Origin: Anaerolineae bacterium | GTDB lineage: Bacteria; Chloroflexota; Anaerolineae; Anaerolineales; UBA11579 | DNA length: 64,000 bases | Assembly (NCBI GenBank): GCA_004297445.1 | Contig: SCUK01000005.1 | Location: forward strand, 1 to 64,000 | Reading direction: 5' to 3' | Shown here: in pieces, positions 1 to 64,000 of the stretch | Numbering within the stretch: position 1 is the stretch's first letter | Layout of the letters: each line of letters starts with the position of its first letter | Program-made: the position numbers and the translations under genes | Notes under the pieces: model-generated | Databases searched by the model: none | Told to the model about the DNA's origin: nothing | What the model saw: the letters and a program-made list of their open reading frames with translations, nothing else

Positions 1-3000
1 GCTGGCTGGGGACTCTGGCTGACCTTTCCGGCCGCCGCCCAGTCTGCGGGACTTCTAGCACTCGCCGCCGGCGCGCTTGTTCCACTCCTGGTAACCGGCT
101 TGCTGGTCTTCAGCTTGTTTAGATTCACCTACCGTCCCTTCGGCTGGGCCGCGGCCCTGTTGTTTCCGCTTGCGTTCGTCCGCGGGTTGGCACTCGTGGG
201 TCTGCAGGAGTCGTATTACCCACCGGCTTGGGCCGCGCTGGCATTCGCCTATGTGCTGGCCCTGCGTCGGCTGATGACGGCGCGATCCTGGCTGGGCCTG
301 TTGCGCTGGCCGCTGGCTGTGACTGCCCTGCTCATTGCCGGATTTACCTACGTTTTCTCATTGCCCTTTATGTTACTGGCGGAGTATGCCGGCCCGGTAA
401 TTCTGACGGAGGCGTTGATTGCGGCTCTGGCGATTCTGGTCGCCGGACTGTTTCGGCTGCGTTGGCCAATGGCGGTCGAACCCTGGCTGTCCATCATTCC
501 CATGACCCTGGCAATGACGACATATGGTGAGACCTGGATCGGCCGGCCGCCGGTGGGGGGGATTTCGCCATTATGCTGGCCGGGCTGGGTCTGGCACATC
601 TAATCCCTGCCGCGCTCTTGGACAGACTGCCAACCCGTTACGCCCACGGCCTGTACCTTGGCGGCTACGGAATGCTTGGGCTGGCCGCGTTGGCGGCGCC
701 TGCGGACACCCATACAGGAGTCTGGGTTCTTGGCCTGGGGCTGGTGGCGGGCCTTGGGTCGGCCCTGCTGGCACACTTCGGGAGGCACCGTTCGTGGCAG
801 GACCTGCTCGACCGATGGCTGCCAAAACCCGACGGGCTGATTCGGGGTCTGGTGGCCAACGCCTTCCTGTGGGCGCTGGCCGGGGTGTTCCCGGTGTGGA
901 TCGCCATGCTGCTCGTTGAGCTGGAAGTTCCCCCGCCCTATCCATGGTTGGGCATCGCCGCCAGCGGGCTGTTCTTCCAGGCCCTTGCGTTTGGCTTGCG
1001 CAGGGTGCGGTCCGATTACCCGGCACCGTTCCTCATCAGCGGCCACCTCTATATGCTGTTGGCTTTAATCGCCTCTCTGCCAAGAACCTGGGCCATCTTT
1101 CTTGGTCACTCCTCATTCCACGACGTGCGCACGTTCGGGCTGGCCTTCCTGCTGGTGCAGGGCATTGCGGTGGGTTTCTATGCGGCTTCCGCTGTCTATC
1201 ACCAGCGGCGGGCACTGGCGCATCTGGCCGCCTGGCTGACCTTCCTGCCTGTCACCCTGGTGGGTATCGTCTTTTCCGGGGATGTCCTGCCACGCCCACT
1301 CGCGGTCGTTGAGTTTGCCTGGCTGTGGACGCTGTGGTCGGCGGTCTTGCTGCTGGGTGGCTGGCTGCTCGACCGGCAGCCAGTTCGCTATGCTCACGGG
1401 CCCTACCTGTTTGGCTATCTCTTGGGAGGCTTTGCGTTGATCTGGTCGTTCTCGGACCGGCTGGTCAACCTGTATACGTTTGGCGTTTTGCTGGTCATCT
1501 GGATAGGATCTCAGGCGCTGGTGTATACGGGCCGTCATCACAGTTACGAAAACCTGATGCAGAGATTTTGGCCCGCGCCGGAAAACCTCGTCCGGCGAAC
1601 CGCCGCGGCAGTTTTTCTCTTCCTGGCCGCCTATGGCTTTCCGATCTGGCTAGCTCAACTTCTGGCTTATCAGGACGTTCCCCTGGCCTGGCGCGGCCTG
1701 GCCTTCGCCCTGACCAGCCCCCTTTATATCGCCTTCGGGCTGGCGCTGCGGCGGGCGCGGCCGGAATACGCCTGGCCGTTATTTTCTGGCGGCTATGCCC
1801 TAACAGCCATCGGCGCCATGCTTTCGTTCGAGCACACGCGTCTGACGATTGCCGTGCTTGCCGTGATCGCAGTCGTGTATGCCGCTTCAGCCTACATCTT
1901 TCGCCAGTCGTTCTGGCTCTATCTGGCGGCCGGGCTGGTCCCAATCATCGCCGTCTTGGAAGTTCGAGCCTACCACGGCCGCTTGCCCAGCGACTGGAGT
2001 TCCGGCGTTTTGCTGAGCCTGGCCTTTGTCTATTTTGCACTTGGTCAGTTCCTGGATCGGCGAACCCCGCCTGCGACTCCGACGGTGGGAACCTTCGCTT
2101 TGCCCTTGTATGCGGTGGGCTATCTGATGAGTGCAGTTGCGCTTGGAATTGCGAGTGGCAGCGGCGACAATGACCTTGCCGTGAAAGCGTTCCTTGCCGG
2201 CGCAGCCCTGTATGGACTGACCGCCTGGCGGCTGCGGGAGCCGCTGTTCCTGTATCCCTCAGTTTGGCTGCTGGCGGTCCCCTATTACCTATTGATGGCT
2301 CAGACGACCCTGCCCCCGCAGTACCGCGGGCTGGGCTGGATGCCGTTCATCCTTGCATTGATCGCTGTGGGACGCACCTGGTTTCAGCGCCAACCGTTGG
2401 GAATCACGTCGGTGCGTTCCTTCTTCGCGGCGTTGACCCAACCCGCCATGCCGTTTTACCTGTTGGCCTATGGCTTGAGTGTCTTGATGCTGGGCTTTTC
2501 GCAAGGCGACCTGAAGGTATTCGCGCTGGCGTTTGGGACCGCGGCATTCCTGTATTTCGGCTCGGCGGCGCTCTTCCGTACCCCGCGCTGGTTCATCCCG
2601 GCGCTGTTGTCGGTACATTTGGGAGTTCTGACGTATTTTGTGGCCCGGCCCAGCGGTAATCCTCCGTATTGGATCAGCCTGCCCTTCCTGCCGGTCACCT
2701 GGTTGATTACCCTGGCAGGACTGGCGTTCCTCCGCTGGCTGCCGCCGAAGACTGCCGTAGTCGAAGAGCAGGGCACATCCTTGCGCATTCGCTGGCCGTT
2801 TGCCGGTCACCTGCTTACCCCTTCTTGGGCCCAGCCGTTCTTCGGCTTTGCGGCCGCCGACGTGCTGATTTGGCAAGCCGTCGCTCTGTTCGGATATGAG
2901 ACCACGATTCTCTTGGGGATTGGTCACTTCGTCTTGCTGGGATTGCTGGCCCAATTATGGCTGGACAGCGGGCTGGCCTATGGGGCGTTGGCGCTGTTGC

Positions 3001-3827
3001 TGCTGACTGCAGGCAGCCGTCTGAGCATGGCCGGCATCCCGCTGAGCGACACCGCGGCCTGGATTGGTGGGATGGGTTTGGGTCTGTACCTCCTGGCCCG
3101 GCTGACGGACGCCTACTGCTCCCGCAGCCAGCCCCGCCCGACCCGGCTGCGGGTCTGGGTCGTTCCAGCCACGAATATTTCGGTGATCTTGACCGGGTTG
3201 GGGGTAGTTTCGGCTCTCCCGGCGGCGTTCAGCAAACCCACGATTGCTGCGATTGCCTTTGGATTTGCCGGCGCGCTTTACGTCGCGGTGGCCTATCGCG
3301 GGCGGTACCACCGTCTGGGGTATGCCGGTATGGCCTTGCTGCTGGCAGCCTGGGTGATTCTGCTTGTGCAGCAGGAGGTGAGCGAACCGCAGTGGTACGC
3401 CATTCCCGCCGGGTTGTATTTTGTGACGATCGGTTTCCTGGAACGGCTGCGTGCCCGGCGCACGTTTGCCCTCCTGGTGGAAGGGTTTGGCCTGGCGGTG
3501 TTGCTCTTAACATCCTTTATTCAGTCGACCAACGGCGCAGCCGGATTCCCTTACTTCGTCCTGCTCCTGGCAGAAGGCTTGCTCGTCGCCTGGTGGGCGG
3601 CGGTTCAACAACTGCGAGTGCCGTTCCTGACAGGTGTGGCTGCTGTGGTCCTGAATGTCGTCGCGCAGGTCATCGTAACTCTGAGCGTGTATGACCGCTT
3701 CCGCTGGTTGATCATCCTGGGCGTGGGGCTGATGCTGGTGGCCCTGGCCGTAGTGATTGAGCGCCGGCGCGAGCGTATCGTGACGCAGGCTCGCGCCTGG
3801 CGCGAGACCATTGAGAGTTGGAACTAG
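1..3827 (+). CDS. Giant polytopic membrane protein, 5'-truncated, probable frameshift
   Basis: The reading frame is open from base 1, so the true start lies outside the window. It runs in frame 1 to a stop at 601-603, while the continuation lies in another frame (from about 573, 1084 aa). The switch sits at a run of seven G (555-561). Joining the frames there gives a continuous sequence with a module LDR-P-RYAHG-YL-GY at 618-668 that recurs at 1368-1418, so the break is a sequencing error or a real frameshift. More than 20 hydrophobic segments fill the length, with internal repeats suggesting duplication of a membrane unit. No catalytic motif is seen; function is unknown. The next gene starts 3 nt after the stop, indicating an operon. 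A related protein is encoded at 56.3-59.3 kb. Confidence 0.75.
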
Positions 3828-3830
3828 ACT

Positions 3831-5714
3831 ATGGAAGAGATGAGGTCCGCCGAAGAGCTGAAAGCGCAGGACGCTGCCCCGCAGAAAAGGAAGCGAACGG
3901 GGCTGATTTGGGCGAAGAGCGCCCTGATTCTCGTCGGTTTCCTCTGGCTGGCGGGGGAAATCGCCCAACCGATCGCGGCGCGGCGCGGCTGGTCCGTTAT
4001 GGAATCGTCCCGTGGAGGGTTGGCCCCTGCATCTGGTCGCGTTGACGCTATAGCTCTCGATTCCGAAGGGAGTGTCTGGTTCGGTACACCTACGGGTCTT
4101 GTTAACGTGACGGTGAGTGGAACGAGACACTTCTTTGACGCACTGAATTCCGGTCTCCCGCACAGCAGCGTCACAGCCCTCGCTATTGGCAGCGATGGTG
4201 CCGTCTGGGTCGGCACCCTGGGCGGACTGAGTGTTCTAAGAGATGGAACCTGGCAAACTTTTTCCCGCGCCAATTCGAGACTCCTGGCGAGTGATCAAAT
4301 CTCGGCGCTGGCCATTGACAGCCAAGGCAGCGTGTGGATCGGGACGACCAGGGGCCTCAGCCTGCTTAAATCCGGGACCATCATACGTGAGTTCAAGTCA
4401 ACCGCCAGCTATCGATTTGCTGGCGGGAACATCACCGCTCTTGCCATCGACGATGCGGATATCGTGTGGACAGGCACTTATGTGGACGGCTTGAGAACAG
4501 GCAGTCAATGGGGGCTGTGGCAAGCCTATACTGTGTTAAATTCAGGCATTAGAGACAACAGCATCACGTATGTCGGCAAGGGTCCTGATGGCAGCCTGAT
4601 TGTGGGGTCGCGGCTTGGCTTGAACGTCCTGAAGGCCGACCGCAGTTGGGAGTTCTATTCGCCTGAAAACTCAGGATTGGCGGATCAATATGTTAGGTCG
4701 GCGCTATTTGATTATGAGGGAAATTTATGGGTGTTGGGATTTTTCACTCTGAGCCGGCGCCATACCGATGGGAGTTGGGAAACCTATAATTCCACGAATT
4801 CGGTTCTTTCGGGGAACAAGTTTCATTCCCTCGCCCTGGGGTCCGACGGTCGCGTGTGGATCGGCACGGACCGAGGCCTGGCGATCTTGGAACCTGCGGC
4901 CGCCATGCCCTGGCTGGCGGAGCCGCTCTATCGGGTGCGCAGCAGCCTGCGCAAGCTGATCAGCCTGGTGGTGGTGCTGGTGGTGGCCGTGAAGAGTATA
5001 CAAGTCACCCTTGGCCGCAGGGGTCGGCGGTTGGAAACGCCCCTCTCCCAGGCGAGGGAAAAAAGTACCGAAAGCGGACCTTTCTTGGATCAGCTCGCCA
5101 GACGCGCCAATGCTGCATACAACTGGATCAAATGGATCTCCCTCATCACTGTGCCCTGGATGATCTACGCTCAATCGGACCTGAACAGCAGATCGAGTCT
5201 GCTGGATTGGGCCTGGGCGGGCCTGGTACCTGCCAGTTTGCACCTCCTGCTCTTGCCGAGAGCCACGCGAGACTCGTCGCTGTTCGTTCGCCGTCATACC
5301 CAACAGGCGCTTATGCTTGTGGCCCTGCGAGCCGCTACGACAGTCTGGCTGATTGGTCTCACGCGCGGCGATGGTTTTCCCCTCTGGCTACTGGTCAATG
5401 GAACGTTGTGGATGTGGGGTAGCACGAGGGGAAAGCTGCAGGTGAAACGTGGGGAGTGCTGGTTGATGCGCCGCCGAGGCGAAGTCCATCTTCTTCCGAC
5501 GGCAAACGGTCACGTTGAATTTCCATCAACCCCTGTCGATTTCGTACCAGCCGATGTCAAAGCCGCCTGGGACCAGGCCGGGCGCTACCTGCAGGCCAAG
5601 CGGCCAGAGTTGGCAAAAAAGCACTACCTGATTGTCTTTCGTGAAGGTCCGCCCGCCTGGCGGGCGCGAGCCATTGAGGCCCTGCGGAAACTCGGAGAAG
5701 TGGAAACCATGTGA
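3831..5714 (+). CDS. Membrane protein with two-component-regulator-type propeller repeats
   Basis: 627 aa. A transmembrane segment near residues 27-47 is followed by an extracytoplasmic beta-propeller made of repeats with the signature VW-G(T)-GL (for example VWFGT, VWVGT, VWIGT), known from the Reg_prop family of sensor kinases, at about residues 60-355. More hydrophobic segments follow around residues 370-390 and 430-530, then a soluble tail of about 95 aa. No histidine kinase or output domain follows the propeller, unlike the classical hybrid sensors. It lies 3 nt after the giant membrane protein gene and 7 nt before the PrsW-like protease gene, so the three probably form one transcription unit. 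A sensing or scaffold role is inferred only. Confidence 0.75.
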   Translation: MEEMRSAEELKAQDAAPQKRKRTGLIWAKSALILVGFLWLAGEIAQPIAARRGWSVMESSRGGLAPASGRVDAIALDSEGSVWFGTPTGLVNVTVSGTRHFFDALNSGLPHSSVTALAIGSDGAVWVGTLGGLSVLRDGTWQTFSRANSRLLASDQISALAIDSQGSVWIGTTRGLSLLKSGTIIREFKSTASYRFAGGNITALAIDDADIVWTGTYVDGLRTGSQWGLWQAYTVLNSGIRDNSITYVGKGPDGSLIVGSRLGLNVLKADRSWEFYSPENSGLADQYVRSALFDYEGNLWVLGFFTLSRRHTDGSWETYNSTNSVLSGNKFHSLALGSDGRVWIGTDRGLAILEPAAAMPWLAEPLYRVRSSLRKLISLVVVLVVAVKSIQVTLGRRGRRLETPLSQAREKSTESGPFLDQLARRANAAYNWIKWISLITVPWMIYAQSDLNSRSSLLDWAWAGLVPASLHLLLLPRATRDSSLFVRRHTQQALMLVALRAATTVWLIGLTRGDGFPLWLLVNGTLWMWGSTRGKLQVKRGECWLMRRRGEVHLLPTANGHVEFPSTPVDFVPADVKAAWDQAGRYLQAKRPELAKKHYLIVFREGPPAWRARAIEALRKLGEVETM

Positions 5715-5721
5715 GGGATCG

Positions 5722-7023
5722 ATGAAGAATCATGCGGACAAACCCAACCAATTCTTTGCGTATGCAGCCATGGCAACCGGCGTCGTTCTGTTGACCAGCG
5801 GTGTCGTTGCGGTCGTTGGCTATCTGGGGTTGCCACTCCTGCTGCCTTTTGAAGATGTCCTCAGCGGGCAATTGGGCATAATGGCGGCCATTTTCCTCGG
5901 GTTGGGGGGCGGGAGCCTGGCATTGGTTCACGGACTGGCAGCGGCTCGAAACCGCGTTTCGCGCCCAGTGCGTCTGCCCTCTCCGTACGCTTTCTGGCTC
6001 ACGTTTGCTCTGGTTCTTGGGTTGGGCAACCTCGTGTTGAATATCAACCTGGCGCGGGAGTTTCTGTTTCCTCCATTATTCGCTCTGGGCGCAGCACTAC
6101 CCACGTTTGCCGTCCTGGCCTGGACCGTCCGGCGGCTGGGCAGTCCCGTTACCTGGCGGCAGGCCAGCCTGATGCTGGTCTCTGGCGGAACGGTGTCGAT
6201 TTTGGTCACGTTCCTGCTGGGAAGCATCATGCCGTTCATCTTCTATCTATTGGTCGAACCGCTGGAGGAAATAACGCTTTCGGTGATTGACCTATTTATT
6301 CCCAGTGGGCCGGGCTTTCTGGAACGCCTGCTTTTCTCGCCCGAGCTTGTCTTCTTTTTAATCATCGTTGCGATGCAGGCGCCCATTCCGGAAGAGTTCG
6401 CCAAAGCGCTTGGGCCGGGATTCCTCCGGAGCAACAATGAAGGGCAGGCTTTTTTGGTGGGGATGTTTTCGGGAGCGGGTTTCGCGATTGTCGAGAACAT
6501 GCTCTACGAGAGTGTCTATGCCAGTTGGAGTGGCTGGAGCTGGGGTGGCGTAACGGCCATTCGCGGTATCGGTTCGGTGCTTCACTTGCTGGGCACTGGC
6601 ATCATCGCACTGGCCCTGTATCGCGAACGGCAGCGCGGGGTGGGTTGGTTTGGGCGAGTCGCAAAAGCATATCTAATCTCGGTCGGGCTGCACACCTTGT
6701 GGAATGGAGGCTTTGACGCGTTTCTCTACCTGAGCGGGTTGGAATACTACGGCGGCGTGGGACCGTCGCTATCGGTTTATGGTCTGTATGTGGAGGGAAT
6801 CCTGGTTGTTTATCTTACGGCGCTTTCGGCCGGCCTTTGGTGGCTGCTGCGGAGAATTGCCGCGCAGCTTGAACAAGCGATCCCGGATGTCGATGAACAG
6901 CCGCTGGTATCACGAAGGGCGCTGGCTGTGTGGGCGACGGCCTGTGTGATGATCCTCATCCCAATCGGGGCGGCGCTGGGTCGGGCGTGGGGACCCATTC
7001 AGGAACTGATCTTAGGCAGGTAA
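5722..7023 (+). CDS. PrsW-family intramembrane protease
   Basis: About 433 aa with many transmembrane segments. The family's motifs are visible: EEFAK within PIPEEFAKALG, FAIVEN, a histidine-bearing helix (SVLHLLG) and a HTLWNGG motif. These are the glutamate and histidine metal ligands of PrsW/CAAX-like membrane metalloproteases, which cleave anti-sigma factors or other membrane proteins. The ATG at 5722 was chosen because GAGGG lies just upstream; the frame is open back to 5632, but that would overlap the preceding gene by 83 nt. It is the last gene of the left operon. Its substrate is unknown; the propeller protein next door is a possible partner. Confidence 0.8.
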   Translation: MKNHADKPNQFFAYAAMATGVVLLTSGVVAVVGYLGLPLLLPFEDVLSGQLGIMAAIFLGLGGGSLALVHGLAAARNRVSRPVRLPSPYAFWLTFALVLGLGNLVLNINLAREFLFPPLFALGAALPTFAVLAWTVRRLGSPVTWRQASLMLVSGGTVSILVTFLLGSIMPFIFYLLVEPLEEITLSVIDLFIPSGPGFLERLLFSPELVFFLIIVAMQAPIPEEFAKALGPGFLRSNNEGQAFLVGMFSGAGFAIVENMLYESVYASWSGWSWGGVTAIRGIGSVLHLLGTGIIALALYRERQRGVGWFGRVAKAYLISVGLHTLWNGGFDAFLYLSGLEYYGGVGPSLSVYGLYVEGILVVYLTALSAGLWWLLRRIAAQLEQAIPDVDEQPLVSRRALAVWATACVMILIPIGAALGRAWGPIQELILGR

Positions 7024-7050
7024 TCCTACAGTACTTACGTTTAGCGTCCC

Positions 7051-9084
7051 TCAAGACAGCGCGTCCACAAACTCCAAGACTGTGGCTTGCCGTTGTTCTG
7101 GCTGTTTTTCCAGGGCTTGCTGGATAGCGGCGGCGACTTCTGGCGAAAGGTCACGGACAAGACTGCGCGGATCAGGGGCAGGTTGGGAAAGATGCGCCAT
7201 CAGCAACGCGGCAGCGTTATCATACTTAAAGGGAAGCCTTCCGGTCAGCATCTGAAACACCATCACACCGAAGGAGTACAGATCTGCCCGCGCGTCGATA
7301 TCCCGCGAAGCCCGGATCTGTTCCGGCGCGATGTATTCGAGCGTTCCCACCATGCCCCCGGTTTCGGTCAGGAGAGTGGTTGCGCTGACCATTTTCGCAA
7401 TGCCGAAGTCAGTTAGCAATGCCCGTATTTTCCCACCTCCCGGCCCGGCGACTGGTTCCAGAAGGATATTGGAAGGCTTAATGTCGCGATGGACCAATCC
7501 CTGTTGATGCGCGTACGCCAGCGCTGACGCAATCTCGCGGACCATTGGCATGGCCTCTGCGAGCGGCAAGGGACCCTGTTCATTGAGATAGGATTTCAAG
7601 TCGCTGCCAGTCACGAACGGCATCACGATGTAGTGGGTGCCATTCAGTTCACCAAAGTCAAGGACTTCAATAATATTGGGATGCTGAAGCGATGCGATGA
7701 TTCGAGCCTCGCGCTGAAATCGCTTCAGAAATGTGTCGTCGGTAGCGTGACCGCTGGGAAGAATCTTTAGCGCCACCGGGTGCTGCCGGTCAGGATGGGT
7801 GGCCTTGTATACTTCCGACATTCCGCCGCGACCGATTAATTCAAGATTTTGATACTGCTCAAAGGTGGCCTGGCGAATGGCCTCCGCAGCCTGGTCCAAA
7901 TTCTTCCGCATGAGTTGGCGCGGTGGCTGCTCATAATCAATGTGAATGTCAAAGAGTCGCCGGTCGACCAGGAGTCGCAAGCGGTTCCGGCTGGGTTGAA
8001 ACAACCCAGCCACAATCAGGGTGGCGATAACGGCGGAAAGCGACGTTTGCTCATTGTCTACGAAAGCCAGAAACACACGTTGCAGAAGAAAGATTCCTGC
8101 CAGAAATACCGCGCCGAGGACCAGGGTCAGGGTGCCGTAGATGAGTGAGCGGTTGAGCAGGTAATCGATATCCCACAGCCGATAGCGCAGAATGGAAAAC
8201 GCCAGGGCAAACAACAGGAAAAAGAAGAACAGGTTGTAGAGCAACGGGTCAATAACCAGCAGGATGAGCGCCAATTCGGGATCGCCGGGTTGCCAGAACA
8301 GGAATGCAAAGGAATTCAGGCCAACCACCAGCAAAATTCCCAACAGTTCCCCAGCCGTCCCGAGAATCATCCACTTCATTTGCTGTCGTTCCATGTGTGT
8401 AGCGACGTATCGGTAGCGATACACTTGGGCGGCAAAGCCGCTTACGAGTACGCCTATAAAGACAAGGTAGGGCGTATATCCCTGAAAAAAAATAGGTACC
8501 GGCAAGCTCAGATAGGCGAGAATCTGCCGGATATTATTTCTTACCAATTCCCACAAGGTAACCAGGGGGATGAGCCAGCGTGACCACCCGGGCACAAATT
8601 TCCCGTTTGGAAAGATCAGCAGGAAAACAAAGACCGATACGGTTGAGAGGACCATGGTCAGGGTAGCGGGGATGTACCAGGGGTGGGTAATTTCCCGGAC
8701 CAATGGCCGAACAAAGAATGGGAAGAGAATTGAGGCGAGCATTAATGTGCCAGACATGAAAATCGCCAGCCGGCTTGCAGATTTTCGGAAAAAGATCAGC
8801 AAGCCAAGCCCGTAATAACCCAGCACCAATAAGGTGTCCAGGATAATGAAATACCAGCTGAAAAATGCGACGGGCTTCTGAGTCTGGGAAGACTCAAGCT
8901 GAACTGGCATCCATACGCCCCCCTGTGGGATCCCTCGAACAAAATACTCTTCAATTCGCCCCGGATAAGCCGCCAGGATGACAGACAGGGTGAGGGCGGC
9001 AATCAGTGCCCAAGTGAACCGCGCCCATGCAAGGGGCAGGTTTTCAAGACGCGCAGAGGAGGATTGCGATATCCGATTCTTCAT
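7051..9084 (-). CDS. Ser/Thr protein kinase with N-terminal multi-pass membrane sensor
   Basis: About 677 aa from the ATG at 9084; a GTG at 9147 would add 21 residues. The N-terminal half (about 360 aa) has roughly nine hydrophobic helices and ends in a segment with LNRSLIYGTLT and RLLVDRRLFD, a module I associate with membrane sensor histidine kinases of Chloroflexota. The C-terminal half is a complete Hanks-type kinase: glycine loop GRGGMSEVY, catalytic HRDIKPSN, DFGIAK and an APE-type EYIAPEQ. It ends soon after the kinase, without PASTA repeats. It likely phosphorylates cytosolic targets on a membrane signal. It is convergent with the PrsW gene (27 nt gap). Confidence 0.88.
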   Translation of the reverse strand: MKNRISQSSSARLENLPLAWARFTWALIAALTLSVILAAYPGRIEEYFVRGIPQGGVWMPVQLESSQTQKPVAFFSWYFIILDTLLVLGYYGLGLLIFFRKSASRLAIFMSGTLMLASILFPFFVRPLVREITHPWYIPATLTMVLSTVSVFVFLLIFPNGKFVPGWSRWLIPLVTLWELVRNNIRQILAYLSLPVPIFFQGYTPYLVFIGVLVSGFAAQVYRYRYVATHMERQQMKWMILGTAGELLGILLVVGLNSFAFLFWQPGDPELALILLVIDPLLYNLFFFFLLFALAFSILRYRLWDIDYLLNRSLIYGTLTLVLGAVFLAGIFLLQRVFLAFVDNEQTSLSAVIATLIVAGLFQPSRNRLRLLVDRRLFDIHIDYEQPPRQLMRKNLDQAAEAIRQATFEQYQNLELIGRGGMSEVYKATHPDRQHPVALKILPSGHATDDTFLKRFQREARIIASLQHPNIIEVLDFGELNGTHYIVMPFVTGSDLKSYLNEQGPLPLAEAMPMVREIASALAYAHQQGLVHRDIKPSNILLEPVAGPGGGKIRALLTDFGIAKMVSATTLLTETGGMVGTLEYIAPEQIRASRDIDARADLYSFGVMVFQMLTGRLPFKYDNAAALLMAHLSQPAPDPRSLVRDLSPEVAAAIQQALEKQPEQRQATVLEFVDALS

Positions 9085-9517
9085 GCCACTCTGTTTCGTG
9101 ACGGCTGCCAATTGCCGCAAGATTCCCGAAACGCTCCCAACCGGCACCAGTTACCAGACGCGAATCAAGTACGAATTCCCGGGCGGTGATGTTTGCAATG
9201 GAGTGGGAAGATGTTGCTGCGTATGTAAAGCAATTGCCTCGTAAGGCATCTGAAAACCATGCTCAGCCAATCGTCAGCGCTTCTTCCTCGCCCAGCGATG
9301 CGCTTGGATTGGAAAGAGGATTAGGCACAGTGGCGGTTTCGCCCGATTGTTTTCAGAGTTGTGCAATCATAGCATAATTAATAGTCAGTTGACGAACCGT
9401 ACTCTCGAGGCAAATACGGCGTCTGACTCGAAATTCAGAGCCGGTTTTTCGCGGTATTGCCCCCGGTCACACCCATTGGCATTCAGCGGCAACGAGACAA
9501 CCAGATGAAACCGAGGC
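9085..9517. other. Divergent intergenic region between kinase and lipoprotein genes
   Basis: About 430 bp between the kinase start and the promoter of the lipoprotein gene. A 63-codon open stretch on the plus strand (9186-9377) has no recognisable domain and no convincing ribosome-binding site, so I do not call it a gene. The kinase promoter should lie here but I could not fix it. Confidence 0.5.
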
Positions 9518-9547
9518 TTGTATTGCCCCCGCCATATGTCATATACT
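9518..9547 (+). promoter_or_regulatory. Sigma-70-like promoter of the lipoprotein gene
   Basis: TTGTAT (9518-9523) and TATACT (9542-9547) are 18 bp apart. The expected transcription start falls at about 9554, exactly on the ATG, and no Shine-Dalgarno sequence lies between. This suggests a leaderless mRNA. Confidence 0.55.
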
Positions 9548-9553
9548 TTTAGC

Positions 9554-9997
9554 ATGAAGCGACTTATCCCTTTGCTTTGTATACTATTCACGACGTTTAC
9601 CGTCGGCTGCAACCGCTTATCGATTACCCCAACCCCGACCTTGTGGCCGGAAGCGGACTTACCGATTGCCCCAACACCGACCTTGTGCCCACTGGCGACC
9701 CCGGAACTTTTCCAGGTGGATCCAATTCCAGCCAGCACCGATCAATCGTCGATCATTGTCCATGTTTATCTTGGGAATCTCGAGGAAATCACCGTCGTCG
9801 CTGAGTCGGGTACATTTACCAGCGCTACCCGTGATGTCGAAGTGACCTTAAAACCAGGCATACTTCATCACCTCGAGGTGCACGGCAAGGTGTTGCAGAT
9901 TGGCGAGGCGGGGCAATGCCAATATGGCGGCTATACCCTCACAACCACAGTCGACAAGAATGGTAGCCCGCTGATTGTGGAGCAGGTATCGCCGTAA
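9554..9997 (+). CDS. Small secreted lipoprotein
   Basis: 147 aa. The start MKRLIPLL is followed by a hydrophobic stretch and a lipobox-like TVGC with cysteine 19, so the mature protein should be lipid-anchored outside the membrane. A threonine/proline-rich linker with two TPTL repeats follows (about residues 24-45), then a soluble domain of about 100 aa with predicted beta character and no family I recognise. The ATG at 9554 was chosen because it gives a proper signal peptide. The gene stands alone between two minus-strand kinase genes. Function unknown. Confidence 0.7.
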   Translation: MKRLIPLLCILFTTFTVGCNRLSITPTPTLWPEADLPIAPTPTLCPLATPELFQVDPIPASTDQSSIIVHVYLGNLEEITVVAESGTFTSATRDVEVTLKPGILHHLEVHGKVLQIGEAGQCQYGGYTLTTTVDKNGSPLIVEQVSP

Positions 9998-10064
9998 CTA
10001 GGCGATGCGGTTTTTGCTGGGAATTCTCCGCATACTGGCTGAATCGAATCTCGAATTGGACAGG

Positions 10065-12155
10065 CTAATCGGCAGGCGGCAATGGCACTTGCCACAATTG
10101 CAGTTGAATGGGGGGTGTGCCGCTCGTCGCCGGAGCAGTCCCAATTGCCAGCAGCCGGCCATCTGGACTGAACTTAAGAATGCGAACGAGTTCATCCGCA
10201 AAAGTAAACACAGCTAGTAATTCACCCGTATCGACATTCCAGATATAAATTTCCCCGACCTGTGCCTGGGAATTATAGGTTGCTGCGGCCAAAAGGTCGC
10301 CAGCCGGATTGAAGTCCATGAGCCAGCCGGAAATCTGAGGACTCAAGGCAATTTCGAGCTGACCACTCTGTGTGCTCCATAGTTTGATCGAACTGTCATC
10401 GCTGTTACCCAAGAACCCCCCATTATCTGCAACTGCCAGCAATTCTCCATCCGGACTAAAAACAAAGTTGGTGGCGGATAGCGGCACTCCATCTATCTCC
10501 AACGTTCCATAATCAGGCAGTCGGATGGTCGTAAATACCTCATCGTTGGAGCCAAACACAACCCCACCGCTGTCTTCAATATAAGCGTAGGCCCCATAGG
10601 GGCTGGGCAAGAATTGCTTATGAGGTCCTATCGGATGCAACCCCAGGGATTGCCCATTCGCGCTATCCCAAACCTCAAGCTCCAGATCATAATTGCTTGT
10701 TATTAAATAGTCGGTTTGTATTGGATCATTGATGGGACGAACAGAAAAAGCGATCTGATCGGGGGGGCTGGTGAGCACCAATACATCTTCGAGGTCTCCT
10801 GAAGCAGCATTCCAGATGCCAACATCAGTTGAGTAGCCACTGGCTGCCACCAACGTCCCATCTGAATTTACGGAAACACCCTCCAGATAGCCAAATGCTG
10901 CGGTGTCCAGAAAACGCTGGGTGCTATCCACGATGGAGTAAATCACCAGGTCGTCATTCATCAGGTTGGCAACCAGGTGCCGGGAATCCGGCATCCACGC
11001 CATGGCCGCCACTCCGTCAATTGTGGAAAATTCGCTCGCTGACAATTGTGATATGTTTGTAGCAGTCAAAACAGGCAGTTCGCTTGCTAGGCTTTCAGGC
11101 GGATTCGCCGGTGTTATTGTGGGTTCAGAGTTTACGGAAGTGGCCGGCGGTTGGTCCCCATTAAGAAAAGCTTTTGCCAGCGCCACAAATCCAATTACGA
11201 TTAGCCCGATAAGCAAAGCGGCATTCCAAAACAGATGCCTGCGCTTGCCCCGTTCTTCTTCCACACCGGTCTCAGCAAGGATTTTGGAATGAAGTGCGGA
11301 GTTTTCGGCTGATCTTTGCGTGGTCGGCGCAACAGCCGCTGACTTCATGCCCGCGTCCTGCGCAAAGGCTTTGGCAAGGTCGCTGACACTCGTATAGCGA
11401 TTTTCAGGCTGTTTCGCTAACGCCGTTTCGAATACCGATTCCAGACGGTTTGGTAAATCCTCGCGAAACGCTAGAATGGATGGCGGCGGTTGGTTGAGAT
11501 GTGCCAGAGCCAGGCCCATGGGGGTATCCGCCTTAAACAGCGCCTTGCCGGTGAGCATTTCAAATAGCATGACCACTAAACTGTATTGATCGCTGCGCCC
11601 ATCTACTTCTGCTCTACCCAGCGCTTGTTCTGGACTCATATAGGCAGGTGTGCCAATAATGCCACTGCCGGTCAGGTTCCCCTGGCTTTCAGCCAGCTTG
11701 GCGATGCCGAAATCGCTGATATAAGCTTCGCCATCCTCATCGAACAAAATATTCTCTGGCTTGAGATCGCGGTGGACGATGCCACGGCGGTGTGCCTTGT
11801 CTAAAGCAGGAGCAAACCGGTTAAGGATATATTGGGCCTCTTGCAGCGAAAACCGTCCCGTTTTCATTCGGTCGCGCAGAGTATTGCCCGGCAAATAGCG
11901 CATTACCAAATAGGGCTGATCATTCTCCTCGCCATAGTCAAAAACCGGTACGATGGCCTGATGTTCCAGGGTTGCAATGGTACGGGCCTCGCGCTCAAAA
12001 CGAGCGCGAAATTGGGGATCGTGCATCAAGGTCAGGGGAAGTACCTTCATTGCTACCTGGCGATCAAATGAGGGGTCCTTAGCCAGATAGACAGTTGCCA
12101 TTCCCCCGTGGCCTAATTCTTTGATAATCTCGTAACGTCCGATTTTTCCAAACAT
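10065..12155 (-). CDS. Ser/Thr protein kinase with extracytoplasmic WD40-like propeller
   Basis: 696 aa. The N-terminal Hanks kinase (about residues 8-270) has GHGGMATVY, a VAMK lysine, HRDLKPEN, DFGIAK and a YMSPEQ motif, all intact. A single transmembrane helix near residues 310-330 is followed by a T/P-rich linker and a C-terminal domain (about 355-690) with WD40-like blades: recurring SPDG-LLA and SGQL/DTGEL turns. The topology is kinase inside, propeller outside, suggesting ligand sensing through the propeller. No clear ribosome-binding site precedes the ATG. The upstream side faces a decayed region, so it is probably transcribed alone. Confidence 0.88.
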   Translation of the reverse strand: MFGKIGRYEIIKELGHGGMATVYLAKDPSFDRQVAMKVLPLTLMHDPQFRARFEREARTIATLEHQAIVPVFDYGEENDQPYLVMRYLPGNTLRDRMKTGRFSLQEAQYILNRFAPALDKAHRRGIVHRDLKPENILFDEDGEAYISDFGIAKLAESQGNLTGSGIIGTPAYMSPEQALGRAEVDGRSDQYSLVVMLFEMLTGKALFKADTPMGLALAHLNQPPPSILAFREDLPNRLESVFETALAKQPENRYTSVSDLAKAFAQDAGMKSAAVAPTTQRSAENSALHSKILAETGVEEERGKRRHLFWNAALLIGLIVIGFVALAKAFLNGDQPPATSVNSEPTITPANPPESLASELPVLTATNISQLSASEFSTIDGVAAMAWMPDSRHLVANLMNDDLVIYSIVDSTQRFLDTAAFGYLEGVSVNSDGTLVAASGYSTDVGIWNAASGDLEDVLVLTSPPDQIAFSVRPINDPIQTDYLITSNYDLELEVWDSANGQSLGLHPIGPHKQFLPSPYGAYAYIEDSGGVVFGSNDEVFTTIRLPDYGTLEIDGVPLSATNFVFSPDGELLAVADNGGFLGNSDDSSIKLWSTQSGQLEIALSPQISGWLMDFNPAGDLLAAATYNSQAQVGEIYIWNVDTGELLAVFTFADELVRILKFSPDGRLLAIGTAPATSGTPPIQLQLWQVPLPPAD

Positions 12156-12264
12156 CGCCCGGAAATGTCGCCATGCCTCAGACTTACATAGGTCTAGTCA
12201 CTCGATTCTATCATGCCATTGGAGGCGAACTCACAGCGGTATGGGTGTTCCAAAGCCGCAACGG

Positions 12265-12475
12265 TCAGCGCACAATCATGATGAGCAGCACGCCTTCTGT
12301 GTTGGAAGGCAGGATTCTGATGGTCATCGTATCCCCGTCTTTCTGATAGAGTACTAGCATGGGTGCGCCTGCGCACCGCTGCCCACCGCGAACAATGGCC
12401 AGCCGCACATCTGCAGCCCTGCGCGGACGGCAGGCTGGTTATCCGCAGTGACGAAGGTGATCATGCCGCCATTAC
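12265..12475 (-). pseudogene. Decayed fragment with PDZ-like sequence
   Basis: On the minus strand one frame reads EGNGGMITFV-TADNQPAVRAGLQ before a stop, and an adjacent frame then reads LVLYQKDGDTMTIRILPSN to a stop at 12265. The first part resembles a PDZ loop (PAVRAGLQ), the second a beta-rich tail. No start codon with a ribosome-binding site is present. I read this as a frameshifted remnant of a protease- or PDZ-type gene. Confidence 0.3.
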
Positions 12476-12722
12476 CCTCACATCATAATTGTTTGGTATT
12501 GGGCAATGGGTACAAAAACGTCTCCGTCGAAATCGGAGAAATCGTCATATGGACTTGAAATGCGTTCTTAAAATCACCCTGGTATTTTTCATTGCATCCT
12601 CAAATCCGCGCATGCGATCATAGACTTGGCAGAGAGTGATCAAATTCAATCCCTGCATTTGGCAGACGCGCCGTAATATCACCCCAAGTTGAAGATGCTA
12701 TAGTGTTCGATTTTCATGCGCC

Positions 12723-12854
12723 TCATGCCTTTCTGCGTACTAACTCGCCCTTCCCAATCGGTACGATCAATGCATTCACGTGTTTATCATTCAGTGCGCG
12801 TTCCAGCATGGACTGTAACGCCTCGCGGTGATTGATGGCGTTATCCGCGATTCG
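12723..12854 (-). pseudogene. Short orphan C-terminal coding fragment
   Basis: An open stretch of about 43 codons on the minus strand begins just after a stop codon and encodes a plausible protein end ([13 protein letters not shown], then [15 protein letters not shown] and stop). Short open stretches in other frames follow at 12560-12720 (for example GLNLITLCQVYDRMRG). None has a start signal. These look like remnants of deleted genes; the family is unknown. Confidence 0.3.
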
Positions 12855-12868
12855 CTAATTGGTCTTCA

Positions 12869-12885
12869 GTGGTGCAATTATGGTG
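12869..12885 (+). repeat. GTGGTGCA-type short repeat, third copy
   Basis: GTGGTGCAATTATGGTG resembles the tandem GTGGTGCA pair inside both 185-bp repeats (13072-13090 and 39688-39706). It may be a recombinase arm-type site or a remnant of a further repeat copy. Confidence 0.35.
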
Positions 12886-13045
12886 GATTTGGTTCAGTTA
12901 GAGGGGGTAATTTGCTCTTATGAGAACTGCGTTGTCTTCCGTCGCGAACGCGTCTCATTTCGTCAAACTGATGAACTCGCATTATAAGGTTTCCGGTTCA
13001 TCGAAATTTCGCATTTCGGGGGGTAGGCAATGGCAGAGCAGGTCA

Positions 13046-13230
13046 CTTCTCGATTTGCAGTCGGATTTGTAGTGGTGCAATTGTGGTGCAGTTGGTGTGG
13101 AAGCCCTGGAAAACCTGGCGATTTTGGACGTCGATTTACGCTTAGAATAGACGCAAAAGACGCAAAATCACGCAATTCTTAGGGTCCCAACCCACCGCTT
13201 GTTGCAGGTTCGAATCCTGCCGGGCCCACT
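13046..13230 (+). repeat. 185-bp direct repeat, left copy, ending in a tRNA 3' fragment
   Basis: About 85% identical to 39662-39846 in the same orientation. The last 38 bp or so form a tRNA T-arm (GCAGG TTCGAAT CCTGC, 13204-13220) followed by the acceptor strand CGGGCCCA; no D-arm or 5' acceptor strand is found upstream. The first half carries tandem GTGGTGCA sequences. The layout resembles attachment-site scars left by tyrosine-recombinase elements that integrate at tRNA 3' ends. Confidence 0.75.
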
Positions 13231-13292
13231 AGGTGTGGGGTTTTAGAGGGGATGGGTTACAATGGTGTTTAGGACGGATTGTTGTCCGGCTG

Positions 13293-16200
13293 TTATTTTG
13301 ACCCGCCCATCAGCACCTGCACCTGATGAACCTGGCCGTCGTCCAGCAGTGGAATTGTGTCGCGGGGTTGCAGTTTCCCATCCAATAGTGTCCGCACAAT
13401 GCCCTGATTCACCCCATCCGGGTTCTCGACACTGATTTCATAGTGCGCTTTTCCAAAACGATAATCCACCTTGAATCCCGGCCACTCTTTTGGAATGCAT
13501 GGGTTAATCTTGAGCGCCGGCCCCAACCGGGAAATACCAAGGATGGCTTCAAGTCCAAGGCGATACATCCAGGCCGATGAACCTGTGTACCATGTCCAGC
13601 CTCCCCTTCCCACGTGCGCGGTTGCACTGTACACATCGGCGGCAATTACGTAGGGCTCCACTCTATAGCGCCCTACCTTTTCAGGCGTATCCGCGTGGCT
13701 AATCGGATTCAGCATGCGGAACAATTCTGCGGCCCGGTCTCCCTGTCCCAGTCTGGCAAACGCCCATGCGACCCAGATGGCGGCGTGCGTGTACTGCCCG
13801 CCGTTTTCGCGCACGCCGGGCAGGTAGCCCTTGATGTATCCCGGGTCACGCGCCGTATTGTCAAAGGGCGGGGTGAGCAACAGGATCATCTGCTCGTGGG
13901 GCAATACCAGCAGCCGGTTCACAGATTCCATCGCTGGTGCCGCCCTTGCCGGGTCTCCGCCCCCGGAGAGCACGGCCCAGGACTGCGCGACCGAATCGAT
14001 TTGGCATTCATTGTTCTCGCGGGTACCCAATCGCGAACCATCGTCATAGAATGCCCGTAAATACCACTCGCCATCCCAGGCATGCGCTTCAAGCGCGCCG
14101 GCGTTCTCTTTCGCTTGCTGCAAATAGGGTTGGGGGTCATCCTTCATCCGCTCTGCCAGCCCTGCAAATCCTTTCAGGGTAGCGTGCAGGAACCAACCCA
14201 GCCACACGCTCTCGCCGCGCCCCGCCACGCCCACCCGGTTCATGCCGTCGTTCCAATCACCGCCACCCATCAACGGCAGGCCGTGGATTCCGGTCGTCGC
14301 ACCTCTTTCCAGCGCCCGGCGGCAGTGTTCATACAATGTGAACGATTCCGATGCCACTGCAAACCGGGTATAGTGTTCGACTTCGGCCGGCTTCAGCGCT
14401 TCACCTTTGAGGAAGGGCAGGTTCTCGGTCAGTATCGACTCATCGCCCGTGGCCATAACATACTCCGCGGTGGCAAATGGCAGCCAGAGCAGGTCATCGC
14501 TATAACGCGTACGTACGCCTCGCCCCGAGGGCGGGTTCCACCAGTGCAGTACATCGCCCGCTTCAAACTGATGCCGCGCCGCCTCCAAGATTTGCGCCCG
14601 TGCCAGGTCTGGGCGCGTATGCAGCAGCGCCAGAACATCTTGAAGTTGGTCGCGGAATCCGAACGCCCCGCTGGATTGATACAGCGCCGTCCGGCCCCAC
14701 AGGCGGCAGGCCAGGGTCTGGGTGAGCATCCAGCGGTTGAGCATCAGGTCCATGCTGGCGTCAGGGGTATTCACCTGTACCGCCGAGAGGATGTCGTCCC
14801 ATTGCTGGTGAACAGCTTCCCAAATAGCCTCCGCCGCACCCTTCGCCTGCACCTGCTCAATCAGCGCAAGGCTTGCCGCGCGGTTGGCTCCCTGTCCAAG
14901 GAAGAAGGTCACGTCTTCGGTCGCGCCGGCGGCCAGGTCCACATGCAATTGCAGCGCGGCACACGGGTCCAACCCCGCATTGACCGCGCTGGCCAGCCCA
15001 ATCCGGCTGAGCGCCGCCGGATTGCGGTAATCACCCAGCCGGCCCAGAAACTCGGACCGGTCCGCCGTCACTCCGTGGGGCCTTTTGTTGGCCGCCAGAA
15101 ATGCCACTCGCTCGCCGAATTCAGTGTTGAAGCGATTGCTGGCCAGCAGCGCATGCCGCTCCGGGTCAAATTCCGGCAGGATATGCGCCTGCTGCAAATC
15201 GCGCGTCGTTCCCAGCACCCATTCTGCATAATAGGTGACCGTAATACGGCGTGGGCGCTGATTGAGATTTTGCAGACGCAGTTGCGCAATTTTTACCGGC
15301 GCGGCCGGTGCGACGAACAAACGCAGGGACTGATTCAGGTCATGGCTCTGGCTTTCAAAGGTGGAGTAGCCCGCCCCGTGCCGGACCATATGCCCGGTTT
15401 CCGCGCCAGCTGGCATCGGCGTTGGGCTCCAGACTTGCCCGGTTTCCTCATCTCGCAGGTAAATGACTTCACCCGGCATATCCGTCACTGGGTCGTTGCG
15501 CCAGGGGGTCAGCCGGTTCTCACCGCTGTTTTCAGCCCAGGTGCAGCCCGACCCCGCTTCGGAAACCAGGAAGCCAAACTCCGGATTGGCAATCACATTA
15601 ATCCACGGATGGGGGGTCTGTTCCCCGGGTTTCAGGTGAATGACGTACTCGCTTCCATCTTTGCTGAACCCACCGAGCCCATTCTCGAAGGTCAGACCGT
15701 CAGGGATTTGAAGCGGCGGCGACACAGCCTGTCCGGATTCCGCGGCTACTCCGGAGAGGGAAGGGGTGAACGCCGGGAGGCGTGTGGGCAGGGCGGTAAG
15801 GCGGCGAGCGTGCTCTGCGAGTGACCCGGTCTCTTCATCTAGTATCACGCCCGCCACAGTTTCAAACAGCAGCCTGTCGGCCGGCTGTATCTGGTCATCG
15901 CGCAGGATGAATATGCCTTCACGCTGGTTCAGCCAGCTGGTCGCACCCAGGCGCTCAACCTGACGCATGATGGCGTTGTGCAAGTCAAGGCCGTAACCCG
16001 TATCCTGTTCATTTAGGATCACCAGGTTGACCGTGACATACTGGCTGCGCCAGTAGGCAAAGGCCTGCAATGCTTCGGCAAGCAAATTCGATTCGCCATC
16101 GCGGACACGCACCAGCAGGATGGGGAAATCTCCGGAAATACCAAACGCCCACAACCCCGCCTGACCCTTGTCGTTCTGGGCCAGGATGTGTGGCGCGGCG

Positions 16201-19200
16201 CGCAGGTTCCCCATCGGGTAGAGCAGCGCCGATAACAGGCCCTGGAAGTCCTGGACCGCGGAGGCGTTCAGGCCCTGTTCGATGAGAACGCGTTCGCTGG
16301 CTCTGCGCGCCTCGCCGAGGGCACGCCGGGTGGATGTCCCAGACGGATAATGCGTCAACTTCTCCAGGGCTTCGGCCCGGCTGGGCGCCGCAAGCGTCAG
16401 GAAAGCAATTCGGGTTCTGACGTGCGGCTTCAGGGTGATTTCCTGTGTCAGCGAAAATATCGGGTCGAGTGTTCCGCCGGTCGTGCCGGAGGGCCGGTGA
16501 ACCGCATCCACCAGGGCCAGCGGCGCGCGTGCGGTCTGGCCGCGGCCCAGAAATTGGGCCCGGTCGCTTTCATACTCGATGCTTCCGCGCGCGCCGGCAT
16601 CGCTGACGAGCGCATGAATCAGCACCACCGGTTTTTCGTCGGGAGTGCGCGGTCGGCGCTCGAAAACTATCGCCCGCTCTCTGGGGAGATAGTCACTCTC
16701 GATGAAAAGTTTGTTGAACGCCGGATGGCGCCGGTCAGCGGCTTGCGCCGCCAGTGCCACTTCGCCATAGCTGGTCAGTTTCAGCCGCCGCGGCCGGTCG
16801 CTGTCGTTCAAGATACTGATGTGGCGGATTTCGACGCCACCCGCGCCAACCGCGATTTCAGTGCGCAGGGAAATGCCATTGTCCCAACGCCGGAATTCGG
16901 CTTTGTATGGATAAAACATCACATCCTGATGCTCCGGCCTGCACCCGACCGGCTGGCAGGTGGCCGACCAGAACGCCCCACTCTCGCAGTCCTGGACGTA
17001 GATCCACGTCCCCCACGCGTCAAGCGTACTGTCGGCCTGCCAGCGCGTCAGGGCAAACTTACGCCACTGGCTGTAACCTCCCCCTGCATTGGTGATCATC
17101 ACGCTGGCATCCCCCTGAGTCAGGACATGCACCTGTGGCATGGGGGTATCAAGCGGCACGCGCCACGGCGCGCTGCTCACTGCGCGTAGCGGCTCGGGAG
17201 CTTCCGTGGGTTGGCCGGTGTGCGGGAATTCCAGCGGCGCATCCAGTGAGATTTTTTCCTGAAGCAGAAGTTCCACACTTTTGACGCGCTCGTCGGCATG
17301 GAATCGCTGCACCATCACATCGCCGGAGAGGTAATTGCAGGCAGCCACCAAGATCATGCCCTGATGGTGTGCCATGTACGATTGCACGATGGCATATTCC
17401 CCCCCGGCCGGGATGCGCGTCTTGGAATAATCGAGTGCCTCATAGAAGCCAAACCGCCCAAGCATTTTCAGCCGTTCCAGGTGTGCCATGTTCTCCAGCA
17501 CCGCCTGCGGTTGCAGGGATAGCCCAAGCAGCGACGCGTACGGTGCGATCACCAGCCCTTCGTGTAGCTCGCGTTTATAGCCGAGGTCCGGCACGCCAAA
17601 CGCTCGATACTGGTAGTTCTGGTTGACATCGAATCCATAGTATCCAGATTCTGAGATGCCCCACGGCGCCTGCCGCTCCCGCCTGTAATTTGCCTGCGCG
17701 TCGAGCGCTACATAGCAGCTATCTGCCAGAAACGTCCCAGGATAATTCTTAACAAACAGGGTTGGCATGAGATATTCAAACATCGTCCCGCTCCAGGAGA
17801 GCAATAACTGTTTGTTGTTCACCTCTGTCACGGGCCGTCCCAGATGCTGCCAGTGGCTTTGGGTTACATCGCCTTTGGCAATAGCAATCAAGCTCGCCAC
17901 GCGGGCTTCGGAAGCCAACAAATCATAGAAACTTGGGTCGAGCAGTTCAGTGGTCGCGTTGTAGCCAATGTGAAAGACCTGACGACGCGAATTGAATAGG
18001 AAGCGGAAATCCATGCCGGTCATGGCGGCCTCTGCCTGCTCAATCAGACCTCGGAATTCAGCCATCAGGGAGATGACCGTGATTCGTGCGGAAGTCAGAT
18101 TTGCAGCCAGTTCCTGGCACCAGGTACAGTCCGCAATCCCGTCCACATCGACCATGAAGCGACTCAACGCCACCTGTATTCGATAATACACCCCGGCCGC
18201 CTCGCCAAGAGTGAACGGTTCTCCGGGCAAGCTGTCCTCAAATTCCTGCCAGGCTGGCATGTGCATAAACTCCTGCGGCGGTGCATTCAGCAAACGCAGC
18301 CACGGCGCGAATAGATCCTGGCTGCGCTGCATCGTCTGCAAATGATGATTCATCAAGTCGAGAAAAAGTTTGAGTTCGGTCACCGAGTCGAGCTGGAGAT
18401 CCGGATGACTCTCGAGGAGATTCAGCAAACGACGCGAGATTTTCTCCCAACTTTCCCCGGCGAGCCAGTCGAGCGTCCCCGTCCAGTCTGCGGGCCGCTT
18501 CTCAGCCGCGCGGATGCGCTGATGGATATGGGCAAATTCGTCTTCGAAAGATTCATCCGCCGCGCCCGGGTAATCTTTTTCCAGGGCCCGCAGCGATTCG
18601 GACAGAATATCCAGGATGGTGAGCAATCCCTGCCACGGCTTCTCTCCCAGCACCGGCGCTTGTTCCATCGTCAACAGGCCCTGTTTGAGTGTGATCAAAC
18701 TGGCCGCGAGGTTGCCGCTGTCCACGGTAGAGATGTATCGCGGCGGGAGCGCGACCAGCGTCTGAGAGTCGTACCAATTCAACAGATGCCCGCGGTGATG
18801 TTCGAGCCTGTCCATGGTATCAAGGGTTGAACGCAGGCGCACTGCCAGCTCTGAAAGGCCAATGTAGCCCAAATCATGTGCCGCCAACGTGGATACCAGT
18901 AACAGACCGATGTTTGTCGGCGTGGTGTAATGCGCAACACTTCCAAGCGGCGATTCCTGAAAATGGTCAGGCGGCAGCCAGTGATCTTCAGGGCCGACGA
19001 ATCTTTCAAAAAAGGCCCAGGTGCGCCGGGCCAGGCGCAGAACTTGCTTGCGCTGCGGTTCTGACAGCGGCGGGGGGTTGTGCAGCACCGGCTTGCTGAT
19101 GCTGTAGGCAAGTTGCGGCGCCAGCAGCCAGCCGATCAACACCGGAATCGCCACCCAGAACGCGGCTGGGTTGAGGACCGCCACGGCTGCCCCCAACAAG

Positions 19201-21794
19201 ATCGTTAAGACCAGCGACGGCGCCATCACACTCCAGTTGGCGTAACGCGCATTTACCTTCATTGCCCGGGTCACATTCGCCGCCGTGGTCCATTGCAGGA
19301 GTTTCTTGTGGGCGATAAATAAGCGAACCAGCGTGGTGCCAATCGCGCCCAACGTCAGCAGGGCTTCGTGGGGTAGGAATAGAACAGACAGGGCCCAACG
19401 CATGAGCGGCAGCCGGATTGGCATGACCACTTGCCTGAGAGTCAGCCGCCCGCGCTTGTGCAAGCTTCGTCGTACGGCTTGCGCCACGATCGGCAACGCT
19501 GAGGGCAGCAGAGCCAGCCCGGTCCATACCAGGGGCGAGCCGGGCAGGAATAACCAGCCAGCCGCTAATAGTGCCAACAGGGAGGGCGGCAGCAAACTGC
19601 GCCTCAGGTTGTCAAATACCTTCCAGAGGTTGATTACGGATAAACGATTGCGGGCCCTGCCGGTTTCAGTATGGACGATAGGGAAAAGCCAGGGCAGCAA
19701 TTGCCAGTCACCCCGAACCCAACGCCGCAGGCGGCGGGCATAGGCCATATAGATCGCCGGATAATCCTCGTACAGGATGACATCCGTCACCAATGCCGCG
19801 CGCCCATAAATCCCCTCAAACAGGTCATGGCTGAGCAGGGTGTTATCGCGCACCTGTCCGGCCAGGCTGCGCTCAAAAGCGGTGACATCATAGATGCCCT
19901 TGCCCACATAACTTCCCTCGCCAAAAAGGTCCTGATAAACATCCGAGACGGCAAAGGAATACAGATCAAACCCCGGGTTTCCGGCAAAGACCTGGGCAAA
20001 GAGTGAGCGGTTCGCGCTGGTTGGTTTCACCGTCACCCGCGGCTGCAGCACGGTATAACCGGCCACCACCGAGCGCCCATCCTCTGCGAATTCGGCATGA
20101 TTAAGCGGATGTGCCAGGGTAGCGATCAACCGGTTGGCGCTGCCCTGCGGCAACGACGTGTCCGCGTCCAGCGTGATGACATATTTGATCCCGGGCAGAA
20201 TCCCAAGATTCCCCACCTGCGATGTGTAGGATGTCTCTCCTTTGCCAAGAAGCAGGTGATTGAACTCGGCCAGTTTGCCGCGCTTGCGTTCCCAACCCAT
20301 CCACACCCCCTCAGACTGGTTCCACTCACGCTGGCGGTGGAATAAGTAAAAGGGCGCCGTCTCTTCGTATTTCCGATTCAGGCCATCCACTCCCGCCCGC
20401 GCCAGTTCCAGCAATTCCTGGTCTTCCGGCATGTCCTGCGCCGGCGCATCTCCGAAGTCGGTCAGCAGCGCAAACGTCAGTAGCGGGTCGGGGTTGGCAA
20501 GGTAAGCGAGCTCCAGCCCTTGCAGGAGATGATTGAGTTCGCCTGTGCTTTCGAGCAAAGTAGGGAACACCACCATGGTGCGGATTCCCGGGGGGATGCC
20601 ATCAGAAAAATCCATTCGTGGCAGGCTTTGCGGTCCAATCCGGTGAGTGATATTCCAATGCACAATGGTGACCGCCGACTCCAACGCCAGCCCAAGCCCA
20701 AGCGCCCCAAGGAGGATGAGTTCGGCAAGTGAGCCGCCGGCAAGCCGCGCGTAGCTGAGCAGCCCCAATACGAATAACCCCGAAATAATTGCGATGCTTC
20801 CCAGATAGGTGAGGGTCGGCGCTGCCAGCAGCGCGCGGCGAACGCGGATGCTCAACCCGCGCTGATAGCGGATTTCATCTTCCAACATCCTGCGGCCCGC
20901 ATCCCGCAGATAGAACCCCACGTGCGCTTTTCGACCACCGGATGTTGGAAATTCATCCTCGGCCAATCCAATCGCAGCGTGTGCGACCTCTTCTTCGCTG
21001 AAATCCGAATGCCGCGCCAGGTCTTCAATCACGCTGCGGTAACTGTTACGGGTCTCAAAATCCATCCCCGCGTAGACGGATGTGGGGTCCCGGCGTAAAA
21101 TCTGTTCCACCCGGCTGACTTGCTCAAAGAAGTCATTCCAGTCCGTGGCGGAGAGCAGGCGCAGGCTCAGAAAACAGTTGGCAACGATTGACTCATTTGG
21201 CAGCGCCTGGGAAGCGAACTGGCGCGGGAGTTCATTCAGGCTTTTCGGCGTCTTCACACCTGTCAGTTCCGTGGCGGCGTAGACCAGCCGCTCAAGAAAC
21301 CCAATGCGCAGCATGATGGGCAGCGCCCACAGCTCACCAATCGTCAGTGGCGTTACCTCTTGATAGTGCTGAACAAAAGTCGCCAGGCCGGTCAGGTCAA
21401 TCTGGCTCTGGCTGTATCCAATCCATTCCCATGCCAGCCCAAAAATTCGCGGAGTTCCTTGCCCCACCGTCCCACCTAATTTGGGCAATTGCGCAAGAAA
21501 GCTGGCGGGTAAGTCTTCCTGGATTTGAACGAAGGTTTGTTTTACAACATAGAAGTTATCCAGCATCCACTCGCCTGCCCGCGAAATCGGCGCGTCTTTC
21601 GCCGGCAGGGTCCTGAATACGGAATGAGCCGCGCCCAATCCCAGTTCCCAGCTTTCAAGACGCTCCAGGAGGTCGCTCTTCGCTGACCGGGATAAGTCAA
21701 GGCTGTGGCTCCCTGCCAATTGACGCGCGAATTTACTCAGCTCGGACTCTGCATTTCGATCAGGGGAATCAGGGAAGGTCGACTGCGATTCCAT
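13293..21794 (-). CDS. Cyclic beta-1,2-glucan synthase-like protein (NdvB/ChvB type)
   Basis: 2833 aa, matching the roughly 2830-2870 aa of rhizobial and Brucella cyclic glucan synthases. Domains in order: an N-terminal soluble region; membrane helices near residues 330-380; a glycosyltransferase (GT84) domain with the DxD motif in LDADTSLP (about residue 540) and the Q/RxxRW-type RRWVRGDW (about 690); more membrane helices at 730-900; a glycoamylase-like domain (FGVPDLGYKRELHEG, about 1400); and a C-terminal GH94 phosphorylase-like region with GGGDWNDGM (about 2510). It should polymerise UDP-glucose at the inner membrane face and trim or cyclise the product, giving osmoprotective periplasmic-type glucans. 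Cyclisation in this lineage is inferred. It follows a universal stress gene by 9 nt. Confidence 0.88.
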   Translation of the reverse strand: MESQSTFPDSPDRNAESELSKFARQLAGSHSLDLSRSAKSDLLERLESWELGLGAAHSVFRTLPAKDAPISRAGEWMLDNFYVVKQTFVQIQEDLPASFLAQLPKLGGTVGQGTPRIFGLAWEWIGYSQSQIDLTGLATFVQHYQEVTPLTIGELWALPIMLRIGFLERLVYAATELTGVKTPKSLNELPRQFASQALPNESIVANCFLSLRLLSATDWNDFFEQVSRVEQILRRDPTSVYAGMDFETRNSYRSVIEDLARHSDFSEEEVAHAAIGLAEDEFPTSGGRKAHVGFYLRDAGRRMLEDEIRYQRGLSIRVRRALLAAPTLTYLGSIAIISGLFVLGLLSYARLAGGSLAELILLGALGLGLALESAVTIVHWNITHRIGPQSLPRMDFSDGIPPGIRTMVVFPTLLESTGELNHLLQGLELAYLANPDPLLTFALLTDFGDAPAQDMPEDQELLELARAGVDGLNRKYEETAPFYLFHRQREWNQSEGVWMGWERKRGKLAEFNHLLLGKGETSYTSQVGNLGILPGIKYVITLDADTSLPQGSANRLIATLAHPLNHAEFAEDGRSVVAGYTVLQPRVTVKPTSANRSLFAQVFAGNPGFDLYSFAVSDVYQDLFGEGSYVGKGIYDVTAFERSLAGQVRDNTLLSHDLFEGIYGRAALVTDVILYEDYPAIYMAYARRLRRWVRGDWQLLPWLFPIVHTETGRARNRLSVINLWKVFDNLRRSLLPPSLLALLAAGWLFLPGSPLVWTGLALLPSALPIVAQAVRRSLHKRGRLTLRQVVMPIRLPLMRWALSVLFLPHEALLTLGAIGTTLVRLFIAHKKLLQWTTAANVTRAMKVNARYANWSVMAPSLVLTILLGAAVAVLNPAAFWVAIPVLIGWLLAPQLAYSISKPVLHNPPPLSEPQRKQVLRLARRTWAFFERFVGPEDHWLPPDHFQESPLGSVAHYTTPTNIGLLLVSTLAAHDLGYIGLSELAVRLRSTLDTMDRLEHHRGHLLNWYDSQTLVALPPRYISTVDSGNLAASLITLKQGLLTMEQAPVLGEKPWQGLLTILDILSESLRALEKDYPGAADESFEDEFAHIHQRIRAAEKRPADWTGTLDWLAGESWEKISRRLLNLLESHPDLQLDSVTELKLFLDLMNHHLQTMQRSQDLFAPWLRLLNAPPQEFMHMPAWQEFEDSLPGEPFTLGEAAGVYYRIQVALSRFMVDVDGIADCTWCQELAANLTSARITVISLMAEFRGLIEQAEAAMTGMDFRFLFNSRRQVFHIGYNATTELLDPSFYDLLASEARVASLIAIAKGDVTQSHWQHLGRPVTEVNNKQLLLSWSGTMFEYLMPTLFVKNYPGTFLADSCYVALDAQANYRRERQAPWGISESGYYGFDVNQNYQYRAFGVPDLGYKRELHEGLVIAPYASLLGLSLQPQAVLENMAHLERLKMLGRFGFYEALDYSKTRIPAGGEYAIVQSYMAHHQGMILVAACNYLSGDVMVQRFHADERVKSVELLLQEKISLDAPLEFPHTGQPTEAPEPLRAVSSAPWRVPLDTPMPQVHVLTQGDASVMITNAGGGYSQWRKFALTRWQADSTLDAWGTWIYVQDCESGAFWSATCQPVGCRPEHQDVMFYPYKAEFRRWDNGISLRTEIAVGAGGVEIRHISILNDSDRPRRLKLTSYGEVALAAQAADRRHPAFNKLFIESDYLPRERAIVFERRPRTPDEKPVVLIHALVSDAGARGSIEYESDRAQFLGRGQTARAPLALVDAVHRPSGTTGGTLDPIFSLTQEITLKPHVRTRIAFLTLAAPSRAEALEKLTHYPSGTSTRRALGEARRASERVLIEQGLNASAVQDFQGLLSALLYPMGNLRAAPHILAQNDKGQAGLWAFGISGDFPILLVRVRDGESNLLAEALQAFAYWRSQYVTVNLVILNEQDTGYGLDLHNAIMRQVERLGATSWLNQREGIFILRDDQIQPADRLLFETVAGVILDEETGSLAEHARRLTALPTRLPAFTPSLSGVAAESGQAVSPPLQIPDGLTFENGLGGFSKDGSEYVIHLKPGEQTPHPWINVIANPEFGFLVSEAGSGCTWAENSGENRLTPWRNDPVTDMPGEVIYLRDEETGQVWSPTPMPAGAETGHMVRHGAGYSTFESQSHDLNQSLRLFVAPAAPVKIAQLRLQNLNQRPRRITVTYYAEWVLGTTRDLQQAHILPEFDPERHALLASNRFNTEFGERVAFLAANKRPHGVTADRSEFLGRLGDYRNPAALSRIGLASAVNAGLDPCAALQLHVDLAAGATEDVTFFLGQGANRAASLALIEQVQAKGAAEAIWEAVHQQWDDILSAVQVNTPDASMDLMLNRWMLTQTLACRLWGRTALYQSSGAFGFRDQLQDVLALLHTRPDLARAQILEAARHQFEAGDVLHWWNPPSGRGVRTRYSDDLLWLPFATAEYVMATGDESILTENLPFLKGEALKPAEVEHYTRFAVASESFTLYEHCRRALERGATTGIHGLPLMGGGDWNDGMNRVGVAGRGESVWLGWFLHATLKGFAGLAERMKDDPQPYLQQAKENAGALEAHAWDGEWYLRAFYDDGSRLGTRENNECQIDSVAQSWAVLSGGGDPARAAPAMESVNRLLVLPHEQMILLLTPPFDNTARDPGYIKGYLPGVRENGGQYTHAAIWVAWAFARLGQGDRAAELFRMLNPISHADTPEKVGRYRVEPYVIAADVYSATAHVGRGGWTWYTGSSAWMYRLGLEAILGISRLGPALKINPCIPKEWPGFKVDYRFGKAHYEISVENPDGVNQGIVRTLLDGKLQPRDTIPLLDDGQVHQVQVLMGGSK

Positions 21795-21803
21795 CAGCCC
21801 TGG

Positions 21804-22775
21804 CTATCGCTCACTTCGTTCTGCAGCCGTCAATTCAGAAGACCGCGATTCCTGTTTCGCCGGCAGGTCTTGCAGGATCAGAAGCGGGACTTTGCCGTAC
21901 AAGATAAAGTTATTGACCAGGCTGCCGTACGGCCATTGTTGATTTCCAGAATGCCCGTGGGCGTTCATTGCGACCAGCCCGATATTTTCCTGTTCAACCA
22001 GCCGGTGCAATTCAACGCAGGCATTGTCACTGGTGAGGAGATGTGTCTGAACCTTTATGCCGTCCAGGGAGGAACGCGACTTCACCTCTTCGAGATACCG
22101 GCCTGCTTCTTCCCGATTTCGCTCAACCACTTTGTTGGAAAGTTCAATGTCTTCAGGCGCCGGAGGCATCTGGCGCGCCATTTCCGGCCGCTGTATGACA
22201 TGCATCAGGTGAATCTGTGACTTGTGGAATCGCGCCAACTGCGTGATCGCCGGCAGGACATTTTCAGCCCGTTGAGAGCCGTCCAGCGGCACGAGGATGC
22301 GCGGATACGCCGGGGTCTCTGAAGGCTCATCCGCGCGGGCCGTTTGCTGGTGCGCCCGAACGATGAGCACAGAAGTGGGTGCGCTCAGGATGATTTTTTG
22401 CGAAACACTGCTGACGCCCCATGGAGTCAAACCACTCCGCCCATGGCTGCTCAATATGATTAACTTGATGTCCTTTTGTTGCGCATAGGCGGCTATCCCT
22501 TCCGCGACCCGCCCTTCCAGGACGGCAGTGCCTGACCGCAACTTCGATTCCTCAAGTCTTTCCCTGGCTTTTTCGAGATAAAGAGATGCCTGGGTTTTAT
22601 TGATTTGCCAACTTAATAGGTCCATCAACTGGCCCGGCACGCCGGTCTGGTTCTTTTCCAACATGCGCAGCAGACTGATTTCCGAATCAAAAGGTCGGGC
22701 GATGGCCATCGCATGCGGCAGAACACACTCGGCCAGTTGGGAACCATCCAGCGGGACGAGAATGGAATCGAACAT
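21804..22775 (-). CDS. Tandem universal stress protein (two UspA domains)
   Basis: 323 aa with two Usp domains, each opening with ILVPLDGSQ-AE (residues about 4-14 and again near 160). Each has a nucleotide-binding loop: SSHGRSG followed by SVSQ in the first and NAHGHSG followed by YGSLVN in the second, the G-x2-G-x9-G(S/T) type that binds ATP. It is cytosolic and likely supports stress survival. It is the first gene of a two-gene unit with the glucan synthase downstream, which links the glucan polymer to stress response. Confidence 0.9.
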   Translation of the reverse strand: MFDSILVPLDGSQLAECVLPHAMAIARPFDSEISLLRMLEKNQTGVPGQLMDLLSWQINKTQASLYLEKARERLEESKLRSGTAVLEGRVAEGIAAYAQQKDIKLIILSSHGRSGLTPWGVSSVSQKIILSAPTSVLIVRAHQQTARADEPSETPAYPRILVPLDGSQRAENVLPAITQLARFHKSQIHLMHVIQRPEMARQMPPAPEDIELSNKVVERNREEAGRYLEEVKSRSSLDGIKVQTHLLTSDNACVELHRLVEQENIGLVAMNAHGHSGNQQWPYGSLVNNFILYGKVPLLILQDLPAKQESRSSELTAAERSER

Positions 22776-22949
22776 GTTTCATCCTTTCGATTGTTCAGTA
22801 TGCCGGCTGGCGCAACCCTGCCCCCGATTTCACATGGCCAGATTGGAGGTCGTCAAACAAGGCGGGAAACCAAGATCGTCTCTGCGATGGGACTACCGGA
22901 CTTTGATTCCATTATATGCCCTGACACATCGATATCGCCGTTTTGCCCG
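22776..22949. other. Intergenic region between divergent stress genes, left part
   Basis: No gene is seen. The universal stress gene reads left from 22775 and the lipoprotein operon reads right from 23194; the promoter module for the latter starts at 22950. Confidence 0.5.
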
Positions 22950-23017
22950 TCCCCCATATGGACGAATGATAAATTCCCCAGCCGAGGGATGCCTTTTGCG
23001 CCCTCCACCCCTAGACT
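22950..23017 (+). promoter_or_regulatory. TCCCCC/23 promoter module, copy 1 (lipoprotein operon)
   Basis: Box 1 TCCCCC starts at 22950 (TCCCCCATATGG); box 2 ATTCCCC starts at 22973, exactly 23 bp later; GGATG lies at 22987-22991; TAGACT (23012-23017) follows after 20 bp as a -10-like hexamer. No -35 match is present. The geometry agrees with four other copies at 29.2, 32.3, 33.0 and 39.2 kb. The next gene starts at 23194. Confidence 0.65.
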
Positions 23018-23193
23018 GAAAGGGAGTAAACACCCTTGTTTGGGACGGGGTGTGTACTGAGTTCAAACGGGAGAAAAGATCGGCGAGTCTTACAACCTGC
23101 TTTCCGGCTCTACACCGGTCCCCAAACTCTAAATGTCGACAAGCCTACGCATTATTAGAGAAGACGTCATGGCTGTACGGAAGGAGAACCACA

Positions 23194-23532
23194 ATGCGAT
23201 CAGAAACGAGAAAGTCCCGCAGTCTGCCCCTCATGTTCCTCATCTTTACGTTGATCGGGTCGTTGCTGTTGAGCGCCTGCGGCAGCTTCGGCGTGCAGGT
23301 GCAGTCAGACGGCGAAGACGGATTCACAGTCACCGGCGGCGGGCAAGCCGATGATGGCGGAGACACAGGAACCATCGATATTGCCCCAGACAACTCAGGT
23401 GGCGATGCCTCAGCAGATGGCTCCACAATGAACACCAATACCGTGCTATTGATTGCTGTGGGTCTGGCGATTCTTCTTGCCATTCTCGCCCTGGTCGTAG
23501 CCGGTTCACGACGTGAAAGGAACCCCTCATGA
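23194..23532 (+). CDS. Small lipoprotein with C-terminal transmembrane helix
   Basis: 112 aa. The start at 23194 has AAGGAG seven bases upstream. A signal peptide ends in the lipobox LLSAC (cysteine near residue 27). A short acidic, glycine-rich middle follows, then a hydrophobic helix (VLLIAVGLAILLAILALVV) and a basic tail. A protein with both a lipid anchor and a C-terminal helix would be held at both ends; no family is recognised. It overlaps the next gene by 4 nt (ATGA), so the two are translationally coupled. Expression probably starts at the module at 22950-23017. Confidence 0.75.
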   Translation: MRSETRKSRSLPLMFLIFTLIGSLLLSACGSFGVQVQSDGEDGFTVTGGGQADDGGDTGTIDIAPDNSGGDASADGSTMNTNTVLLIAVGLAILLAILALVVAGSRRERNPS

Positions 23533-24296
23533 AGAAATTTCTGATAACCATGTTAACCCTGATGGCCATTGGCCTGTCGGCTTGTGCCGGCGCCCTGCCA
23601 ACCGCCGCCCCGGATGCCACCGCTCCTGCGGATGCGACCTCTGAGGCCACCAGCACTCCGGATGCCGAGGCAGAATATTATCTCGAACTGCCTGACCTTC
23701 TGCTCTACCATGTGGTGGACGGCGTTCTGCTGTCTTCCGAACTGGCAGCCCTGGATTCCGTCATCACCCTTCAGGGTTCTGTCATCCAGATTTCCGGCTC
23801 GGAAAGCGCCCTGGTCCTCAATGGCAATGTGAATGTCGTGGAGGCTGACCTCATTGCCTGCAACGGTGTGATTCACATCATTGACGATGTGCTCACCCTG
23901 CCGGAGCCGGTTTCTGAAGATGTCTCTGCAGCCGCAACCCAGACTGCCAACATGAACGATTCGAATGAAGCGCCGGAAGATTGCGAAAGCATGGAAGACC
24001 TCCTGCGCTCAGACGAACGCTTCTCTAACATTGTGGCGGCACTGGAATGGGCCGAACTGATGGACCTGCTTGACGGAGACGGTAGTTACACACTGTTCGT
24101 TCCGGAAGAGTTCCTGTTTGTTCCGCCCACGTCTGACGATGGTGAGAAAATCACTATTTGCCACGCTACCGGCAGCGAAAAGAATCCCTACGTCATGATC
24201 ACCATCAGCGTCAACGGCCTGAACGGGCATGAAGACCACCAGAACGGGGAAGACATTATCCCGGCGCCCGCCGGCGGTTGCCCCGGTGGTAATTAG
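23529..24296 (+). CDS. Lipoprotein with rearranged fasciclin-like domain
   Basis: 255 aa. A lipobox signal peptide (GLSAC, cysteine 19) is followed by an A/T/P-rich linker. Residues about 55-125 match the C-terminal half of a FAS1 domain (LLLYHVVDG, TLQGSVI, VVEADLIACNGVIHIIDDVL). Residues about 155-195 then match the N-terminal half (FSNIVAALEWAELMDLL, GSYTLFVPEE). The order is thus reversed relative to a normal FAS1 domain. The end (about 205-255) is a KITICHATGS-NPYVMIT module with GLNGHEDHQNGEDIIPAP, common in secreted bacterial proteins. A role in adhesion or cell-surface matrix is inferred. Confidence 0.75.
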   Translation: MKKFLITMLTLMAIGLSACAGALPTAAPDATAPADATSEATSTPDAEAEYYLELPDLLLYHVVDGVLLSSELAALDSVITLQGSVIQISGSESALVLNGNVNVVEADLIACNGVIHIIDDVLTLPEPVSEDVSAAATQTANMNDSNEAPEDCESMEDLLRSDERFSNIVAALEWAELMDLLDGDGSYTLFVPEEFLFVPPTSDDGEKITICHATGSEKNPYVMITISVNGLNGHEDHQNGEDIIPAPAGGCPGGN

Positions 24297-24344
24297 ACAG
24301 CCGTACCCATTTAGAAACCAGTAGAAAACAGAAAGGAAATCACC

Positions 24345-24779
24345 ATGAAGAAGTGTAGTGATGTTATGACCAAAGACCCCACGTTGTGCCTGCCCACTGA
24401 CACTGTTGGCAAAGCCGCACAGTTGATGAAGAGCGAGAACATCGGCTCACTCCCCGTCATCGAAAGTGAAGGCACTCGCAAGCTGGTCGGCATCGTGACC
24501 GATCGCGACTTGGCCGTGAAAGTGGTGGCGGCTGACCGCGACTCCGGCGCAACCAAGTTGTCAGATGTCATGACTCAAATGGTCTACACCTGCAACGCGG
24601 ACGATGACGTGATGGTAGCCGTGGCCACCATGGCAGAACATCAGTTGCGCCGTCTTCCGGTGGTGGACAAAGATGCCAAGGTCGTCGGGATCATCTCCCA
24701 GGCCGACATTGCCACCCGCGTCAACCTCCCCGAAGAAACCGGCGAGATGGTGAAAGAAATTTCACAACCAACCGCCTGA
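24345..24779 (+). CDS. CBS-domain protein
   Basis: 144 aa made of two CBS motifs (a Bateman pair): V-MTKDP-LCLPTDTVG at the start and DVMTQMVYTCNADDDV in the middle, each followed by LPVIES or LPVVDKDAKVVGIIS. Such stand-alone pairs bind adenine nucleotides and act as energy or stress sensors. A good ribosome-binding site (GAAAGGA) precedes the ATG. It follows the fasciclin-like gene by 48 nt and is closed by a hairpin at 24801, so it is probably the third gene of the operon. Confidence 0.9.
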   Translation: MKKCSDVMTKDPTLCLPTDTVGKAAQLMKSENIGSLPVIESEGTRKLVGIVTDRDLAVKVVAADRDSGATKLSDVMTQMVYTCNADDDVMVAVATMAEHQLRRLPVVDKDAKVVGIISQADIATRVNLPEETGEMVKEISQPTA

Positions 24780-24800
24780 CACAGGCACAGAACTACAAAC

Positions 24801-24829
24801 GGCCCGGGGTTTTACAGAAACCCCGGGCC
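24801..24829 (+). terminator. Strong hairpin after the CBS gene
   Basis: A perfect 12-bp stem (GGCCCGGGGTTT with AAACCCCGGGCC) and a 5-nt loop, 21 nt after the stop. No T-run follows, so it may act as a processing or 3'-end stabilising hairpin rather than a classical terminator. Confidence 0.65.
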
Positions 24830-24915
24830 AACGCAATCATCTTTCAAATTCATTCCCGGCTGGTAGTTTGTCAATCATGCCGTAGGGAAACATCGTTAGC
24901 GCTTCAAGGAGGCAC

Positions 24916-25878
24916 ATGATGGTCAGGCTACAAATCACTCACTACCGCATACGCATGGCAAACCTTGTCCATGCGATGGGCCTCACCAGCCTGGCGCTGG
25001 CGCTGGCATTCAGTCTGACTGGCGCCGTCGCTCTGGCTGCTCCGATGGCCCAGACCGCAGCCGGCCTGGGCCAGGCCGCCACCTTCTCCGTAATCGGCAA
25101 GGCCGGGGTAACGAACACCGGGCCTTCAGTCCTTTCAGGAAATGTTGGCGCGGATAGCTCAATCATCGGTTTCGGCGGCGCTCCGGACGGGACGGCGAAC
25201 GGCCTGGTCTTTGCGCCGGAGGTGAATGGCCCCGAGTCGGATGCCGCCACCGCAGATGGCGTTTTGACCTCACAAGCCGGGGCCGCCGCAGCGGCAGGTC
25301 CCAACCTCACCGGCCTCTCCCTCGTTCCGGGCGTCTACACTGTTGGCTCCGCGCTCTTACCCGGTGAACTGACGCTGGATGGACCCGGGGTCTACATCTT
25401 TCTCGCGTCTGACCTTACCGCCAGCGGGAACGTTACCCTGACGAACGGGGCAGACGCCTGCAATGTCTTCTGGCATGTCGACAGCGCCGCCACTATCACC
25501 GGCGGTTCGTTCGTTGGCACAATCATCGCCGGCACCAGCGTTACATTCGGCGATGCCGCCAGCCTGGATGGCCGCGCCATCGCGCTGACCGGCAATGTAA
25601 CCCTGATCAACAACGTCATCTCAGGACCCTCCTGCGCGGCGGCGGCCGCCGCTGTCCTCGCTGCAACCTCCACCCCGGATGCTTCAGCAGCAGCAACAAC
25701 TGCAACAGCCGGAGCAGCAACAGCAGGGGCAACCGCTACCCCGCTGGTTCTCGTTCCAGTGACCGGAGTGGACAGGTCTGTAAACAGTGCGCTCGCCTTG
25801 CGCTCGTGGCTTCAGATCGGCCTCGTCGTGGTGGGCATGGGCCTGATGCTGCTCGGTTACGTCTTGAGGCGCGAATAG
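24916..25878 (+). CDS. DUF3494 ice-binding-like surface protein with sortase-type tail
   Basis: 320 aa. A signal peptide (about residues 1-43) is followed by a DUF3494 domain (about 50-240): ATFSVIGKAGVTNTGPS, GNVGAD, PGVYTVGSALL, GPGVYIFLASDLT and the NVFWHVDSAATI / GTIIAGTSVTFGDAASLDGRAIALTGNVTL pattern split over these positions. The fold is the beta-helix of bacterial ice-binding proteins, though many members act as adhesins. An A/T-rich linker leads to VPVTG, a hydrophobic helix and a short RRE end, which is a sortase sorting signal of the LPxTG class. AAGGAGG lies just upstream of the start. The sortase gene follows. Confidence 0.85.
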   Translation: MMVRLQITHYRIRMANLVHAMGLTSLALALAFSLTGAVALAAPMAQTAAGLGQAATFSVIGKAGVTNTGPSVLSGNVGADSSIIGFGGAPDGTANGLVFAPEVNGPESDAATADGVLTSQAGAAAAAGPNLTGLSLVPGVYTVGSALLPGELTLDGPGVYIFLASDLTASGNVTLTNGADACNVFWHVDSAATITGGSFVGTIIAGTSVTFGDAASLDGRAIALTGNVTLINNVISGPSCAAAAAAVLAATSTPDASAAATTATAGAATAGATATPLVLVPVTGVDRSVNSALALRSWLQIGLVVVGMGLMLLGYVLRRE

Positions 25879-25899
25879 CCTTCTGCGAATCTTGCATAG

Positions 25900-25927
25900 C
25901 CGGCCATTTCAATTTCAGAGTGGCCGG
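25900..25927 (+). terminator. Hairpin between surface protein and sortase genes
   Basis: CCGGCCA (25900-25906) pairs with TGGCCGG (25921-25927). It lies between the two genes and could reduce read-through so that substrate is made in excess of enzyme. It also argues against a sortase start upstream of it. Confidence 0.45.
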
Positions 25928-25990
25928 TTGTGCCATTCCTTCAGCCCGCCGGAACTCGTCAGTTCGCCAGGTCTGCCGAAAAGGTCGCCA

Positions 25991-26785
25991 GTGCGTAGTC
26001 TTCACATAGTTGGCAGTTCCCTGATGTGGCTTGGTCTGCTGGTCCTGCTGGCGGCTTTCGGCGTCGGCATTGTCAGGCCTCAACCAGGTCTCTCACCATT
26101 TGACCAACTCGATTCCTTTGACGCGCGGGGGCAGGGCCTCTTGCCGGTCCTGGTGCCAATGGCAAACGCTGCCGGAATCCGGGACTCCGCGTCTCAACTT
26201 CAGCCCAGCGACAGCCCGGTAGGGAAACCGATTGATTGGATTCCCCTTTCCCGCCAGGATTGGTATGCGGGTGCGGCGCCTGTGCCATTCCTCTTCCCGG
26301 ACCAGATTTCTATTCCCGCCATCCAGCTTCATGCGCCAGTCGTCATCGCATCCCTTAGAGAGCTTGAGGTCCAGGGCCAGCTATTCCAGCAGTGGGTTGC
26401 CCCGGATGCGTTTGAAATCGGTTACCTGCTTACGCCAGTTTCCGAAGGCCTGGGGACTCCGGGCAATACCGTCCTGGTGGGGCACCACAATGTCTATGGC
26501 GAAGTCTTCGCCCGGCTCGAGGACCTGGTTGTCGGCGACATTATTCTTGTCTATTCAGGCGGTGAAAAGTTCGCTTATCTTGTCACCCTTAGAATGATTC
26601 TTCCGGAACGAAATCAGCAACTGGAGGTGAGGCTGGAAAATGCCGAATGGATTGCCCCCACCCAGGATGAACGACTGACCCTGATTACCTGCTGGCCCTA
26701 TGAAAGCAACACCCACCGGCTGGTCATCGTCGCGCAACCCGTTGACGCGAGCCAACTGGAAAGCCGCGACCCGGGACAGCAGTAA
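25991..26785 (+). CDS. Sortase (class D/E-like transpeptidase)
   Basis: About 264 aa from the GTG at 25991, which has AAGG upstream; the frame is open back to 25892. One N-terminal membrane anchor (MWLGLLVLLAAFGVGIV) is followed by a linker and a sortase beta-barrel with the catalytic histidine in VLVGHHNVYG, cysteine in TLITCWPY and arginine in THRLVIVAQ. It should cleave a sorting signal and attach the protein to a cell-surface amine. The only obvious substrate in the window is the DUF3494 protein directly upstream, ending in VPVTG, a helix and arginines. Confidence 0.88.
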   Translation: MRSLHIVGSSLMWLGLLVLLAAFGVGIVRPQPGLSPFDQLDSFDARGQGLLPVLVPMANAAGIRDSASQLQPSDSPVGKPIDWIPLSRQDWYAGAAPVPFLFPDQISIPAIQLHAPVVIASLRELEVQGQLFQQWVAPDAFEIGYLLTPVSEGLGTPGNTVLVGHHNVYGEVFARLEDLVVGDIILVYSGGEKFAYLVTLRMILPERNQQLEVRLENAEWIAPTQDERLTLITCWPYESNTHRLVIVAQPVDASQLESRDPGQQ

Positions 26786-26867
26786 TACCCTCAGTTGTCC
26801 ACCCCCACGGTGTTCAACCGGGCCGGGCAGACTGCCACCGGGAAACGGGCCAGTTGTCTTCCGGGCA

Positions 26868-26897
26868 TTGCCGCGCAAACAAAACTGCGTGTATGAT
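26868..26897 (+). promoter_or_regulatory. Sigma-70-like promoter of the two-component operon
   Basis: TTGCCG (26868-26873) and TATGAT (26892-26897) with an 18-bp spacer, about 75 bp before the histidine kinase start. The TCCCCC/23 module found elsewhere in this block is absent here. Confidence 0.55.
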
Positions 26898-26974
26898 AAT
26901 AGAGAGGATTCGGTACGAATGAAACAAAATTGTGCCTGCTGGAGTTCGCCGTTTCTAGACTGGGAACGAGTCGT

Positions 26975-28543
26975 ATGACCGAAACAACCAATCGACTGCC
27001 TTCCGAATCAGGGGATTTTCCGTACCAAAGGATTTTTGAGTCCGCCATTGATGGATTGGTTCTCCAGGATATTAGGACCGGAGGGATCGTTGACCTGAAC
27101 CCCGCCGCCTGCACCATGCACGGTTACGAACGGGACGAGCTCCTGGGGAAACCGGTCACCGTGTTTATTACGCCGGCCCATCACCAGCCGTTTCTTGAAC
27201 AGGTCCAGAGGATGCAGGCAGGTGACGAACTGAACATTCGTACCGTTCACCAGCGGCGGGATGGGTCAACCTTTCATTGCGAGTGGCGCCTGTCGATTTT
27301 CGATGTTCAGGGTCGCCCGACTCTCCTGGGCATTGTTCGCGATATCAACAATCGAATTCTGGCTGAAGAAGGCCTGGAGCGCCGCATGAATGCCCGCACT
27401 CTCGAGCAGGCCACCCTGTTGGACATTTCCCACACCCTGGCATCCACGCTCGAACTCCAACCGAAGTTAATCCTTACCCAATTACGCCAGATCGTTGCCT
27501 ATGACCATGCCGGGCTGTTCTCGCTGCAAGACTCCAGTCTGGTTACCTTGGCCATGCGCGGCGCGCCCCTCCTTGAAGATCGCCCGCCTATTCACATTCG
27601 CCTGCATGACCCCAAAACGCTGGCCGCCCTGTTCAACGAACACCGCCCCATCCGCATTCCGGATATCTGGAGCGACCAGCCTGATGCACAATCCCTGCGC
27701 GGCCTCCTCGATGACGGCGCGGCCATCTTGCTCGAGGGGATGCATTCGTGGATGTGGGTACCGCTGGCCGTCAGGGGGCGCATCATTGGCGGAGTCGGCC
27801 TCGCCCACGCCAATCGCGACCAGTTCACACTCCATCACGCTGACCTCGCGCTGAGCGTCGCCAACCAGGCCGCCATCACCATGGTCAATGCTGAACTCTA
27901 CGGGCATGCCCGCGAACTGGCGGTGCTGGAAGAACGCCAGCGGCTGGCGCGTAATCTGCATGATGCCGTCAATCAATCGCTCTTCTCCGCCGGACTCATC
28001 GCCGAAGTCCTGCCCCGCTTGTGGGATAAGGATCCCGAATCCGCACGCGACTCTCTGGAGGACCTGCGCAAACTGGTGCGCGGCGCCATGTCTGAAATGC
28101 GCGCCCTGCTCGCCGAACTGCGCCCCTCGACCCTGGTCGATGCCGAACTCGGCGACCTGCTGCGCCTGCTGACCAGCGCCTTTACCGGACGCACCGACAT
28201 CCCCGCCGCTGTGAGCGTCACCGGCACCGGCGTTCTCCCGGCCGATGTCCAGGTGGCGGTCTACCGCATCTGCCAGGAAGCCCTGTACAATGTCGCCAAG
28301 CACTCGCACGCCAAGAATGTGGAGCTAATCCTGAGCCAGGAAGAATGCGCTTTCGAACTGAAACTCAAAGACAATGGCAAGGGATTCAATCCCGAGCAGC
28401 TGGCCTCCGGCCACTATGGGTTGAGCATGATGCGCGAACGCGCCGAAGCGGCGGGGGTGCAACTGTTAATTGCCAGCCAACCCGGCCAGGGTACTGAATT
28501 GACCCTGCGCTGGCAGGATGGCAAGGAAGGTGAGGCAGCATGA
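26975..28543 (+). CDS. PAS-GAF sensor histidine kinase, NarL-partner type
   Basis: About 522 aa from the ATG at 26975. A PAS domain (about residues 15-125, NPAACTMHGY and the PAC stretch) is followed by a GAF domain (about 145-300), a HisKA_3 dimerisation domain with the phospho-accepting histidine in RQRLARNLHDAVNQ (about 340), and a HATPase domain with EALYNVAKHSHA, DNGKGF and GLSMMRERA. No transmembrane segment is present, so it senses a cytosolic or diffusible signal, possibly redox or a small ligand through GAF. It overlaps the response regulator start by 4 nt. Confidence 0.92.
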   Translation: MTETTNRLPSESGDFPYQRIFESAIDGLVLQDIRTGGIVDLNPAACTMHGYERDELLGKPVTVFITPAHHQPFLEQVQRMQAGDELNIRTVHQRRDGSTFHCEWRLSIFDVQGRPTLLGIVRDINNRILAEEGLERRMNARTLEQATLLDISHTLASTLELQPKLILTQLRQIVAYDHAGLFSLQDSSLVTLAMRGAPLLEDRPPIHIRLHDPKTLAALFNEHRPIRIPDIWSDQPDAQSLRGLLDDGAAILLEGMHSWMWVPLAVRGRIIGGVGLAHANRDQFTLHHADLALSVANQAAITMVNAELYGHARELAVLEERQRLARNLHDAVNQSLFSAGLIAEVLPRLWDKDPESARDSLEDLRKLVRGAMSEMRALLAELRPSTLVDAELGDLLRLLTSAFTGRTDIPAAVSVTGTGVLPADVQVAVYRICQEALYNVAKHSHAKNVELILSQEECAFELKLKDNGKGFNPEQLASGHYGLSMMRERAEAAGVQLLIASQPGQGTELTLRWQDGKEGEAA

Positions 28544-29208
28544 GTATCAGTGACCCCATTCGCGTGATGGTGGTGGACGACCACACCATGGTTCGTAAAG
28601 GACTGGCCACCTTCCTCAAGGTGTTCGAAGACTCCTCAACCGGTACCGGCCCGGCCCTCCTGCTGGCCGGCGAAGCCGAAAACGGTGTTGACGCGGTTAA
28701 CTCGTGCAGCACGATTCAGCCGGATGTCATCCTGATGGATATGCTGATGCCGGAAATGGATGGCGCAACGGCCACCCGCCTCATTCGCCAGCAGTTTCCC
28801 GCCGTGCAAATCATCGCGTTGACGAGTTTTAAGGAAGGCGAGTTGATTAAGAACGCCCTGGAAGCCGGGGCCATTGGCTACCTGCTCAAGGACGTCTCCG
28901 CCGATGAACTGGCCCGCGCCATCCGCGCCGCCCACGCCGGGCGCGCCACCCTTTCCCCCGAGGTCGCCCAATCGCTGGTGGAAACCGCCAACCAGCCGCC
29001 GGCCCCCGGCCTGGACCTCACCGAACGCGAACGCGAAGTCCTGGGCTTGATGATTGAAGGCCTGAGCAACAAACAGATTGCGGGGAAATTAAGCGTCAGC
29101 CCCTCCACCGTCAAGTCCCACGTCAGCAGCATCCTCTCCAAACTGGGCGTGGCCAGCCGCACAGAAGCGGTCACCCTCGCGCTGCGCAACCGCATCATCT
29201 CCAAATAA
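28540..29208 (+). CDS. NarL/FixJ-family response regulator
   Basis: 222 aa. The receiver domain has the acidic pair D13-D14 (VVDDH), phospho-acceptor D67 (ILMDMLMPEMDG) and the conserved lysine in YLLKD. It carries an insertion of about ten residues (EDSSTGTGPA, residues 30-39) between helix 1 and strand 2. The C-terminal LuxR-type helix-turn-helix is complete (LTEREREVLGLM, SNKQIAGKL, STVKSHVSSILSKLGV). It is the partner of the kinase just upstream (ATGA overlap) and a DNA-binding regulator, and is the only one of its kind in the repeat-bracketed block. Confidence 0.95.
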   Translation: MSISDPIRVMVVDDHTMVRKGLATFLKVFEDSSTGTGPALLLAGEAENGVDAVNSCSTIQPDVILMDMLMPEMDGATATRLIRQQFPAVQIIALTSFKEGELIKNALEAGAIGYLLKDVSADELARAIRAAHAGRATLSPEVAQSLVETANQPPAPGLDLTEREREVLGLMIEGLSNKQIAGKLSVSPSTVKSHVSSILSKLGVASRTEAVTLALRNRIISK

Positions 29209-29223
29209 CCCCAGGAATCCATC

Positions 29224-29291
29224 TCCCCCAAGTGGGGGGAAACCATACTCCCACCTCGCCGGATGTCGCCGGGGAGGTTGTATTGCATCAT
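29224..29291 (+). promoter_or_regulatory. TCCCCC/23 promoter module, copy 2 (PDE/DGC operon)
   Basis: Box 1 TCCCCCAAGTGGGGGG starts at 29224 and is palindromic; box 2 ACTCCC starts at 29247 (23 bp); GGATG is at 29261-29265; CATCAT (29286-29291) stands 20 bp further where the -10 is expected. The operon starts at 29361. Confidence 0.65.
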
Positions 29292-29360
29292 AGAGGTGTA
29301 CCTTTGATTCGTTCTGCATACCGTTAAGGAAGAGAAGAGAGGGAAGGGGCTGTAAATAAG

Positions 29361-31289
29361 ATGGTTAAAGCCGTGAAGTCCAAAGCAAAAGCCAAAGCCA
29401 AAGCTCAGGCAACCAAAATACCCAAATTGACCTTGAAGGATTCGGAGTTGCGCTACCGCCGCCTCTTTGAAACCGCCCAGGATGGCATCCTGATTCTGGA
29501 AGCCAAGACCGGGAAGATTGAGGATGTCAACCCCTTTCTGGCTGACCTCCTAGGCTACGCGCGGGAAGAGTTCATCAACAAGCGTCTCTGGGAGTTGGGC
29601 GCGTTTCAAGACATACAGGAAAGCAAACAAGCGTTTGAGGCTCTTCAGCAGAATGAATACATCCGTTACGAAGACTTGCCCCTGAAGACAAAGAACGGTG
29701 ACTTGATAGACGTTGAGTTCGTCAGCAACGTCTACTTCGTGGGCGCAAAGAAAGTCATTCAATGCAACATTCGTGACATCACGGCTACCAAGCAGGCGGT
29801 GAAGGACTTACGCCTGAGTGAAGAACGCTTCCGTGCCCGCATCGAAAACTCGTCTGACCTGATTACCGTGGTCGACATGGATGGCAATGTTCAATACGTG
29901 AGTCCCTCCATTGAAAGGTTGTTGGGATATTCACCGGAAGCGTTCATCGGCACAAACATCCTTGAAAAAATCCATCTCGATGACCATCAGGAGATGATGG
30001 ACGACTTTCAAAAACTCTCATCAGGATTAATCAAGACAGCCCAGGCTGAAATCCGATTCCTTCATCAGGATGGGTCGTGGCGCATATTTGAGGGGTCAGG
30101 GAGAACGTATCTGAATGTCAGGGGCGATTTGGTCGCCATCGTCAATTCGCATGACATCACGGAACGCAAGATTTCAGAGGCGCTTATCCTGCGCCAGCTC
30201 GATTACCTGACGGCAACCGGCCAAATCGATCGCCTCATTGCCGGCAATCAGAACTTATCTCAAGTCCTCGAACAAATCCTCATTCATGTAGCCAAAGAGC
30301 TTGACGTGGATGCGGTGGATATCCTGGTCTTCAGCCCGGAATCTCACCGCTTGAAATATTCCGCCGCGCATGGCTTTCGCACCGTTTGGGACAAGCATGC
30401 CAGCGTACGGCTGGGCGAGAGTTATGCCGGCCGCGCTGCCCAGGAGCGCCGCACTCTCCAGATCCCGGATCAAGAGGGCGTGCCGAATCCGGAATTCTTT
30501 GCCGAGCTCTTCCCGAAGGACGATTTTGTTTGCTATTTTGGCGTCCCTTTAATCGCCCGCGGACAACTCAAGGGAGTCTTGGAAATTTTCAACCGCACTG
30601 CATTGGCAGCCGACACACGATGGCTTGACTTTCTCCATTCCCTGGCGGCACAAACCGCTATTGCGCTTGAAAGCGCAGCCCTTGTCGAAAATCTGCAGCA
30701 CGCCAATCTCGAACTGAGCGCTGCCTACAATTCCACCATTGAGGGCTGGTCGCGTGCTCTGGATATGCGCGACGAGGAAACTGCCGGCCATTCCATGCGC
30801 GTGACCGAAATGACGCAGAAACTTGCCGTCCAATTCAATTTGCCGGAGGCAGAACTGATTCAGATTCGTTGGGGCTCCCTGCTGCACGACATTGGCAAAA
30901 TGGGCATCCCGGACGAGATTCTCCTCAAGCCCGGCCCTCTGACCGAAGCCGAATGGGTAATCATGAGAAAACACCCGGTTTTCGCCTACCAGATGCTGTC
31001 CCCGATTCGCTATTTGCGCTCCGCGCTGGACATCCCCTATTGCCACCATGAGAAGTGGGATGGCAGCGGCTACCCGCGCGGCCTGCGAGGCGATGAGATT
31101 CCATTCGGCGCCCGCATCTTTGCCGTTGCGGATGTTTGGGATGCCCTCACCTCCGAGCGTCCGTATCGTCCTGCCTGGACCGAAAAGAATGCACTGGCCC
31201 ATATTCGCGAATCATCCGGCACACACTTCGACCCACAGGTCGTTGAGCTATTTATGCAGACTGCAGAAAAGACAGGCCCCAGACCATGA
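29361..31289 (+). CDS. PAS-PAS-GAF-HD-GYP c-di-GMP phosphodiesterase
   Basis: 642 aa. A lysine/alanine-rich start (KSKAKAKAKAQ) precedes two PAS domains (about residues 30-150 and 155-275), a GAF domain (about 285-440) and an HD-GYP domain (about 460-635). The catalytic motifs are present: HSMRVTEM, LLHDIGKMGIPDE, CHHEKWDGSGYP and VADVWDALT. It should hydrolyse cyclic di-GMP in the cytosol. The next gene, a diguanylate cyclase, overlaps by 4 nt and carries a very similar first PAS domain, so the two opposing enzymes may read the same input. Confidence 0.93.
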   Translation: MVKAVKSKAKAKAKAQATKIPKLTLKDSELRYRRLFETAQDGILILEAKTGKIEDVNPFLADLLGYAREEFINKRLWELGAFQDIQESKQAFEALQQNEYIRYEDLPLKTKNGDLIDVEFVSNVYFVGAKKVIQCNIRDITATKQAVKDLRLSEERFRARIENSSDLITVVDMDGNVQYVSPSIERLLGYSPEAFIGTNILEKIHLDDHQEMMDDFQKLSSGLIKTAQAEIRFLHQDGSWRIFEGSGRTYLNVRGDLVAIVNSHDITERKISEALILRQLDYLTATGQIDRLIAGNQNLSQVLEQILIHVAKELDVDAVDILVFSPESHRLKYSAAHGFRTVWDKHASVRLGESYAGRAAQERRTLQIPDQEGVPNPEFFAELFPKDDFVCYFGVPLIARGQLKGVLEIFNRTALAADTRWLDFLHSLAAQTAIALESAALVENLQHANLELSAAYNSTIEGWSRALDMRDEETAGHSMRVTEMTQKLAVQFNLPEAELIQIRWGSLLHDIGKMGIPDEILLKPGPLTEAEWVIMRKHPVFAYQMLSPIRYLRSALDIPYCHHEKWDGSGYPRGLRGDEIPFGARIFAVADVWDALTSERPYRPAWTEKNALAHIRESSGTHFDPQVVELFMQTAEKTGPRP

Positions 31290-32227
31290 CCACTGAAACC
31301 CAGCAATCCGAAACTTACCTCTCCCTGGCGCAGTCCGAACTGCGCTACCGCCGCCTCTTTGAAGCCGCCCAGGATGGCATCCTGATTCTGGATGCCCAGA
31401 CCGGCGCCATCACCGATGTCAATCCCTACATGGTCTCCATGTTGGGCTATTCACGCGATGAATTCATACAAAAAAAGCTCTGGGAAGTAGGCGCATTTCG
31501 CGATATCGAAGCCAGCAAGGATGCCTTCCTCGTGCTCCAGCGGGAGGAATACATCCGCTACAGAGATTTGCCGCTCAAGGCCAGGGATGGGCGCCTGGTC
31601 CAGGTGGAGTTCGTCAGCAACGTCTATCAGGCCGGCAGCGAACGGGTGATTCAATGCAACATCCGCGACATCACCGATCGCAAACACGCCCACGATGCCC
31701 TGGTCAGGAGCGAAGCCATCCTGCGCGAAGAGTCCGTGCGCGACCACCTCACCGGCCTGTTTAACCGCCGTTATCTGGAAGAGACTCTCCAACGCGAATT
31801 GGATCGCGCCTATCGCAAACACCTCACGATGGGACTCATCATGCTGGATACCGATAACCTCAAACGATTCAATGACACCTGGGGCCACGCCGCCGGGGAT
31901 GGCGTCCTGAAGGAATTGGGCATCCTGCTGCTTGGGCAATTTCGGGGTGAAGATGTCGCCTGCCGCTATGGCGGCGATGAATTCGTCATCCTGCTGCCGG
32001 ATACCACCCTGAAATCGACCTATGAGCGCGCCGAGAAACTCTGTGAATATGCCAAAAGACACTCCCACATCATTGAGGGCCAGGCCTACCAGGCCGTCTC
32101 GCTTTCGCTGGGCGTCGCCGCGTTTCCCCAGCACGGTTCAAGCAGCGACACTCTTATGCGAGCCATTGATGCTGCACTGTATCACGCCAAGCACGAGGGC
32201 CGCGGCCGCGTCGTCATTGCAGAATAG
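31286..32227 (+). CDS. PAS-GGDEF diguanylate cyclase
   Basis: 313 aa. The PAS domain (about residues 15-135) closely follows the first PAS of the preceding phosphodiesterase (shared SELRYRRLFE-AQDGILIL, EEYIRY-DLPLK, VEFVSNVY, VIQCNIRDIT). The GGDEF domain (about 150-313) has an intact CRYGGDEF active site, and RGED five residues before it matches the RxxD inhibitory site, implying product feedback. It has no membrane segment. It is coupled to the upstream gene by an ATGA overlap. It should make cyclic di-GMP from GTP. Confidence 0.95.
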   Translation: MTTETQQSETYLSLAQSELRYRRLFEAAQDGILILDAQTGAITDVNPYMVSMLGYSRDEFIQKKLWEVGAFRDIEASKDAFLVLQREEYIRYRDLPLKARDGRLVQVEFVSNVYQAGSERVIQCNIRDITDRKHAHDALVRSEAILREESVRDHLTGLFNRRYLEETLQRELDRAYRKHLTMGLIMLDTDNLKRFNDTWGHAAGDGVLKELGILLLGQFRGEDVACRYGGDEFVILLPDTTLKSTYERAEKLCEYAKRHSHIIEGQAYQAVSLSLGVAAFPQHGSSSDTLMRAIDAALYHAKHEGRGRVVIAE

Positions 32228-32269
32228 CCTGTGCCCCGCAACCCGGCGGCGGTTGCTCACCCGAATTCA

Positions 32270-32338
32270 TCCCCCAAGTGGGCTATATGGACACTCTCCC
32301 GCTAGTGGATGCGGCCAGGGGGGTGTTGTTCTTACAAT
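32270..32338 (+). promoter_or_regulatory. TCCCCC/23 promoter module, copy 3 (dodecin/GlsB)
   Basis: Box 1 TCCCCCAAGTGGG starts at 32270; box 2 ACTCTCCC starts at 32293 (23 bp); GGATG is at 32307-32311; TACAAT (32333-32338) follows after 21 bp. The dodecin gene starts at 32431. Confidence 0.7.
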
Positions 32339-32430
32339 GGTTGTGCGGGACCTGAACCCATGATTAACAGGCAGGTCACGGCAACTCAGCCGCGTGTTGG
32401 AATTCATTCCGCCCTACAAGGAACTACCTT

Positions 32431-32637
32431 ATGTCCACTGCAAAAGTGAAGGAAATCACCGGTATGTCGCCCACCGGCTTTGACGATGCGATTAAGAGCG
32501 GCATCGCCCGCGCCAACAAAACTCTCGGCAATATCAAATCCGCGTGGGTAGAGAACCAGCAAATCATGCTGGATGACAACGGACAGATTAACGAATATCG
32601 CGTCCAGTTGATGATTACCTATATGTTCGAAGAGTGA
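32431..32637 (+). CDS. Dodecin-family flavin-binding protein
   Basis: 68 aa, the usual dodecin length. It shows the family's pattern: VKEITGMSPTGFDDAIKSGIARA, then TLGNIKSAWVENQQ and a final beta strand (YRVQLMITYMFEE); no residue run is longer than the three strands and one helix of the fold. Dodecins form hollow dodecamers that store flavins and shield cells from flavin photoreactivity. AAGGA lies about ten bases upstream of the ATG. It follows a TCCCCC/23 module and precedes a GlsB/YeaQ gene by 34 nt. Confidence 0.88.
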   Translation: MSTAKVKEITGMSPTGFDDAIKSGIARANKTLGNIKSAWVENQQIMLDDNGQINEYRVQLMITYMFEE

Positions 32638-32671
32638 TCGAGAACACACCGCCTCACTCAGAAGGAGCACC

Positions 32672-32989
32672 ATGATTAACTTCCTTTTATGGCTCATCGT
32701 AGGGGCAGCGATTGGCTGGGTCGCCAGTCTCATCATGAGGACCGACAGCCGCCAGGGCCTGATTGCCGACATCATCATCGGCATCGTTGGCGCCTTCGTG
32801 GCCGGAATTTTTCTCAGCCCGCTCTTCAACATCAGCACCATTAACCAGGGCGATTTCAGCCTCCCGGCGCTTCTGGTTTCGCTGGGCGGCGCCGTCATCC
32901 TGCTGGCCATCTCCAAATTGTTCCGCAATGTGGCCGGATTTCTCCTGGTGGTTGCCATCGTGCTAATCGCCTACATGGTCTTCAGGTAG
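32672..32989 (+). CDS. GlsB/YeaQ/YmgE-family stress membrane protein
   Basis: 105 aa with three to four hydrophobic helices and the family's glycine-rich N terminus (IVGAAIGWVASLIMR, then IVGAFVAGIFLSPLF). Family members are small inner-membrane proteins often induced by general stress; the old name, transglycosylase-associated, is not backed by a known activity. The C-terminal extra helix is longer than in the second copy at 33874. AAGGAGCACC precedes the ATG. It probably shares the dodecin transcript. Confidence 0.88.
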   Translation: MINFLLWLIVGAAIGWVASLIMRTDSRQGLIADIIIGIVGAFVAGIFLSPLFNISTINQGDFSLPALLVSLGGAVILLAISKLFRNVAGFLLVVAIVLIAYMVFR

Positions 32990-33035
32990 CCCCATGCCAA
33001 ACCCCACCCAGGACCTGCCAGACTCTAGATCACCC

Positions 33036-33103
33036 TCCCCCAACCGATGGATGCCCACACTCCCCAACCGCAGGTTACCGTTGGGTTGTGTTTGTCATAC
33101 GAT
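33036..33103 (+). promoter_or_regulatory. TCCCCC/23 promoter module, copy 4 (lone receiver gene)
   Basis: Box 1 TCCCCCAACCGATGG starts at 33036; box 2 ACTCCCC starts at 33059 (23 bp); GGTTA (33073-33077) stands where the other copies have GGATG; TACGAT (33098-33103) follows after 20 bp. The ATG at 33110 is about where transcription should begin, suggesting a leaderless transcript. Confidence 0.6.
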
Positions 33104-33109
33104 GAAGTC

Positions 33110-33481
33110 ATGACACGCGTATTCATTGCCGATGCCAAACAGGAAGAACGCTCTGCCTTGCGCCTTGTCCTTCAGGATCTTGATATGGAGGTTTCTGGCG
33201 AAGCAGGGGACTGGCCGGCCACGCTGGCGGAGGCCCCGGACAGTGAGAGCGACATGCTGTTGATAGATTGGGACATGCTTCCCAAATCCCCAACCGCTGC
33301 GCTCAACGAACTCCGCACCGCCTGCCCCGCCGCGCTGGTCATCATCCTCATCAGCCACCTGGACGCTCGTCACCAGGCTGCGCTCTCTGCCGGCGCTGAT
33401 GGATTCATCAGTAAAGGCGAAACTGCTGACCGGGTCGCTGAACGTTTACGGTCAGCCGCGGCTGCCATTCGTGCCAGGTAG
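33110..33481 (+). CDS. Stand-alone response-regulator receiver domain
   Basis: 123 aa from the ATG at 33110; the frame is open back to 33047 but that would read through the promoter module. It is a receiver fold with phospho-acceptor candidate D53 (LLIDWDML) and a C-terminal ISKGE lysine. The usual acidic pair near the N terminus is reduced to IADAKQEE, so metal binding may be weaker. No output domain is present, so it may act by protein contact, like CheY/SpoIIAA-type regulators, or as a phosphate sink. Confidence 0.72.
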   Translation: MTRVFIADAKQEERSALRLVLQDLDMEVSGEAGDWPATLAEAPDSESDMLLIDWDMLPKSPTAALNELRTACPAALVIILISHLDARHQAALSAGADGFISKGETADRVAERLRSAAAAIRAR

Positions 33482-33583
33482 CGCCCCGCTGAATATGCGG
33501 ATAGAAAACCGGCGTCCCAACCATCTGTCTTGACCGCCGGCCCCAACTGAGACAGCAGATTACCTGATCCGGAGGATCACATC

Positions 33584-33823
33584 ATGAACAAAGACATTCT
33601 TGAAGGCCAATGGAAGCAAATGCGGGGCGAAGTCAAGTCCTGGTGGGGCAACCTCACCGACGACGACCTGGACCGTGCCGCAGGCAAGTTTGACGTCCTC
33701 GCCGGCCTTCTTCAGGAAAAGTACGGCTACACCCGCGAACGCGCCGCGGATGAGATTGACAAGCGCGTGACGGCCTACGAAGCCAAGATGAAAAAGAAAA
33801 CGGTTGCTGCTTCCACTAAATAG
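33584..33823 (+). CDS. CsbD-family stress protein
   Basis: 79 aa. The start MNKDILEGQWKQMRGEVK and the WGNLTDDDLDRAAGKFD-LAGLLQEKYG pattern are those of the CsbD family, small hydrophilic proteins linked to general stress (sigma-B regulated in Bacillus). GGAGGATCAC precedes the ATG. Function at molecular level is not known. It sits between a receiver gene and a GlsB gene in the stress block. Confidence 0.9.
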   Translation: MNKDILEGQWKQMRGEVKSWWGNLTDDDLDRAAGKFDVLAGLLQEKYGYTRERAADEIDKRVTAYEAKMKKKTVAASTK

Positions 33824-33873
33824 TAGGACGACGACCACCCAAACGCATCCGCGTAAAGAAGAAGGAGTAGAAC

Positions 33874-34128
33874 ATGAATCTCATCATCTACCTGATTGCC
33901 GGCGCCATCATCGGTTACATCGCCAGCCGGATTATGCGAACCAATTCCCAGCAGGGTTTCTTGCTGGATATCCTGGTTGGCGTGGTGGGTGCGTTCATCG
34001 CCGGCACCTTCATCAGTCCGTTGCTCGGCATCGGAACCATTAACGACGCTGTCAACTTCGCCACGATGGCGGTTTCACTGATTGGCGCCATTATTCTGCT
34101 GTGGATCGTCAAGCTCGTTCGCCGCTAA
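33874..34128 (+). CDS. GlsB/YeaQ/YmgE-family stress membrane protein, second copy
   Basis: 84 aa, three hydrophobic helices. It matches the copy at 32672 (LIAGAIIGYIASRIMR, QQGFLLDILVGVVGAFIAGTFISP) but lacks the extra C-terminal helix, giving the usual family length. AAGGAG lies upstream. It follows csbD by 50 nt and precedes a YggT-like gene by 34 nt, consistent with one stress operon. Confidence 0.88.
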   Translation: MNLIIYLIAGAIIGYIASRIMRTNSQQGFLLDILVGVVGAFIAGTFISPLLGIGTINDAVNFATMAVSLIGAIILLWIVKLVRR

Positions 34129-34162
34129 TAGCAGAAATCTGTAATCAGAAGGAAAGGTCAAA

Positions 34163-34576
34163 ATGTCAAACGATAATAGAGTATCCCAGGTAAAGACAAC
34201 CCAGCGCGAACCGGAACGCGAGCAGAGAATCTTCAGCTTCAAGGCCACGCAATTGGTCTGGCTGTTGTTCGGCGTCCTCGAAGCGCTGATTGCCCTTCGC
34301 ATCGGCCTCATGCTGGTGGGGGCCAACCCGGAAAGCCCGATCGTCGCCCTGATTTACGGGCTGACCGGCATCTTCCTGTTCCCCTTCACCAACCTGATTG
34401 GTTCGCCCTCCAGCGGCCGCATGGTGCTTGAACTCTCTTCGTTCTTCGCCATGCTCATCTATGGCCTGATTGCCTGGGTCATCGAACGCACCGTCTGGTT
34501 GATCTTCTACCGCCCGCGCGGGCCGGTAGTGGGTGTCACGGAAACCACAACCAGCGAGCATCACAGTACCCCTTAA
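34163..34576 (+). CDS. YggT-family-like membrane protein
   Basis: 137 aa. A charged N-terminal segment of about 30 residues precedes two to three hydrophobic helices with LLFGVLEALIALRIGLMLVG and LFPFTNLIG, as in YggT-type proteins implicated in membrane homeostasis and osmotic shock in other bacteria. GAAGGAAAGG precedes the ATG. Assignment rests on the helix pattern and is moderate. Confidence 0.65.
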   Translation: MSNDNRVSQVKTTQREPEREQRIFSFKATQLVWLLFGVLEALIALRIGLMLVGANPESPIVALIYGLTGIFLFPFTNLIGSPSSGRMVLELSSFFAMLIYGLIAWVIERTVWLIFYRPRGPVVGVTETTTSEHHSTP

Positions 34577-34613
34577 TCCGGGTACGCCAACCACTACTTC
34601 AGGAGAAACGAAT

Positions 34614-34970
34614 ATGAACGACTATCGAGACTACCCTCGTAAGAGCAATTTCCCCAGCATGCTTGCCGGCGTGTTAATCGGCGGGTTGGCCGGAGCTGTA
34701 ACCATGCTGCTGCTGGCGCCCCAGTCCGGGGAAGAAACCCGCACGCAGATTCGCCAGAAGAGCATCGAACTGCGCGACCGCACCACCGGAATGGTCGAAG
34801 GCTCTATGGCCCAGGTTCGTTCGGGCGCCAAGAAGCTCGCCTCGGACAGCCGCGAGAAGCTGCATGAGTTGAAGCAGCACGGCCAGGAAATCGCCGCGGA
34901 GCAGTTGGACCGGGTGTCCGAAGCTGCGCAGGCCGGCAAGAAGGCCATCCAGCACAACAACCAGGGCTAA
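34614..34970 (+). CDS. YtxH-domain protein
   Basis: 118 aa. One N-terminal helix (MLAGVLIGGLAGAVTMLLLAP) followed by QSGEETR, the YtxH signature, and then an amphipathic, likely coiled-coil region of about 80 residues rich in K, E and Q. YtxH proteins are general stress proteins. AGGAG at 34601-34605 fixes the ATG at 34614; the frame is open further upstream. It follows the YggT-like gene. Confidence 0.85.
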   Translation: MNDYRDYPRKSNFPSMLAGVLIGGLAGAVTMLLLAPQSGEETRTQIRQKSIELRDRTTGMVEGSMAQVRSGAKKLASDSREKLHELKQHGQEIAAEQLDRVSEAAQAGKKAIQHNNQG

Positions 34971-35033
34971 CAACCTTTTTGGAAATTGATGTCGCCTTTG
35001 TGAAGGATTAATTCGGCGACTTCGATTTGAACA

Positions 35034-35085
35034 GACCACGGCGACTGGCCAGGCACCTCCTCACCTGTGCCAGTCGCCGTTGGTC
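35034..35085 (+). terminator. Long hairpin upstream of a 49-aa membrane protein gene
   Basis: The two arms GACCACGGCGACTGGC and GCCAGTCGCCGTTGGTC pair over about 16 bp with a one-base bulge. No T-run follows. It lies 27 nt before the next ATG and could end the ytxH transcript or stabilise the next mRNA. Confidence 0.5.
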
Positions 35086-35111
35086 ATCACCCTACTGCAA
35101 AGGAGAACCAC

Positions 35112-35261
35112 ATGAGATTCAACAACAACCTGGGCTTTTTGCTACTGGCAATCTGGCTCATCCTGACCGGCCTGTCGGCCTTCATTCCAATGACCGGCCT
35201 GGCTGTCGTCATGGCCATCCTCGCCCTGATTGCCGGCATCCTCATCCTCATCGGCCGCTAG
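35112..35261 (+). CDS. Tiny two-helix membrane protein
   Basis: 49 aa: MRFNNNLGFLLLAIWLIL, then two hydrophobic helices separated by GLSAFIPMTG. AAAGGAGAACC upstream makes the start convincing. No family is recognised with certainty; similar tiny membrane proteins accompany stress genes elsewhere in this block. A terminator lies directly downstream and a long hairpin directly upstream, so it may be a single-gene unit or the end of the ytxH operon. Confidence 0.7.
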   Translation: MRFNNNLGFLLLAIWLILTGLSAFIPMTGLAVVMAILALIAGILILIGR

Positions 35262-35270
35262 TCTGGGCCA

Positions 35271-35314
35271 GCAGGTCATCTGGTACCTCCAATGCCAGAT
35301 GACCTGCACTTTTT
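35271..35314 (+). terminator. Rho-independent terminator
   Basis: A 13-bp stem (GCAGGTCATCTGG with CCAGATGACCTGC) with an 11-nt loop, followed by ACTTTTT. It closes the small-stress-protein series. Confidence 0.85.
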
Positions 35315-35347
35315 GGTCTTGCTGCATCTGCACAGGAATACTGGAAA

Positions 35348-35677
35348 ATGAAAGTCATCACACTGCTTGAGAACCTGAAATTTGGCGTCAGCGATTCGGT
35401 AGCCACCCCGCTGCATGTGGATGCCGATGGCCGCGCTATCTTGTTTACCCTTGGCCCCAATCAGTCCATTCGCGAACACAATGCGCCCAGTTCTCCCTTC
35501 TTCGTCGTGGTGCTCATGGGTGAAGGGGTCTTTTCCGGCGCCGATGGGAATGAGCACACCTGCAGCGTCAATTCACTTCTAGTCTTTGACGCCGGCGAAC
35601 AGCACGCCATCCGCGCCCTGAGCGAAGGCCTCGTATTTGTCGGCTTTCTGCATGGAGTACCGACCTCCAAAACCTGA
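35348..35677 (+). CDS. Cupin-domain protein
   Basis: 109 aa, a single small beta-barrel. The cupin pattern is seen in REHNAPSSPFFVVVLMGEGVFS and in LLVFDAGEQHAIRAL, with histidines and a glutamate in the places of metal ligands. Such small cupins are often ligand-binding or regulatory proteins. There is no clear substrate clue. It follows the terminator by 34 nt and precedes the first AI-2E-type transporter by 21 nt. Confidence 0.8.
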   Translation: MKVITLLENLKFGVSDSVATPLHVDADGRAILFTLGPNQSIREHNAPSSPFFVVVLMGEGVFSGADGNEHTCSVNSLLVFDAGEQHAIRALSEGLVFVGFLHGVPTSKT

Positions 35678-35698
35678 AATGCAATCTGGTCGAACCCT

Positions 35699-36973
35699 AT
35701 GACCTCCAATCCATCTGCCCAACCCTCTGAGTGGACCTTCCGCCGAATTGTGTGGGCGACCCTGATTGTCCTGTCTGTTGTCCTGTGTTTCTGGCTGCTG
35801 TACCGCTTCAGCCAGGTCGTCTTCATTCTATTCATCGCCATCGTTATCGGTACCGCTACCCGCCCCGCCGCAACCTGGTTGCAGCAACGCGGGCTTCCCA
35901 GAACCGCCGCAGTCACCCTTGTCTACCTGCTGATTCTCCTCCTTCTTATCGGTTTTCTGCTGGTGCTCTTCCCTGTTGTTCTTGAACAGGGGACAACCAT
36001 TGCGGCCGGTTTGCCGGAATATTATGCGAGTCTCCGGGTCTGGCTGGCCCAATTTCCCAATCCCCTGATGGTGCGTCTGGGCGAGTTTCTGCCCTCCGTG
36101 ATTCCTCCTCTGCAATCGGAAGGACAAACCGGGGAAGAGATTACCGATTCCGCCGCGCAGGCGCTGCTTTACCTGTCTACGGCAGGGCAGGGGATCTTTG
36201 TTGGCATCATCGTTCTGGTGCTCGCTTTCTACTGGACACTCGATGGGACGAGGATCATTCAGTCGCTGCTGCTGCTGATTCCCCCGGGCCGGCGCGAGAG
36301 CATCAGCGCCCTGGTTTCTGCCATGGAAACCAAAGTAGGTTACTTCATTGCCGGGCAGGGTATTCTCAGCCTCACAATCGGTGTTCTTGCGTTGATAGCC
36401 TACTGGATTATCGGTTTGCCGAACGCCCTTGTTCTGGCGCTGCTGGCCGGTGTTTTGGAAGTCGTGCCGATGGTGGGTCCGTTGCTGGGCGCTATCCCCG
36501 CCGTGCTTGTCGCGTCGACCATTTCCGCGGACAAACTTATCTGGGTCATCGTCGCCACCGCCGTAATTCAGCAATTTGAAAACACCCTGCTCGTCCCGCG
36601 CGTGATGAGCAAGGCCGTTGGAGTGAATCCATTCGTTACGTTGCTCGCGTTATTTGCCTTCAGCACCCTGTTTGGCATAACCGGCGCGTTAATGGCCATC
36701 CCGATGGCGGCCATCATTCAACTTCTGCTTAATCATTTCGTCTTCGATTTAGAGCCGGTAGATGCCGAAGCCTCGCCCGGTCGCGACCATGCCAGCCGTT
36801 TGCGTTATCTGGCTCATGACCTCGCCCAGGACCTGCGCAAGCAGGCGCGCCTGAAGAAGAAAGGTTCGGACGCGAATGTTCGCGACATCGACCATCTAAT
36901 GGATGAAATCGAGTCGATTACCACGGACCTGGACGCTCTTCTGGCCCAGGTCAGCCCCTCGGATGCGCAATGA
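35699..36973 (+). CDS. AI-2E family transporter (PerM-like)
   Basis: 424 aa with about eight transmembrane helices. Family features include the N-terminal helices, FYWTLDG, LALLAGVLEVVPMVGPLLGAIP and a C-terminal LFGITGALMAIPMAA segment, followed by a charged tail of about 75 residues. The family includes TqsA/PerM exporters and sodium/proton antiporters, so the substrate is open. It is followed by a paralogue with a 4-nt overlap (ATGA). Confidence 0.88.
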   Translation: MTSNPSAQPSEWTFRRIVWATLIVLSVVLCFWLLYRFSQVVFILFIAIVIGTATRPAATWLQQRGLPRTAAVTLVYLLILLLLIGFLLVLFPVVLEQGTTIAAGLPEYYASLRVWLAQFPNPLMVRLGEFLPSVIPPLQSEGQTGEEITDSAAQALLYLSTAGQGIFVGIIVLVLAFYWTLDGTRIIQSLLLLIPPGRRESISALVSAMETKVGYFIAGQGILSLTIGVLALIAYWIIGLPNALVLALLAGVLEVVPMVGPLLGAIPAVLVASTISADKLIWVIVATAVIQQFENTLLVPRVMSKAVGVNPFVTLLALFAFSTLFGITGALMAIPMAAIIQLLLNHFVFDLEPVDAEASPGRDHASRLRYLAHDLAQDLRKQARLKKKGSDANVRDIDHLMDEIESITTDLDALLAQVSPSDAQ

Positions 36974-38226
36974 GTAAACAAGTGATCCTCTTTGCGACCG
37001 CCGTGATGGTCACCTTTCTGGCGGTTCTGGCTTTGTGGCAGTTTCGCATTGTGCTGGCCGTCGTCCTGGTTTCCCTTGCCCTGGCCGCTTCGTTACGCCC
37101 GCTGGTGAGGGGTTGGTCAAGACGCTCGCTCGTGGCTCGCCTGGGATTGTTGGTGGTTTACATCATTTGCCTTGTTGCGTTTGGATATTCCTTATTCCTG
37201 ACGGGTAGATTGGCAGTGGGCGAGATTCAGGAATTCTCCGGAACACTATCCGTTCAAGGGTCCTGGAATTTGCCGCAATGGCTGTCAGGAACTCCATTTC
37301 AGAAGACAGTCGCCACCTGGCTGCCCACGCCGGATGCCTTGTTTGAATCCATCACCGGCGATGAAGGTCAGCTGGTACTGCCTGCCATCTTCAACTTCAC
37401 GCAAGGCGTTGGCCAGACCCTGAGTGGCGCCCTTGTCGTGTTGCTGTTATCCATCTACTGGAGCGTAAATCAAATTCATTTCGAGCGCCTCTGGCTATCC
37501 CTGCTTCCATCCGCCATGCGCAAGAATGTGCGCAGCACCTGGCGGGCGATTGAGTCTGCGCTGGGAGCCTACATCCGCAGCGAGGCGATTCAGAGCCTGC
37601 TGGCGGTCCTGTTATTGGGCGTCGGCTATTGGCTGCTGGGCTCTCCATATCCGGTCGTGCTCGCCCTGATCGCCGCGCTCGCATGGTTGATTCCGGTGGT
37701 TGGTGCCGGACTGGCCATCCTCCCCGTACTTTTCATCGGGCTGCTCACCAGCGCCCAACTGAGTCTGGTTTCGGTACTCTATACCGTGGCCGTCCTGCTG
37801 GCGCTTCAAGTATGGGTCGAGCCGCTGTTCTTGAAGAACAAGTGGAATAACCCTATCCTTACCCTTACCCTGTTTCTGGTCATGTCCGATGCAGTCGGGC
37901 TGTACGGTATCCTTGTGGCGCCGCCTCTCTCCATTGTGATTCAAATACTGTGGCATCGCCTGGTCAGCCACCCCGCATTCTTGGGAGCCGCTGAACAAGT
38001 CTCGGACCTCAAGCTGCGGCTCACAAATCTGGCGGACAAGATACAAGGGATGGGTGAATTGCCGCCGCCATTAGTGGCCAGCAGTATGGAACGGCTCACC
38101 GAGTTAATTGCGAACGCCGCGCCCATTTTGCAGGCGGCCCAGCCCGCCGCGCCGGCAGAACTGTATCACCCCTCCATGCCGGTTGCAGACGAACTCGCAT
38201 CGCCACTGTCCGAAAAGTCCACTTAA
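36970..38226 (+). CDS. AI-2E family transporter, second copy
   Basis: 418 aa, a paralogue of the gene before it with the same helix plan (LLLSIYWSVNQ, ALIAALAWLIPVVGAGLAILPVL, GLYGILVAPPLSI), but clearly diverged. It ends in a proline-rich cytosolic tail. The tight overlap suggests that the two act together, possibly as a hetero-oligomer, which is inference. A YihY-family gene follows. Confidence 0.85.
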   Translation: MSKQVILFATAVMVTFLAVLALWQFRIVLAVVLVSLALAASLRPLVRGWSRRSLVARLGLLVVYIICLVAFGYSLFLTGRLAVGEIQEFSGTLSVQGSWNLPQWLSGTPFQKTVATWLPTPDALFESITGDEGQLVLPAIFNFTQGVGQTLSGALVVLLLSIYWSVNQIHFERLWLSLLPSAMRKNVRSTWRAIESALGAYIRSEAIQSLLAVLLLGVGYWLLGSPYPVVLALIAALAWLIPVVGAGLAILPVLFIGLLTSAQLSLVSVLYTVAVLLALQVWVEPLFLKNKWNNPILTLTLFLVMSDAVGLYGILVAPPLSIVIQILWHRLVSHPAFLGAAEQVSDLKLRLTNLADKIQGMGELPPPLVASSMERLTELIANAAPILQAAQPAAPAELYHPSMPVADELASPLSEKST

Positions 38227-38244
38227 CAGCAAGTCTCCTTGTCC

Positions 38245-39150
38245 ATGGCTCAACTCCGTGAGAAGGTCAAACAACAACTTGCCCGCCCGGCACAGGCGCT
38301 GACGGCTGGACTGGGCAACGGGTTTCGCCTTGTGTTGAGCGCCATTCGCGAAACGCTCAAGCCTGAAACATCCGTGACGGCCGCCGCCATCGCGTACTTC
38401 TCCTTATTTTCCTTCTTTCCCCTTACGCTATTGAGTATCGCCATCGCGAGTTACAGCCTGGGGTCATCCCTGGATGCTCACCTCATCATCCAGCGCCTCG
38501 AATTCATCGCCCCGGCCGTGGGCGACATGCTTGGCGAGAACATTGACGGAATCATCGAAGCCCGCGGTTCGATTACCGTCGTCGCGTTGCTGGGAATGGT
38601 CTGGTCGGCCTCCTCGGTTTTTTACACATTCACCCACACCCTGCACGGTATCTGGGGCGGCAAAGAACGTCGTTCCGTCTGGAAGCGCCGCGGCCTGGCC
38701 ATCCTGCTGGTCCTGACGTTGATTGGCCCCTTGCTGTTGCTTACGTCCATGGCTGGCAGCATGGCGGCACATTTGCGCGCCGTTCTGCCAGCCTCCATAC
38801 TTGTTGTGGAGGCTGGCCTCAGCCGGGTGCTGGCAGTCCTGCTCAATGTCGCCCTGTTCATGCTGCTTTACATGACGTTGCCGCGCGGCAAGTCCACCTG
38901 GCGCGCCATCCTGCCAGGGGCGATTGCGGCAGGCTTTCTTTGGGAGGTCGCCAAGTGGGTTTTCCTGTCTTTTGTCTCCACCTACATGTCAGTCTCAAAC
39001 CTGGTTTACGGCTCCGTGACGACCATCATCGCCTTCCTGCTCTGGGCGTACCTCAGCGGTCTCATTTTTCTGTTTGGTGCCTATCTAAGCGTGGCGTATT
39101 CCAGGTTCATGGAGGAGGGAGGGGGAAGTGGTGATGTGCCGGTGCCATAG
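38245..39150 (+). CDS. YihY/BrkB-family membrane protein
   Basis: About 301 aa from the ATG at 38245 (a TTG at 38239 is also possible). Six helices with the family's hallmarks: SVTAAAIAYFSLFSFFPL near the start, VWSASSVFYTFTHTLHGIWG in the middle and LPRGKSTWRAILPGA followed by WEVAKWVF. Once called ribonuclease BN by mistake; its true role, perhaps in envelope transport, is not settled. It probably ends the AI-2E operon; a small hairpin follows at 39161-39175. Confidence 0.9.
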   Translation: MAQLREKVKQQLARPAQALTAGLGNGFRLVLSAIRETLKPETSVTAAAIAYFSLFSFFPLTLLSIAIASYSLGSSLDAHLIIQRLEFIAPAVGDMLGENIDGIIEARGSITVVALLGMVWSASSVFYTFTHTLHGIWGGKERRSVWKRRGLAILLVLTLIGPLLLLTSMAGSMAAHLRAVLPASILVVEAGLSRVLAVLLNVALFMLLYMTLPRGKSTWRAILPGAIAAGFLWEVAKWVFLSFVSTYMSVSNLVYGSVTTIIAFLLWAYLSGLIFLFGAYLSVAYSRFMEEGGGSGDVPVP

Positions 39151-39160
39151 GCTTCTAATC

Positions 39161-39175
39161 GCGGGGCACCCCCGC
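39161..39175 (+). terminator. Short GC hairpin after the YihY gene
   Basis: GCGGGG-CAC-CCCCGC followed by AAAAT. Small and without a T-run; weak support as a terminator. Confidence 0.35.
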
Positions 39176-39186
39176 AAAATCGCCCG

Positions 39187-39254
39187 TCCCCTGAGTGGGG
39201 GAGGGAAATACTCCCCAGTCGATGGATGGTACAGGCGAGCCAATCCGTTATGCT
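39187..39254 (+). promoter_or_regulatory. TCCCCC/23 promoter module, copy 5 (52-aa membrane protein)
   Basis: Box 1 TCCCCTGAGTGGGGGA starts at 39187 (palindromic); box 2 ACTCCCC starts at 39210 (23 bp); GGATG is at 39224-39228; TATGCT (39249-39254) follows after 20 bp. The gene starts at 39325. Confidence 0.7.
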
Positions 39255-39324
39255 GAAGTCAGGCTGAACACACACGCTCAGCCGTGCAATTTAGAGAGCA
39301 ACCTGCTCAACTAGGAGAAAACTC

Positions 39325-39483
39325 ATGCTTACCTGGATCATCGTCATTCTGCTCGTCCTGTGGCTGGTTGGAGCGTTCGGCCCCGGCATCTCGTCCCGCA
39401 TTCCCCGCTCCGGCAACGCGATCCACACGCTGTTGGTTATCGTGGTCATCCTGATCATCCTGAATCTCTTGAACGTGATCTAA
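39325..39483 (+). CDS. Small Lmo0937/DUF5670-like membrane protein
   Basis: 52 aa: two hydrophobic helices (MLTWIIVILLVLWLVGAF and HTLLVIVVILIILNLLNVI) joined by a short polar loop (SSRIPRSGNA). The pattern matches tiny membrane proteins of the Lmo0937/DUF5670 type. AGGAGAAAACTC precedes the ATG. It is a single-gene unit with its own TCCCCC/23 promoter module upstream and a terminator downstream, immediately before the right 185-bp repeat. Confidence 0.75.
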   Translation: MLTWIIVILLVLWLVGAFGPGISSRIPRSGNAIHTLLVIVVILIILNLLNVI

Positions 39484-39575
39484 CCTGCTCCTTCTTCCAG
39501 GAAGTCCCTGACGTTCCTCATCGGGGATACATGCAGGATGGATTGAAGACCGGCTGGAGTACAGCCGTCTGACCG

Positions 39576-39610
39576 AAAACCGGACTTTAGCCAATAAGTC
39601 CGGTTTTCCT
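39576..39610 (+). terminator. Rho-independent terminator
   Basis: A 12-bp stem AAAACCGGACTT with AAGTCCGGTTTT, 8-nt loop, followed by CCTTT. It stands about 90 nt after the 52-aa gene. Confidence 0.75.
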
Positions 39611-39661
39611 TTAACTCATTCCCGGCCAGTCCTATTTGTCAGGCAATCGTAGAACCGACAG

Positions 39662-39846
39662 CTTCTCGATTTGGGGTCGGATTTGTCGTGGTGCAATTGT
39701 GGTGCAGTTTGTCTGGAAGCCCTCGAAAATCCGGCGGTTTTGAACGTCACTTTAGGCTTAGAATAGACGCAAAAGACGAAAATCCACGCAATTTTTTGGA
39801 TCCCAACCCACTGCTCGGTTGCAGGTTCAAATCCTGCGGGCCCACT
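39662..39846 (+). repeat. 185-bp direct repeat, right copy, ending in a tRNA 3' fragment
   Basis: Same orientation and about 85% identity with 13046-13230. It ends in a T-arm (GCAGG TTCAAAT CCTGC) and GGGCCCA acceptor strand; the rest of a tRNA is missing. Tandem GTGGTGCA lies at 39688-39706. The two copies enclose about 26.4 kb of stress and envelope genes. Confidence 0.75.
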
Positions 39847-39877
39847 TTTGGCTGGTTGAGGAACAGAGGAGAGCGCA

Positions 39878-42800
39878 TTGGCCACCACCAACCTGATCGG
39901 TTCCACCATCAGTGACCGCTATGAACTGGCCGAAGAATTGGGCCACGGCGGCATGGGCACGGTGTACCGCGCTACCGATATCCGCCTGAAGCGCGACGTC
40001 GCCCTCAAAATCCTCTCCAACACGCATATCGGCACGGAAGGGCGCGCTCGCATGCTGCGCGAAGCCCAGACCGTCGCAAAACTGAGCCATCCGAACATCG
40101 TCACGGTGTTCGATGCCGGCGAACACGAAGAAATACCTTACATCGTGATGGAACTGGTGCAGGGCAAGACGCTGGCTGAACAGCCGCCCAAAGACCTGGA
40201 TGAGGCTGTGGCGCTCACCATTAAAATCTGCGCTGCGCTGGCTCATGCCCACGGGCAGGGCATCATCCATCGCGACCTGAAGCCGGAAAATGTCATTCGC
40301 CAGTCGGGCGGGACGCTGAAACTGATGGACTTCGGGCTGGCGCGCTCGGTTAGTTCGCGCATGACCCAGGAAGGCACGATCATCGGTACCGTGTTCTACA
40401 TGGCCCCCGAACAGGCGATGGGTGACGAGACCACGCCGGCCGCCGACCTGTATTCGCTGGGCGTGATGTTGTATGAAATGCTCACCGGCAGCCTGCCCTT
40501 TGAGGCCAGCGACCCGATCGCCGTCATCACTCAGCACATCCACGCGCCGGTTGTGCCGCCGCGAGCGCGTCGTGAAGACATCCCCTTTCATCTGAATGAA
40601 CTGGTCGTACGGCTATTGAGTAAAGACCCGGCCGCCCGGCCGCAGAGCGCCGCCGAGGTCGCCGCGGCGCTGGAATCGCCCGCCGAGGATGCCGCCCCGG
40701 CGCGTGAGGAGGTGTCCGAACTTGAACGCATTGTGCGCGGTCGCATCATCGGCCGCGAAGATGAAATGCGCGAGGCGCGCCAGTTGTGGGGAAGAGTAGC
40801 GGAAGGGCAGGGGCAGTTGCTGCTCATCTCCGGCGAACCGGGGGTGGGCAAGACCCGCTTCACGCGCGAGGTCATCACCCATGCCGAAGTGGCCGGCGCG
40901 TTGGTGTTGCAGGGCGCCAGTTATGCCGAAGGCGGCATGCCCTATTCGGCGTTTCGGGCTGTGCTGCGGCGAGCCCTGCGCAGCACCCCCGCCAAAGCGC
41001 TCGACATCCCGGCAGACATCCTCAAGGACCTGCTCACCCTGACGCCGGAACTGCGTTCCAGCTTCCCCAACCTTAGAGATGTGGACACCGGCGAACTGCC
41101 TGACCCGCAGCAGTTGATCGAGAGTTTCGTCGTGTTTATTAATATGCTCGGCCAGAAGGCACCGCTGCTGCTGGTGTTGGAAGATGTGCACTGGGCGGAC
41201 AGCGGCAGCCTGGCTCTGTTGCGCCATTTGGCGCGTGCCACGCGCGAAAGCCAGGTAATGGTGCTGGTGAACTACCGCGAAGTAGAGATTCACGAGAACC
41301 GCGCCTTTCACGATATCCTTCTGGACTTCAACCGTGAGCGACTCGGGCATCGTGTCAAGCTGGGGCGGTTGGACCGTGAGCAAACCCGCACCATGTTGGG
41401 GGGTATGTTCCGCGAAGAGATCACGGATGAATTTCTGGATGGCATCTACCGCGAGACCGAGGGTCACCCGTTCTTCATTGAGGAAGTATGCAAGGCGCTG
41501 GTGGAAAGCGGCAAACTCTATTTCAAATATGGTAGTTGGCACCGCCCCAGCATCCGGGAGTTGGGCATCCCCCAGAGCGTCCAGGTCACCATTCAGGCCC
41601 GGTTGGATCAACTGTCTGCCGAGGCGCAGGACCTGCTCAGGCAGGCCGCCATCCTTGGGCGCGAGTTCGACTTCCGTATTTTGCAGCGCGCCGCCGGCTT
41701 GGATGAACTGGAGTTGATTGACGTCCTCGAACAGGCCGAGAAGGCCCAACTGGTGGAAGAAGTGAAAGAGCAGGGCGAAGGCACGCTCTTCGCCTTCGTG
41801 CATGCCCTCATCCCCGCCACGCTGGTGGAAGACACCCGCACCATACGGCGACGGGTGATGCACCGCCGGGCGGGCGAAGCGCTGGAATCCCTGGCTCCGG
41901 CCAACCTGCCGGCGCTGGCCTATCACTTCACCGAAGCTGGAGAAGCCGAAAAAGCCACCCGCTACCTGCTGGAGGTGGGTGACCGGGCGGCGCAATTGCA
42001 TTCCCTTCAGGAAGCCGCCCACGCCTATTCCCAGGCGCTCGACCACCTGCGCGAATCCGGCGAAGAGGAGCGCGCCTATCGCACGCTGCTCAAACTGGCG
42101 TTGACCTATCAGAAAAGCCTCGATTTTGACGCCAGCAACCGCGCTTACGATGAGGCCTTTCAATTACAGAAGCGGATGGGCAGCGCCCGCGCCGGCCAGT
42201 CCCTTGCCCCCGCGCCGCACCCGTTTCGTTTTACGGTGGGCGCGCCCGGTGATCTGGACCCGGTGATGTATGTTGAAACCAATACCGCCCTCATTGTGCG
42301 CCAGATGTTCCTGGGCCTGGTAGATGCCGCGCCGGATGGGACGATTCATCCGGCGATGGCCGAACGCTGGGAAATCCTGGAAGGCGGCCAGAAAGCCGTT
42401 TTCCACATCCGGCGCGACGCACGCTGGAGCGATGGCCAACCCGTGACGGCCGACGATTTTGAATTTACCTTCAAGCGCATCCTGACGCCGGAGACGGCCG
42501 CGCCACTCGCCAGCCTGCTCTACCCGATCAAGAACGCAGAGGCCTTCCATACGGGACGACTGAAGGATGCGGACGCCGTCGGGATACGCGCTGCGGACAA
42601 AGTCACCCTTGAAATCACGCTCGAACGGCCCACCGGCTACCTGCTGCCCTTGCTGGCGGGCGGCGGCTGCTATGCCACCCCGCGCCATGTGGTTGAGAAA
42701 CATGGCAGCGAGTGGACCCGCCCTGAAAACATCGTCTGCAATGGCGCGTTTGTGTTGGTTGAATACGAGCCGGACAGTCACCTGAGCATGCGGCGCAATC

Positions 42801-43729
42801 TGCATCACTTTGCGTCCAGGCGCGGCAACGTGGAGGAATTGGTCATCCTTGTTCGAAAGGCCGATGACAAATCCTACGAAGATTACCAGCAGGACAAAAT
42901 CGACGTGCTGATCCTTAATTGGCTTCCGACCGAACAGGCCGAGCACGCCCGCCGGCGCTACCCGGATGAAATCCTTACTGTGGGCGGCATAAACGTCGGA
43001 ACACTGGTCATCTACCCGACCCATCCGGCGCTGGCGGATGTGCGCGTGCGCCAGGCATTGAGTCTCGCCATCGACCGCGACTACCTGTGCGGCAAGGTAT
43101 GGCAGAACCTGTCGGTTCCGGCTACCGGCGGCCTGGTGCCGCCCGGCGTGGCGGGGCATTCGCCTGGAATCGGCCTGGGGTATGACCCCCTGCGCGCCCG
43201 GCGACTGCTGGCCGAGGCGGGCTACTCGAACGGAGAGGGTATCCCACCGCTGAAGAGCATCGGCGCCGACACCGGCTGGCAGCCGCGGTTGCAGGAGTAT
43301 CTCGTCGAACAGTGGGCGGAAGTGCTTGGGATTCAAATCGAGTTTGAGCAGATGCCCTATGTCCAGCAATTGAATGCCTGGGGTCATGCGATTACCAGCG
43401 GAAATCCCTACCCGGTTGCCATCGGCGGCTGGAACGCGGACTATCCCGACCCGCATAACTACCTGTGGGATTACGTCCGCTTTACGTTGCCCCAGTGGAA
43501 GCATGAGCGCTACGAAGCCCTGATGGCGCAGGCGATCGATTCACAGGTCCAGGCGGAACGCCTGCGGCTCTATCAGCAGGTAGATAAGTTGGTTATCGAA
43601 GAATGTCACATCATCCCGGTGGTGCATGGCATCCTGCAGCAGTTGACAAAGCCGTGGATTAAGAGCGAGTTTGCCCGCTTGTATGTGTCGGCTCCCTTAT
43701 TTGACGATATTATTCTGGTTGAGCATTGA
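39878..43729 (+). CDS. Ser/Thr kinase-AAA ATPase-solute-binding-domain fusion
   Basis: 1283 aa from a TTG with GAGGAGAG upstream. Residues about 15-265 are a full Hanks kinase (GHGGMGTVY, K44, H131-R132-D133, MDFGLA, YMAPEQ). Residues about 285-560 are an ATPase with Walker A GEPGVGKTR (about 319) and LLLVLEDVHWAD (about 435), like the AAA_16 modules of large regulators. A helical, TPR-like part (about 640-760) follows. Residues about 785-1275 are a family 5 extracellular solute-binding (oligopeptide/nickel-binding) domain (DARWSDGQPVTADDFEFTFKR, WNADYPDPHNYLWDYV in separate places). No signal peptide or membrane helix is seen, so the binding domain is cytosolic, as in the SgrR regulator. A sensor for a peptide or sugar-like ligand is inferred. 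Confidence 0.85.
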   Translation: MATTNLIGSTISDRYELAEELGHGGMGTVYRATDIRLKRDVALKILSNTHIGTEGRARMLREAQTVAKLSHPNIVTVFDAGEHEEIPYIVMELVQGKTLAEQPPKDLDEAVALTIKICAALAHAHGQGIIHRDLKPENVIRQSGGTLKLMDFGLARSVSSRMTQEGTIIGTVFYMAPEQAMGDETTPAADLYSLGVMLYEMLTGSLPFEASDPIAVITQHIHAPVVPPRARREDIPFHLNELVVRLLSKDPAARPQSAAEVAAALESPAEDAAPAREEVSELERIVRGRIIGREDEMREARQLWGRVAEGQGQLLLISGEPGVGKTRFTREVITHAEVAGALVLQGASYAEGGMPYSAFRAVLRRALRSTPAKALDIPADILKDLLTLTPELRSSFPNLRDVDTGELPDPQQLIESFVVFINMLGQKAPLLLVLEDVHWADSGSLALLRHLARATRESQVMVLVNYREVEIHENRAFHDILLDFNRERLGHRVKLGRLDREQTRTMLGGMFREEITDEFLDGIYRETEGHPFFIEEVCKALVESGKLYFKYGSWHRPSIRELGIPQSVQVTIQARLDQLSAEAQDLLRQAAILGREFDFRILQRAAGLDELELIDVLEQAEKAQLVEEVKEQGEGTLFAFVHALIPATLVEDTRTIRRRVMHRRAGEALESLAPANLPALAYHFTEAGEAEKATRYLLEVGDRAAQLHSLQEAAHAYSQALDHLRESGEEERAYRTLLKLALTYQKSLDFDASNRAYDEAFQLQKRMGSARAGQSLAPAPHPFRFTVGAPGDLDPVMYVETNTALIVRQMFLGLVDAAPDGTIHPAMAERWEILEGGQKAVFHIRRDARWSDGQPVTADDFEFTFKRILTPETAAPLASLLYPIKNAEAFHTGRLKDADAVGIRAADKVTLEITLERPTGYLLPLLAGGGCYATPRHVVEKHGSEWTRPENIVCNGAFVLVEYEPDSHLSMRRNLHHFASRRGNVEELVILVRKADDKSYEDYQQDKIDVLILNWLPTEQAEHARRRYPDEILTVGGINVGTLVIYPTHPALADVRVRQALSLAIDRDYLCGKVWQNLSVPATGGLVPPGVAGHSPGIGLGYDPLRARRLLAEAGYSNGEGIPPLKSIGADTGWQPRLQEYLVEQWAEVLGIQIEFEQMPYVQQLNAWGHAITSGNPYPVAIGGWNADYPDPHNYLWDYVRFTLPQWKHERYEALMAQAIDSQVQAERLRLYQQVDKLVIEECHIIPVVHGILQQLTKPWIKSEFARLYVSAPLFDDIILVEH

Positions 43730-43818
43730 TCTCCCGCTGTAGATGCGCTTTCAACTTCTCCTGAATGCGTTTTCATAGTTGATTGCCGGGGCGGCATGCG
43801 CGTAATGGAGTACAGTCG

Positions 43819-44922
43819 CTATCCCGTCCCCCCCAGCACTCCAATCACCGAAACTGAAGCAATCACCGCCAGGATGGCCCCCAGCCCCCAGCCAATCACC
43901 ACCCAGGCGGCCTGCTTGCCGAGGATGCCCGGCTCCAGCCGCCGGATGTGCCGCACCGCCAGCCCGCCCGCAAACAACCCCACCGCGAACACCGTCCCCA
44001 GCATCGCAATCACAAACACAAACGCCAGCACCACAAACGCCGCAATCGCCCCGCCGATGATTTGCCCGAAACAATCCTCCAGCCCCGCGCATTCCCCGCC
44101 GCCGATAATGGAAGCGACGTCCACCGAGAGTGTGCCGAGGATGCCGGCCGCCGCCGCGCCCACCGGCCCCACGATACCCCAGATGCGAATCGAGGCCGCC
44201 ATGTGCTTCCAGCCGATGCTGGGCGCGTTTCGCCGCAAAGCAAACATGGTGAACAGCCCCGCCAGCAGTCCGCCAATCGCCCCGCCCACCAGCCCGCCCA
44301 CCGGGAACAGCGCGAAGTCTTCAATCGCTTCGCCGTCGCCAAACAGGGACACCAGCAGCGGGAACACCACCCAGAAGAGTCCCCAACCCAGCGCCCAGGC
44401 CGCCGCCCAGCCAAACGCCTTGCCGAAGACTGCCCCCCATTTCACCTTGACCGTGTCCGTCAGGATGGCGCGGCGCCGCGCGTCCATTTCCGCCGGCGTC
44501 ATTTCCGGCGCGTCCTTCAGCGCCACGCCCAGCGCCACCAGCCCGCGCGCCAGGTCGGCGAAATTCTCCGCATAGCCGCCCTTGTTGAACCAGATGTACT
44601 GGTGGTCGCCGATCTGCGCTTCCACCGTGGGCGGTACTTTGGTCTGCCGGTAGAACAGCGGGATGATGGCCTTCTTGTGCGCCTCGGCCATCGCCAGTTC
44701 CTGTTGCACGTACTGGGACTTGACCGAGTCCGGCGAGAGCACCAGCAGGAACGCCGCGCAGTCCGTCACCGCGTCTACCAGCGCCTTGCGCCAGTCTGCC
44801 CCGGGGTGGATGTCGCCCTTGTCCAGCCACACGGCCAGGCCGCGCGCTTCCAGGTCGGCCGCCAGCCGTTTGACGAATTCCAAATCTTTGCGGGAATAGC
44901 TGATAAAGACGCGCTGCGCCAT
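43819..44922 (-). CDS. TIR-domain membrane protein
   Basis: 367 aa. The N-terminal TIR domain (about residues 4-130) opens with VFISYSRKD and includes WLDKGDIHPGADW, LLVLSPDSVKSQYVQQEL with E75 in the place of the NADase glutamate, and AIIPLFYRQ. A linker of about 40 residues is followed by five to six glycine-rich hydrophobic helices to the end. TIR proteins with membrane tails may cleave NAD in defence or act as scaffolds; which applies is not known. There is no neighbour typical of Thoeris or CBASS. It is convergent with the fusion kinase gene. Confidence 0.85.
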   Translation of the reverse strand: MAQRVFISYSRKDLEFVKRLAADLEARGLAVWLDKGDIHPGADWRKALVDAVTDCAAFLLVLSPDSVKSQYVQQELAMAEAHKKAIIPLFYRQTKVPPTVEAQIGDHQYIWFNKGGYAENFADLARGLVALGVALKDAPEMTPAEMDARRRAILTDTVKVKWGAVFGKAFGWAAAWALGWGLFWVVFPLLVSLFGDGEAIEDFALFPVGGLVGGAIGGLLAGLFTMFALRRNAPSIGWKHMAASIRIWGIVGPVGAAAAGILGTLSVDVASIIGGGECAGLEDCFGQIIGGAIAAFVVLAFVFVIAMLGTVFAVGLFAGGLAVRHIRRLEPGILGKQAAWVVIGWGLGAILAVIASVSVIGVLGGTG

Positions 44923-45029
44923 GGGCCACTCTCCTTCTGGTGAAACTGGCCTGATTATAGCGATTTCAAGGGAAGTCCGTATGCCGTTGAGTACAAGGGA
45001 TATTGCCGTTTTGGGCTCTTGTGAAAACC

Positions 45030-45058
45030 TTTACAGATTTCCCCCCCTGGGCTACAAT
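45030..45058 (+). promoter_or_regulatory. Sigma-70 promoter of rpsT
   Basis: TTTACA (45030-45035) and TACAAT (45053-45058) with a 17-bp spacer, about 47 bp before the start codon. Confidence 0.7.
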
Positions 45059-45104
45059 AGTCCGCTGTTCACAAGTGTAAAACGGTCATATTCGGAGGAC
45101 CACG

Positions 45105-45377
45105 TTGGCAAACATTAAGTCTCAAGTTAAGCGCAACCGCCAGAACGACAAGCGCCGCGAACGCAACCGCTTTTTCCGCGGCGGCGCCCGTACCGCGGTT
45201 TCCAAGGCCCGCCTGGCCATGACCGGCGGTACTGTTGAAGAAGCCAAGGCAGCCACCATCGCTGCCATCAGCGCTCTGGACAAGGCCGCTGAAAAGGGCG
45301 TGCTCCACAAGAACAACGCCTCGCGTCGTAAGGGCCGCCTCATGAAGGCATTGTTCCAGTTGGAGCAGGGTAAGTAG
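45105..45377 (+). CDS. rpsT: 30S ribosomal protein S20
   Basis: 90 aa, the normal length. It is highly basic with the S20 signature (MANIKSQVKRNRQND, RNRFFRGGARTAVSKAR, GVLHKNNASRRKGRLMK). S20 binds 16S rRNA early in assembly of the small subunit. It begins with TTG, with GGAGG 7 bases upstream; non-ATG starts of rpsT are known in other bacteria (UUG in E. coli), where they aid autoregulation. Own promoter and terminator make it a single-gene unit. Confidence 0.96.
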   Translation: MANIKSQVKRNRQNDKRRERNRFFRGGARTAVSKARLAMTGGTVEEAKAATIAAISALDKAAEKGVLHKNNASRRKGRLMKALFQLEQGK

Positions 45378-45400
45378 TTCTCCGCGGCAATGAATCGTCC

Positions 45401-45428
45401 GGCGGGAGCAGTATTGCTCCCGCCGTTT
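45401..45428 (+). terminator. Rho-independent terminator of rpsT
   Basis: A 10-bp stem GGCGGGAGCA with TGCTCCCGCC, loop GTAT, followed by GTTTT. Confidence 0.85.
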
Positions 45429-45446
45429 TAATACCTGCTCTCAAGG

Positions 45447-45475
45447 TTGGGACATCCGCAGGGTTGATGTAAACT
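45447..45475 (+). promoter_or_regulatory. Probable argS promoter
   Basis: TTGGGA (45447-45452) and TAAACT (45470-45475) with a 17-bp spacer, 43 bp before the ATG. Confidence 0.45.
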
Positions 45476-45518
45476 TATCCCAACCCGACTCCCACACCGC
45501 CAGACTCCCGGACTTCCC

Positions 45519-47288
45519 ATGTTTGAACGTGAACGCCAAGCCATCGAAACCCAACTGAAAGCCTACCTGGCTGAACAGGGCGTGCCCTTCACCGAAGATT
45601 TCAAGTGGAGCAACATCCCCTTCTCCGGCGAGTGGGGCATCGCCACCTCCTTCTTCCAGGCCGCTGCCGCTGAAGCCCGCGCCGGTAAGAAAGTGGTCGT
45701 ACCCGTGCGCGCCCAGGAACTGGCCGATGGCGCGGCACGCGCCATCGGCCTGCCGGATGGATTCTCACGCGTTGAAGCGGTCAAGGGCTACCTCAACCTG
45801 TATTTCAACACCGCCACCTACAGCCAGCGGGTGGTGGATACCGTCCTCGCTGCCGGCGACGAGTTCGGCCGCGGCGCGCCCAAGGGCAAGCGCATCATGG
45901 TCGAGTTCTCCCAGCCCAATACTCACAAGGCGATGCACGTCGGCCACCTGCGCAACATGATGCTGGGCGCCGCCCTCGCCAACATCCTGGAATTTGCCGG
46001 CTGGGACGTGGTGCGCGCCAACTACATCGGCGATTTCGGCAAGGACGTGCTCAAGTGGGTGTGGAACTTCCGCAAGCGACACGCCGGGGAACGCCCGCCC
46101 GCCGAGGACGTGACTCGCTGGATGGGCGACCTCTACGCCGAATCCACCACCAACCTGGAAAACGACCCGGACGGCGACAAGGAAATTGAAGACCTGTTCC
46201 ACCGCTGGGAAGCCGGCGACGAGGAAGTGGTCGGCCTGTGGCGCGAGACCCGCCAGTGGTCGCTGGATGGCTTCAGCCAGGTGTATGACCTGATGGGCAT
46301 CCACTTTGACCGCATCTACTTTGAAAGCGAGTGCGAAAAGCCCGGCAAAGAGTACGTGGAAGAACTGGTGAAACGCGGCATCGCCATCGATGAACGCCCC
46401 GCCGGCCCCGTCATCGTCAAGATTGACGACCTACTCGGTTTGGAAAAGGAAGATTACCGCGTGCTGGTCATCCTGCGCTCGGACGACACCGCCCTCTATG
46501 CCACCTGGGACTTGGTGCTGGCGCAGCGCAAATTCAAAGACTACCCGGACCTCGAAACGTCCCTTTATGTGGTGGACGTGCGCCAGTCCCAGCACTTCCG
46601 CCAGGTGTTCAAGGTGCTGGAACTGGCGGGCGTGGACGAAATCAAGAAAGCCGCGCATCTGCCGTACGAGATCGTAAACCTCCCCGGCAATATCACCATG
46701 TCCTCCCGCGAGGGCACAGTGGTACTGCTGGAAGATTTCATCCGCGAAGCCGTTAGCCGGGCGCGCCAGGTGAGCGAGGAAAGCAACCCGGAGCTGGATG
46801 CCAAGACCCGCGACGAAGTCGCCTGGGCCGTCGGCCTCGGTTCAATCAAATACCCGCTCATCGCCCGCGACCACAGCAAGATTGCCACGTTTGACTGGGA
46901 AAGCGCGCTGGACTTCAACGGGCAGGCTTCGCCCTACATCCAGTACGCCCATGTGCGCGCCAACAGCATCCTGCGAAAGGCGGGTGGGGCAGTCCCCGCG
47001 CCCGTCGCGCCAACCCACCTGCTCGACCCCAAGGAAGTGGCGCTGATTGAACTGCTGGCGGACTTCCCCGCCGCCGTCCAGCGCGCCGCCGACGAGTGGC
47101 GCACCCTGCAAATCACCAACCACGCCTTTGAACTGGCGAAAGCCTTCAGCGAGTTTTACAATGCCTGCCCGGTGCTCAACGCCGAACCGGCGGTGCGGGA
47201 CTTCCGCCTTCGGCTGGTGGCCGCCGCGCGGCCCGCTCTGGCCAATGCCCTGCGCCTGTTGGGCATCCAGGCCCCGCCGGTGATGTAA
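45519..47288 (+). CDS. argS: Arginyl-tRNA synthetase
   Basis: 589 aa, a class I synthetase of normal size. The HIGH motif is HVGH (about residue 140, in FSQPNTHKAMHVGHLRN), the KMSKS equivalent is MSSREG (about residue 394), and the C-terminal DALR-type helical domain that reads the anticodon follows (about 470-589, ending LGIQAPPVM). It charges tRNA-Arg with arginine. The lack of a canonical KMSKS lysine is common in this enzyme. No ribosome-binding site of note precedes the ATG. Confidence 0.95.
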   Translation: MFERERQAIETQLKAYLAEQGVPFTEDFKWSNIPFSGEWGIATSFFQAAAAEARAGKKVVVPVRAQELADGAARAIGLPDGFSRVEAVKGYLNLYFNTATYSQRVVDTVLAAGDEFGRGAPKGKRIMVEFSQPNTHKAMHVGHLRNMMLGAALANILEFAGWDVVRANYIGDFGKDVLKWVWNFRKRHAGERPPAEDVTRWMGDLYAESTTNLENDPDGDKEIEDLFHRWEAGDEEVVGLWRETRQWSLDGFSQVYDLMGIHFDRIYFESECEKPGKEYVEELVKRGIAIDERPAGPVIVKIDDLLGLEKEDYRVLVILRSDDTALYATWDLVLAQRKFKDYPDLETSLYVVDVRQSQHFRQVFKVLELAGVDEIKKAAHLPYEIVNLPGNITMSSREGTVVLLEDFIREAVSRARQVSEESNPELDAKTRDEVAWAVGLGSIKYPLIARDHSKIATFDWESALDFNGQASPYIQYAHVRANSILRKAGGAVPAPVAPTHLLDPKEVALIELLADFPAAVQRAADEWRTLQITNHAFELAKAFSEFYNACPVLNAEPAVRDFRLRLVAAARPALANALRLLGIQAPPVM

Positions 47289-47329
47289 ATCCCGGTTCGC
47301 CGCTATTTTCCAGGATCGAAAAGAGACGT

Positions 47330-47719
47330 ATGGCGAAGACGCATCAGGAATTCATGACCGGATTTGGTGATGAGCGCAAGCCACTTGTTGCAGCGTTGCT
47401 CAAGGCCATAACCGAAGAGTGCCCCACCTTAACCGAGACCATTAAGTGGAACGCGCCAACCTTTTGCGATGACGGCAAAGACCGCATGACCCTCATGCTT
47501 CATAAGAAAGACAGGGTCGGCCTTATCCTGCACACGGGCGTGAGACCGAAGGAAGACAAAAAGGCGCCACACTTGTATACCGATGATACAGAACTGCTTG
47601 AGTGGAACTCCAATCTACGCGCCACCATCACCTTTCTTGACCTTAGCGATTTCACATCCAAGCGAAGTCTCTTCATCAAAGCCGTCAAGCGTTGGATTGA
47701 AGAGACCGAAGGCCTCTAA
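47330..47719 (+). CDS. DUF1801-like protein
   Basis: 129 aa. The motif ETIKWNAPTFCDDGKDRMTL followed by HKKDRVGLILHTG is typical of DUF1801/YdhG-type proteins of unknown function (an iron-chaperone-like fold in some). The C terminus (LFIKAVKRWIEETEGL) fits the family. It lies 41 nt after argS, possibly co-transcribed. No function is assigned. Confidence 0.75.
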   Translation: MAKTHQEFMTGFGDERKPLVAALLKAITEECPTLTETIKWNAPTFCDDGKDRMTLMLHKKDRVGLILHTGVRPKEDKKAPHLYTDDTELLEWNSNLRATITFLDLSDFTSKRSLFIKAVKRWIEETEGL

Positions 47720-47818
47720 CTCCAAAACATGCAAATCGTTTTGGCGGTAGTACTCTATTCCTATTCGTTATGATTTATAATCCGGCCAGTCAAATCCGGA
47801 TTGGAGGACGTGCTCAGC

Positions 47819-48634
47819 ATGGCTGACAGCATCGAGCGTCATTTTTACCTGTGTCCCCCCACGTATTATCAAGTCGAATACGCCATCAATGACTGGATGG
47901 ATCTCAACAACAAGGTCGACCATGCGCTCGCCGAAGCGCAATGGCAGGAACTGTACGCGTTGTACCAGAGCCTGGGTGTGCAGGTCACGCTGTTGGAGCC
48001 GCTGCCGGGTATCCCTGAACTCGTCTTCCCCGGCGACTCCATCTTCCTTTACGGCCAACACGCCGTCATGTCCAAGTTCCGCCACGCCGAGCGCGACCCG
48101 GAAGTGGAACCCAAGGCGGCCTGGTTCGGCGAACGCGGTTTCACTCTTCACCGATTGCCAGAAGGGATGCACTTCGAGGGCAACGCCGAACTCATCCGCT
48201 GGAATGACCGCTTCTTTGGCGGGCACGGCGTGCGTTCGGACGCCGAAGCCTACCCTTATCTTTCTAAACTTCTGAACATTGAAATCCTGCCGCTGCGGCT
48301 CAAGCCGCCGTTCTTTCACCTGGATGTGCTGGTATTGCCTTTGGACTCAGAGACCGTGGCGTTCGTGCCCGAAGCCTTCGACCGCGAGTCCTGCGAACTG
48401 ATTCAGGCTGAAGTGCCCAATGCCATCCCGGTAGGGCTGGAAGAGGCCCGTCAACTCGGCTGCAACTCGATGGTGGTGGGGGATACAGTCATCATGAGCA
48501 CACCGCGCGCCCCCAAATTCGCCGCCGCGCTGGAAGCCAGCGGCTTCAAAACCATTCAGCTGGACCTCACTGAGTTCTACAAGTCCGGCGGCGGAGTCAA
48601 GTGCCTCACGCTGGAGCAGTACGCGCCGGCCTGA
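47819..48634 (+). CDS. Amidinotransferase-fold hydrolase (DDAH/arginine deiminase-like)
   Basis: About 271 aa. The guanidine-modifying enzyme fold is indicated by FPGDSIFLYGQHAVMSKF, the histidine motif FFGGHGVRSD, and a C-terminal cysteine nucleophile in SGGGVKCLTLEQ. It probably hydrolyses arginine or a methylated arginine. GGAGG lies 11 bases before this ATG; a GTG at 47810 and a TTG at 47801 are also in frame. TATAAT at 47776-47781 may be its -10. A terminator closes it. Confidence 0.88.
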   Translation: MADSIERHFYLCPPTYYQVEYAINDWMDLNNKVDHALAEAQWQELYALYQSLGVQVTLLEPLPGIPELVFPGDSIFLYGQHAVMSKFRHAERDPEVEPKAAWFGERGFTLHRLPEGMHFEGNAELIRWNDRFFGGHGVRSDAEAYPYLSKLLNIEILPLRLKPPFFHLDVLVLPLDSETVAFVPEAFDRESCELIQAEVPNAIPVGLEEARQLGCNSMVVGDTVIMSTPRAPKFAAALEASGFKTIQLDLTEFYKSGGGVKCLTLEQYAPA

Positions 48635-48662
48635 AACGACGCAGGAACGACATTGCGATCAT

Positions 48663-48697
48663 AAATCCGACTTCTTCAAGAAGTCGGATTTCTTTTT
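48663..48697 (+). terminator. Rho-independent terminator
   Basis: AAATCCGACTTC pairs with GAAGTCGGATTT, followed by CTTTTT. It ends the amidinotransferase gene. Confidence 0.88.
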
Positions 48698-48796
48698 AGG
48701 TCTGTGCGGGATACTTGTCCCCTTCATCCGGTGGCAATTACACCTTGAACAATCCGAATTGAAGGGGCATGATGGAGAACGGCGGCGCGCCGCTTT

Positions 48797-48824
48797 TTGA
48801 GCGCGTCTCTAAATACGATACAAT
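48797..48824 (+). promoter_or_regulatory. Promoter of the malic enzyme gene
   Basis: TTGAGC (48797-48802) and TACAAT (48819-48824) with a 16-bp spacer, 35 bp before the ATG. Confidence 0.6.
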
Positions 48825-48859
48825 TCATCCGATTTGGAGAGGAAATCTCAAGGAGTCCC

Positions 48860-51142
48860 ATGAGCACCGATAAACACAACCTGCGCGAAGAAGCGCTCGA
48901 ATACCATCATCTGAATGGCAAACCGGGCAAGATCTCCATCCTGCCGACCAAACCGCTGGACACCCAGCGCGACCTCGGGCTGGCGTACTCGCCGGGCGTG
49001 GCCGAACCAGTGCTGGAGATCGCCCGTGACCCGGCCCTGGCGTTTGAATACACCTCACGCGCCAACCTCATCGCGGTGGTGTCCAATGGCACCGCCATCC
49101 TCGGCCTCGGTAATCTTGGTGCGCTGGCGTCCAAGCCGGTGATGGAAGGCAAGGGTGTATTGTTCAAAAAATTCGCCGATATCGATGTGTTCGACATTGA
49201 AGTGGACAGCCTTGACCCGGACGAAATCATTAACGTGGTGCGCGCCATCTCCCCCACGTTTGGCGGCATCAACCTCGAAGATATCAAAGCCCCGGAATGT
49301 TTCTACATTGAAACCAAGCTCAAAGAGATGTTGGACATCCCGGTGTTTCATGACGACCAGCATGGCACCGCCATCATCTCCGGCGCGGGCCTGTTGAACG
49401 CCGTAGAAATTACCGGCAAGGACATCACGAAGATAAAGATTGCCGTCTCCGGCGCCGGCGCCTCGGCCATCTCGTGCGCCAAAATGGCGGCCAAGCTGGG
49501 CGTGAAACCCGAGAACATCCTGCTGGTGGACAGCAAGGGCGTGGTCTACAAGGGCCGCAAGGAAGGCATGAACGAATATAAGGAAGAGATGGCCGTGGAC
49601 ACGGATGCTCGCAACCTGGCTGACGCGGTTCGTGATGCCGATGTCTTCTACGGACTTTCGGTGGCCGACATGTTGAAGCCGGCAATGGTCAAGACGATGG
49701 CGAAGGACCCCATCATTTTCGCCATGGCCAACCCGGACCCCGAAATCAAGTATGAAGATGCCAAAGCCGCTCGTCCGGATTCCATCGTTGCCACTGGCCG
49801 TTCGGACTATCCCAACCAGGTGAACAATGTGCTCGGCTTCCCGTTCATCTTCCGCGGCGCGCTGGATGTGCATGCCAGCGCCATCAACGACGAGATGAAA
49901 CTGGCCGCGGCGCACGCATTGGCGGCGCTGACCAAGGAAGATGTGCCGGATAGCGTACTGCGCGCCTACGGGGAAACCAGCATCAAGTTCGGACGGGACT
50001 ACATCATTCCCAAGCCGCTGGACCCGCGCGTCCTGTTATGGGAAGCCCCGGCGGTGGCCGAAGCCGCAATGAAGACCGGCGTGGCCCGCAAACAGATTGA
50101 TATTGAAGAGTACAAACAGCAACTGGCTTTCCGCCAGGGCAAGGGCCAGCAGGTGCGGCACTTCATTCTCAACCAGGCCAAGTCCATTAAGAAGCAGGAA
50201 CGCCTGGTGTTTGCCGAAGGCGAAGAGCCCAAGATTATTCGTGCCGCCGCCCAGGTGCTGGATGAAGGGATTGCCCACCCGGTGCTGGTAGGTCGGCCGG
50301 ACGTCATTAACCAGCGTATCGAAGAACTGGGACTCGACTACAAACCGGACGTGGTGAATCACCTGGCCTTTGACCGCATTGAAGAATACATCGATGCCCT
50401 GTACAGCCATCGGCAGCGCAAGGGTGTGAGCCGCCGGCAGGCACAGAAAAACCTGCGCGACCGCAACGTCTTCGGCGCGCTGATGGTCAAGATGGGCGAT
50501 GCGGATGCCTTCGTCTCTGGATTGACGTTTGAGTACCCGGAAGTCATTCGCCCCGCGTTGGAAATTCACCACACCAGCCCGGATGCCCGCATTGCCGCGG
50601 GCGTGTACATCATGATTGTGGACGAGAAGGTCTATCTCTTCACCGATGCCACCGTCAACATCGACCCCTCCAGCGAAGACCTGGCAGACATCGCCATCCT
50701 GGCGGCAGACTATGCCAAGAAGCTGGGGCTGGAGCCTCGTGTGGCCATGCTGTCCTTCTCCAACTTCGGCTCCACACCGCACGCCCTTTCGAACAAGGTG
50801 CGAAAGGCGACCGCGATGGTGCATGAGCGCCGCCCGGACCTGATGGTAGATGGCGAGATGCAGGCCGACACGGCCGTGGTCGCCGACATCATCGAAAAGC
50901 GTTACCCGTTCAGCAGCGTGAAAGACGCCAACGTGCTGGTATTCCCAAGCCTGGAGTCGGCCAACATCGCCTACAAACTGGTCGACCGTCTCGGCGGCCC
51001 CAATACGCAGGCCATTGGCCCCATTCTGCTCGGTATGGGCGCGCCGGTGCACGTCCTGCAACTTGGTGACGAGGTGCGCGACATCGTCAACATGGCGGCC
51101 GTGGCAGTTATGGACGCCGGCGGCCGGTCGAAGAAGAAATAG
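48860..51142 (+). CDS. maeB: NAD(P)-dependent malic enzyme with phosphotransacetylase domain
   Basis: 760 aa from the ATG at 48860, which has AGGAG upstream. The N-terminal two thirds is malic enzyme (LAYSPGVAEPV, then NGTAILGLGNLGALASKPVMEGK in pieces, FHDDQHGTA and the VSGAGASAISCAKMA nucleotide-binding loop). From about residue 433 a phosphate acetyl/butyryltransferase-like domain follows. This is the MaeB layout, in which the PTA part usually lacks catalysis but binds acetyl-CoA as an allosteric signal. It turns malate into pyruvate and CO2. A PEP synthase regulator gene lies 1.1 kb downstream on the other strand, in the same metabolic node. Confidence 0.93.
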   Translation: MSTDKHNLREEALEYHHLNGKPGKISILPTKPLDTQRDLGLAYSPGVAEPVLEIARDPALAFEYTSRANLIAVVSNGTAILGLGNLGALASKPVMEGKGVLFKKFADIDVFDIEVDSLDPDEIINVVRAISPTFGGINLEDIKAPECFYIETKLKEMLDIPVFHDDQHGTAIISGAGLLNAVEITGKDITKIKIAVSGAGASAISCAKMAAKLGVKPENILLVDSKGVVYKGRKEGMNEYKEEMAVDTDARNLADAVRDADVFYGLSVADMLKPAMVKTMAKDPIIFAMANPDPEIKYEDAKAARPDSIVATGRSDYPNQVNNVLGFPFIFRGALDVHASAINDEMKLAAAHALAALTKEDVPDSVLRAYGETSIKFGRDYIIPKPLDPRVLLWEAPAVAEAAMKTGVARKQIDIEEYKQQLAFRQGKGQQVRHFILNQAKSIKKQERLVFAEGEEPKIIRAAAQVLDEGIAHPVLVGRPDVINQRIEELGLDYKPDVVNHLAFDRIEEYIDALYSHRQRKGVSRRQAQKNLRDRNVFGALMVKMGDADAFVSGLTFEYPEVIRPALEIHHTSPDARIAAGVYIMIVDEKVYLFTDATVNIDPSSEDLADIAILAADYAKKLGLEPRVAMLSFSNFGSTPHALSNKVRKATAMVHERRPDLMVDGEMQADTAVVADIIEKRYPFSSVKDANVLVFPSLESANIAYKLVDRLGGPNTQAIGPILLGMGAPVHVLQLGDEVRDIVNMAAVAVMDAGGRSKKK

Positions 51143-51161
51143 TCGTACAAGCCTGACCAGA

Positions 51162-51197
51162 GTGCGCATGGGTTCGCCCCGTGCGCACTTTTGTTTT
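51162..51197 (+). terminator. Rho-independent terminator of maeB
   Basis: An 11-bp stem GTGCGCATGGG with CCCGTGCGCAC, including one G-T pair, followed by TTTTGTTTT. Its T-rich tail overlaps the next promoter's -35. Confidence 0.85.
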
Positions 51198-51220
51198 GCG
51201 GCAAAGGCATGGGCTATAAT
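51191..51220 (+). promoter_or_regulatory. Promoter of the LMW phosphatase gene
   Basis: TTGTTT (51191-51196) and a perfect TATAAT (51215-51220) with an 18-bp spacer, 27 bp before the TTG start. Confidence 0.7.
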
Positions 51221-51247
51221 CCCCGAATCAAATGGGAGAGGCGCGTT

Positions 51248-51733
51248 TTGACCGAGAAGAAACGAATCTTGTTCGTGTGTCTGGGGAATATCGTACGCAG
51301 CCCGCTGGCTGAGAACATGTTCCGGCACCTGGCGGCGCAGGCCGGCCTGGCCGACAAGTACGAAGTCGATTCGGCCGGCACGGCGGCTTACCATATCGGC
51401 GAAGAGCCAGATGCGCGTATGCGTGAGGTGGCCGCCGCGCGCGGGCTGGTGTATACCGGCTCCGGGCGGCAATTCACCGCGCAGGACTTCAAAGACTTTG
51501 ACCTCATCGTCCCGATGGATGGCACCAACAAGGCCGACGTGTTGCGTTTGGCGGAGCGCGACGACCAGCGCGCCCGGGTTCACCTCATGCGCGAGTTTGA
51601 CCCGCTGGCCGACCCCACCGATGGCGTTCCCGACCCTTACTATGACGGCATGGACGGCTTCCGCGAGGTGTATGACATTGTGGAACGCTCGGCGCGCGAG
51701 TTGCTGCGTCAGTTGGAACAGGGGATGATATAG
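51248..51733 (+). CDS. Low-molecular-weight protein-tyrosine phosphatase
   Basis: 161 aa from the TTG at 51248, with GGGAGAGG upstream; this places the catalytic loop near the N terminus as usual. The C-x5-R-S loop is VCLGNIVRSPLAENMF and the general acid lies in DPYYDG. It removes phosphate from tyrosine on proteins or acts as arsenate reductase-like enzyme; the DPYYDG acid favours the phosphatase. The frame is open to 51191 but that would read through the promoter. It is convergent with the DUF1697 gene (3-nt gap). Confidence 0.92.
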   Translation: MTEKKRILFVCLGNIVRSPLAENMFRHLAAQAGLADKYEVDSAGTAAYHIGEEPDARMREVAAARGLVYTGSGRQFTAQDFKDFDLIVPMDGTNKADVLRLAERDDQRARVHLMREFDPLADPTDGVPDPYYDGMDGFREVYDIVERSARELLRQLEQGMI

Positions 51734-51736
51734 GAT

Positions 51737-52267
51737 TCAGGCTGGTGCAAGGGACAAAAGAGCGGAAACGGTCTTCCAGTTGCGCGTGGTGGCGGGCTGG
51801 CCCAGTTTGCGTTCCAGAAAATTATTGTTGAGTTTGGCACGGCCATAGCCGTCCGGGCAATGCAGGTAAACCGCGCGTCCTTTCAGTACAAACCGTTCCC
51901 GGCCCGCTTCCACGGTCGCCAGTTCCTTCACCGCCGTAGGCTCTGGCGCGCCGGCCAGCAGGGTGAGGTGCAGGTTGGCGATGTCCACGCTGGCCTGGCC
52001 GATGAATGGATTGCCCGCCGCAATGCTCTTGAACTCGGCTTGAGTCAATAACAATACCGGGATGGGGAAGCCAAAAGATTTTTCCAGTGCGCGCTCGATT
52101 GCGGTCGCATCTGCTTTCTCAGCACGGAACCACACGTTGCCGGTCTGGATGTAGGTGCTGACGTCGCTAAAGCTCTGCGCGGCAAACGCCGCCCGCAGGT
52201 CCGTCATCGGTACTTTCTTCTGCCCGCTGACGTTAATGCCGCGCAGCAGCGCAAGGTAGACAGTCAC
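51737..52267 (-). CDS. DUF1697-domain protein
   Basis: 176 aa. The start YLALLRGINVSGQKKVPM and TYIQTGNVWF are diagnostic of DUF1697, a cytosolic alpha/beta family of unknown function. It starts 2 nt after the stop of the PEP synthase regulator gene, so it is the last gene of the minus-strand operon. No function is assigned. Confidence 0.88.
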   Translation of the reverse strand: MTVYLALLRGINVSGQKKVPMTDLRAAFAAQSFSDVSTYIQTGNVWFRAEKADATAIERALEKSFGFPIPVLLLTQAEFKSIAAGNPFIGQASVDIANLHLTLLAGAPEPTAVKELATVEAGRERFVLKGRAVYLHCPDGYGRAKLNNNFLERKLGQPATTRNWKTVSALLSLAPA

Positions 52268-52269
52268 AA

Positions 52270-53175
52270 TCAGCCCCCCGCCAGCCTGCGGGTCTCGCCC
52301 AGCCGTTCTTCCATCTTGCGTTCAATTTCGCCGGAGGAGCCTTCCACCGGCGTGTCCGTCACTTCGAGGCGGGTGAACTTGCCGCGCTTGCACAACGAAC
52401 GCGAGAACTCCAGCTCTTCGACGATCTTGAGCGGGTCGGTGTAGTCTGCGCCCACCGCGTCCACGCCTAGCGTGCGCTGGCGCTGCTGGCGGTACTTGAG
52501 CGAAAGGTTGGGGTCGATGTCCAGGCAGAACACGCGTCGGCGGTCCAGTTCCCACAGTATGGCCGGCGGCTGGATGTTCAGCACCACCGGGTAGTTTGCC
52601 ACTTTCCAGCCGTGGTCAGCCAGGTAGTACGCCAGCGGCGTCTTGCTGGTGCGGGAAGGGCCGACCAGCAGGATGTCGGCTTCCGGCCAGCCATCGGGGT
52701 TCTTGCCATCGTCATGCGAAAGCGTGTATTCAATCGCGTCAATGCGCTGAAAAAAATCCTTGTAGAGTTCATGATAGCGGCCCGGCGCCTGCAGCGCTGG
52801 CACGCCCAACACCCGGCTGAGGTGTTCCTGCAAAGGCCCGAGCAAATCCACCTGGGCTACGCCATGCGCGGCGCAGGCAGCCAGCAGGTGGGCGCGCATC
52901 TCGTCCACCACCAGCGTATGCACGATGACCCCGCCATCCGCGGCGGCTTTCTGGATGACCGCGTCGATCTCGCCGGGTTCTTTTACAAAGTTTTTCGTTT
53001 CAACCGGGATGTTGTGGCTTGGGAATTGCTTGAGGATGGCATGCACCATCCCCAGCCCGCTGCTGCCCTGCCCGCCGGTGACGATGTACACCGGCGCGCA
53101 GTCCGCGCCGTCGTGGCCGTCTTCAGCGAAGTGCGAGCCCATCGCGGCGCGCGGGGTGGGGAAGCGGTCGGTCAT
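52270..53175 (-). CDS. ppsR: PEP synthase regulatory protein (DUF299 kinase/pyrophosphorylase)
   Basis: 301 aa, about 30 longer than usual because of an N-terminal extension. The family fold is clear: VYIVTGGQGSSGLGM, the P-loop-like GPSRTSKTPLAYYLA (about residues 168-182) and GWKVANYPVV, then LDIDPNLSLKYRQQRQ. It switches pyruvate,water dikinase (or pyruvate phosphate dikinase) off with ADP and back on by pyrophosphorolysis. The target enzyme is not in this window. It follows a class V aminotransferase gene (18-nt gap). Confidence 0.92.
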   Translation of the reverse strand: MTDRFPTPRAAMGSHFAEDGHDGADCAPVYIVTGGQGSSGLGMVHAILKQFPSHNIPVETKNFVKEPGEIDAVIQKAAADGGVIVHTLVVDEMRAHLLAACAAHGVAQVDLLGPLQEHLSRVLGVPALQAPGRYHELYKDFFQRIDAIEYTLSHDDGKNPDGWPEADILLVGPSRTSKTPLAYYLADHGWKVANYPVVLNIQPPAILWELDRRRVFCLDIDPNLSLKYRQQRQRTLGVDAVGADYTDPLKIVEELEFSRSLCKRGKFTRLEVTDTPVEGSSGEIERKMEERLGETRRLAGG

Positions 53176-53193
53176 AATCGTCCCGCTATCGCC

Positions 53194-54672
53194 TCACGGG
53201 TGATACACGATTTCCAGGTCAACCTTGAACTCGCTCACTTCCTGCGCGGTGTGGTCCACAAACGACTCGGCGAAGTGCATGAAGCGATAGGCATCCGAGA
53301 AATTGCTGGCAATGCCGAACGAGACGCGCATCGCGCCAGTCTTCTTGCCGTCCACCACCACCAGGAAATCCTGGTACGTCATCCGTTCCTTGTCTTTGAA
53401 CAGCGGAGCAAGCTCAGCCTCGCTGATGCCCAGCGCCATCTCGCGCGCCCCGGGGTTGCAGTGGCAGCCGGTGCGCACGCTGGTGTTCGATTTGTTTGCC
53501 ATTTTCTCAATCGTATACCCGTCCATCATGGTGCCGTGCGGGCCAAAGAAGTTAAATTGCACCGTTCCGCCGCGGGTGATGGTGCGGGTGGGGCCATAGA
53601 CCTTGACCACCGGCGCGCCGTTGCTGTGTTTCAGCGTCGTCATTTGCTCCAGCAGCCAGCCGGTTAACGATTCCACCCGGGTGTGAATGGTGTCAATGCC
53701 GATGCCTTCGATGTGCTTGAGGCCAATCTCCACCGCCGGGATGTTGAGGTAATTCGGTGTGCCATCCTCAAACCCGGTTTCGCCGGGGGCCAGGTAGAAA
53801 TGCTCGCCCTGCACGGTGGAATACACCAGCGTGCCGCCGGCATACCACGGGCGGCGCAGTTTCCCCAGTTTCTCTTTGCGCGCCAGCAACGCGCCAAGGC
53901 CGGTGGGGTAGCCGAACATCTTGTAGAACGACAGGCAGATGAAGTCCGGGTGAATGGCAGACAGGTCCAGCCGGTTGGTGGGCACGAAGGCGGCGGCATC
54001 CAGCAGCACGTCCCAGCCCTGCGCTTGAGCTTTCTCAATCCAACTCAGGTCATGCTGCACACCGGAGAAATTGGATTGCGCCGGGAAGGCGAACAGGTTG
54101 TTGAGGGCGGGGTCGCGGCGCGCCAACTCGTCAGCCAGCCGCGCCTCGTCAATCCGCAGGTCGGGCGGCAGCACCGGCACATAGGTCACCTCCGCGCCGC
54201 CATGGTGGGCGTATTCGCGGATGCCGTTCACCGAGTTGTGGTTGTCATACAGCGGCAGGTAACGCGCGCCGGCGGCAAACGGGTAGGCCTCGCCCACTAG
54301 CTTGAGCGCGCCGGTGGCATTCTGGGTGAAGATACAGGCGTACTCGTCCGGGTCGGCGTTGAAATACTTCAGCACATAGGCGCGGGCAGCCTCCACCAGC
54401 TCGGTCATGTGCAGGCTGGTGGGGTTAAACGAGTGCGGGTTGCCGAAAACGTTCTCCGCCAGCAGTTTGTAGTGGGCATCCAGCTGGCTTTGGGCATACA
54501 GACCCCCGCCGGTGTAATCCAGGTAGATGTGGCCGGCGGCATCCAGCCTGGCGTAGTCGGTGCGGCGCAATTCGTCAACGCTGGCTGTGGCGGCGTAAGC
54601 GGGCGTTGCGGCCCTGAATTCTGCTTCGGCGGCGGCGAGTTGGTCAAGGGGGTAGCGGGCGGGTTTCGTCAT
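53194..54672 (-). CDS. Class V aminotransferase, cysteine desulfurase/MOCOS-like
   Basis: 492 aa, longer than SufS/IscS (about 400). PLP-enzyme features include IYLDYTGGGLYAQS, QNATGALKLV, a histidine in the DNHNSV pocket, the Schiff-base lysine in LSFYKMFGYPTG, and a possible persulfide cysteine in VRTGCHCNPGA. The sequence looks closer to the N-terminal domain of molybdenum-cofactor sulfurases than to IscS. No molybdenum gene lies nearby. It may start the three-gene minus operon with ppsR and the DUF1697 gene. Confidence 0.85.
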   Translation of the reverse strand: MTKPARYPLDQLAAAEAEFRAATPAYAATASVDELRRTDYARLDAAGHIYLDYTGGGLYAQSQLDAHYKLLAENVFGNPHSFNPTSLHMTELVEAARAYVLKYFNADPDEYACIFTQNATGALKLVGEAYPFAAGARYLPLYDNHNSVNGIREYAHHGGAEVTYVPVLPPDLRIDEARLADELARRDPALNNLFAFPAQSNFSGVQHDLSWIEKAQAQGWDVLLDAAAFVPTNRLDLSAIHPDFICLSFYKMFGYPTGLGALLARKEKLGKLRRPWYAGGTLVYSTVQGEHFYLAPGETGFEDGTPNYLNIPAVEIGLKHIEGIGIDTIHTRVESLTGWLLEQMTTLKHSNGAPVVKVYGPTRTITRGGTVQFNFFGPHGTMMDGYTIEKMANKSNTSVRTGCHCNPGAREMALGISEAELAPLFKDKERMTYQDFLVVVDGKKTGAMRVSFGIASNFSDAYRFMHFAESFVDHTAQEVSEFKVDLEIVYHP

Positions 54673-54701
54673 ACGCTCTCCTCAGGGAAACAGTGCCTTC
54701 A

Positions 54702-55067
54702 TTATAAGCGGTGCGCGGCGCGCCGCAGCACGGCGGGCACTTCATGCGGCAGCAAGCCGTCCCATTGGAACTTCTCCATTTCCACGCGGTAGTCGCGGCT
54801 TACCCGTACGCCCTCGCCGCGCAGCAGTTTGGCCTGGCGGGAACGGCTTTGCAGGGTTGCTCCCGCGCGCACCTCGCCGTTGTAGTGGATGACTCGCTGC
54901 CAGGGCACATCGGCATACGCGGGCGTATCCGGCAGGGCGCGCAGGGCATACCCCACTGCGCGTGCCGCCCGCGGGTTGTCCAGCATCCGCGCAATTGCCC
55001 CGTAGTGGGTCACTTCCCCCTCCGGAATGCAGCGCACAATGGCGTAGACCTGTTCGTAGAAGCTCAT
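54702..55067 (-). CDS. Alkyltransferase-like protein (ATL)
   Basis: 121 aa. It has the DNA-binding domain of O6-alkylguanine-DNA alkyltransferases (VTHYGAIARMLDNPRAARAVG, the arginine-finger helix), but the active-site PCHR is PWQR, so the acceptor cysteine is tryptophan. Known ATL proteins bind alkylated guanine without repairing it and hand it to nucleotide excision repair. Extra length at the C terminus is ordinary. It has a near-leaderless promoter at 55079-55106. Confidence 0.93.
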   Translation of the reverse strand: MSFYEQVYAIVRCIPEGEVTHYGAIARMLDNPRAARAVGYALRALPDTPAYADVPWQRVIHYNGEVRAGATLQSRSRQAKLLRGEGVRVSRDYRVEMEKFQWDGLLPHEVPAVLRRAAHRL

Positions 55068-55078
55068 GGTTTGAGGCT

Positions 55079-55106
55079 ATTATAGTAGTGTGAAAGATTC
55101 TGTTAA
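55079..55106 (-). promoter_or_regulatory. Promoter of the ATL gene
   Basis: On the minus strand TTAACA (55106-55101) and a perfect TATAAT (55084-55079) lie 16 bp apart. Transcription would begin about 5 nt before the ATG, leaving almost no leader. Confidence 0.65.
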
Positions 55107-55152
55107 GAACCGCGCGCTAAAATAGCCCCACTTTCGTTCAATTTGGAGGCCG

Positions 55153-55695
55153 ATGATGGCAAAAATCGAAACCGCAACGTTGGGGGGCGGGTGTTTCTGG
55201 TGTCTGGAAGCCGTGTATCAGGAAGTGAAGGGCGTGGAAAGCGTGGTGAGCGGCTATGCCGGCGGCCATGTGGTGAACCCCAGTTATGAAGAAGTGTGCG
55301 CCAAACAGACGGGCCACGCCGAAGTGGTGCAGGTGCATTACGACGCGGACATGGTGAGTTTCAGCGACTTGCTGGATGTCTTCTTCACTATCCATGACCC
55401 GACCACCCTCAACCGTCAGGGCAACGACGTCGGGCCGCAGTACCGCTCGGCGATTTTCACCCATGATGAAGACCAGATGCGCGTCGCAAAAGAAAAGATC
55501 GCCGCGCTGGAAGCCGATGGCTTGTGGCCCGGCAAGTTCACCACCGAGGTCGCCCCGCTGGACGTGTTCTACCCGGCGGAAGACTATCACCAGAATTACT
55601 TCAAGCGCAATCCCTTCCAGGGTTACTGCATGGCGGTGGTCGCCCCCAAGGTGGCGAAGTTCCGCAAATTGCACACCGAGCGGTTGCGCGCCTGA
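55153..55695 (+). CDS. msrA: Peptide methionine-S-sulfoxide reductase A
   Basis: About 180 aa, the usual size. The catalytic motif GGGCFWC is at residues about 11-17 and is followed by EAVYQEVKGVESVVSGYAGG and YHQNYFK. It reduces methionine S-sulfoxide in proteins. GGAGG lies 8-10 bases before the two adjacent ATG codons (55153, 55156). TAAAAT at 55118-55123 may be its -10. It is divergent from the ATL gene. Confidence 0.96.
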   Translation: MMAKIETATLGGGCFWCLEAVYQEVKGVESVVSGYAGGHVVNPSYEEVCAKQTGHAEVVQVHYDADMVSFSDLLDVFFTIHDPTTLNRQGNDVGPQYRSAIFTHDEDQMRVAKEKIAALEADGLWPGKFTTEVAPLDVFYPAEDYHQNYFKRNPFQGYCMAVVAPKVAKFRKLHTERLRA

Positions 55696-55748
55696 CCGCG
55701 GAGTATACTGGTTGGTAGGAATTCACCAATCTCCCGGAGGAGCTTCGC

Positions 55749-56159
55749 ATGACCCTACCCCTCGACCTCACCATGATGCTATCGCAGCCCTATGAAGAGG
55801 CAATAGAATCCGTAACCGCTGCCCTCAAAGAGCAGGGTTTTGGTGTCCTTACCCGCATTGATGTGGACAAGACGCTCAAGGAAAAGATCGGGGTAGACTT
55901 CCGGCGCTATGTCATCCTCGGGGCGTGCAACCCGCCGCTGGCGCACCGGGCGCTGACGGCTGAAGCCCGCGTGGGGCTGATGTTGCCCTGCAACGTGACC
56001 GTGGAAGAAGTTGAAGGCGGCGCGCGCGTCAATATCCTCAACCCGCGTGCGATGATGACCGCTCACCCAGACCTGGGCGGCAACGCCGAACTGGCTGCTG
56101 TGGCTGAAGACGCCTACACCCGGCTGGCGAAAGTGCAGGAAGCATTGGCCGGGGCATAA
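55749..56159 (+). CDS. DUF302-domain protein
   Basis: 136 aa. The pattern AIESVTAALKEQGFGVLTRIDVDKTLKEKIG, then ILGACNPPLAHRAL and GLMLPCNVTV (given in short parts) is typical of DUF302. The fold binds small ligands or metals by way of the cysteines in some members; the function is unknown. GGAGGAGC precedes the ATG. It lies 53 nt after msrA and ends in a terminator, so they may form one redox-stress unit. Confidence 0.9.
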   Translation: MTLPLDLTMMLSQPYEEAIESVTAALKEQGFGVLTRIDVDKTLKEKIGVDFRRYVILGACNPPLAHRALTAEARVGLMLPCNVTVEEVEGGARVNILNPRAMMTAHPDLGGNAELAAVAEDAYTRLAKVQEALAGA

Positions 56160-56184
56160 ACCTGCGAATCACACAATAAAGGGT

Positions 56185-56213
56185 GAGGGCCGGGAGTTCC
56201 GGCCCTCTTCTAT
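56185..56213 (+). terminator. Rho-independent terminator
   Basis: A 9-bp stem GAGGGCCGG with CCGGCCCTC, followed by TTCTATTT. Confidence 0.8.
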
Positions 56214-56242
56214 TTAAATGTGAATTGGCATAAGCTTCTTCT

Positions 56243-56270
56243 TTGAATTTCGGGACAATGTGGCTATGAT
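56243..56270 (+). promoter_or_regulatory. Promoter of the second giant membrane protein gene
   Basis: TTGAAT (56243-56248) and TATGAT (56265-56270) with a 16-bp spacer. The -10 covers ATG codons at 56266 and 56269, which argues for translation from the ATG at 56305. Confidence 0.55.
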
Positions 56271-56304
56271 GGAAGTACATGGTCTTGGAGAGAAGGGCGA
56301 AAAA

Positions 56305-59300
56305 ATGACGGAGCACCAAACGGGCAACGAAACTGACGCACTGGCTGGGTTGGAGTCACCCTCAGCAGAAGAACGCCAGGCGGCGATATCCGCATTATTG
56401 GAAATCTCCCCGCTGCCGGCGGAAGGCGTGGCGACGCTGGAACGCATGGCGCTGCATGACCGCAGCAAGTCCGTACAGGCCGGTGCCCGCGACGCGCTCA
56501 GCAGCCCGGCCGTGCGCGCCTGGCGAAAAGCCCAACCGGGGTTCAGCCGGCAACTGCGCGATTGGTTGTTGAATCAGATTGCCACCTGGCGCGCCGACGA
56601 ACTATTGACCGCCGAACAGGCCGAAGTCCTCACCCGCCGCTATGACTTTGACGCCGGCGCGGCTGTCCCCGCCCAGCCTTCTGCCGCCGCGGCCCCCAAA
56701 CCCCGCAAGGAGCCCAAACCCCGCCGCAGTCTCGGGGAGGTGCTGATGAGCGAAAGCACCATCAAGACCGCGCTGTACCTTGGGGCGTTCTTCGTCATCA
56801 TGGCTGCCTTCATCTTCTCCGCGCTGATTGAAATCCTGCGCATCCCCATTCTGGCTGGCACCAGCCTGTTGTTCCTGGTTGGCAGCCTGGCGTTAAAGCG
56901 GCGGCTCGGGCAGGCCAGTTTTGTGTTGTTCATCCTGTATTCGGCATTGGTGCCACTGGCGGCCGGCGCCGTTTTTGAGGCGCTGCCCTTCCTTTCGGCA
57001 TTCAGCTACCCTTTCTGGATTGGCGTGACCACCTTCCTGCTGGCGAACTGGGTTTTCGCCACGTGGTTTTACCATTCGCGTTTCTTCAGCCTGCTGGCGC
57101 TGGGCGCGTTCTTCGTGCTGCCATTTCAGGTTGGCAACTGGTTTAACCTGGAAGACGTGCTGGTGCTGAATCTGGCCGCGCTGGGCAATCTGCTCGTGCT
57201 GGGCGTGGTGGTGTTGTGGCGGCGGGTCGAGAAACTGCCGTCCTCCCGCCCGGTCTGGATAGTTACCCATTTGTGGCAGGTCGTCCTGCTGGCGGCGGGC
57301 TTCTTTATGGCGATCACTTACCTCCTGGAGGATGAACGCTGGCTGTGGGCAGAGGTCAGTTTGTGGGGACTGGCGGCGCTGTTCTACCTGTTGGCGGGGC
57401 TTGCGTTCAAGTCCAGTCTGGCCGTGTATGCAGGAGTCTTTGTCAGTCTGCTGATGCCGTGGTATGCCGCCGGCGCGCTTTTGCTCAAGTACGCGCCGTT
57501 GCTGACGGTTCTGGCCGCGTGGAGTCTCGGCTGTCTCGTCCTGGCAGAGGTCTTGCGCCGGATGAAGGTCGAATTCCTGCGCACGCTGGCGGCCGCCGTG
57601 GATTTGGGCGGTGGCCTGATGCTGGCCTTCGCCCTGCTGGCTTCCACGTTGACCAAACCGTTGGATGTGCTGTTGCTCCAGGCCATTAGCCTGTTTGTGC
57701 TGTTTGTACTGATGCTGGTACGCTCCCGCGCCCTGGTGTGGATTGGCGCACTGTTCGCCGCGTTCCTCGTCTACCGCACGCTGATGCTGGGCGTGGGACT
57801 CCCCACCGCCGCCCTGCCCCCCGGGCATGTGATGCTGGTCGCCGCAGCCGCCTATCTCGCACTGGATGTCATCGTGCGGCGCGCCCGTGCCGGGCATCCC
57901 GCCTGGCAGGTCTCGCCCACCGTCTTCGGCGGGCTTTCGGCGTTGTTCGCCGCCTTGCTGTTATTGAACGAGGTCGAGTCCGGGACGCTGTGGGCTGTGG
58001 CCGGCTATGCCGGTCTGGCGGTGGTCCTCCTGCTCTATTCGGTTCTCGTTCGCTTCCGCTGGGGTGTGCCGCTGGTCGCGGCCGCACTGGCGCTGGGTTG
58101 GGCTTCGTTGCTGGTGTATTTGGAACCTGAACGCTGGGTGCTGATAAGTTTCGTTCTGCCGGTCATCTTCCTTGCCGCGTGGTTCGTGCTGGCGCGCCGC
58201 GGGTCCGGCTGGGCGCGGCCCACGCTGGTCGGCGGGCTGGGGCTGGCTGCGCTGCTGACCCTCCTCTCCCCGCTGGAGGGGGAAGCGTTAAGCGGGCTGG
58301 TCGGTGCGGCGGGCGCGCTCCTGCTGGCCTATGGCGTGGAGGGACTGGCGGCGCGCCATTCGCCGGAAGTCGCCCTGCCGCGCAACGTGCTCTGGGGCGC
58401 GCTCGCCGCCGCGCTGGGCTGGCTGTTATTGATGTCCCTGATCTCCGGTGCGGACGAGCCGTTTGCCGCGCTGGGTGGGCTGTTGCTGCTGGCGGCGCTG
58501 AACCTGCACCTGGTGTTCCGCTATCGCTGGCCGGATGGCCTGCTGGGTGTGTGCGCGGCTTTTGCAGGCGCCTTGCACTACGCGCTCGATGGACTGGGCA
58601 TGGACGAGAAGACGTTGCCGATGGTGATTCTGGCGGGGATGTTCCTTGGCATCGGCCTGCTGCCGCGGCTGAATGGCGAGCGGCTATGGGGCGCGTACTT
58701 GCGCGCCAGCGGGCTGGTGCTCGCCGCGCTGGCCGGGCTGGTGAGCCTGGGGCTGGAATCGTGGTCGGCTGTCTTCACCCTTGCCCTCGCCGCCTTGCTG
58801 TACACGGCGGAGGCCTTCCGCCGTCGCAGCGTGAGCCTCGCCCTGCCCGCTGACCTCCTGTACCTGGCGGCGTATTTCAAAGTTCTGCTCGCCTTCCAGG
58901 TGGAAGAACCGCAGTTCTACTCGGTGGGGGCGGCCGCGCTGGGCATGCTGATGCACTACCTCCTCATCCGCACCGGCAGCGGCGCGCTGGCCTTCATTGC
59001 CGGCATGCTCTCCCAACTCATCCTGCTCGGCACAACCTACATCCAGATGGTAGACACCGGCCGGTTCGTGTTCTTCTTCATCCTGTTCTTTCAGGCGCTG
59101 GTGGTCACGGTCTACGGCCTGCTGGTGCGCTCGCGGAGTCTGGTCATCACGCCCATCGTCATCGTGGTCATAGGCGTGATAACCGTCGTATTCAGTTCCT
59201 TGCAGGGGCTGGCCGCGCTGGTCATGCTCGGCTGCACCGGCTTCCTGTTGCTGGGCCTGGCGATTCTGGCGCTGGTGCTGCGTGAACGGCTGGCCAAGGC

Positions 59301-59343
59301 CGGCCAACTGATGCGTGAGCGTATGGAGGATTGGTCGGCGTAG
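56305..59343 (+). CDS. Giant polytopic membrane protein with soluble N-terminal region
   Basis: 1012 aa from the ATG at 56305 (GAAGGG 9 bases upstream); in-frame starts at 56260-56269 overlap the promoter. A soluble, helical N-terminal segment (about residues 1-145, HEAT-like ERQAAISALLEIS) precedes 25 or more hydrophobic helices to the end. It shares its plan with the protein at 1-3827, including a helix after EEPQFYSVGAAALGM that matches SEPQWYAIPAGLYF there. No catalytic motif is seen. Function is unknown; large DUF2157-like membrane proteins are the nearest type I can suggest. Confidence 0.75.
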   Translation: MTEHQTGNETDALAGLESPSAEERQAAISALLEISPLPAEGVATLERMALHDRSKSVQAGARDALSSPAVRAWRKAQPGFSRQLRDWLLNQIATWRADELLTAEQAEVLTRRYDFDAGAAVPAQPSAAAAPKPRKEPKPRRSLGEVLMSESTIKTALYLGAFFVIMAAFIFSALIEILRIPILAGTSLLFLVGSLALKRRLGQASFVLFILYSALVPLAAGAVFEALPFLSAFSYPFWIGVTTFLLANWVFATWFYHSRFFSLLALGAFFVLPFQVGNWFNLEDVLVLNLAALGNLLVLGVVVLWRRVEKLPSSRPVWIVTHLWQVVLLAAGFFMAITYLLEDERWLWAEVSLWGLAALFYLLAGLAFKSSLAVYAGVFVSLLMPWYAAGALLLKYAPLLTVLAAWSLGCLVLAEVLRRMKVEFLRTLAAAVDLGGGLMLAFALLASTLTKPLDVLLLQAISLFVLFVLMLVRSRALVWIGALFAAFLVYRTLMLGVGLPTAALPPGHVMLVAAAAYLALDVIVRRARAGHPAWQVSPTVFGGLSALFAALLLLNEVESGTLWAVAGYAGLAVVLLLYSVLVRFRWGVPLVAAALALGWASLLVYLEPERWVLISFVLPVIFLAAWFVLARRGSGWARPTLVGGLGLAALLTLLSPLEGEALSGLVGAAGALLLAYGVEGLAARHSPEVALPRNVLWGALAAALGWLLLMSLISGADEPFAALGGLLLLAALNLHLVFRYRWPDGLLGVCAAFAGALHYALDGLGMDEKTLPMVILAGMFLGIGLLPRLNGERLWGAYLRASGLVLAALAGLVSLGLESWSAVFTLALAALLYTAEAFRRRSVSLALPADLLYLAAYFKVLLAFQVEEPQFYSVGAAALGMLMHYLLIRTGSGALAFIAGMLSQLILLGTTYIQMVDTGRFVFFFILFFQALVVTVYGLLVRSRSLVITPIVIVVIGVITVVFSSLQGLAALVMLGCTGFLLLGLAILALVLRERLAKAGQLMRERMEDWSA

Positions 59344-59360
59344 CGGCGCTTACTCCGTGG

Positions 59361-59460
59361 TTATCGCTTCCAGCGCGACGCCGGAATGGAATCCCTAGTA
59401 GGGGGTCTAGTCCGGGACATTTTGAGTGGGATTTTTCTGGAATTAGATCGGAAAAAGGGA
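59361..59460 (+). repeat. Direct repeat, left copy, flanking the FG-GAP gene
   Basis: About 100 bp similar, in the same orientation, to 61030-61132: shared blocks include CTTCCAGC/GTTTCCAGC, TGGAATCCC-AGTAGG, and GGAATTAGNNCGGAAAAAGG (59440-59459). It begins just after the stop of the giant membrane protein gene. Confidence 0.65.
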
Positions 59461-59488
59461 AGCCGTTCGAAGTCGCACTTGAAAGTAC

Positions 59489-60925
59489 TCATTCTCCAGA
59501 TTCCAGTGCGGCAATAGCCGGATTCTCGTACCACACCACTCCCAGGCCGTCTACTTCTTCTGTGATGATGATGTCCTGATCTCCATCCCCGTCTACATCG
59601 TAGAGAAGGGGGAAGTCATACTTTGCGCCTTGCGGCCCTGAAATGTCGTGCCACGTCCAAAGTGGGGCATAGGGGTTTCCAGATTGGCTTAACCAACCCA
59701 GGCCGGAGACTTCGCCGCCTGCTTTCTCCAGACTCAATATAATGTCCAAGTTGCCGTCGCAGTTCACATCCATCAGAGCCACGCCCTTAGGGGCTTTGCC
59801 GCTGGGCGCCTCCCAGTGAATCGGGTAAGTCTCCACCTCGGGCACTCCACCCCTGTTAAGTCGCCGGACGAATAACACGGTCGTCTCATTTCGAAGGGGG
59901 ATGACGAAATCCTCTATGCCGTCATTGTCAAGGTCGCCGATATCCATGAAGTTGGGCCAGGTCCCTGCCAGGTCGCCGAAGAAGGTTGAAGGCCACAATT
60001 GCTCGACCGAGTCGCCCGGATTTTCCAGCCAGCGGGGTCCTTGGTGCTCGGCATCCGAATCACGGTCGGTCACCACCAGGTCGTCCAGGCCGTCGCCGTT
60101 CACATCGAAGGGGATGAGTGACATCACCCATCCGGCGTAGTCGATCTCATGATGTTGCCAGGCTCCCAGGTCGCGCCGGTTCTCTGGTGGGGCCTCGAAC
60201 CAGGCCACTTCTCCGCGGGTTACGCGTAAGTAATCGCTCTTGCCTCCAGCGACAATATCCGGCCATTCATCGTTATTTACTCGCATCTCGACGGCGAACA
60301 TCCAGGAAACGCCCAGCGAAGCTGGCAGGAGGTCGGTCTCCCACTGTGCAGGATCAAGAAGGCCTTCTGGGTCCTGCGGCCCCCAGTGCACGTAGATAGC
60401 GAGGGTGTCGCCTTCGTGGGAGGAAATAATATCCAAAGCGCCATCCCCATCCACATCCATCGCGAACGCGTCCTCGCCGCGCGGCTCATTGCCGACCATC
60501 ACTGCAGGCCAGGGTTCGCGGACCAACTCCGTACCCGGGTGTAGGAAGAGATAGATGTCGCCGCTGCCCTCGAAGGCCACCACCAGATCATCCCAGCCAT
60601 CGCCGTTGAAGTCGCCCAGGCGCGTCCCGTCAGGGCCGCCGGCTTTCTCGATGATGCGGTGGATGAGCCAGGGCTCAGCAACGGCAGTAGGGTCCGCGAT
60701 GCATCCGGCTGCCGAGTGTTCTTCCGGAGTGGCAGAAGGAGGGACCGCGCTGGGAGTTGGTTGAGGCGTGAACGTGGATCCCGATGCCACCATCGAAGCC
60801 AAAGGGGTTGCCTCTAGTGTCAAAAGAAAAATGAACAGGCCGATCACCAGTGCCAGCAGAACTGACAGTATTAGCAGCGAGGGAGAGATAATCCGCTTTC
60901 GCGGTGAACTATTTATTTTGATCAC
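59489..60925 (-). CDS. Membrane-anchored FG-GAP/VCBS repeat protein
   Basis: 478 aa. One N-terminal helix (residues about 14-36) anchors a T/P-rich linker and an extracytoplasmic beta-propeller with FG-GAP repeats that carry calcium-binding loops: GDFNGDGWDDLVVA, DVDGDGALDII, DVNGDGLDDLVV, DLDNDGIEDFV, DVNCDGNLDII and DVDGDGDQDII. Such propellers bind proteins or sugars outside the cell; the ligand is unknown. The gene lies alone between two direct repeats of about 100 bp, as though moved in as a cassette. Confidence 0.88.
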   Translation of the reverse strand: MIKINSSPRKRIISPSLLILSVLLALVIGLFIFLLTLEATPLASMVASGSTFTPQPTPSAVPPSATPEEHSAAGCIADPTAVAEPWLIHRIIEKAGGPDGTRLGDFNGDGWDDLVVAFEGSGDIYLFLHPGTELVREPWPAVMVGNEPRGEDAFAMDVDGDGALDIISSHEGDTLAIYVHWGPQDPEGLLDPAQWETDLLPASLGVSWMFAVEMRVNNDEWPDIVAGGKSDYLRVTRGEVAWFEAPPENRRDLGAWQHHEIDYAGWVMSLIPFDVNGDGLDDLVVTDRDSDAEHQGPRWLENPGDSVEQLWPSTFFGDLAGTWPNFMDIGDLDNDGIEDFVIPLRNETTVLFVRRLNRGGVPEVETYPIHWEAPSGKAPKGVALMDVNCDGNLDIILSLEKAGGEVSGLGWLSQSGNPYAPLWTWHDISGPQGAKYDFPLLYDVDGDGDQDIIITEEVDGLGVVWYENPAIAALESGE

Positions 60926-61029
60926 GGCTAGTGAATTCCGATCAGATCATATGGGAGAATTGCCAGAACCCGGTCCAACGATACTGTAGCAGTCACGCTC
61001 TATTCACCGAACGTGGTCTTTTCAGGCAA

Positions 61030-61161
61030 TTATGTCGTTTCCAGCAATAGACCGGACTGGAATCCCGAGTAGGAAGGTTGAATCCGGCGCGGTTTGACTG
61101 GAATTTTTCCGGAATTAGCCCGGAAAAAGGGGATGATTCCGGAATTAGAGCGGAAAAAGGG
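61030..61161 (+). repeat. Direct repeat, right copy, with an extra tandem unit
   Basis: 61030-61132 matches 59361-59460. A second GGAATTAGNNCGGAAAAAGG unit follows at 61141-61160. These units create meaningless open frames on the minus strand. With the left copy they bracket the FG-GAP gene. The rest of 60926-61386 holds no gene that I can support. Confidence 0.65.
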
Positions 61162-61386
61162 GAGGCAGACAAATTAGGGGAAATCCCGTGCAAAAGTTGG
61201 AAGTGCACTATGCCCCCAACCCAGCCTGAAGATTCTACTTATCCCTAGCATAAATTTTGGGAGCTTGACAGACTGCCTTTGAAATGCCAAGAAGATGTGT
61301 CTGATTCTTCCACTGTTCAGATTTGGCTAAATGGCCGGGGACAGCATATTGAGTGCTGTCCCCGGCAACTAAAGTGCAAGACGCTC

Positions 61387-61815
61387 CTAGACTGAGAAGA
61401 GGGAGAACTTCTTGGTAAGGTCGTTTAGCTTGGCAGCTGATCCGAAAAGACACACGCCATAGTAGTCAAGCAATTCCTCCTTAGTAGAGCGCGTCTTGTC
61501 CATTTGATCTTGTGCTGATGACCCAAGCATTGTGTCGACAAAATCTGTACAAAGAATTCCCTCCCCAATGGCGGCTGCCCGCAAGGTTCGAATCTGGTTG
61601 CCATTCTTCGCAGATAGGATTATGAACGGGTAGAAGCTAATGCCCGGGTGAAATCCTCCATCGGCATCCCTATACTCAAGGAATCGCATGGATTGAGTAT
61701 TTTCGCACAGGCTGACCAGGCCAGCCGTCATGTGTCCCAATGCATTCAACAGTCGCGGAAGCTCGATCTTCTTGTTGAGAACTGCAACAAACTTAAATTC
61801 ATTATCTGTGTACAT
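61387..61815 (-). CDS. DUF2000-family protein
   Basis: 142 aa. KFVAVLNKKIELPRLLNALGHMTAGL, a middle PFIILSAKNGNQIRTLRAAA and the end GVCLFGSAAKLNDLTKKFSLF follow the DUF2000 pattern, a fold related to peptidyl-tRNA hydrolase 2. No catalytic role is known for the family. It starts 66 nt after the desaturase-like gene's stop; an inverted repeat, CCTCCAGGCTTGGG with CCCAAACCTGGAGG (61831-61866), lies in this gap. It is the last gene of the right-hand operon. Confidence 0.72.
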   Translation of the reverse strand: MYTDNEFKFVAVLNKKIELPRLLNALGHMTAGLVSLCENTQSMRFLEYRDADGGFHPGISFYPFIILSAKNGNQIRTLRAAAIGEGILCTDFVDTMLGSSAQDQMDKTRSTKEELLDYYGVCLFGSAAKLNDLTKKFSLFSV

Positions 61816-61830
61816 GGTATCTCCTTATGG

Positions 61831-61866
61831 CCTCCAGGCTTGGGACATATCCCAAACCTGGAGGCC
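61831..61866. terminator. Inverted repeat between DUF2000 and desaturase-like genes
   Basis: CCTCCAGGCTTGGG and CCCAAACCTGGAGG pair with small mismatches around ACATAT. It lies between two genes on the minus strand and may weaken read-through or protect the upstream mRNA. Confidence 0.5.
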
Positions 61867-61881
61867 ATTCTACATTGGACC

Positions 61882-63159
61882 TTACATTCCGTTCATCACG
61901 TCTGCAAGGTCAGCGTTAGTTGCAAGGCTACTCTTATTATCGATTGGGGGGAGGGAGCTCAAGACCTCGAACACATGGTCGATAGCATTTCCCAGCCCCC
62001 AGACTTCCGAGTAAGGCTCCGGCCAACCAGGACTACCAGCCTCAAGATCTTCTTGGCGGGCATAGGCAGCATTTACCCACGTAAGACTCTCCGGATGTCG
62101 GTGGTGATGATCGTGTTGGGGCAAATCGCCCATCAATACGAATACCCGTGCCGGAAGGTGAAGGAAGAGCATGCGCCCGAACCAAGTTAGCCAGGCAACG
62201 ACCTTCTTGGCTCCGTGCCAACCCTGATCTGGAGCGGGTTCTCCCATGAATCGGCCAGCAGTCAAGCGAGCAAGTACCCAGCGCCCTGACTGTTTTGGGT
62301 CTCGGATCTGAAGCCACCTGTGTTCGCAGGTGAACTGCAGGAGCGCTGAGATGTGGTATAGGATAGTAAGCGGGAAGACCCACGCAATCGCGTATTCGCT
62401 CCAAAGACCGAGCCAGGATACCAAGCTCAACTGAGCCGTCCACCAAACCAAACTCATGAACCGCCGATAAGACGGCGCACTAATGAAGTTGGCTTTGAGG
62501 CGTGCCTGGAGGAATATCCTGTGGAAGCGTGGAGAGACCACAGTCCACCACAACCGGCGCCAGAGCGCGGCCTTCTGCAGCCCCGGAAGAAACCCCAACG
62601 TTACCAGAAATTTGACATCAGGATCTTCCAGCGTGGCGAGCTGTTTGCTGTGATGTATCGAAACATGATCGGCCTGATACGCCTGGAAGTCTTGTACCAA
62701 GATTGTCGTTGATACCAGTTCCATGACAATTCGGTCCAAGACCTTGTTCCCACTGAATTTTCCATGCACACACTGGTGGCTGATCATGATGAGCAGCTTC
62801 CGTGCTCCGCTGACGGTTACCATCCAGGCAAGTAGCAGGATGGGAACTGCCAAGATGGCAGTAATCTGCATCGATACTACAACCCAACTGGCGAAAGCTC
62901 CACCAAAGAGGGCTGCAAGTGCCGAAACCAGATGGAACCAGTTGCTGGGAGTGTGCTTGGAACGCGCTCCGTAAGGCGGTTTGCCGGTAACCCATGTGAG
63001 GAGCGGTTGAACAAAGCTCGGCAATGCTAACAGGCTTTCGCGCACACCGGAGTTTTGGACGGTATGGTTGGTAGGCGATTTCACTTCGTTTTTCCTTTCT
63101 TCCAGATTGGCTTGGGGTGGCGCGACCGAGGTGGCCGCATACTTCTGATTGGTTTTCAT
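61882..63159 (-). CDS. Fatty acid desaturase-like membrane di-iron enzyme
   Basis: About 425 aa from the ATG at 63159 (AAAGGA upstream). Hydrophobic helices surround three histidine clusters typical of membrane desaturases and hydroxylases: HQCVH (about residue 125), HVSIHH (about 163) and HDHHHRH (about 347). These should hold a di-iron centre. The substrate could be a fatty acyl chain or a small molecule. It lies in an operon with two small unknown proteins upstream and a DUF2000 gene downstream; this context suits a biosynthetic cluster more than general lipid metabolism, which is inference. Confidence 0.82.
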   Translation of the reverse strand: MKTNQKYAATSVAPPQANLEERKNEVKSPTNHTVQNSGVRESLLALPSFVQPLLTWVTGKPPYGARSKHTPSNWFHLVSALAALFGGAFASWVVVSMQITAILAVPILLLAWMVTVSGARKLLIMISHQCVHGKFSGNKVLDRIVMELVSTTILVQDFQAYQADHVSIHHSKQLATLEDPDVKFLVTLGFLPGLQKAALWRRLWWTVVSPRFHRIFLQARLKANFISAPSYRRFMSLVWWTAQLSLVSWLGLWSEYAIAWVFPLTILYHISALLQFTCEHRWLQIRDPKQSGRWVLARLTAGRFMGEPAPDQGWHGAKKVVAWLTWFGRMLFLHLPARVFVLMGDLPQHDHHHRHPESLTWVNAAYARQEDLEAGSPGWPEPYSEVWGLGNAIDHVFEVLSSLPPIDNKSSLATNADLADVMNGM

Positions 63160-63172
63160 CGTGCAGTCCTTT

Positions 63173-63439
63173 CTAGTCAGTGTCGTTGGGCATGTTGCCA
63201 CGAGTTTGTTCAGGGCACGCCAGATCAGGAGCTTTTGCCCGGCGGAAGATCCCCGTAATCAAGTTGGCGACCCATAGGAAGTTACTTTGTGAGTTTCCTT
63301 CACCTCGTGAGGCGACTTTCCCCCTCTTTCCTCGGGGTATGGTCAGCACCCGAATGTGTTGGAAGGCTAACTCGACCGCGAGCTTCTGTAATTCGTCAGA
63401 AACCTCGGGTGTGTTGGTTTTGTCGTTTATGGTGGTCAT
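63173..63439 (-). CDS. Small unknown protein
   Basis: 88 aa from the ATG at 63439 (AAAGGAG upstream). It has an acidic helical start (TPEVSDELQKLAVELAFQ), a basic middle (IPRGKRGKVASRGEGN) and a polar end with one cysteine. No signal peptide or domain is seen. It lies 13 nt before the desaturase-like gene. It could be a small carrier or precursor peptide, but no motif proves that. Confidence 0.6.
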   Translation of the reverse strand: MTTINDKTNTPEVSDELQKLAVELAFQHIRVLTIPRGKRGKVASRGEGNSQSNFLWVANLITGIFRRAKAPDLACPEQTRGNMPNDTD

Positions 63440-63476
63440 AGGTTTCTCCTTTGTCACCAATTGCCTAGTAAGCCGG

Positions 63477-63737
63477 TTACCAGGTCAGTTGATCTACCCA
63501 GTTAGCTCTGTCTACGAGTTGCCGAGCGGTGGCCGAGTCGACGACAATAGAAACGTTTGCCATCAATCCGGATTCTGTGCAGCTTGTTCCAGTCACTTCG
63601 TATTCATCGGTGAGAGAGGTCATGTCGTGTGCGACAGCATTGCAGAGGCCATAATGAGTGGAAACGTGGCTGACCAGAACTCGAACTTCATCCTCAGACA
63701 GATGCTGACGAGACTCATGACTGACATGCTGTGTCAT
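63477..63737 (-). CDS. Small unknown protein with two cysteines
   Basis: 86 aa from the ATG at 63737 (GGAGGG upstream). The sequence is polar, with a helical part (HLSEDEVRVLVSHVS), cysteines at HYGLCNAVAHD and GTSCTESG, and a C-terminal helix (ATARQLVDRANWVDQL). No family is recognised. The gene overlaps the preceding one by 23 nt. Length and setting again allow a precursor or accessory peptide; this is speculation. Confidence 0.55.
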   Translation of the reverse strand: MTQHVSHESRQHLSEDEVRVLVSHVSTHYGLCNAVAHDMTSLTDEYEVTGTSCTESGLMANVSIVVDSATARQLVDRANWVDQLTW

Positions 63738-63939
63738 AGGGACCCTCCTCGATTGGGGAACTTTCACGCTCCTCATATCTGAAGCAAACAGGTGCCCGTA
63801 AGCTAGGCGTAGACTCATGTGTGGGTTTGGGATTCTCGGATGTAATGTGCGCCCGTTTGAGGGGACACTCGGGACACCCATTACAATTATTGGGTTTTGT
63901 GGGGGGCGATACTGGGGATGTTTCGTCTGGTTTCTTCAT
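63715..63939 (-). CDS. Small cysteine-motif protein
   Basis: 74 aa from the ATG at 63939 (GGAGA upstream). It is rich in P, T, S and E, with a CNGCPECP motif near residue 20 that could bind metal, and two further cysteines. No family is recognised. It overlaps the next gene by 23 nt, so it would be coupled to it. It may be the first gene of the operon within the window. Confidence 0.45.
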   Translation of the reverse strand: MKKPDETSPVSPPTKPNNCNGCPECPLKRAHITSENPKPTHESTPSLRAPVCFRYEERESSPIEEGPYDTACQS

Positions 63940-63981
63940 TTCCGGTCTCCGGGGCATAAAGCCCATCAATATCTTGATCGG

Positions 63982-63999
63982 AACCCGCTTGCGCGGGTT
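63982..63999. terminator. Hairpin at the right edge
   Basis: AACCCGC-TTGC-GCGGGTT with T on the plus strand. It may close a gene lying outside the window, or be part of the leader of the right-hand operon. Confidence 0.4.
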
Positions 64000-64000
64000 T

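Follow-up and report, generated by a model that had tools for sequence, protein, structure and literature searches.

A single gene at positions 39878–43729 of the forward strand joins, in one chain of 1283 residues, a Ser/Thr protein kinase, a STAND-like NTPase, three TPRs and an OppA-type solute-binding domain (SBP5), and this protein is a member of a family, not a single curiosity. The gene lies in a window of 64,000 nucleotides (the whole stretch of DNA analyzed here) from an Anaerolineae bacterium of the phylum Chloroflexota. The initial annotation had described the domains, proposed a one-protein circuit in which the C-terminal domain controls the kinase or the ATPase, and suggested a search for the same domain order in other genomes and a structure prediction. 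From the domain layout and the comparison of relatives, we consider it probable that the protein is a cytosolic one-protein STAND receptor, in which a peptide-type solute-binding domain would sense a ligand, open the NTPase, drive assembly and activate the kinase.

The open reading frame is a single frame, uninterrupted across all 1283 codons. Its TTG start, as first annotated, is supported by an AGGAG located 6 nt before it, within the Shine-Dalgarno-like sequence AGAGGAGAG read at 39865–39873 on the same strand; 5′ of the TTG the frame stays open for just 6 more codons before a stop, and the start sites of homologues approximately match. A search near the gene start found no sigma-70-like promoter or terminator. 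The N-terminal domain (residues 15–258; 39920–40651) is a Hanks-type Ser/Thr protein kinase, matching Pfam PF00069 with an E-value of 4e-53 and 180.9 bits against a cut-off of 31.7, and its motifs are intact: K44, D133 and N138 of HRDLKPEN, D151 of DFG, and APE at 176–178. It is followed by an AAA_16 or STAND-like nucleotide-binding domain (residues 290–462; 40745–41263; Pfam PF13191, E 1e-25, 91 bits against a cut-off of 32.6) in which the Walker A motif GEPGVGKT (K325) and the Walker B motif LLLVLED (D436) are preserved, as previously noted. The remainder of the NTPase module (residues 463–646; 41264–41815) appears to be helical or winged-helix-like with putative "arm"-like helices, is 38–62% conserved among close kinase-type homologues, and contributes a GxP motif (G529–P531 in EGHPFF) that adds to the earlier description. 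The helical linker reported between the ATPase and the C-terminal domain is real: in the predicted model six helices form three TPRs at residues ~647–770 (41816–42187), and homologues give TPR_12 matches in this region. The C-terminal SBP_bac_5 domain (residues 777–1283; 42206–43726) matches Pfam PF00496 at residues 822–1199 (E 2e-73, 247.8 bits against a cut-off of 32.4). By NCBIfam models, the kinase resembles PknB-type kinases, the C-terminus is similar to OppA-like proteins, and residues 275–733 are related to the family of TOMM kinase/cyclase fusions.

Family 5 domains are usually secreted, and signal peptides or lipoboxes are visible in most of the ordinary members in our tree. In the present protein the kinase domain already begins at about residue 8, so a signal peptide is absent, and neither a signal peptide nor a membrane helix was seen anywhere in the 1283 residues, in agreement with the first reading. 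The highest hydrophobicity peak (1.67 in a 19-residue window, at residue 416) continues into the Walker B strand. A secreted or membrane protein is thus ruled out. The marks of an ABC-transporter subunit are likewise missing, with the solute-binding domain following TPRs in one chain and no permease recognized nearby. Pfam found no HTH domain in the protein, in which kinase, NTPase and TPRs come before the solute-binding domain.

The kinase–NTPase–TPR–SBP5 order recurs in at least 11 other contigs (L039, L040, L041, L022/L200, L031/L201, L183, L184, L185, L186, L188 and L196), and L042 has the same order with an extra BTAD domain before the kinase. Because these contigs encode the identical order, a stop, frameshift or mis-join is excluded as the origin of the fusion, and the recurrence across different assemblies rules out an assembly chimera or a read-through of separate genes. 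Within the order, profile searches with the TPR-SBP region detected the TPR-SBP5 unit in at least 18 of 400 genomes and in one further case truncated by the contig end; it is also present in at least 9 of 400 genomes spread across the Chloroflexota. Both counts are lower bounds, as three candidates were scored per genome. Family members were recognized by matches of 545–868 bits that begin within the TPRs, and the ordinary solute-binding proteins listed score at most 397 bits. The distribution is patchy, since both of the other genomes of the same genus that were examined (2/2) are without the unit. In a search of plasmids, the matches listed cover the solute-binding part alone and start past the TPRs.

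The kinase is one of several outputs that carry this C-terminal unit. Kinase domains are found in 13 proteins, class III cyclases in seven (L149, L154, L191, L192, L194, L195 and L197), a double cyclase-like N-terminus in L155, L157, L158 and, with a gap, L156, BTAD/SARP regulators in L152, L153 and L190, and a CHAT domain with a cyclase-like domain in L150; L151, L189 and L198 have no recognizable N-terminal output. Relatives lacking the solute-binding domain, for example the L040 paralogue, have longer TPR arrays where that domain would stand.

In a tree of 61 solute-binding domains, one branch separates 33 fused from 28 ordinary domains with a support of 99/99 and in 98% of bootstraps. Within the fused clade the output types interleave (4 changes for kinase, 6 for cyclase), and the domain of the present protein sits on a long branch (1.18). 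In the tree of the NTPase region, SBP-bearing and SBP-less proteins are intermixed, and several placements conflict between the two trees with strong support. The kinases L186/L188/L201, for instance, are sister to the cyclases L191/L192 on the solute-binding tree (99/92); on the NTPase tree they fall in the common kinase–NTPase clade (100/99), and L191/L192 group with L151, L183 and L184 (100/100). With the fused domains in one clade and the NTPases unsorted by the presence of a solute-binding domain, the trees indicate that one cytosolic TPR-SBP5 cassette was joined by recombination to several NTPase/output backbones, whether it was gained repeatedly or gained and then lost. When identity is computed segment by segment, the border falls near residue 670. 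Compared with SBP-less kinase relatives, the kinase is 48–64%, the NTPase core 40–50% and the TPR linker 26–41% identical, the last often over partial length; compared with SBP-bearing cyclase and BTAD proteins, the NTPase core is 24–40% and the TPR linker 30–50% identical over almost full length. On this pattern the TPRs, as the first part of the moving cassette, travel together with the solute-binding domain.

AlphaFold2 modeling of residues 777–1283 with six sequences (pLDDT 83.7, pTM 0.82) predicts a full two-lobe OppA-type fold of the SBP_bac_5 family (cluster C), so that the full family 5 domain claimed at the outset is borne out by the structure prediction. The closest solved structures are DppE, MppA and OppA (Z 37–38.6, 482–495 residues aligned), which include unliganded and liganded peptide-binding proteins, the MppA ligand being murein tripeptide. 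D1188 (codon at 43439–43441) aligns with Asp419, the residue that grips the peptide N-terminus in OppA, and this position is D or E in 28 of the 33 fused domains. The equivalent of OppA Trp416 is kept in 30 of 33, that of Ala418 is also kept, and the three positions show an entropy of 0.6–1.4 against a median of 2.2 in the fused domains. By contrast, the carboxylate and side-chain contacts of OppA (R413, K307, H371, Y109 and E276, the first three binding carboxylates) have been lost, and these positions differ among the fused proteins. The OppA numbering was checked in the alignment. The cleft is thus maintained together with its amino-terminal anchor, and ligand selectivity has probably diversified among the fused domains. 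These features favor peptide-like ligands over sugars; with the carboxylate-binding residues of OppA lost, the sequence does not by itself fix the ligand class. Between related pairs the dN/dS of the solute-binding domain is 0.15–0.29, indicative of purifying selection in these relatives and ruling out a degenerate domain there.

The variability of the positions contacting side chains and the C-terminus could also be read as a sign that the domain senses no small ligand and acts instead as a protein-interaction or scaffold module for, say, unfolded chains, partner polypeptides or a subunit of a transporter, with partner binding activating the protein. Solute-binding proteins are known to dock on partner receptors (PMC9602780), and the TPRs of a STAND protein can do the sensing by themselves (PMC6468293). 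However, a pure scaffold would not need the strongly conserved equivalents of Asp419, Trp416 and Ala418 in the cleft, and we regard this alternative as unlikely. We favor, as the best reading of the comparisons, a C-terminal solute-binding domain that serves as an internal sensor governing the N-terminal output, because it sits where STAND proteins carry their sensor, evolves under purifying selection in the related proteins, is combined with four kinds of output and keeps the peptide-anchoring Asp.

The protein has the sequence hallmarks of a STAND NTPase, namely a P-loop, a Walker B acidic pair, GxP, an N-terminal kinase and C-terminal TPRs. Sequence and profile searches of the PDB with the NTPase gave no significant match, to a STAND protein or otherwise, a result that we do not count against the assignment. 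An AlphaFold2 model of residues 282–1283 from five sequences (pLDDT 62, pTM 0.39) provided no usable domain arrangement, and the Foldseek list obtained with it was filled by the solute-binding part. In MalT and PH0952, an inducer binds the sensor, the arm releases the NTPase core, and ADP-to-ATP exchange is followed by assembly (PMC4381067, PMC6468293); the effectors known from bacterial STANDs include Ser/Thr kinases (PMC6468293). By analogy, the solute-binding domain most likely acts through the STAND NTPase as the switch and does not control the kinase directly; of the one-protein circuit first proposed, the internal sensor is backed by comparative evidence, and the NTPase switch goes beyond it.

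In the mechanism that we propose, a peptide-like molecule of the cytoplasm whose amino group is free would bind between the two lobes of the OppA-type domain; it may be an oligopeptide taken up by the cell, a peptide released from the cell wall or a product of protein breakdown. Closure of the lobes would be relayed via the TPR and arm helices to the NTPase, which would open, swap ADP for ATP and assemble. Assembly would gather the N-terminal kinase domains and allow trans-autophosphorylation and signaling. In other members of the family the same sensor would drive class III cyclases and SARP/BTAD DNA-binding regulators. Cyclases and SARP regulators act as dimers or higher assemblies, and one sensor could for this reason serve all outputs. 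We infer from these comparisons that a ligand is bound, that it is of peptide type, that control runs from the sensor to the output and that the protein assembles.

The right repeat of the initial annotation is real: it spans 205 bp (39641–39845) and ends 33 bp before the gene; this repeat is ~85% identical to a copy at 13025–13230, and both copies terminate in a sequence resembling a tRNA 3′ end. No tRNA genes were found in the window. Directly downstream lies a convergent gene for a TIR-domain membrane protein, followed by argS, and the similarity to two genomes of the same genus that extends upstream of argS ends at ~45018, which places the kinase-SBP gene in a variable region. The TIR gene and the variable region, together with the high scores that the kinase domain reaches with models of defence kinases, PD-T4-6 among them, are what an anti-phage defence kinase would show if the solute-binding domain detected a phage-derived peptide and the adjacent TIR gene belonged to the same defence island. 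The PADLOC matches are nevertheless limited to the kinase domain, which is generic, the other fusion loci have no conserved defence neighbors, and the remaining outputs, cyclase and SARP, are ordinary regulators, so that we consider a defence role highly improbable. More broadly, no conserved neighbors were found across the 14 fusion loci inspected, which indicates that the protein probably works on its own, and the gene at 39878–43729 has no peptide importer next to it. ABC importers use SBP5 proteins as their carriers (PMC9602780), but a chaperone-like or carrier domain that passes an imported peptide on under the control of the kinase/NTPase, instead of acting as a receptor, is the least credible alternative, given that no permease or transport gene recurs at these 14 loci and that the presence of the TPR-SBP unit on cyclases and DNA-binding regulators points to sensing.

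The proposed STAND receptor resembles MalT, PH0952, AfsR/SARP proteins and bacterial STAND Ser/Thr kinases in the succession of effector, P-loop NTPase (Walker A/B, GxP), putative helical arm and TPRs; in contrast to STANDs of the MalT/PH0952 type, three TPRs and a complete OppA-type domain replace most of the TPR superhelix. Surveys report that Pfam profiles of solute-binding proteins also recognize the sensor domains of cytosolic regulators (PMC9602780). SgrR and DsvR share with our protein an intracellular SBP_bac_5 domain fused to a signaling output without a signal peptide, but they bind DNA as two-domain regulators of HTH plus SBP_bac_5 and have neither NTPase nor TPRs nor a kinase (DsvR: PMC13060122), and here the domain stands behind a STAND module with kinase, cyclase, SARP or CHAT outputs. 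In the GlnH–GlnX–PknG system of Actinobacteria a solute-binding protein also controls a TPR-bearing Ser/Thr kinase, although it does so through three proteins across the membrane, with an extracytoplasmic lipoprotein that binds Asp/Glu, and not in a single cytosolic chain (PMC9769921). OppA, MppA and DppE share the whole fold (Z ~38), 22–27% identity and the Asp419/Trp416 anchor, yet they serve ABC importers as secreted proteins or lipoproteins, and the fused clade is separate (99/99) and cytosolic. The TOMM system kinase/cyclase fusion protein (TIGR03903) shares the kinase and the same NTPase-helical region (match at 275–733, E 4e-85), but our protein scores far under the family cut-off (286 against 706 bits) and has another C-terminal end, TIGR03903 being without the solute-binding domain. 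A literature search, with subscription papers mostly outside its reach, turned up no protein described with these domains together and no account of SBP5 as a STAND sensor.

We suggest tentatively, as a possibility rather than an expectation, that Chloroflexota possess a plug-in intracellular peptide-receptor cassette, in which an OppA-type domain domesticated once, together with three TPRs, was repeatedly moved onto STAND kinases, cyclases, SARP and CHAT proteins. With the N-terminus anchor kept constant and the side pockets diversifying, different proteins would then read different cytosolic peptides. If so, bacteria would have in these proteins an equivalent of NLR receptors with a solute-binding protein as the sensor. 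A STAND receptor is in itself of a known kind; the behavior of the cassette is the surprising part. Inducers are known for only a minority of bacterial STAND proteins and Ser/Thr kinases. In the present family the sensor has a fold, pocket and ligand chemistry that are well understood and could be expressed alone and screened, making the chain from ligand through NTPase switch to output testable. With kinase, cyclase and DNA-binding outputs behind one sensor, the family may offer a natural set of interchangeable one-component receptors.

The kinase-SBP gene and the TIR gene convergent to it (43819-44922, minus strand; PF13676) lie in a variable region together with whatever precedes them, since similarity to the two genomes compared from the same genus ends at 45018, upstream of argS. 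The TIR protein contains several hydrophobic stretches after the TIR domain, which probably span the membrane. A direct repeat of 205 bp, with ~85% identity between its copies, was found at 13025-13230 and 39641-39845. Both copies are closed by a sequence resembling a tRNA 3' end (GGTTGCAGGTTCAAATCCTGCGGGCCCAC at 39817-39845), and a third, partial copy is present elsewhere in the genome, on contig C25. The repeats are possible attachment sites of a ~26 kb island.

A 2833-residue protein encoded at 13293-21794 (minus strand), with GH94 catalytic and supersandwich domains as well as a glucoamylase-like domain, is cyclic glucan synthase-like. Two stretches, 29431-29797 and 31323-31689, are 70–80% alike and separated by 1892 bp; one falls inside a PAS-GAF-HD gene (29361-31289), and the pair represents a duplicated PAS coding region. 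The genome encodes at least 12 Ser/Thr kinases, including two more in the window, at 10065-12155 and 7051-9147 (both minus strand); WD40 repeats occur in one of the two, and the other has its kinase domain at the C-terminus.

Elsewhere, at locus L042 (4242-8495), a single protein carries a BTAD (SARP-like) domain ahead of its kinase, its NTPase and the solute-binding domain SBP5, possibly one sensor with two outputs; the contig has a run of N in the SBP part. The L150 protein (995-6016, minus strand; 1674 residues in a single frame) joins a CHAT protease domain and a cyclase-like domain to NTPase, TPR and SBP5. At L182 (247-7838) and L183, a second kinase/NTPase gene, without an SBP match, directly precedes the fusion gene. 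Because of this adjacency, the fusion protein and its neighbor may act together as a cooperating receptor pair.
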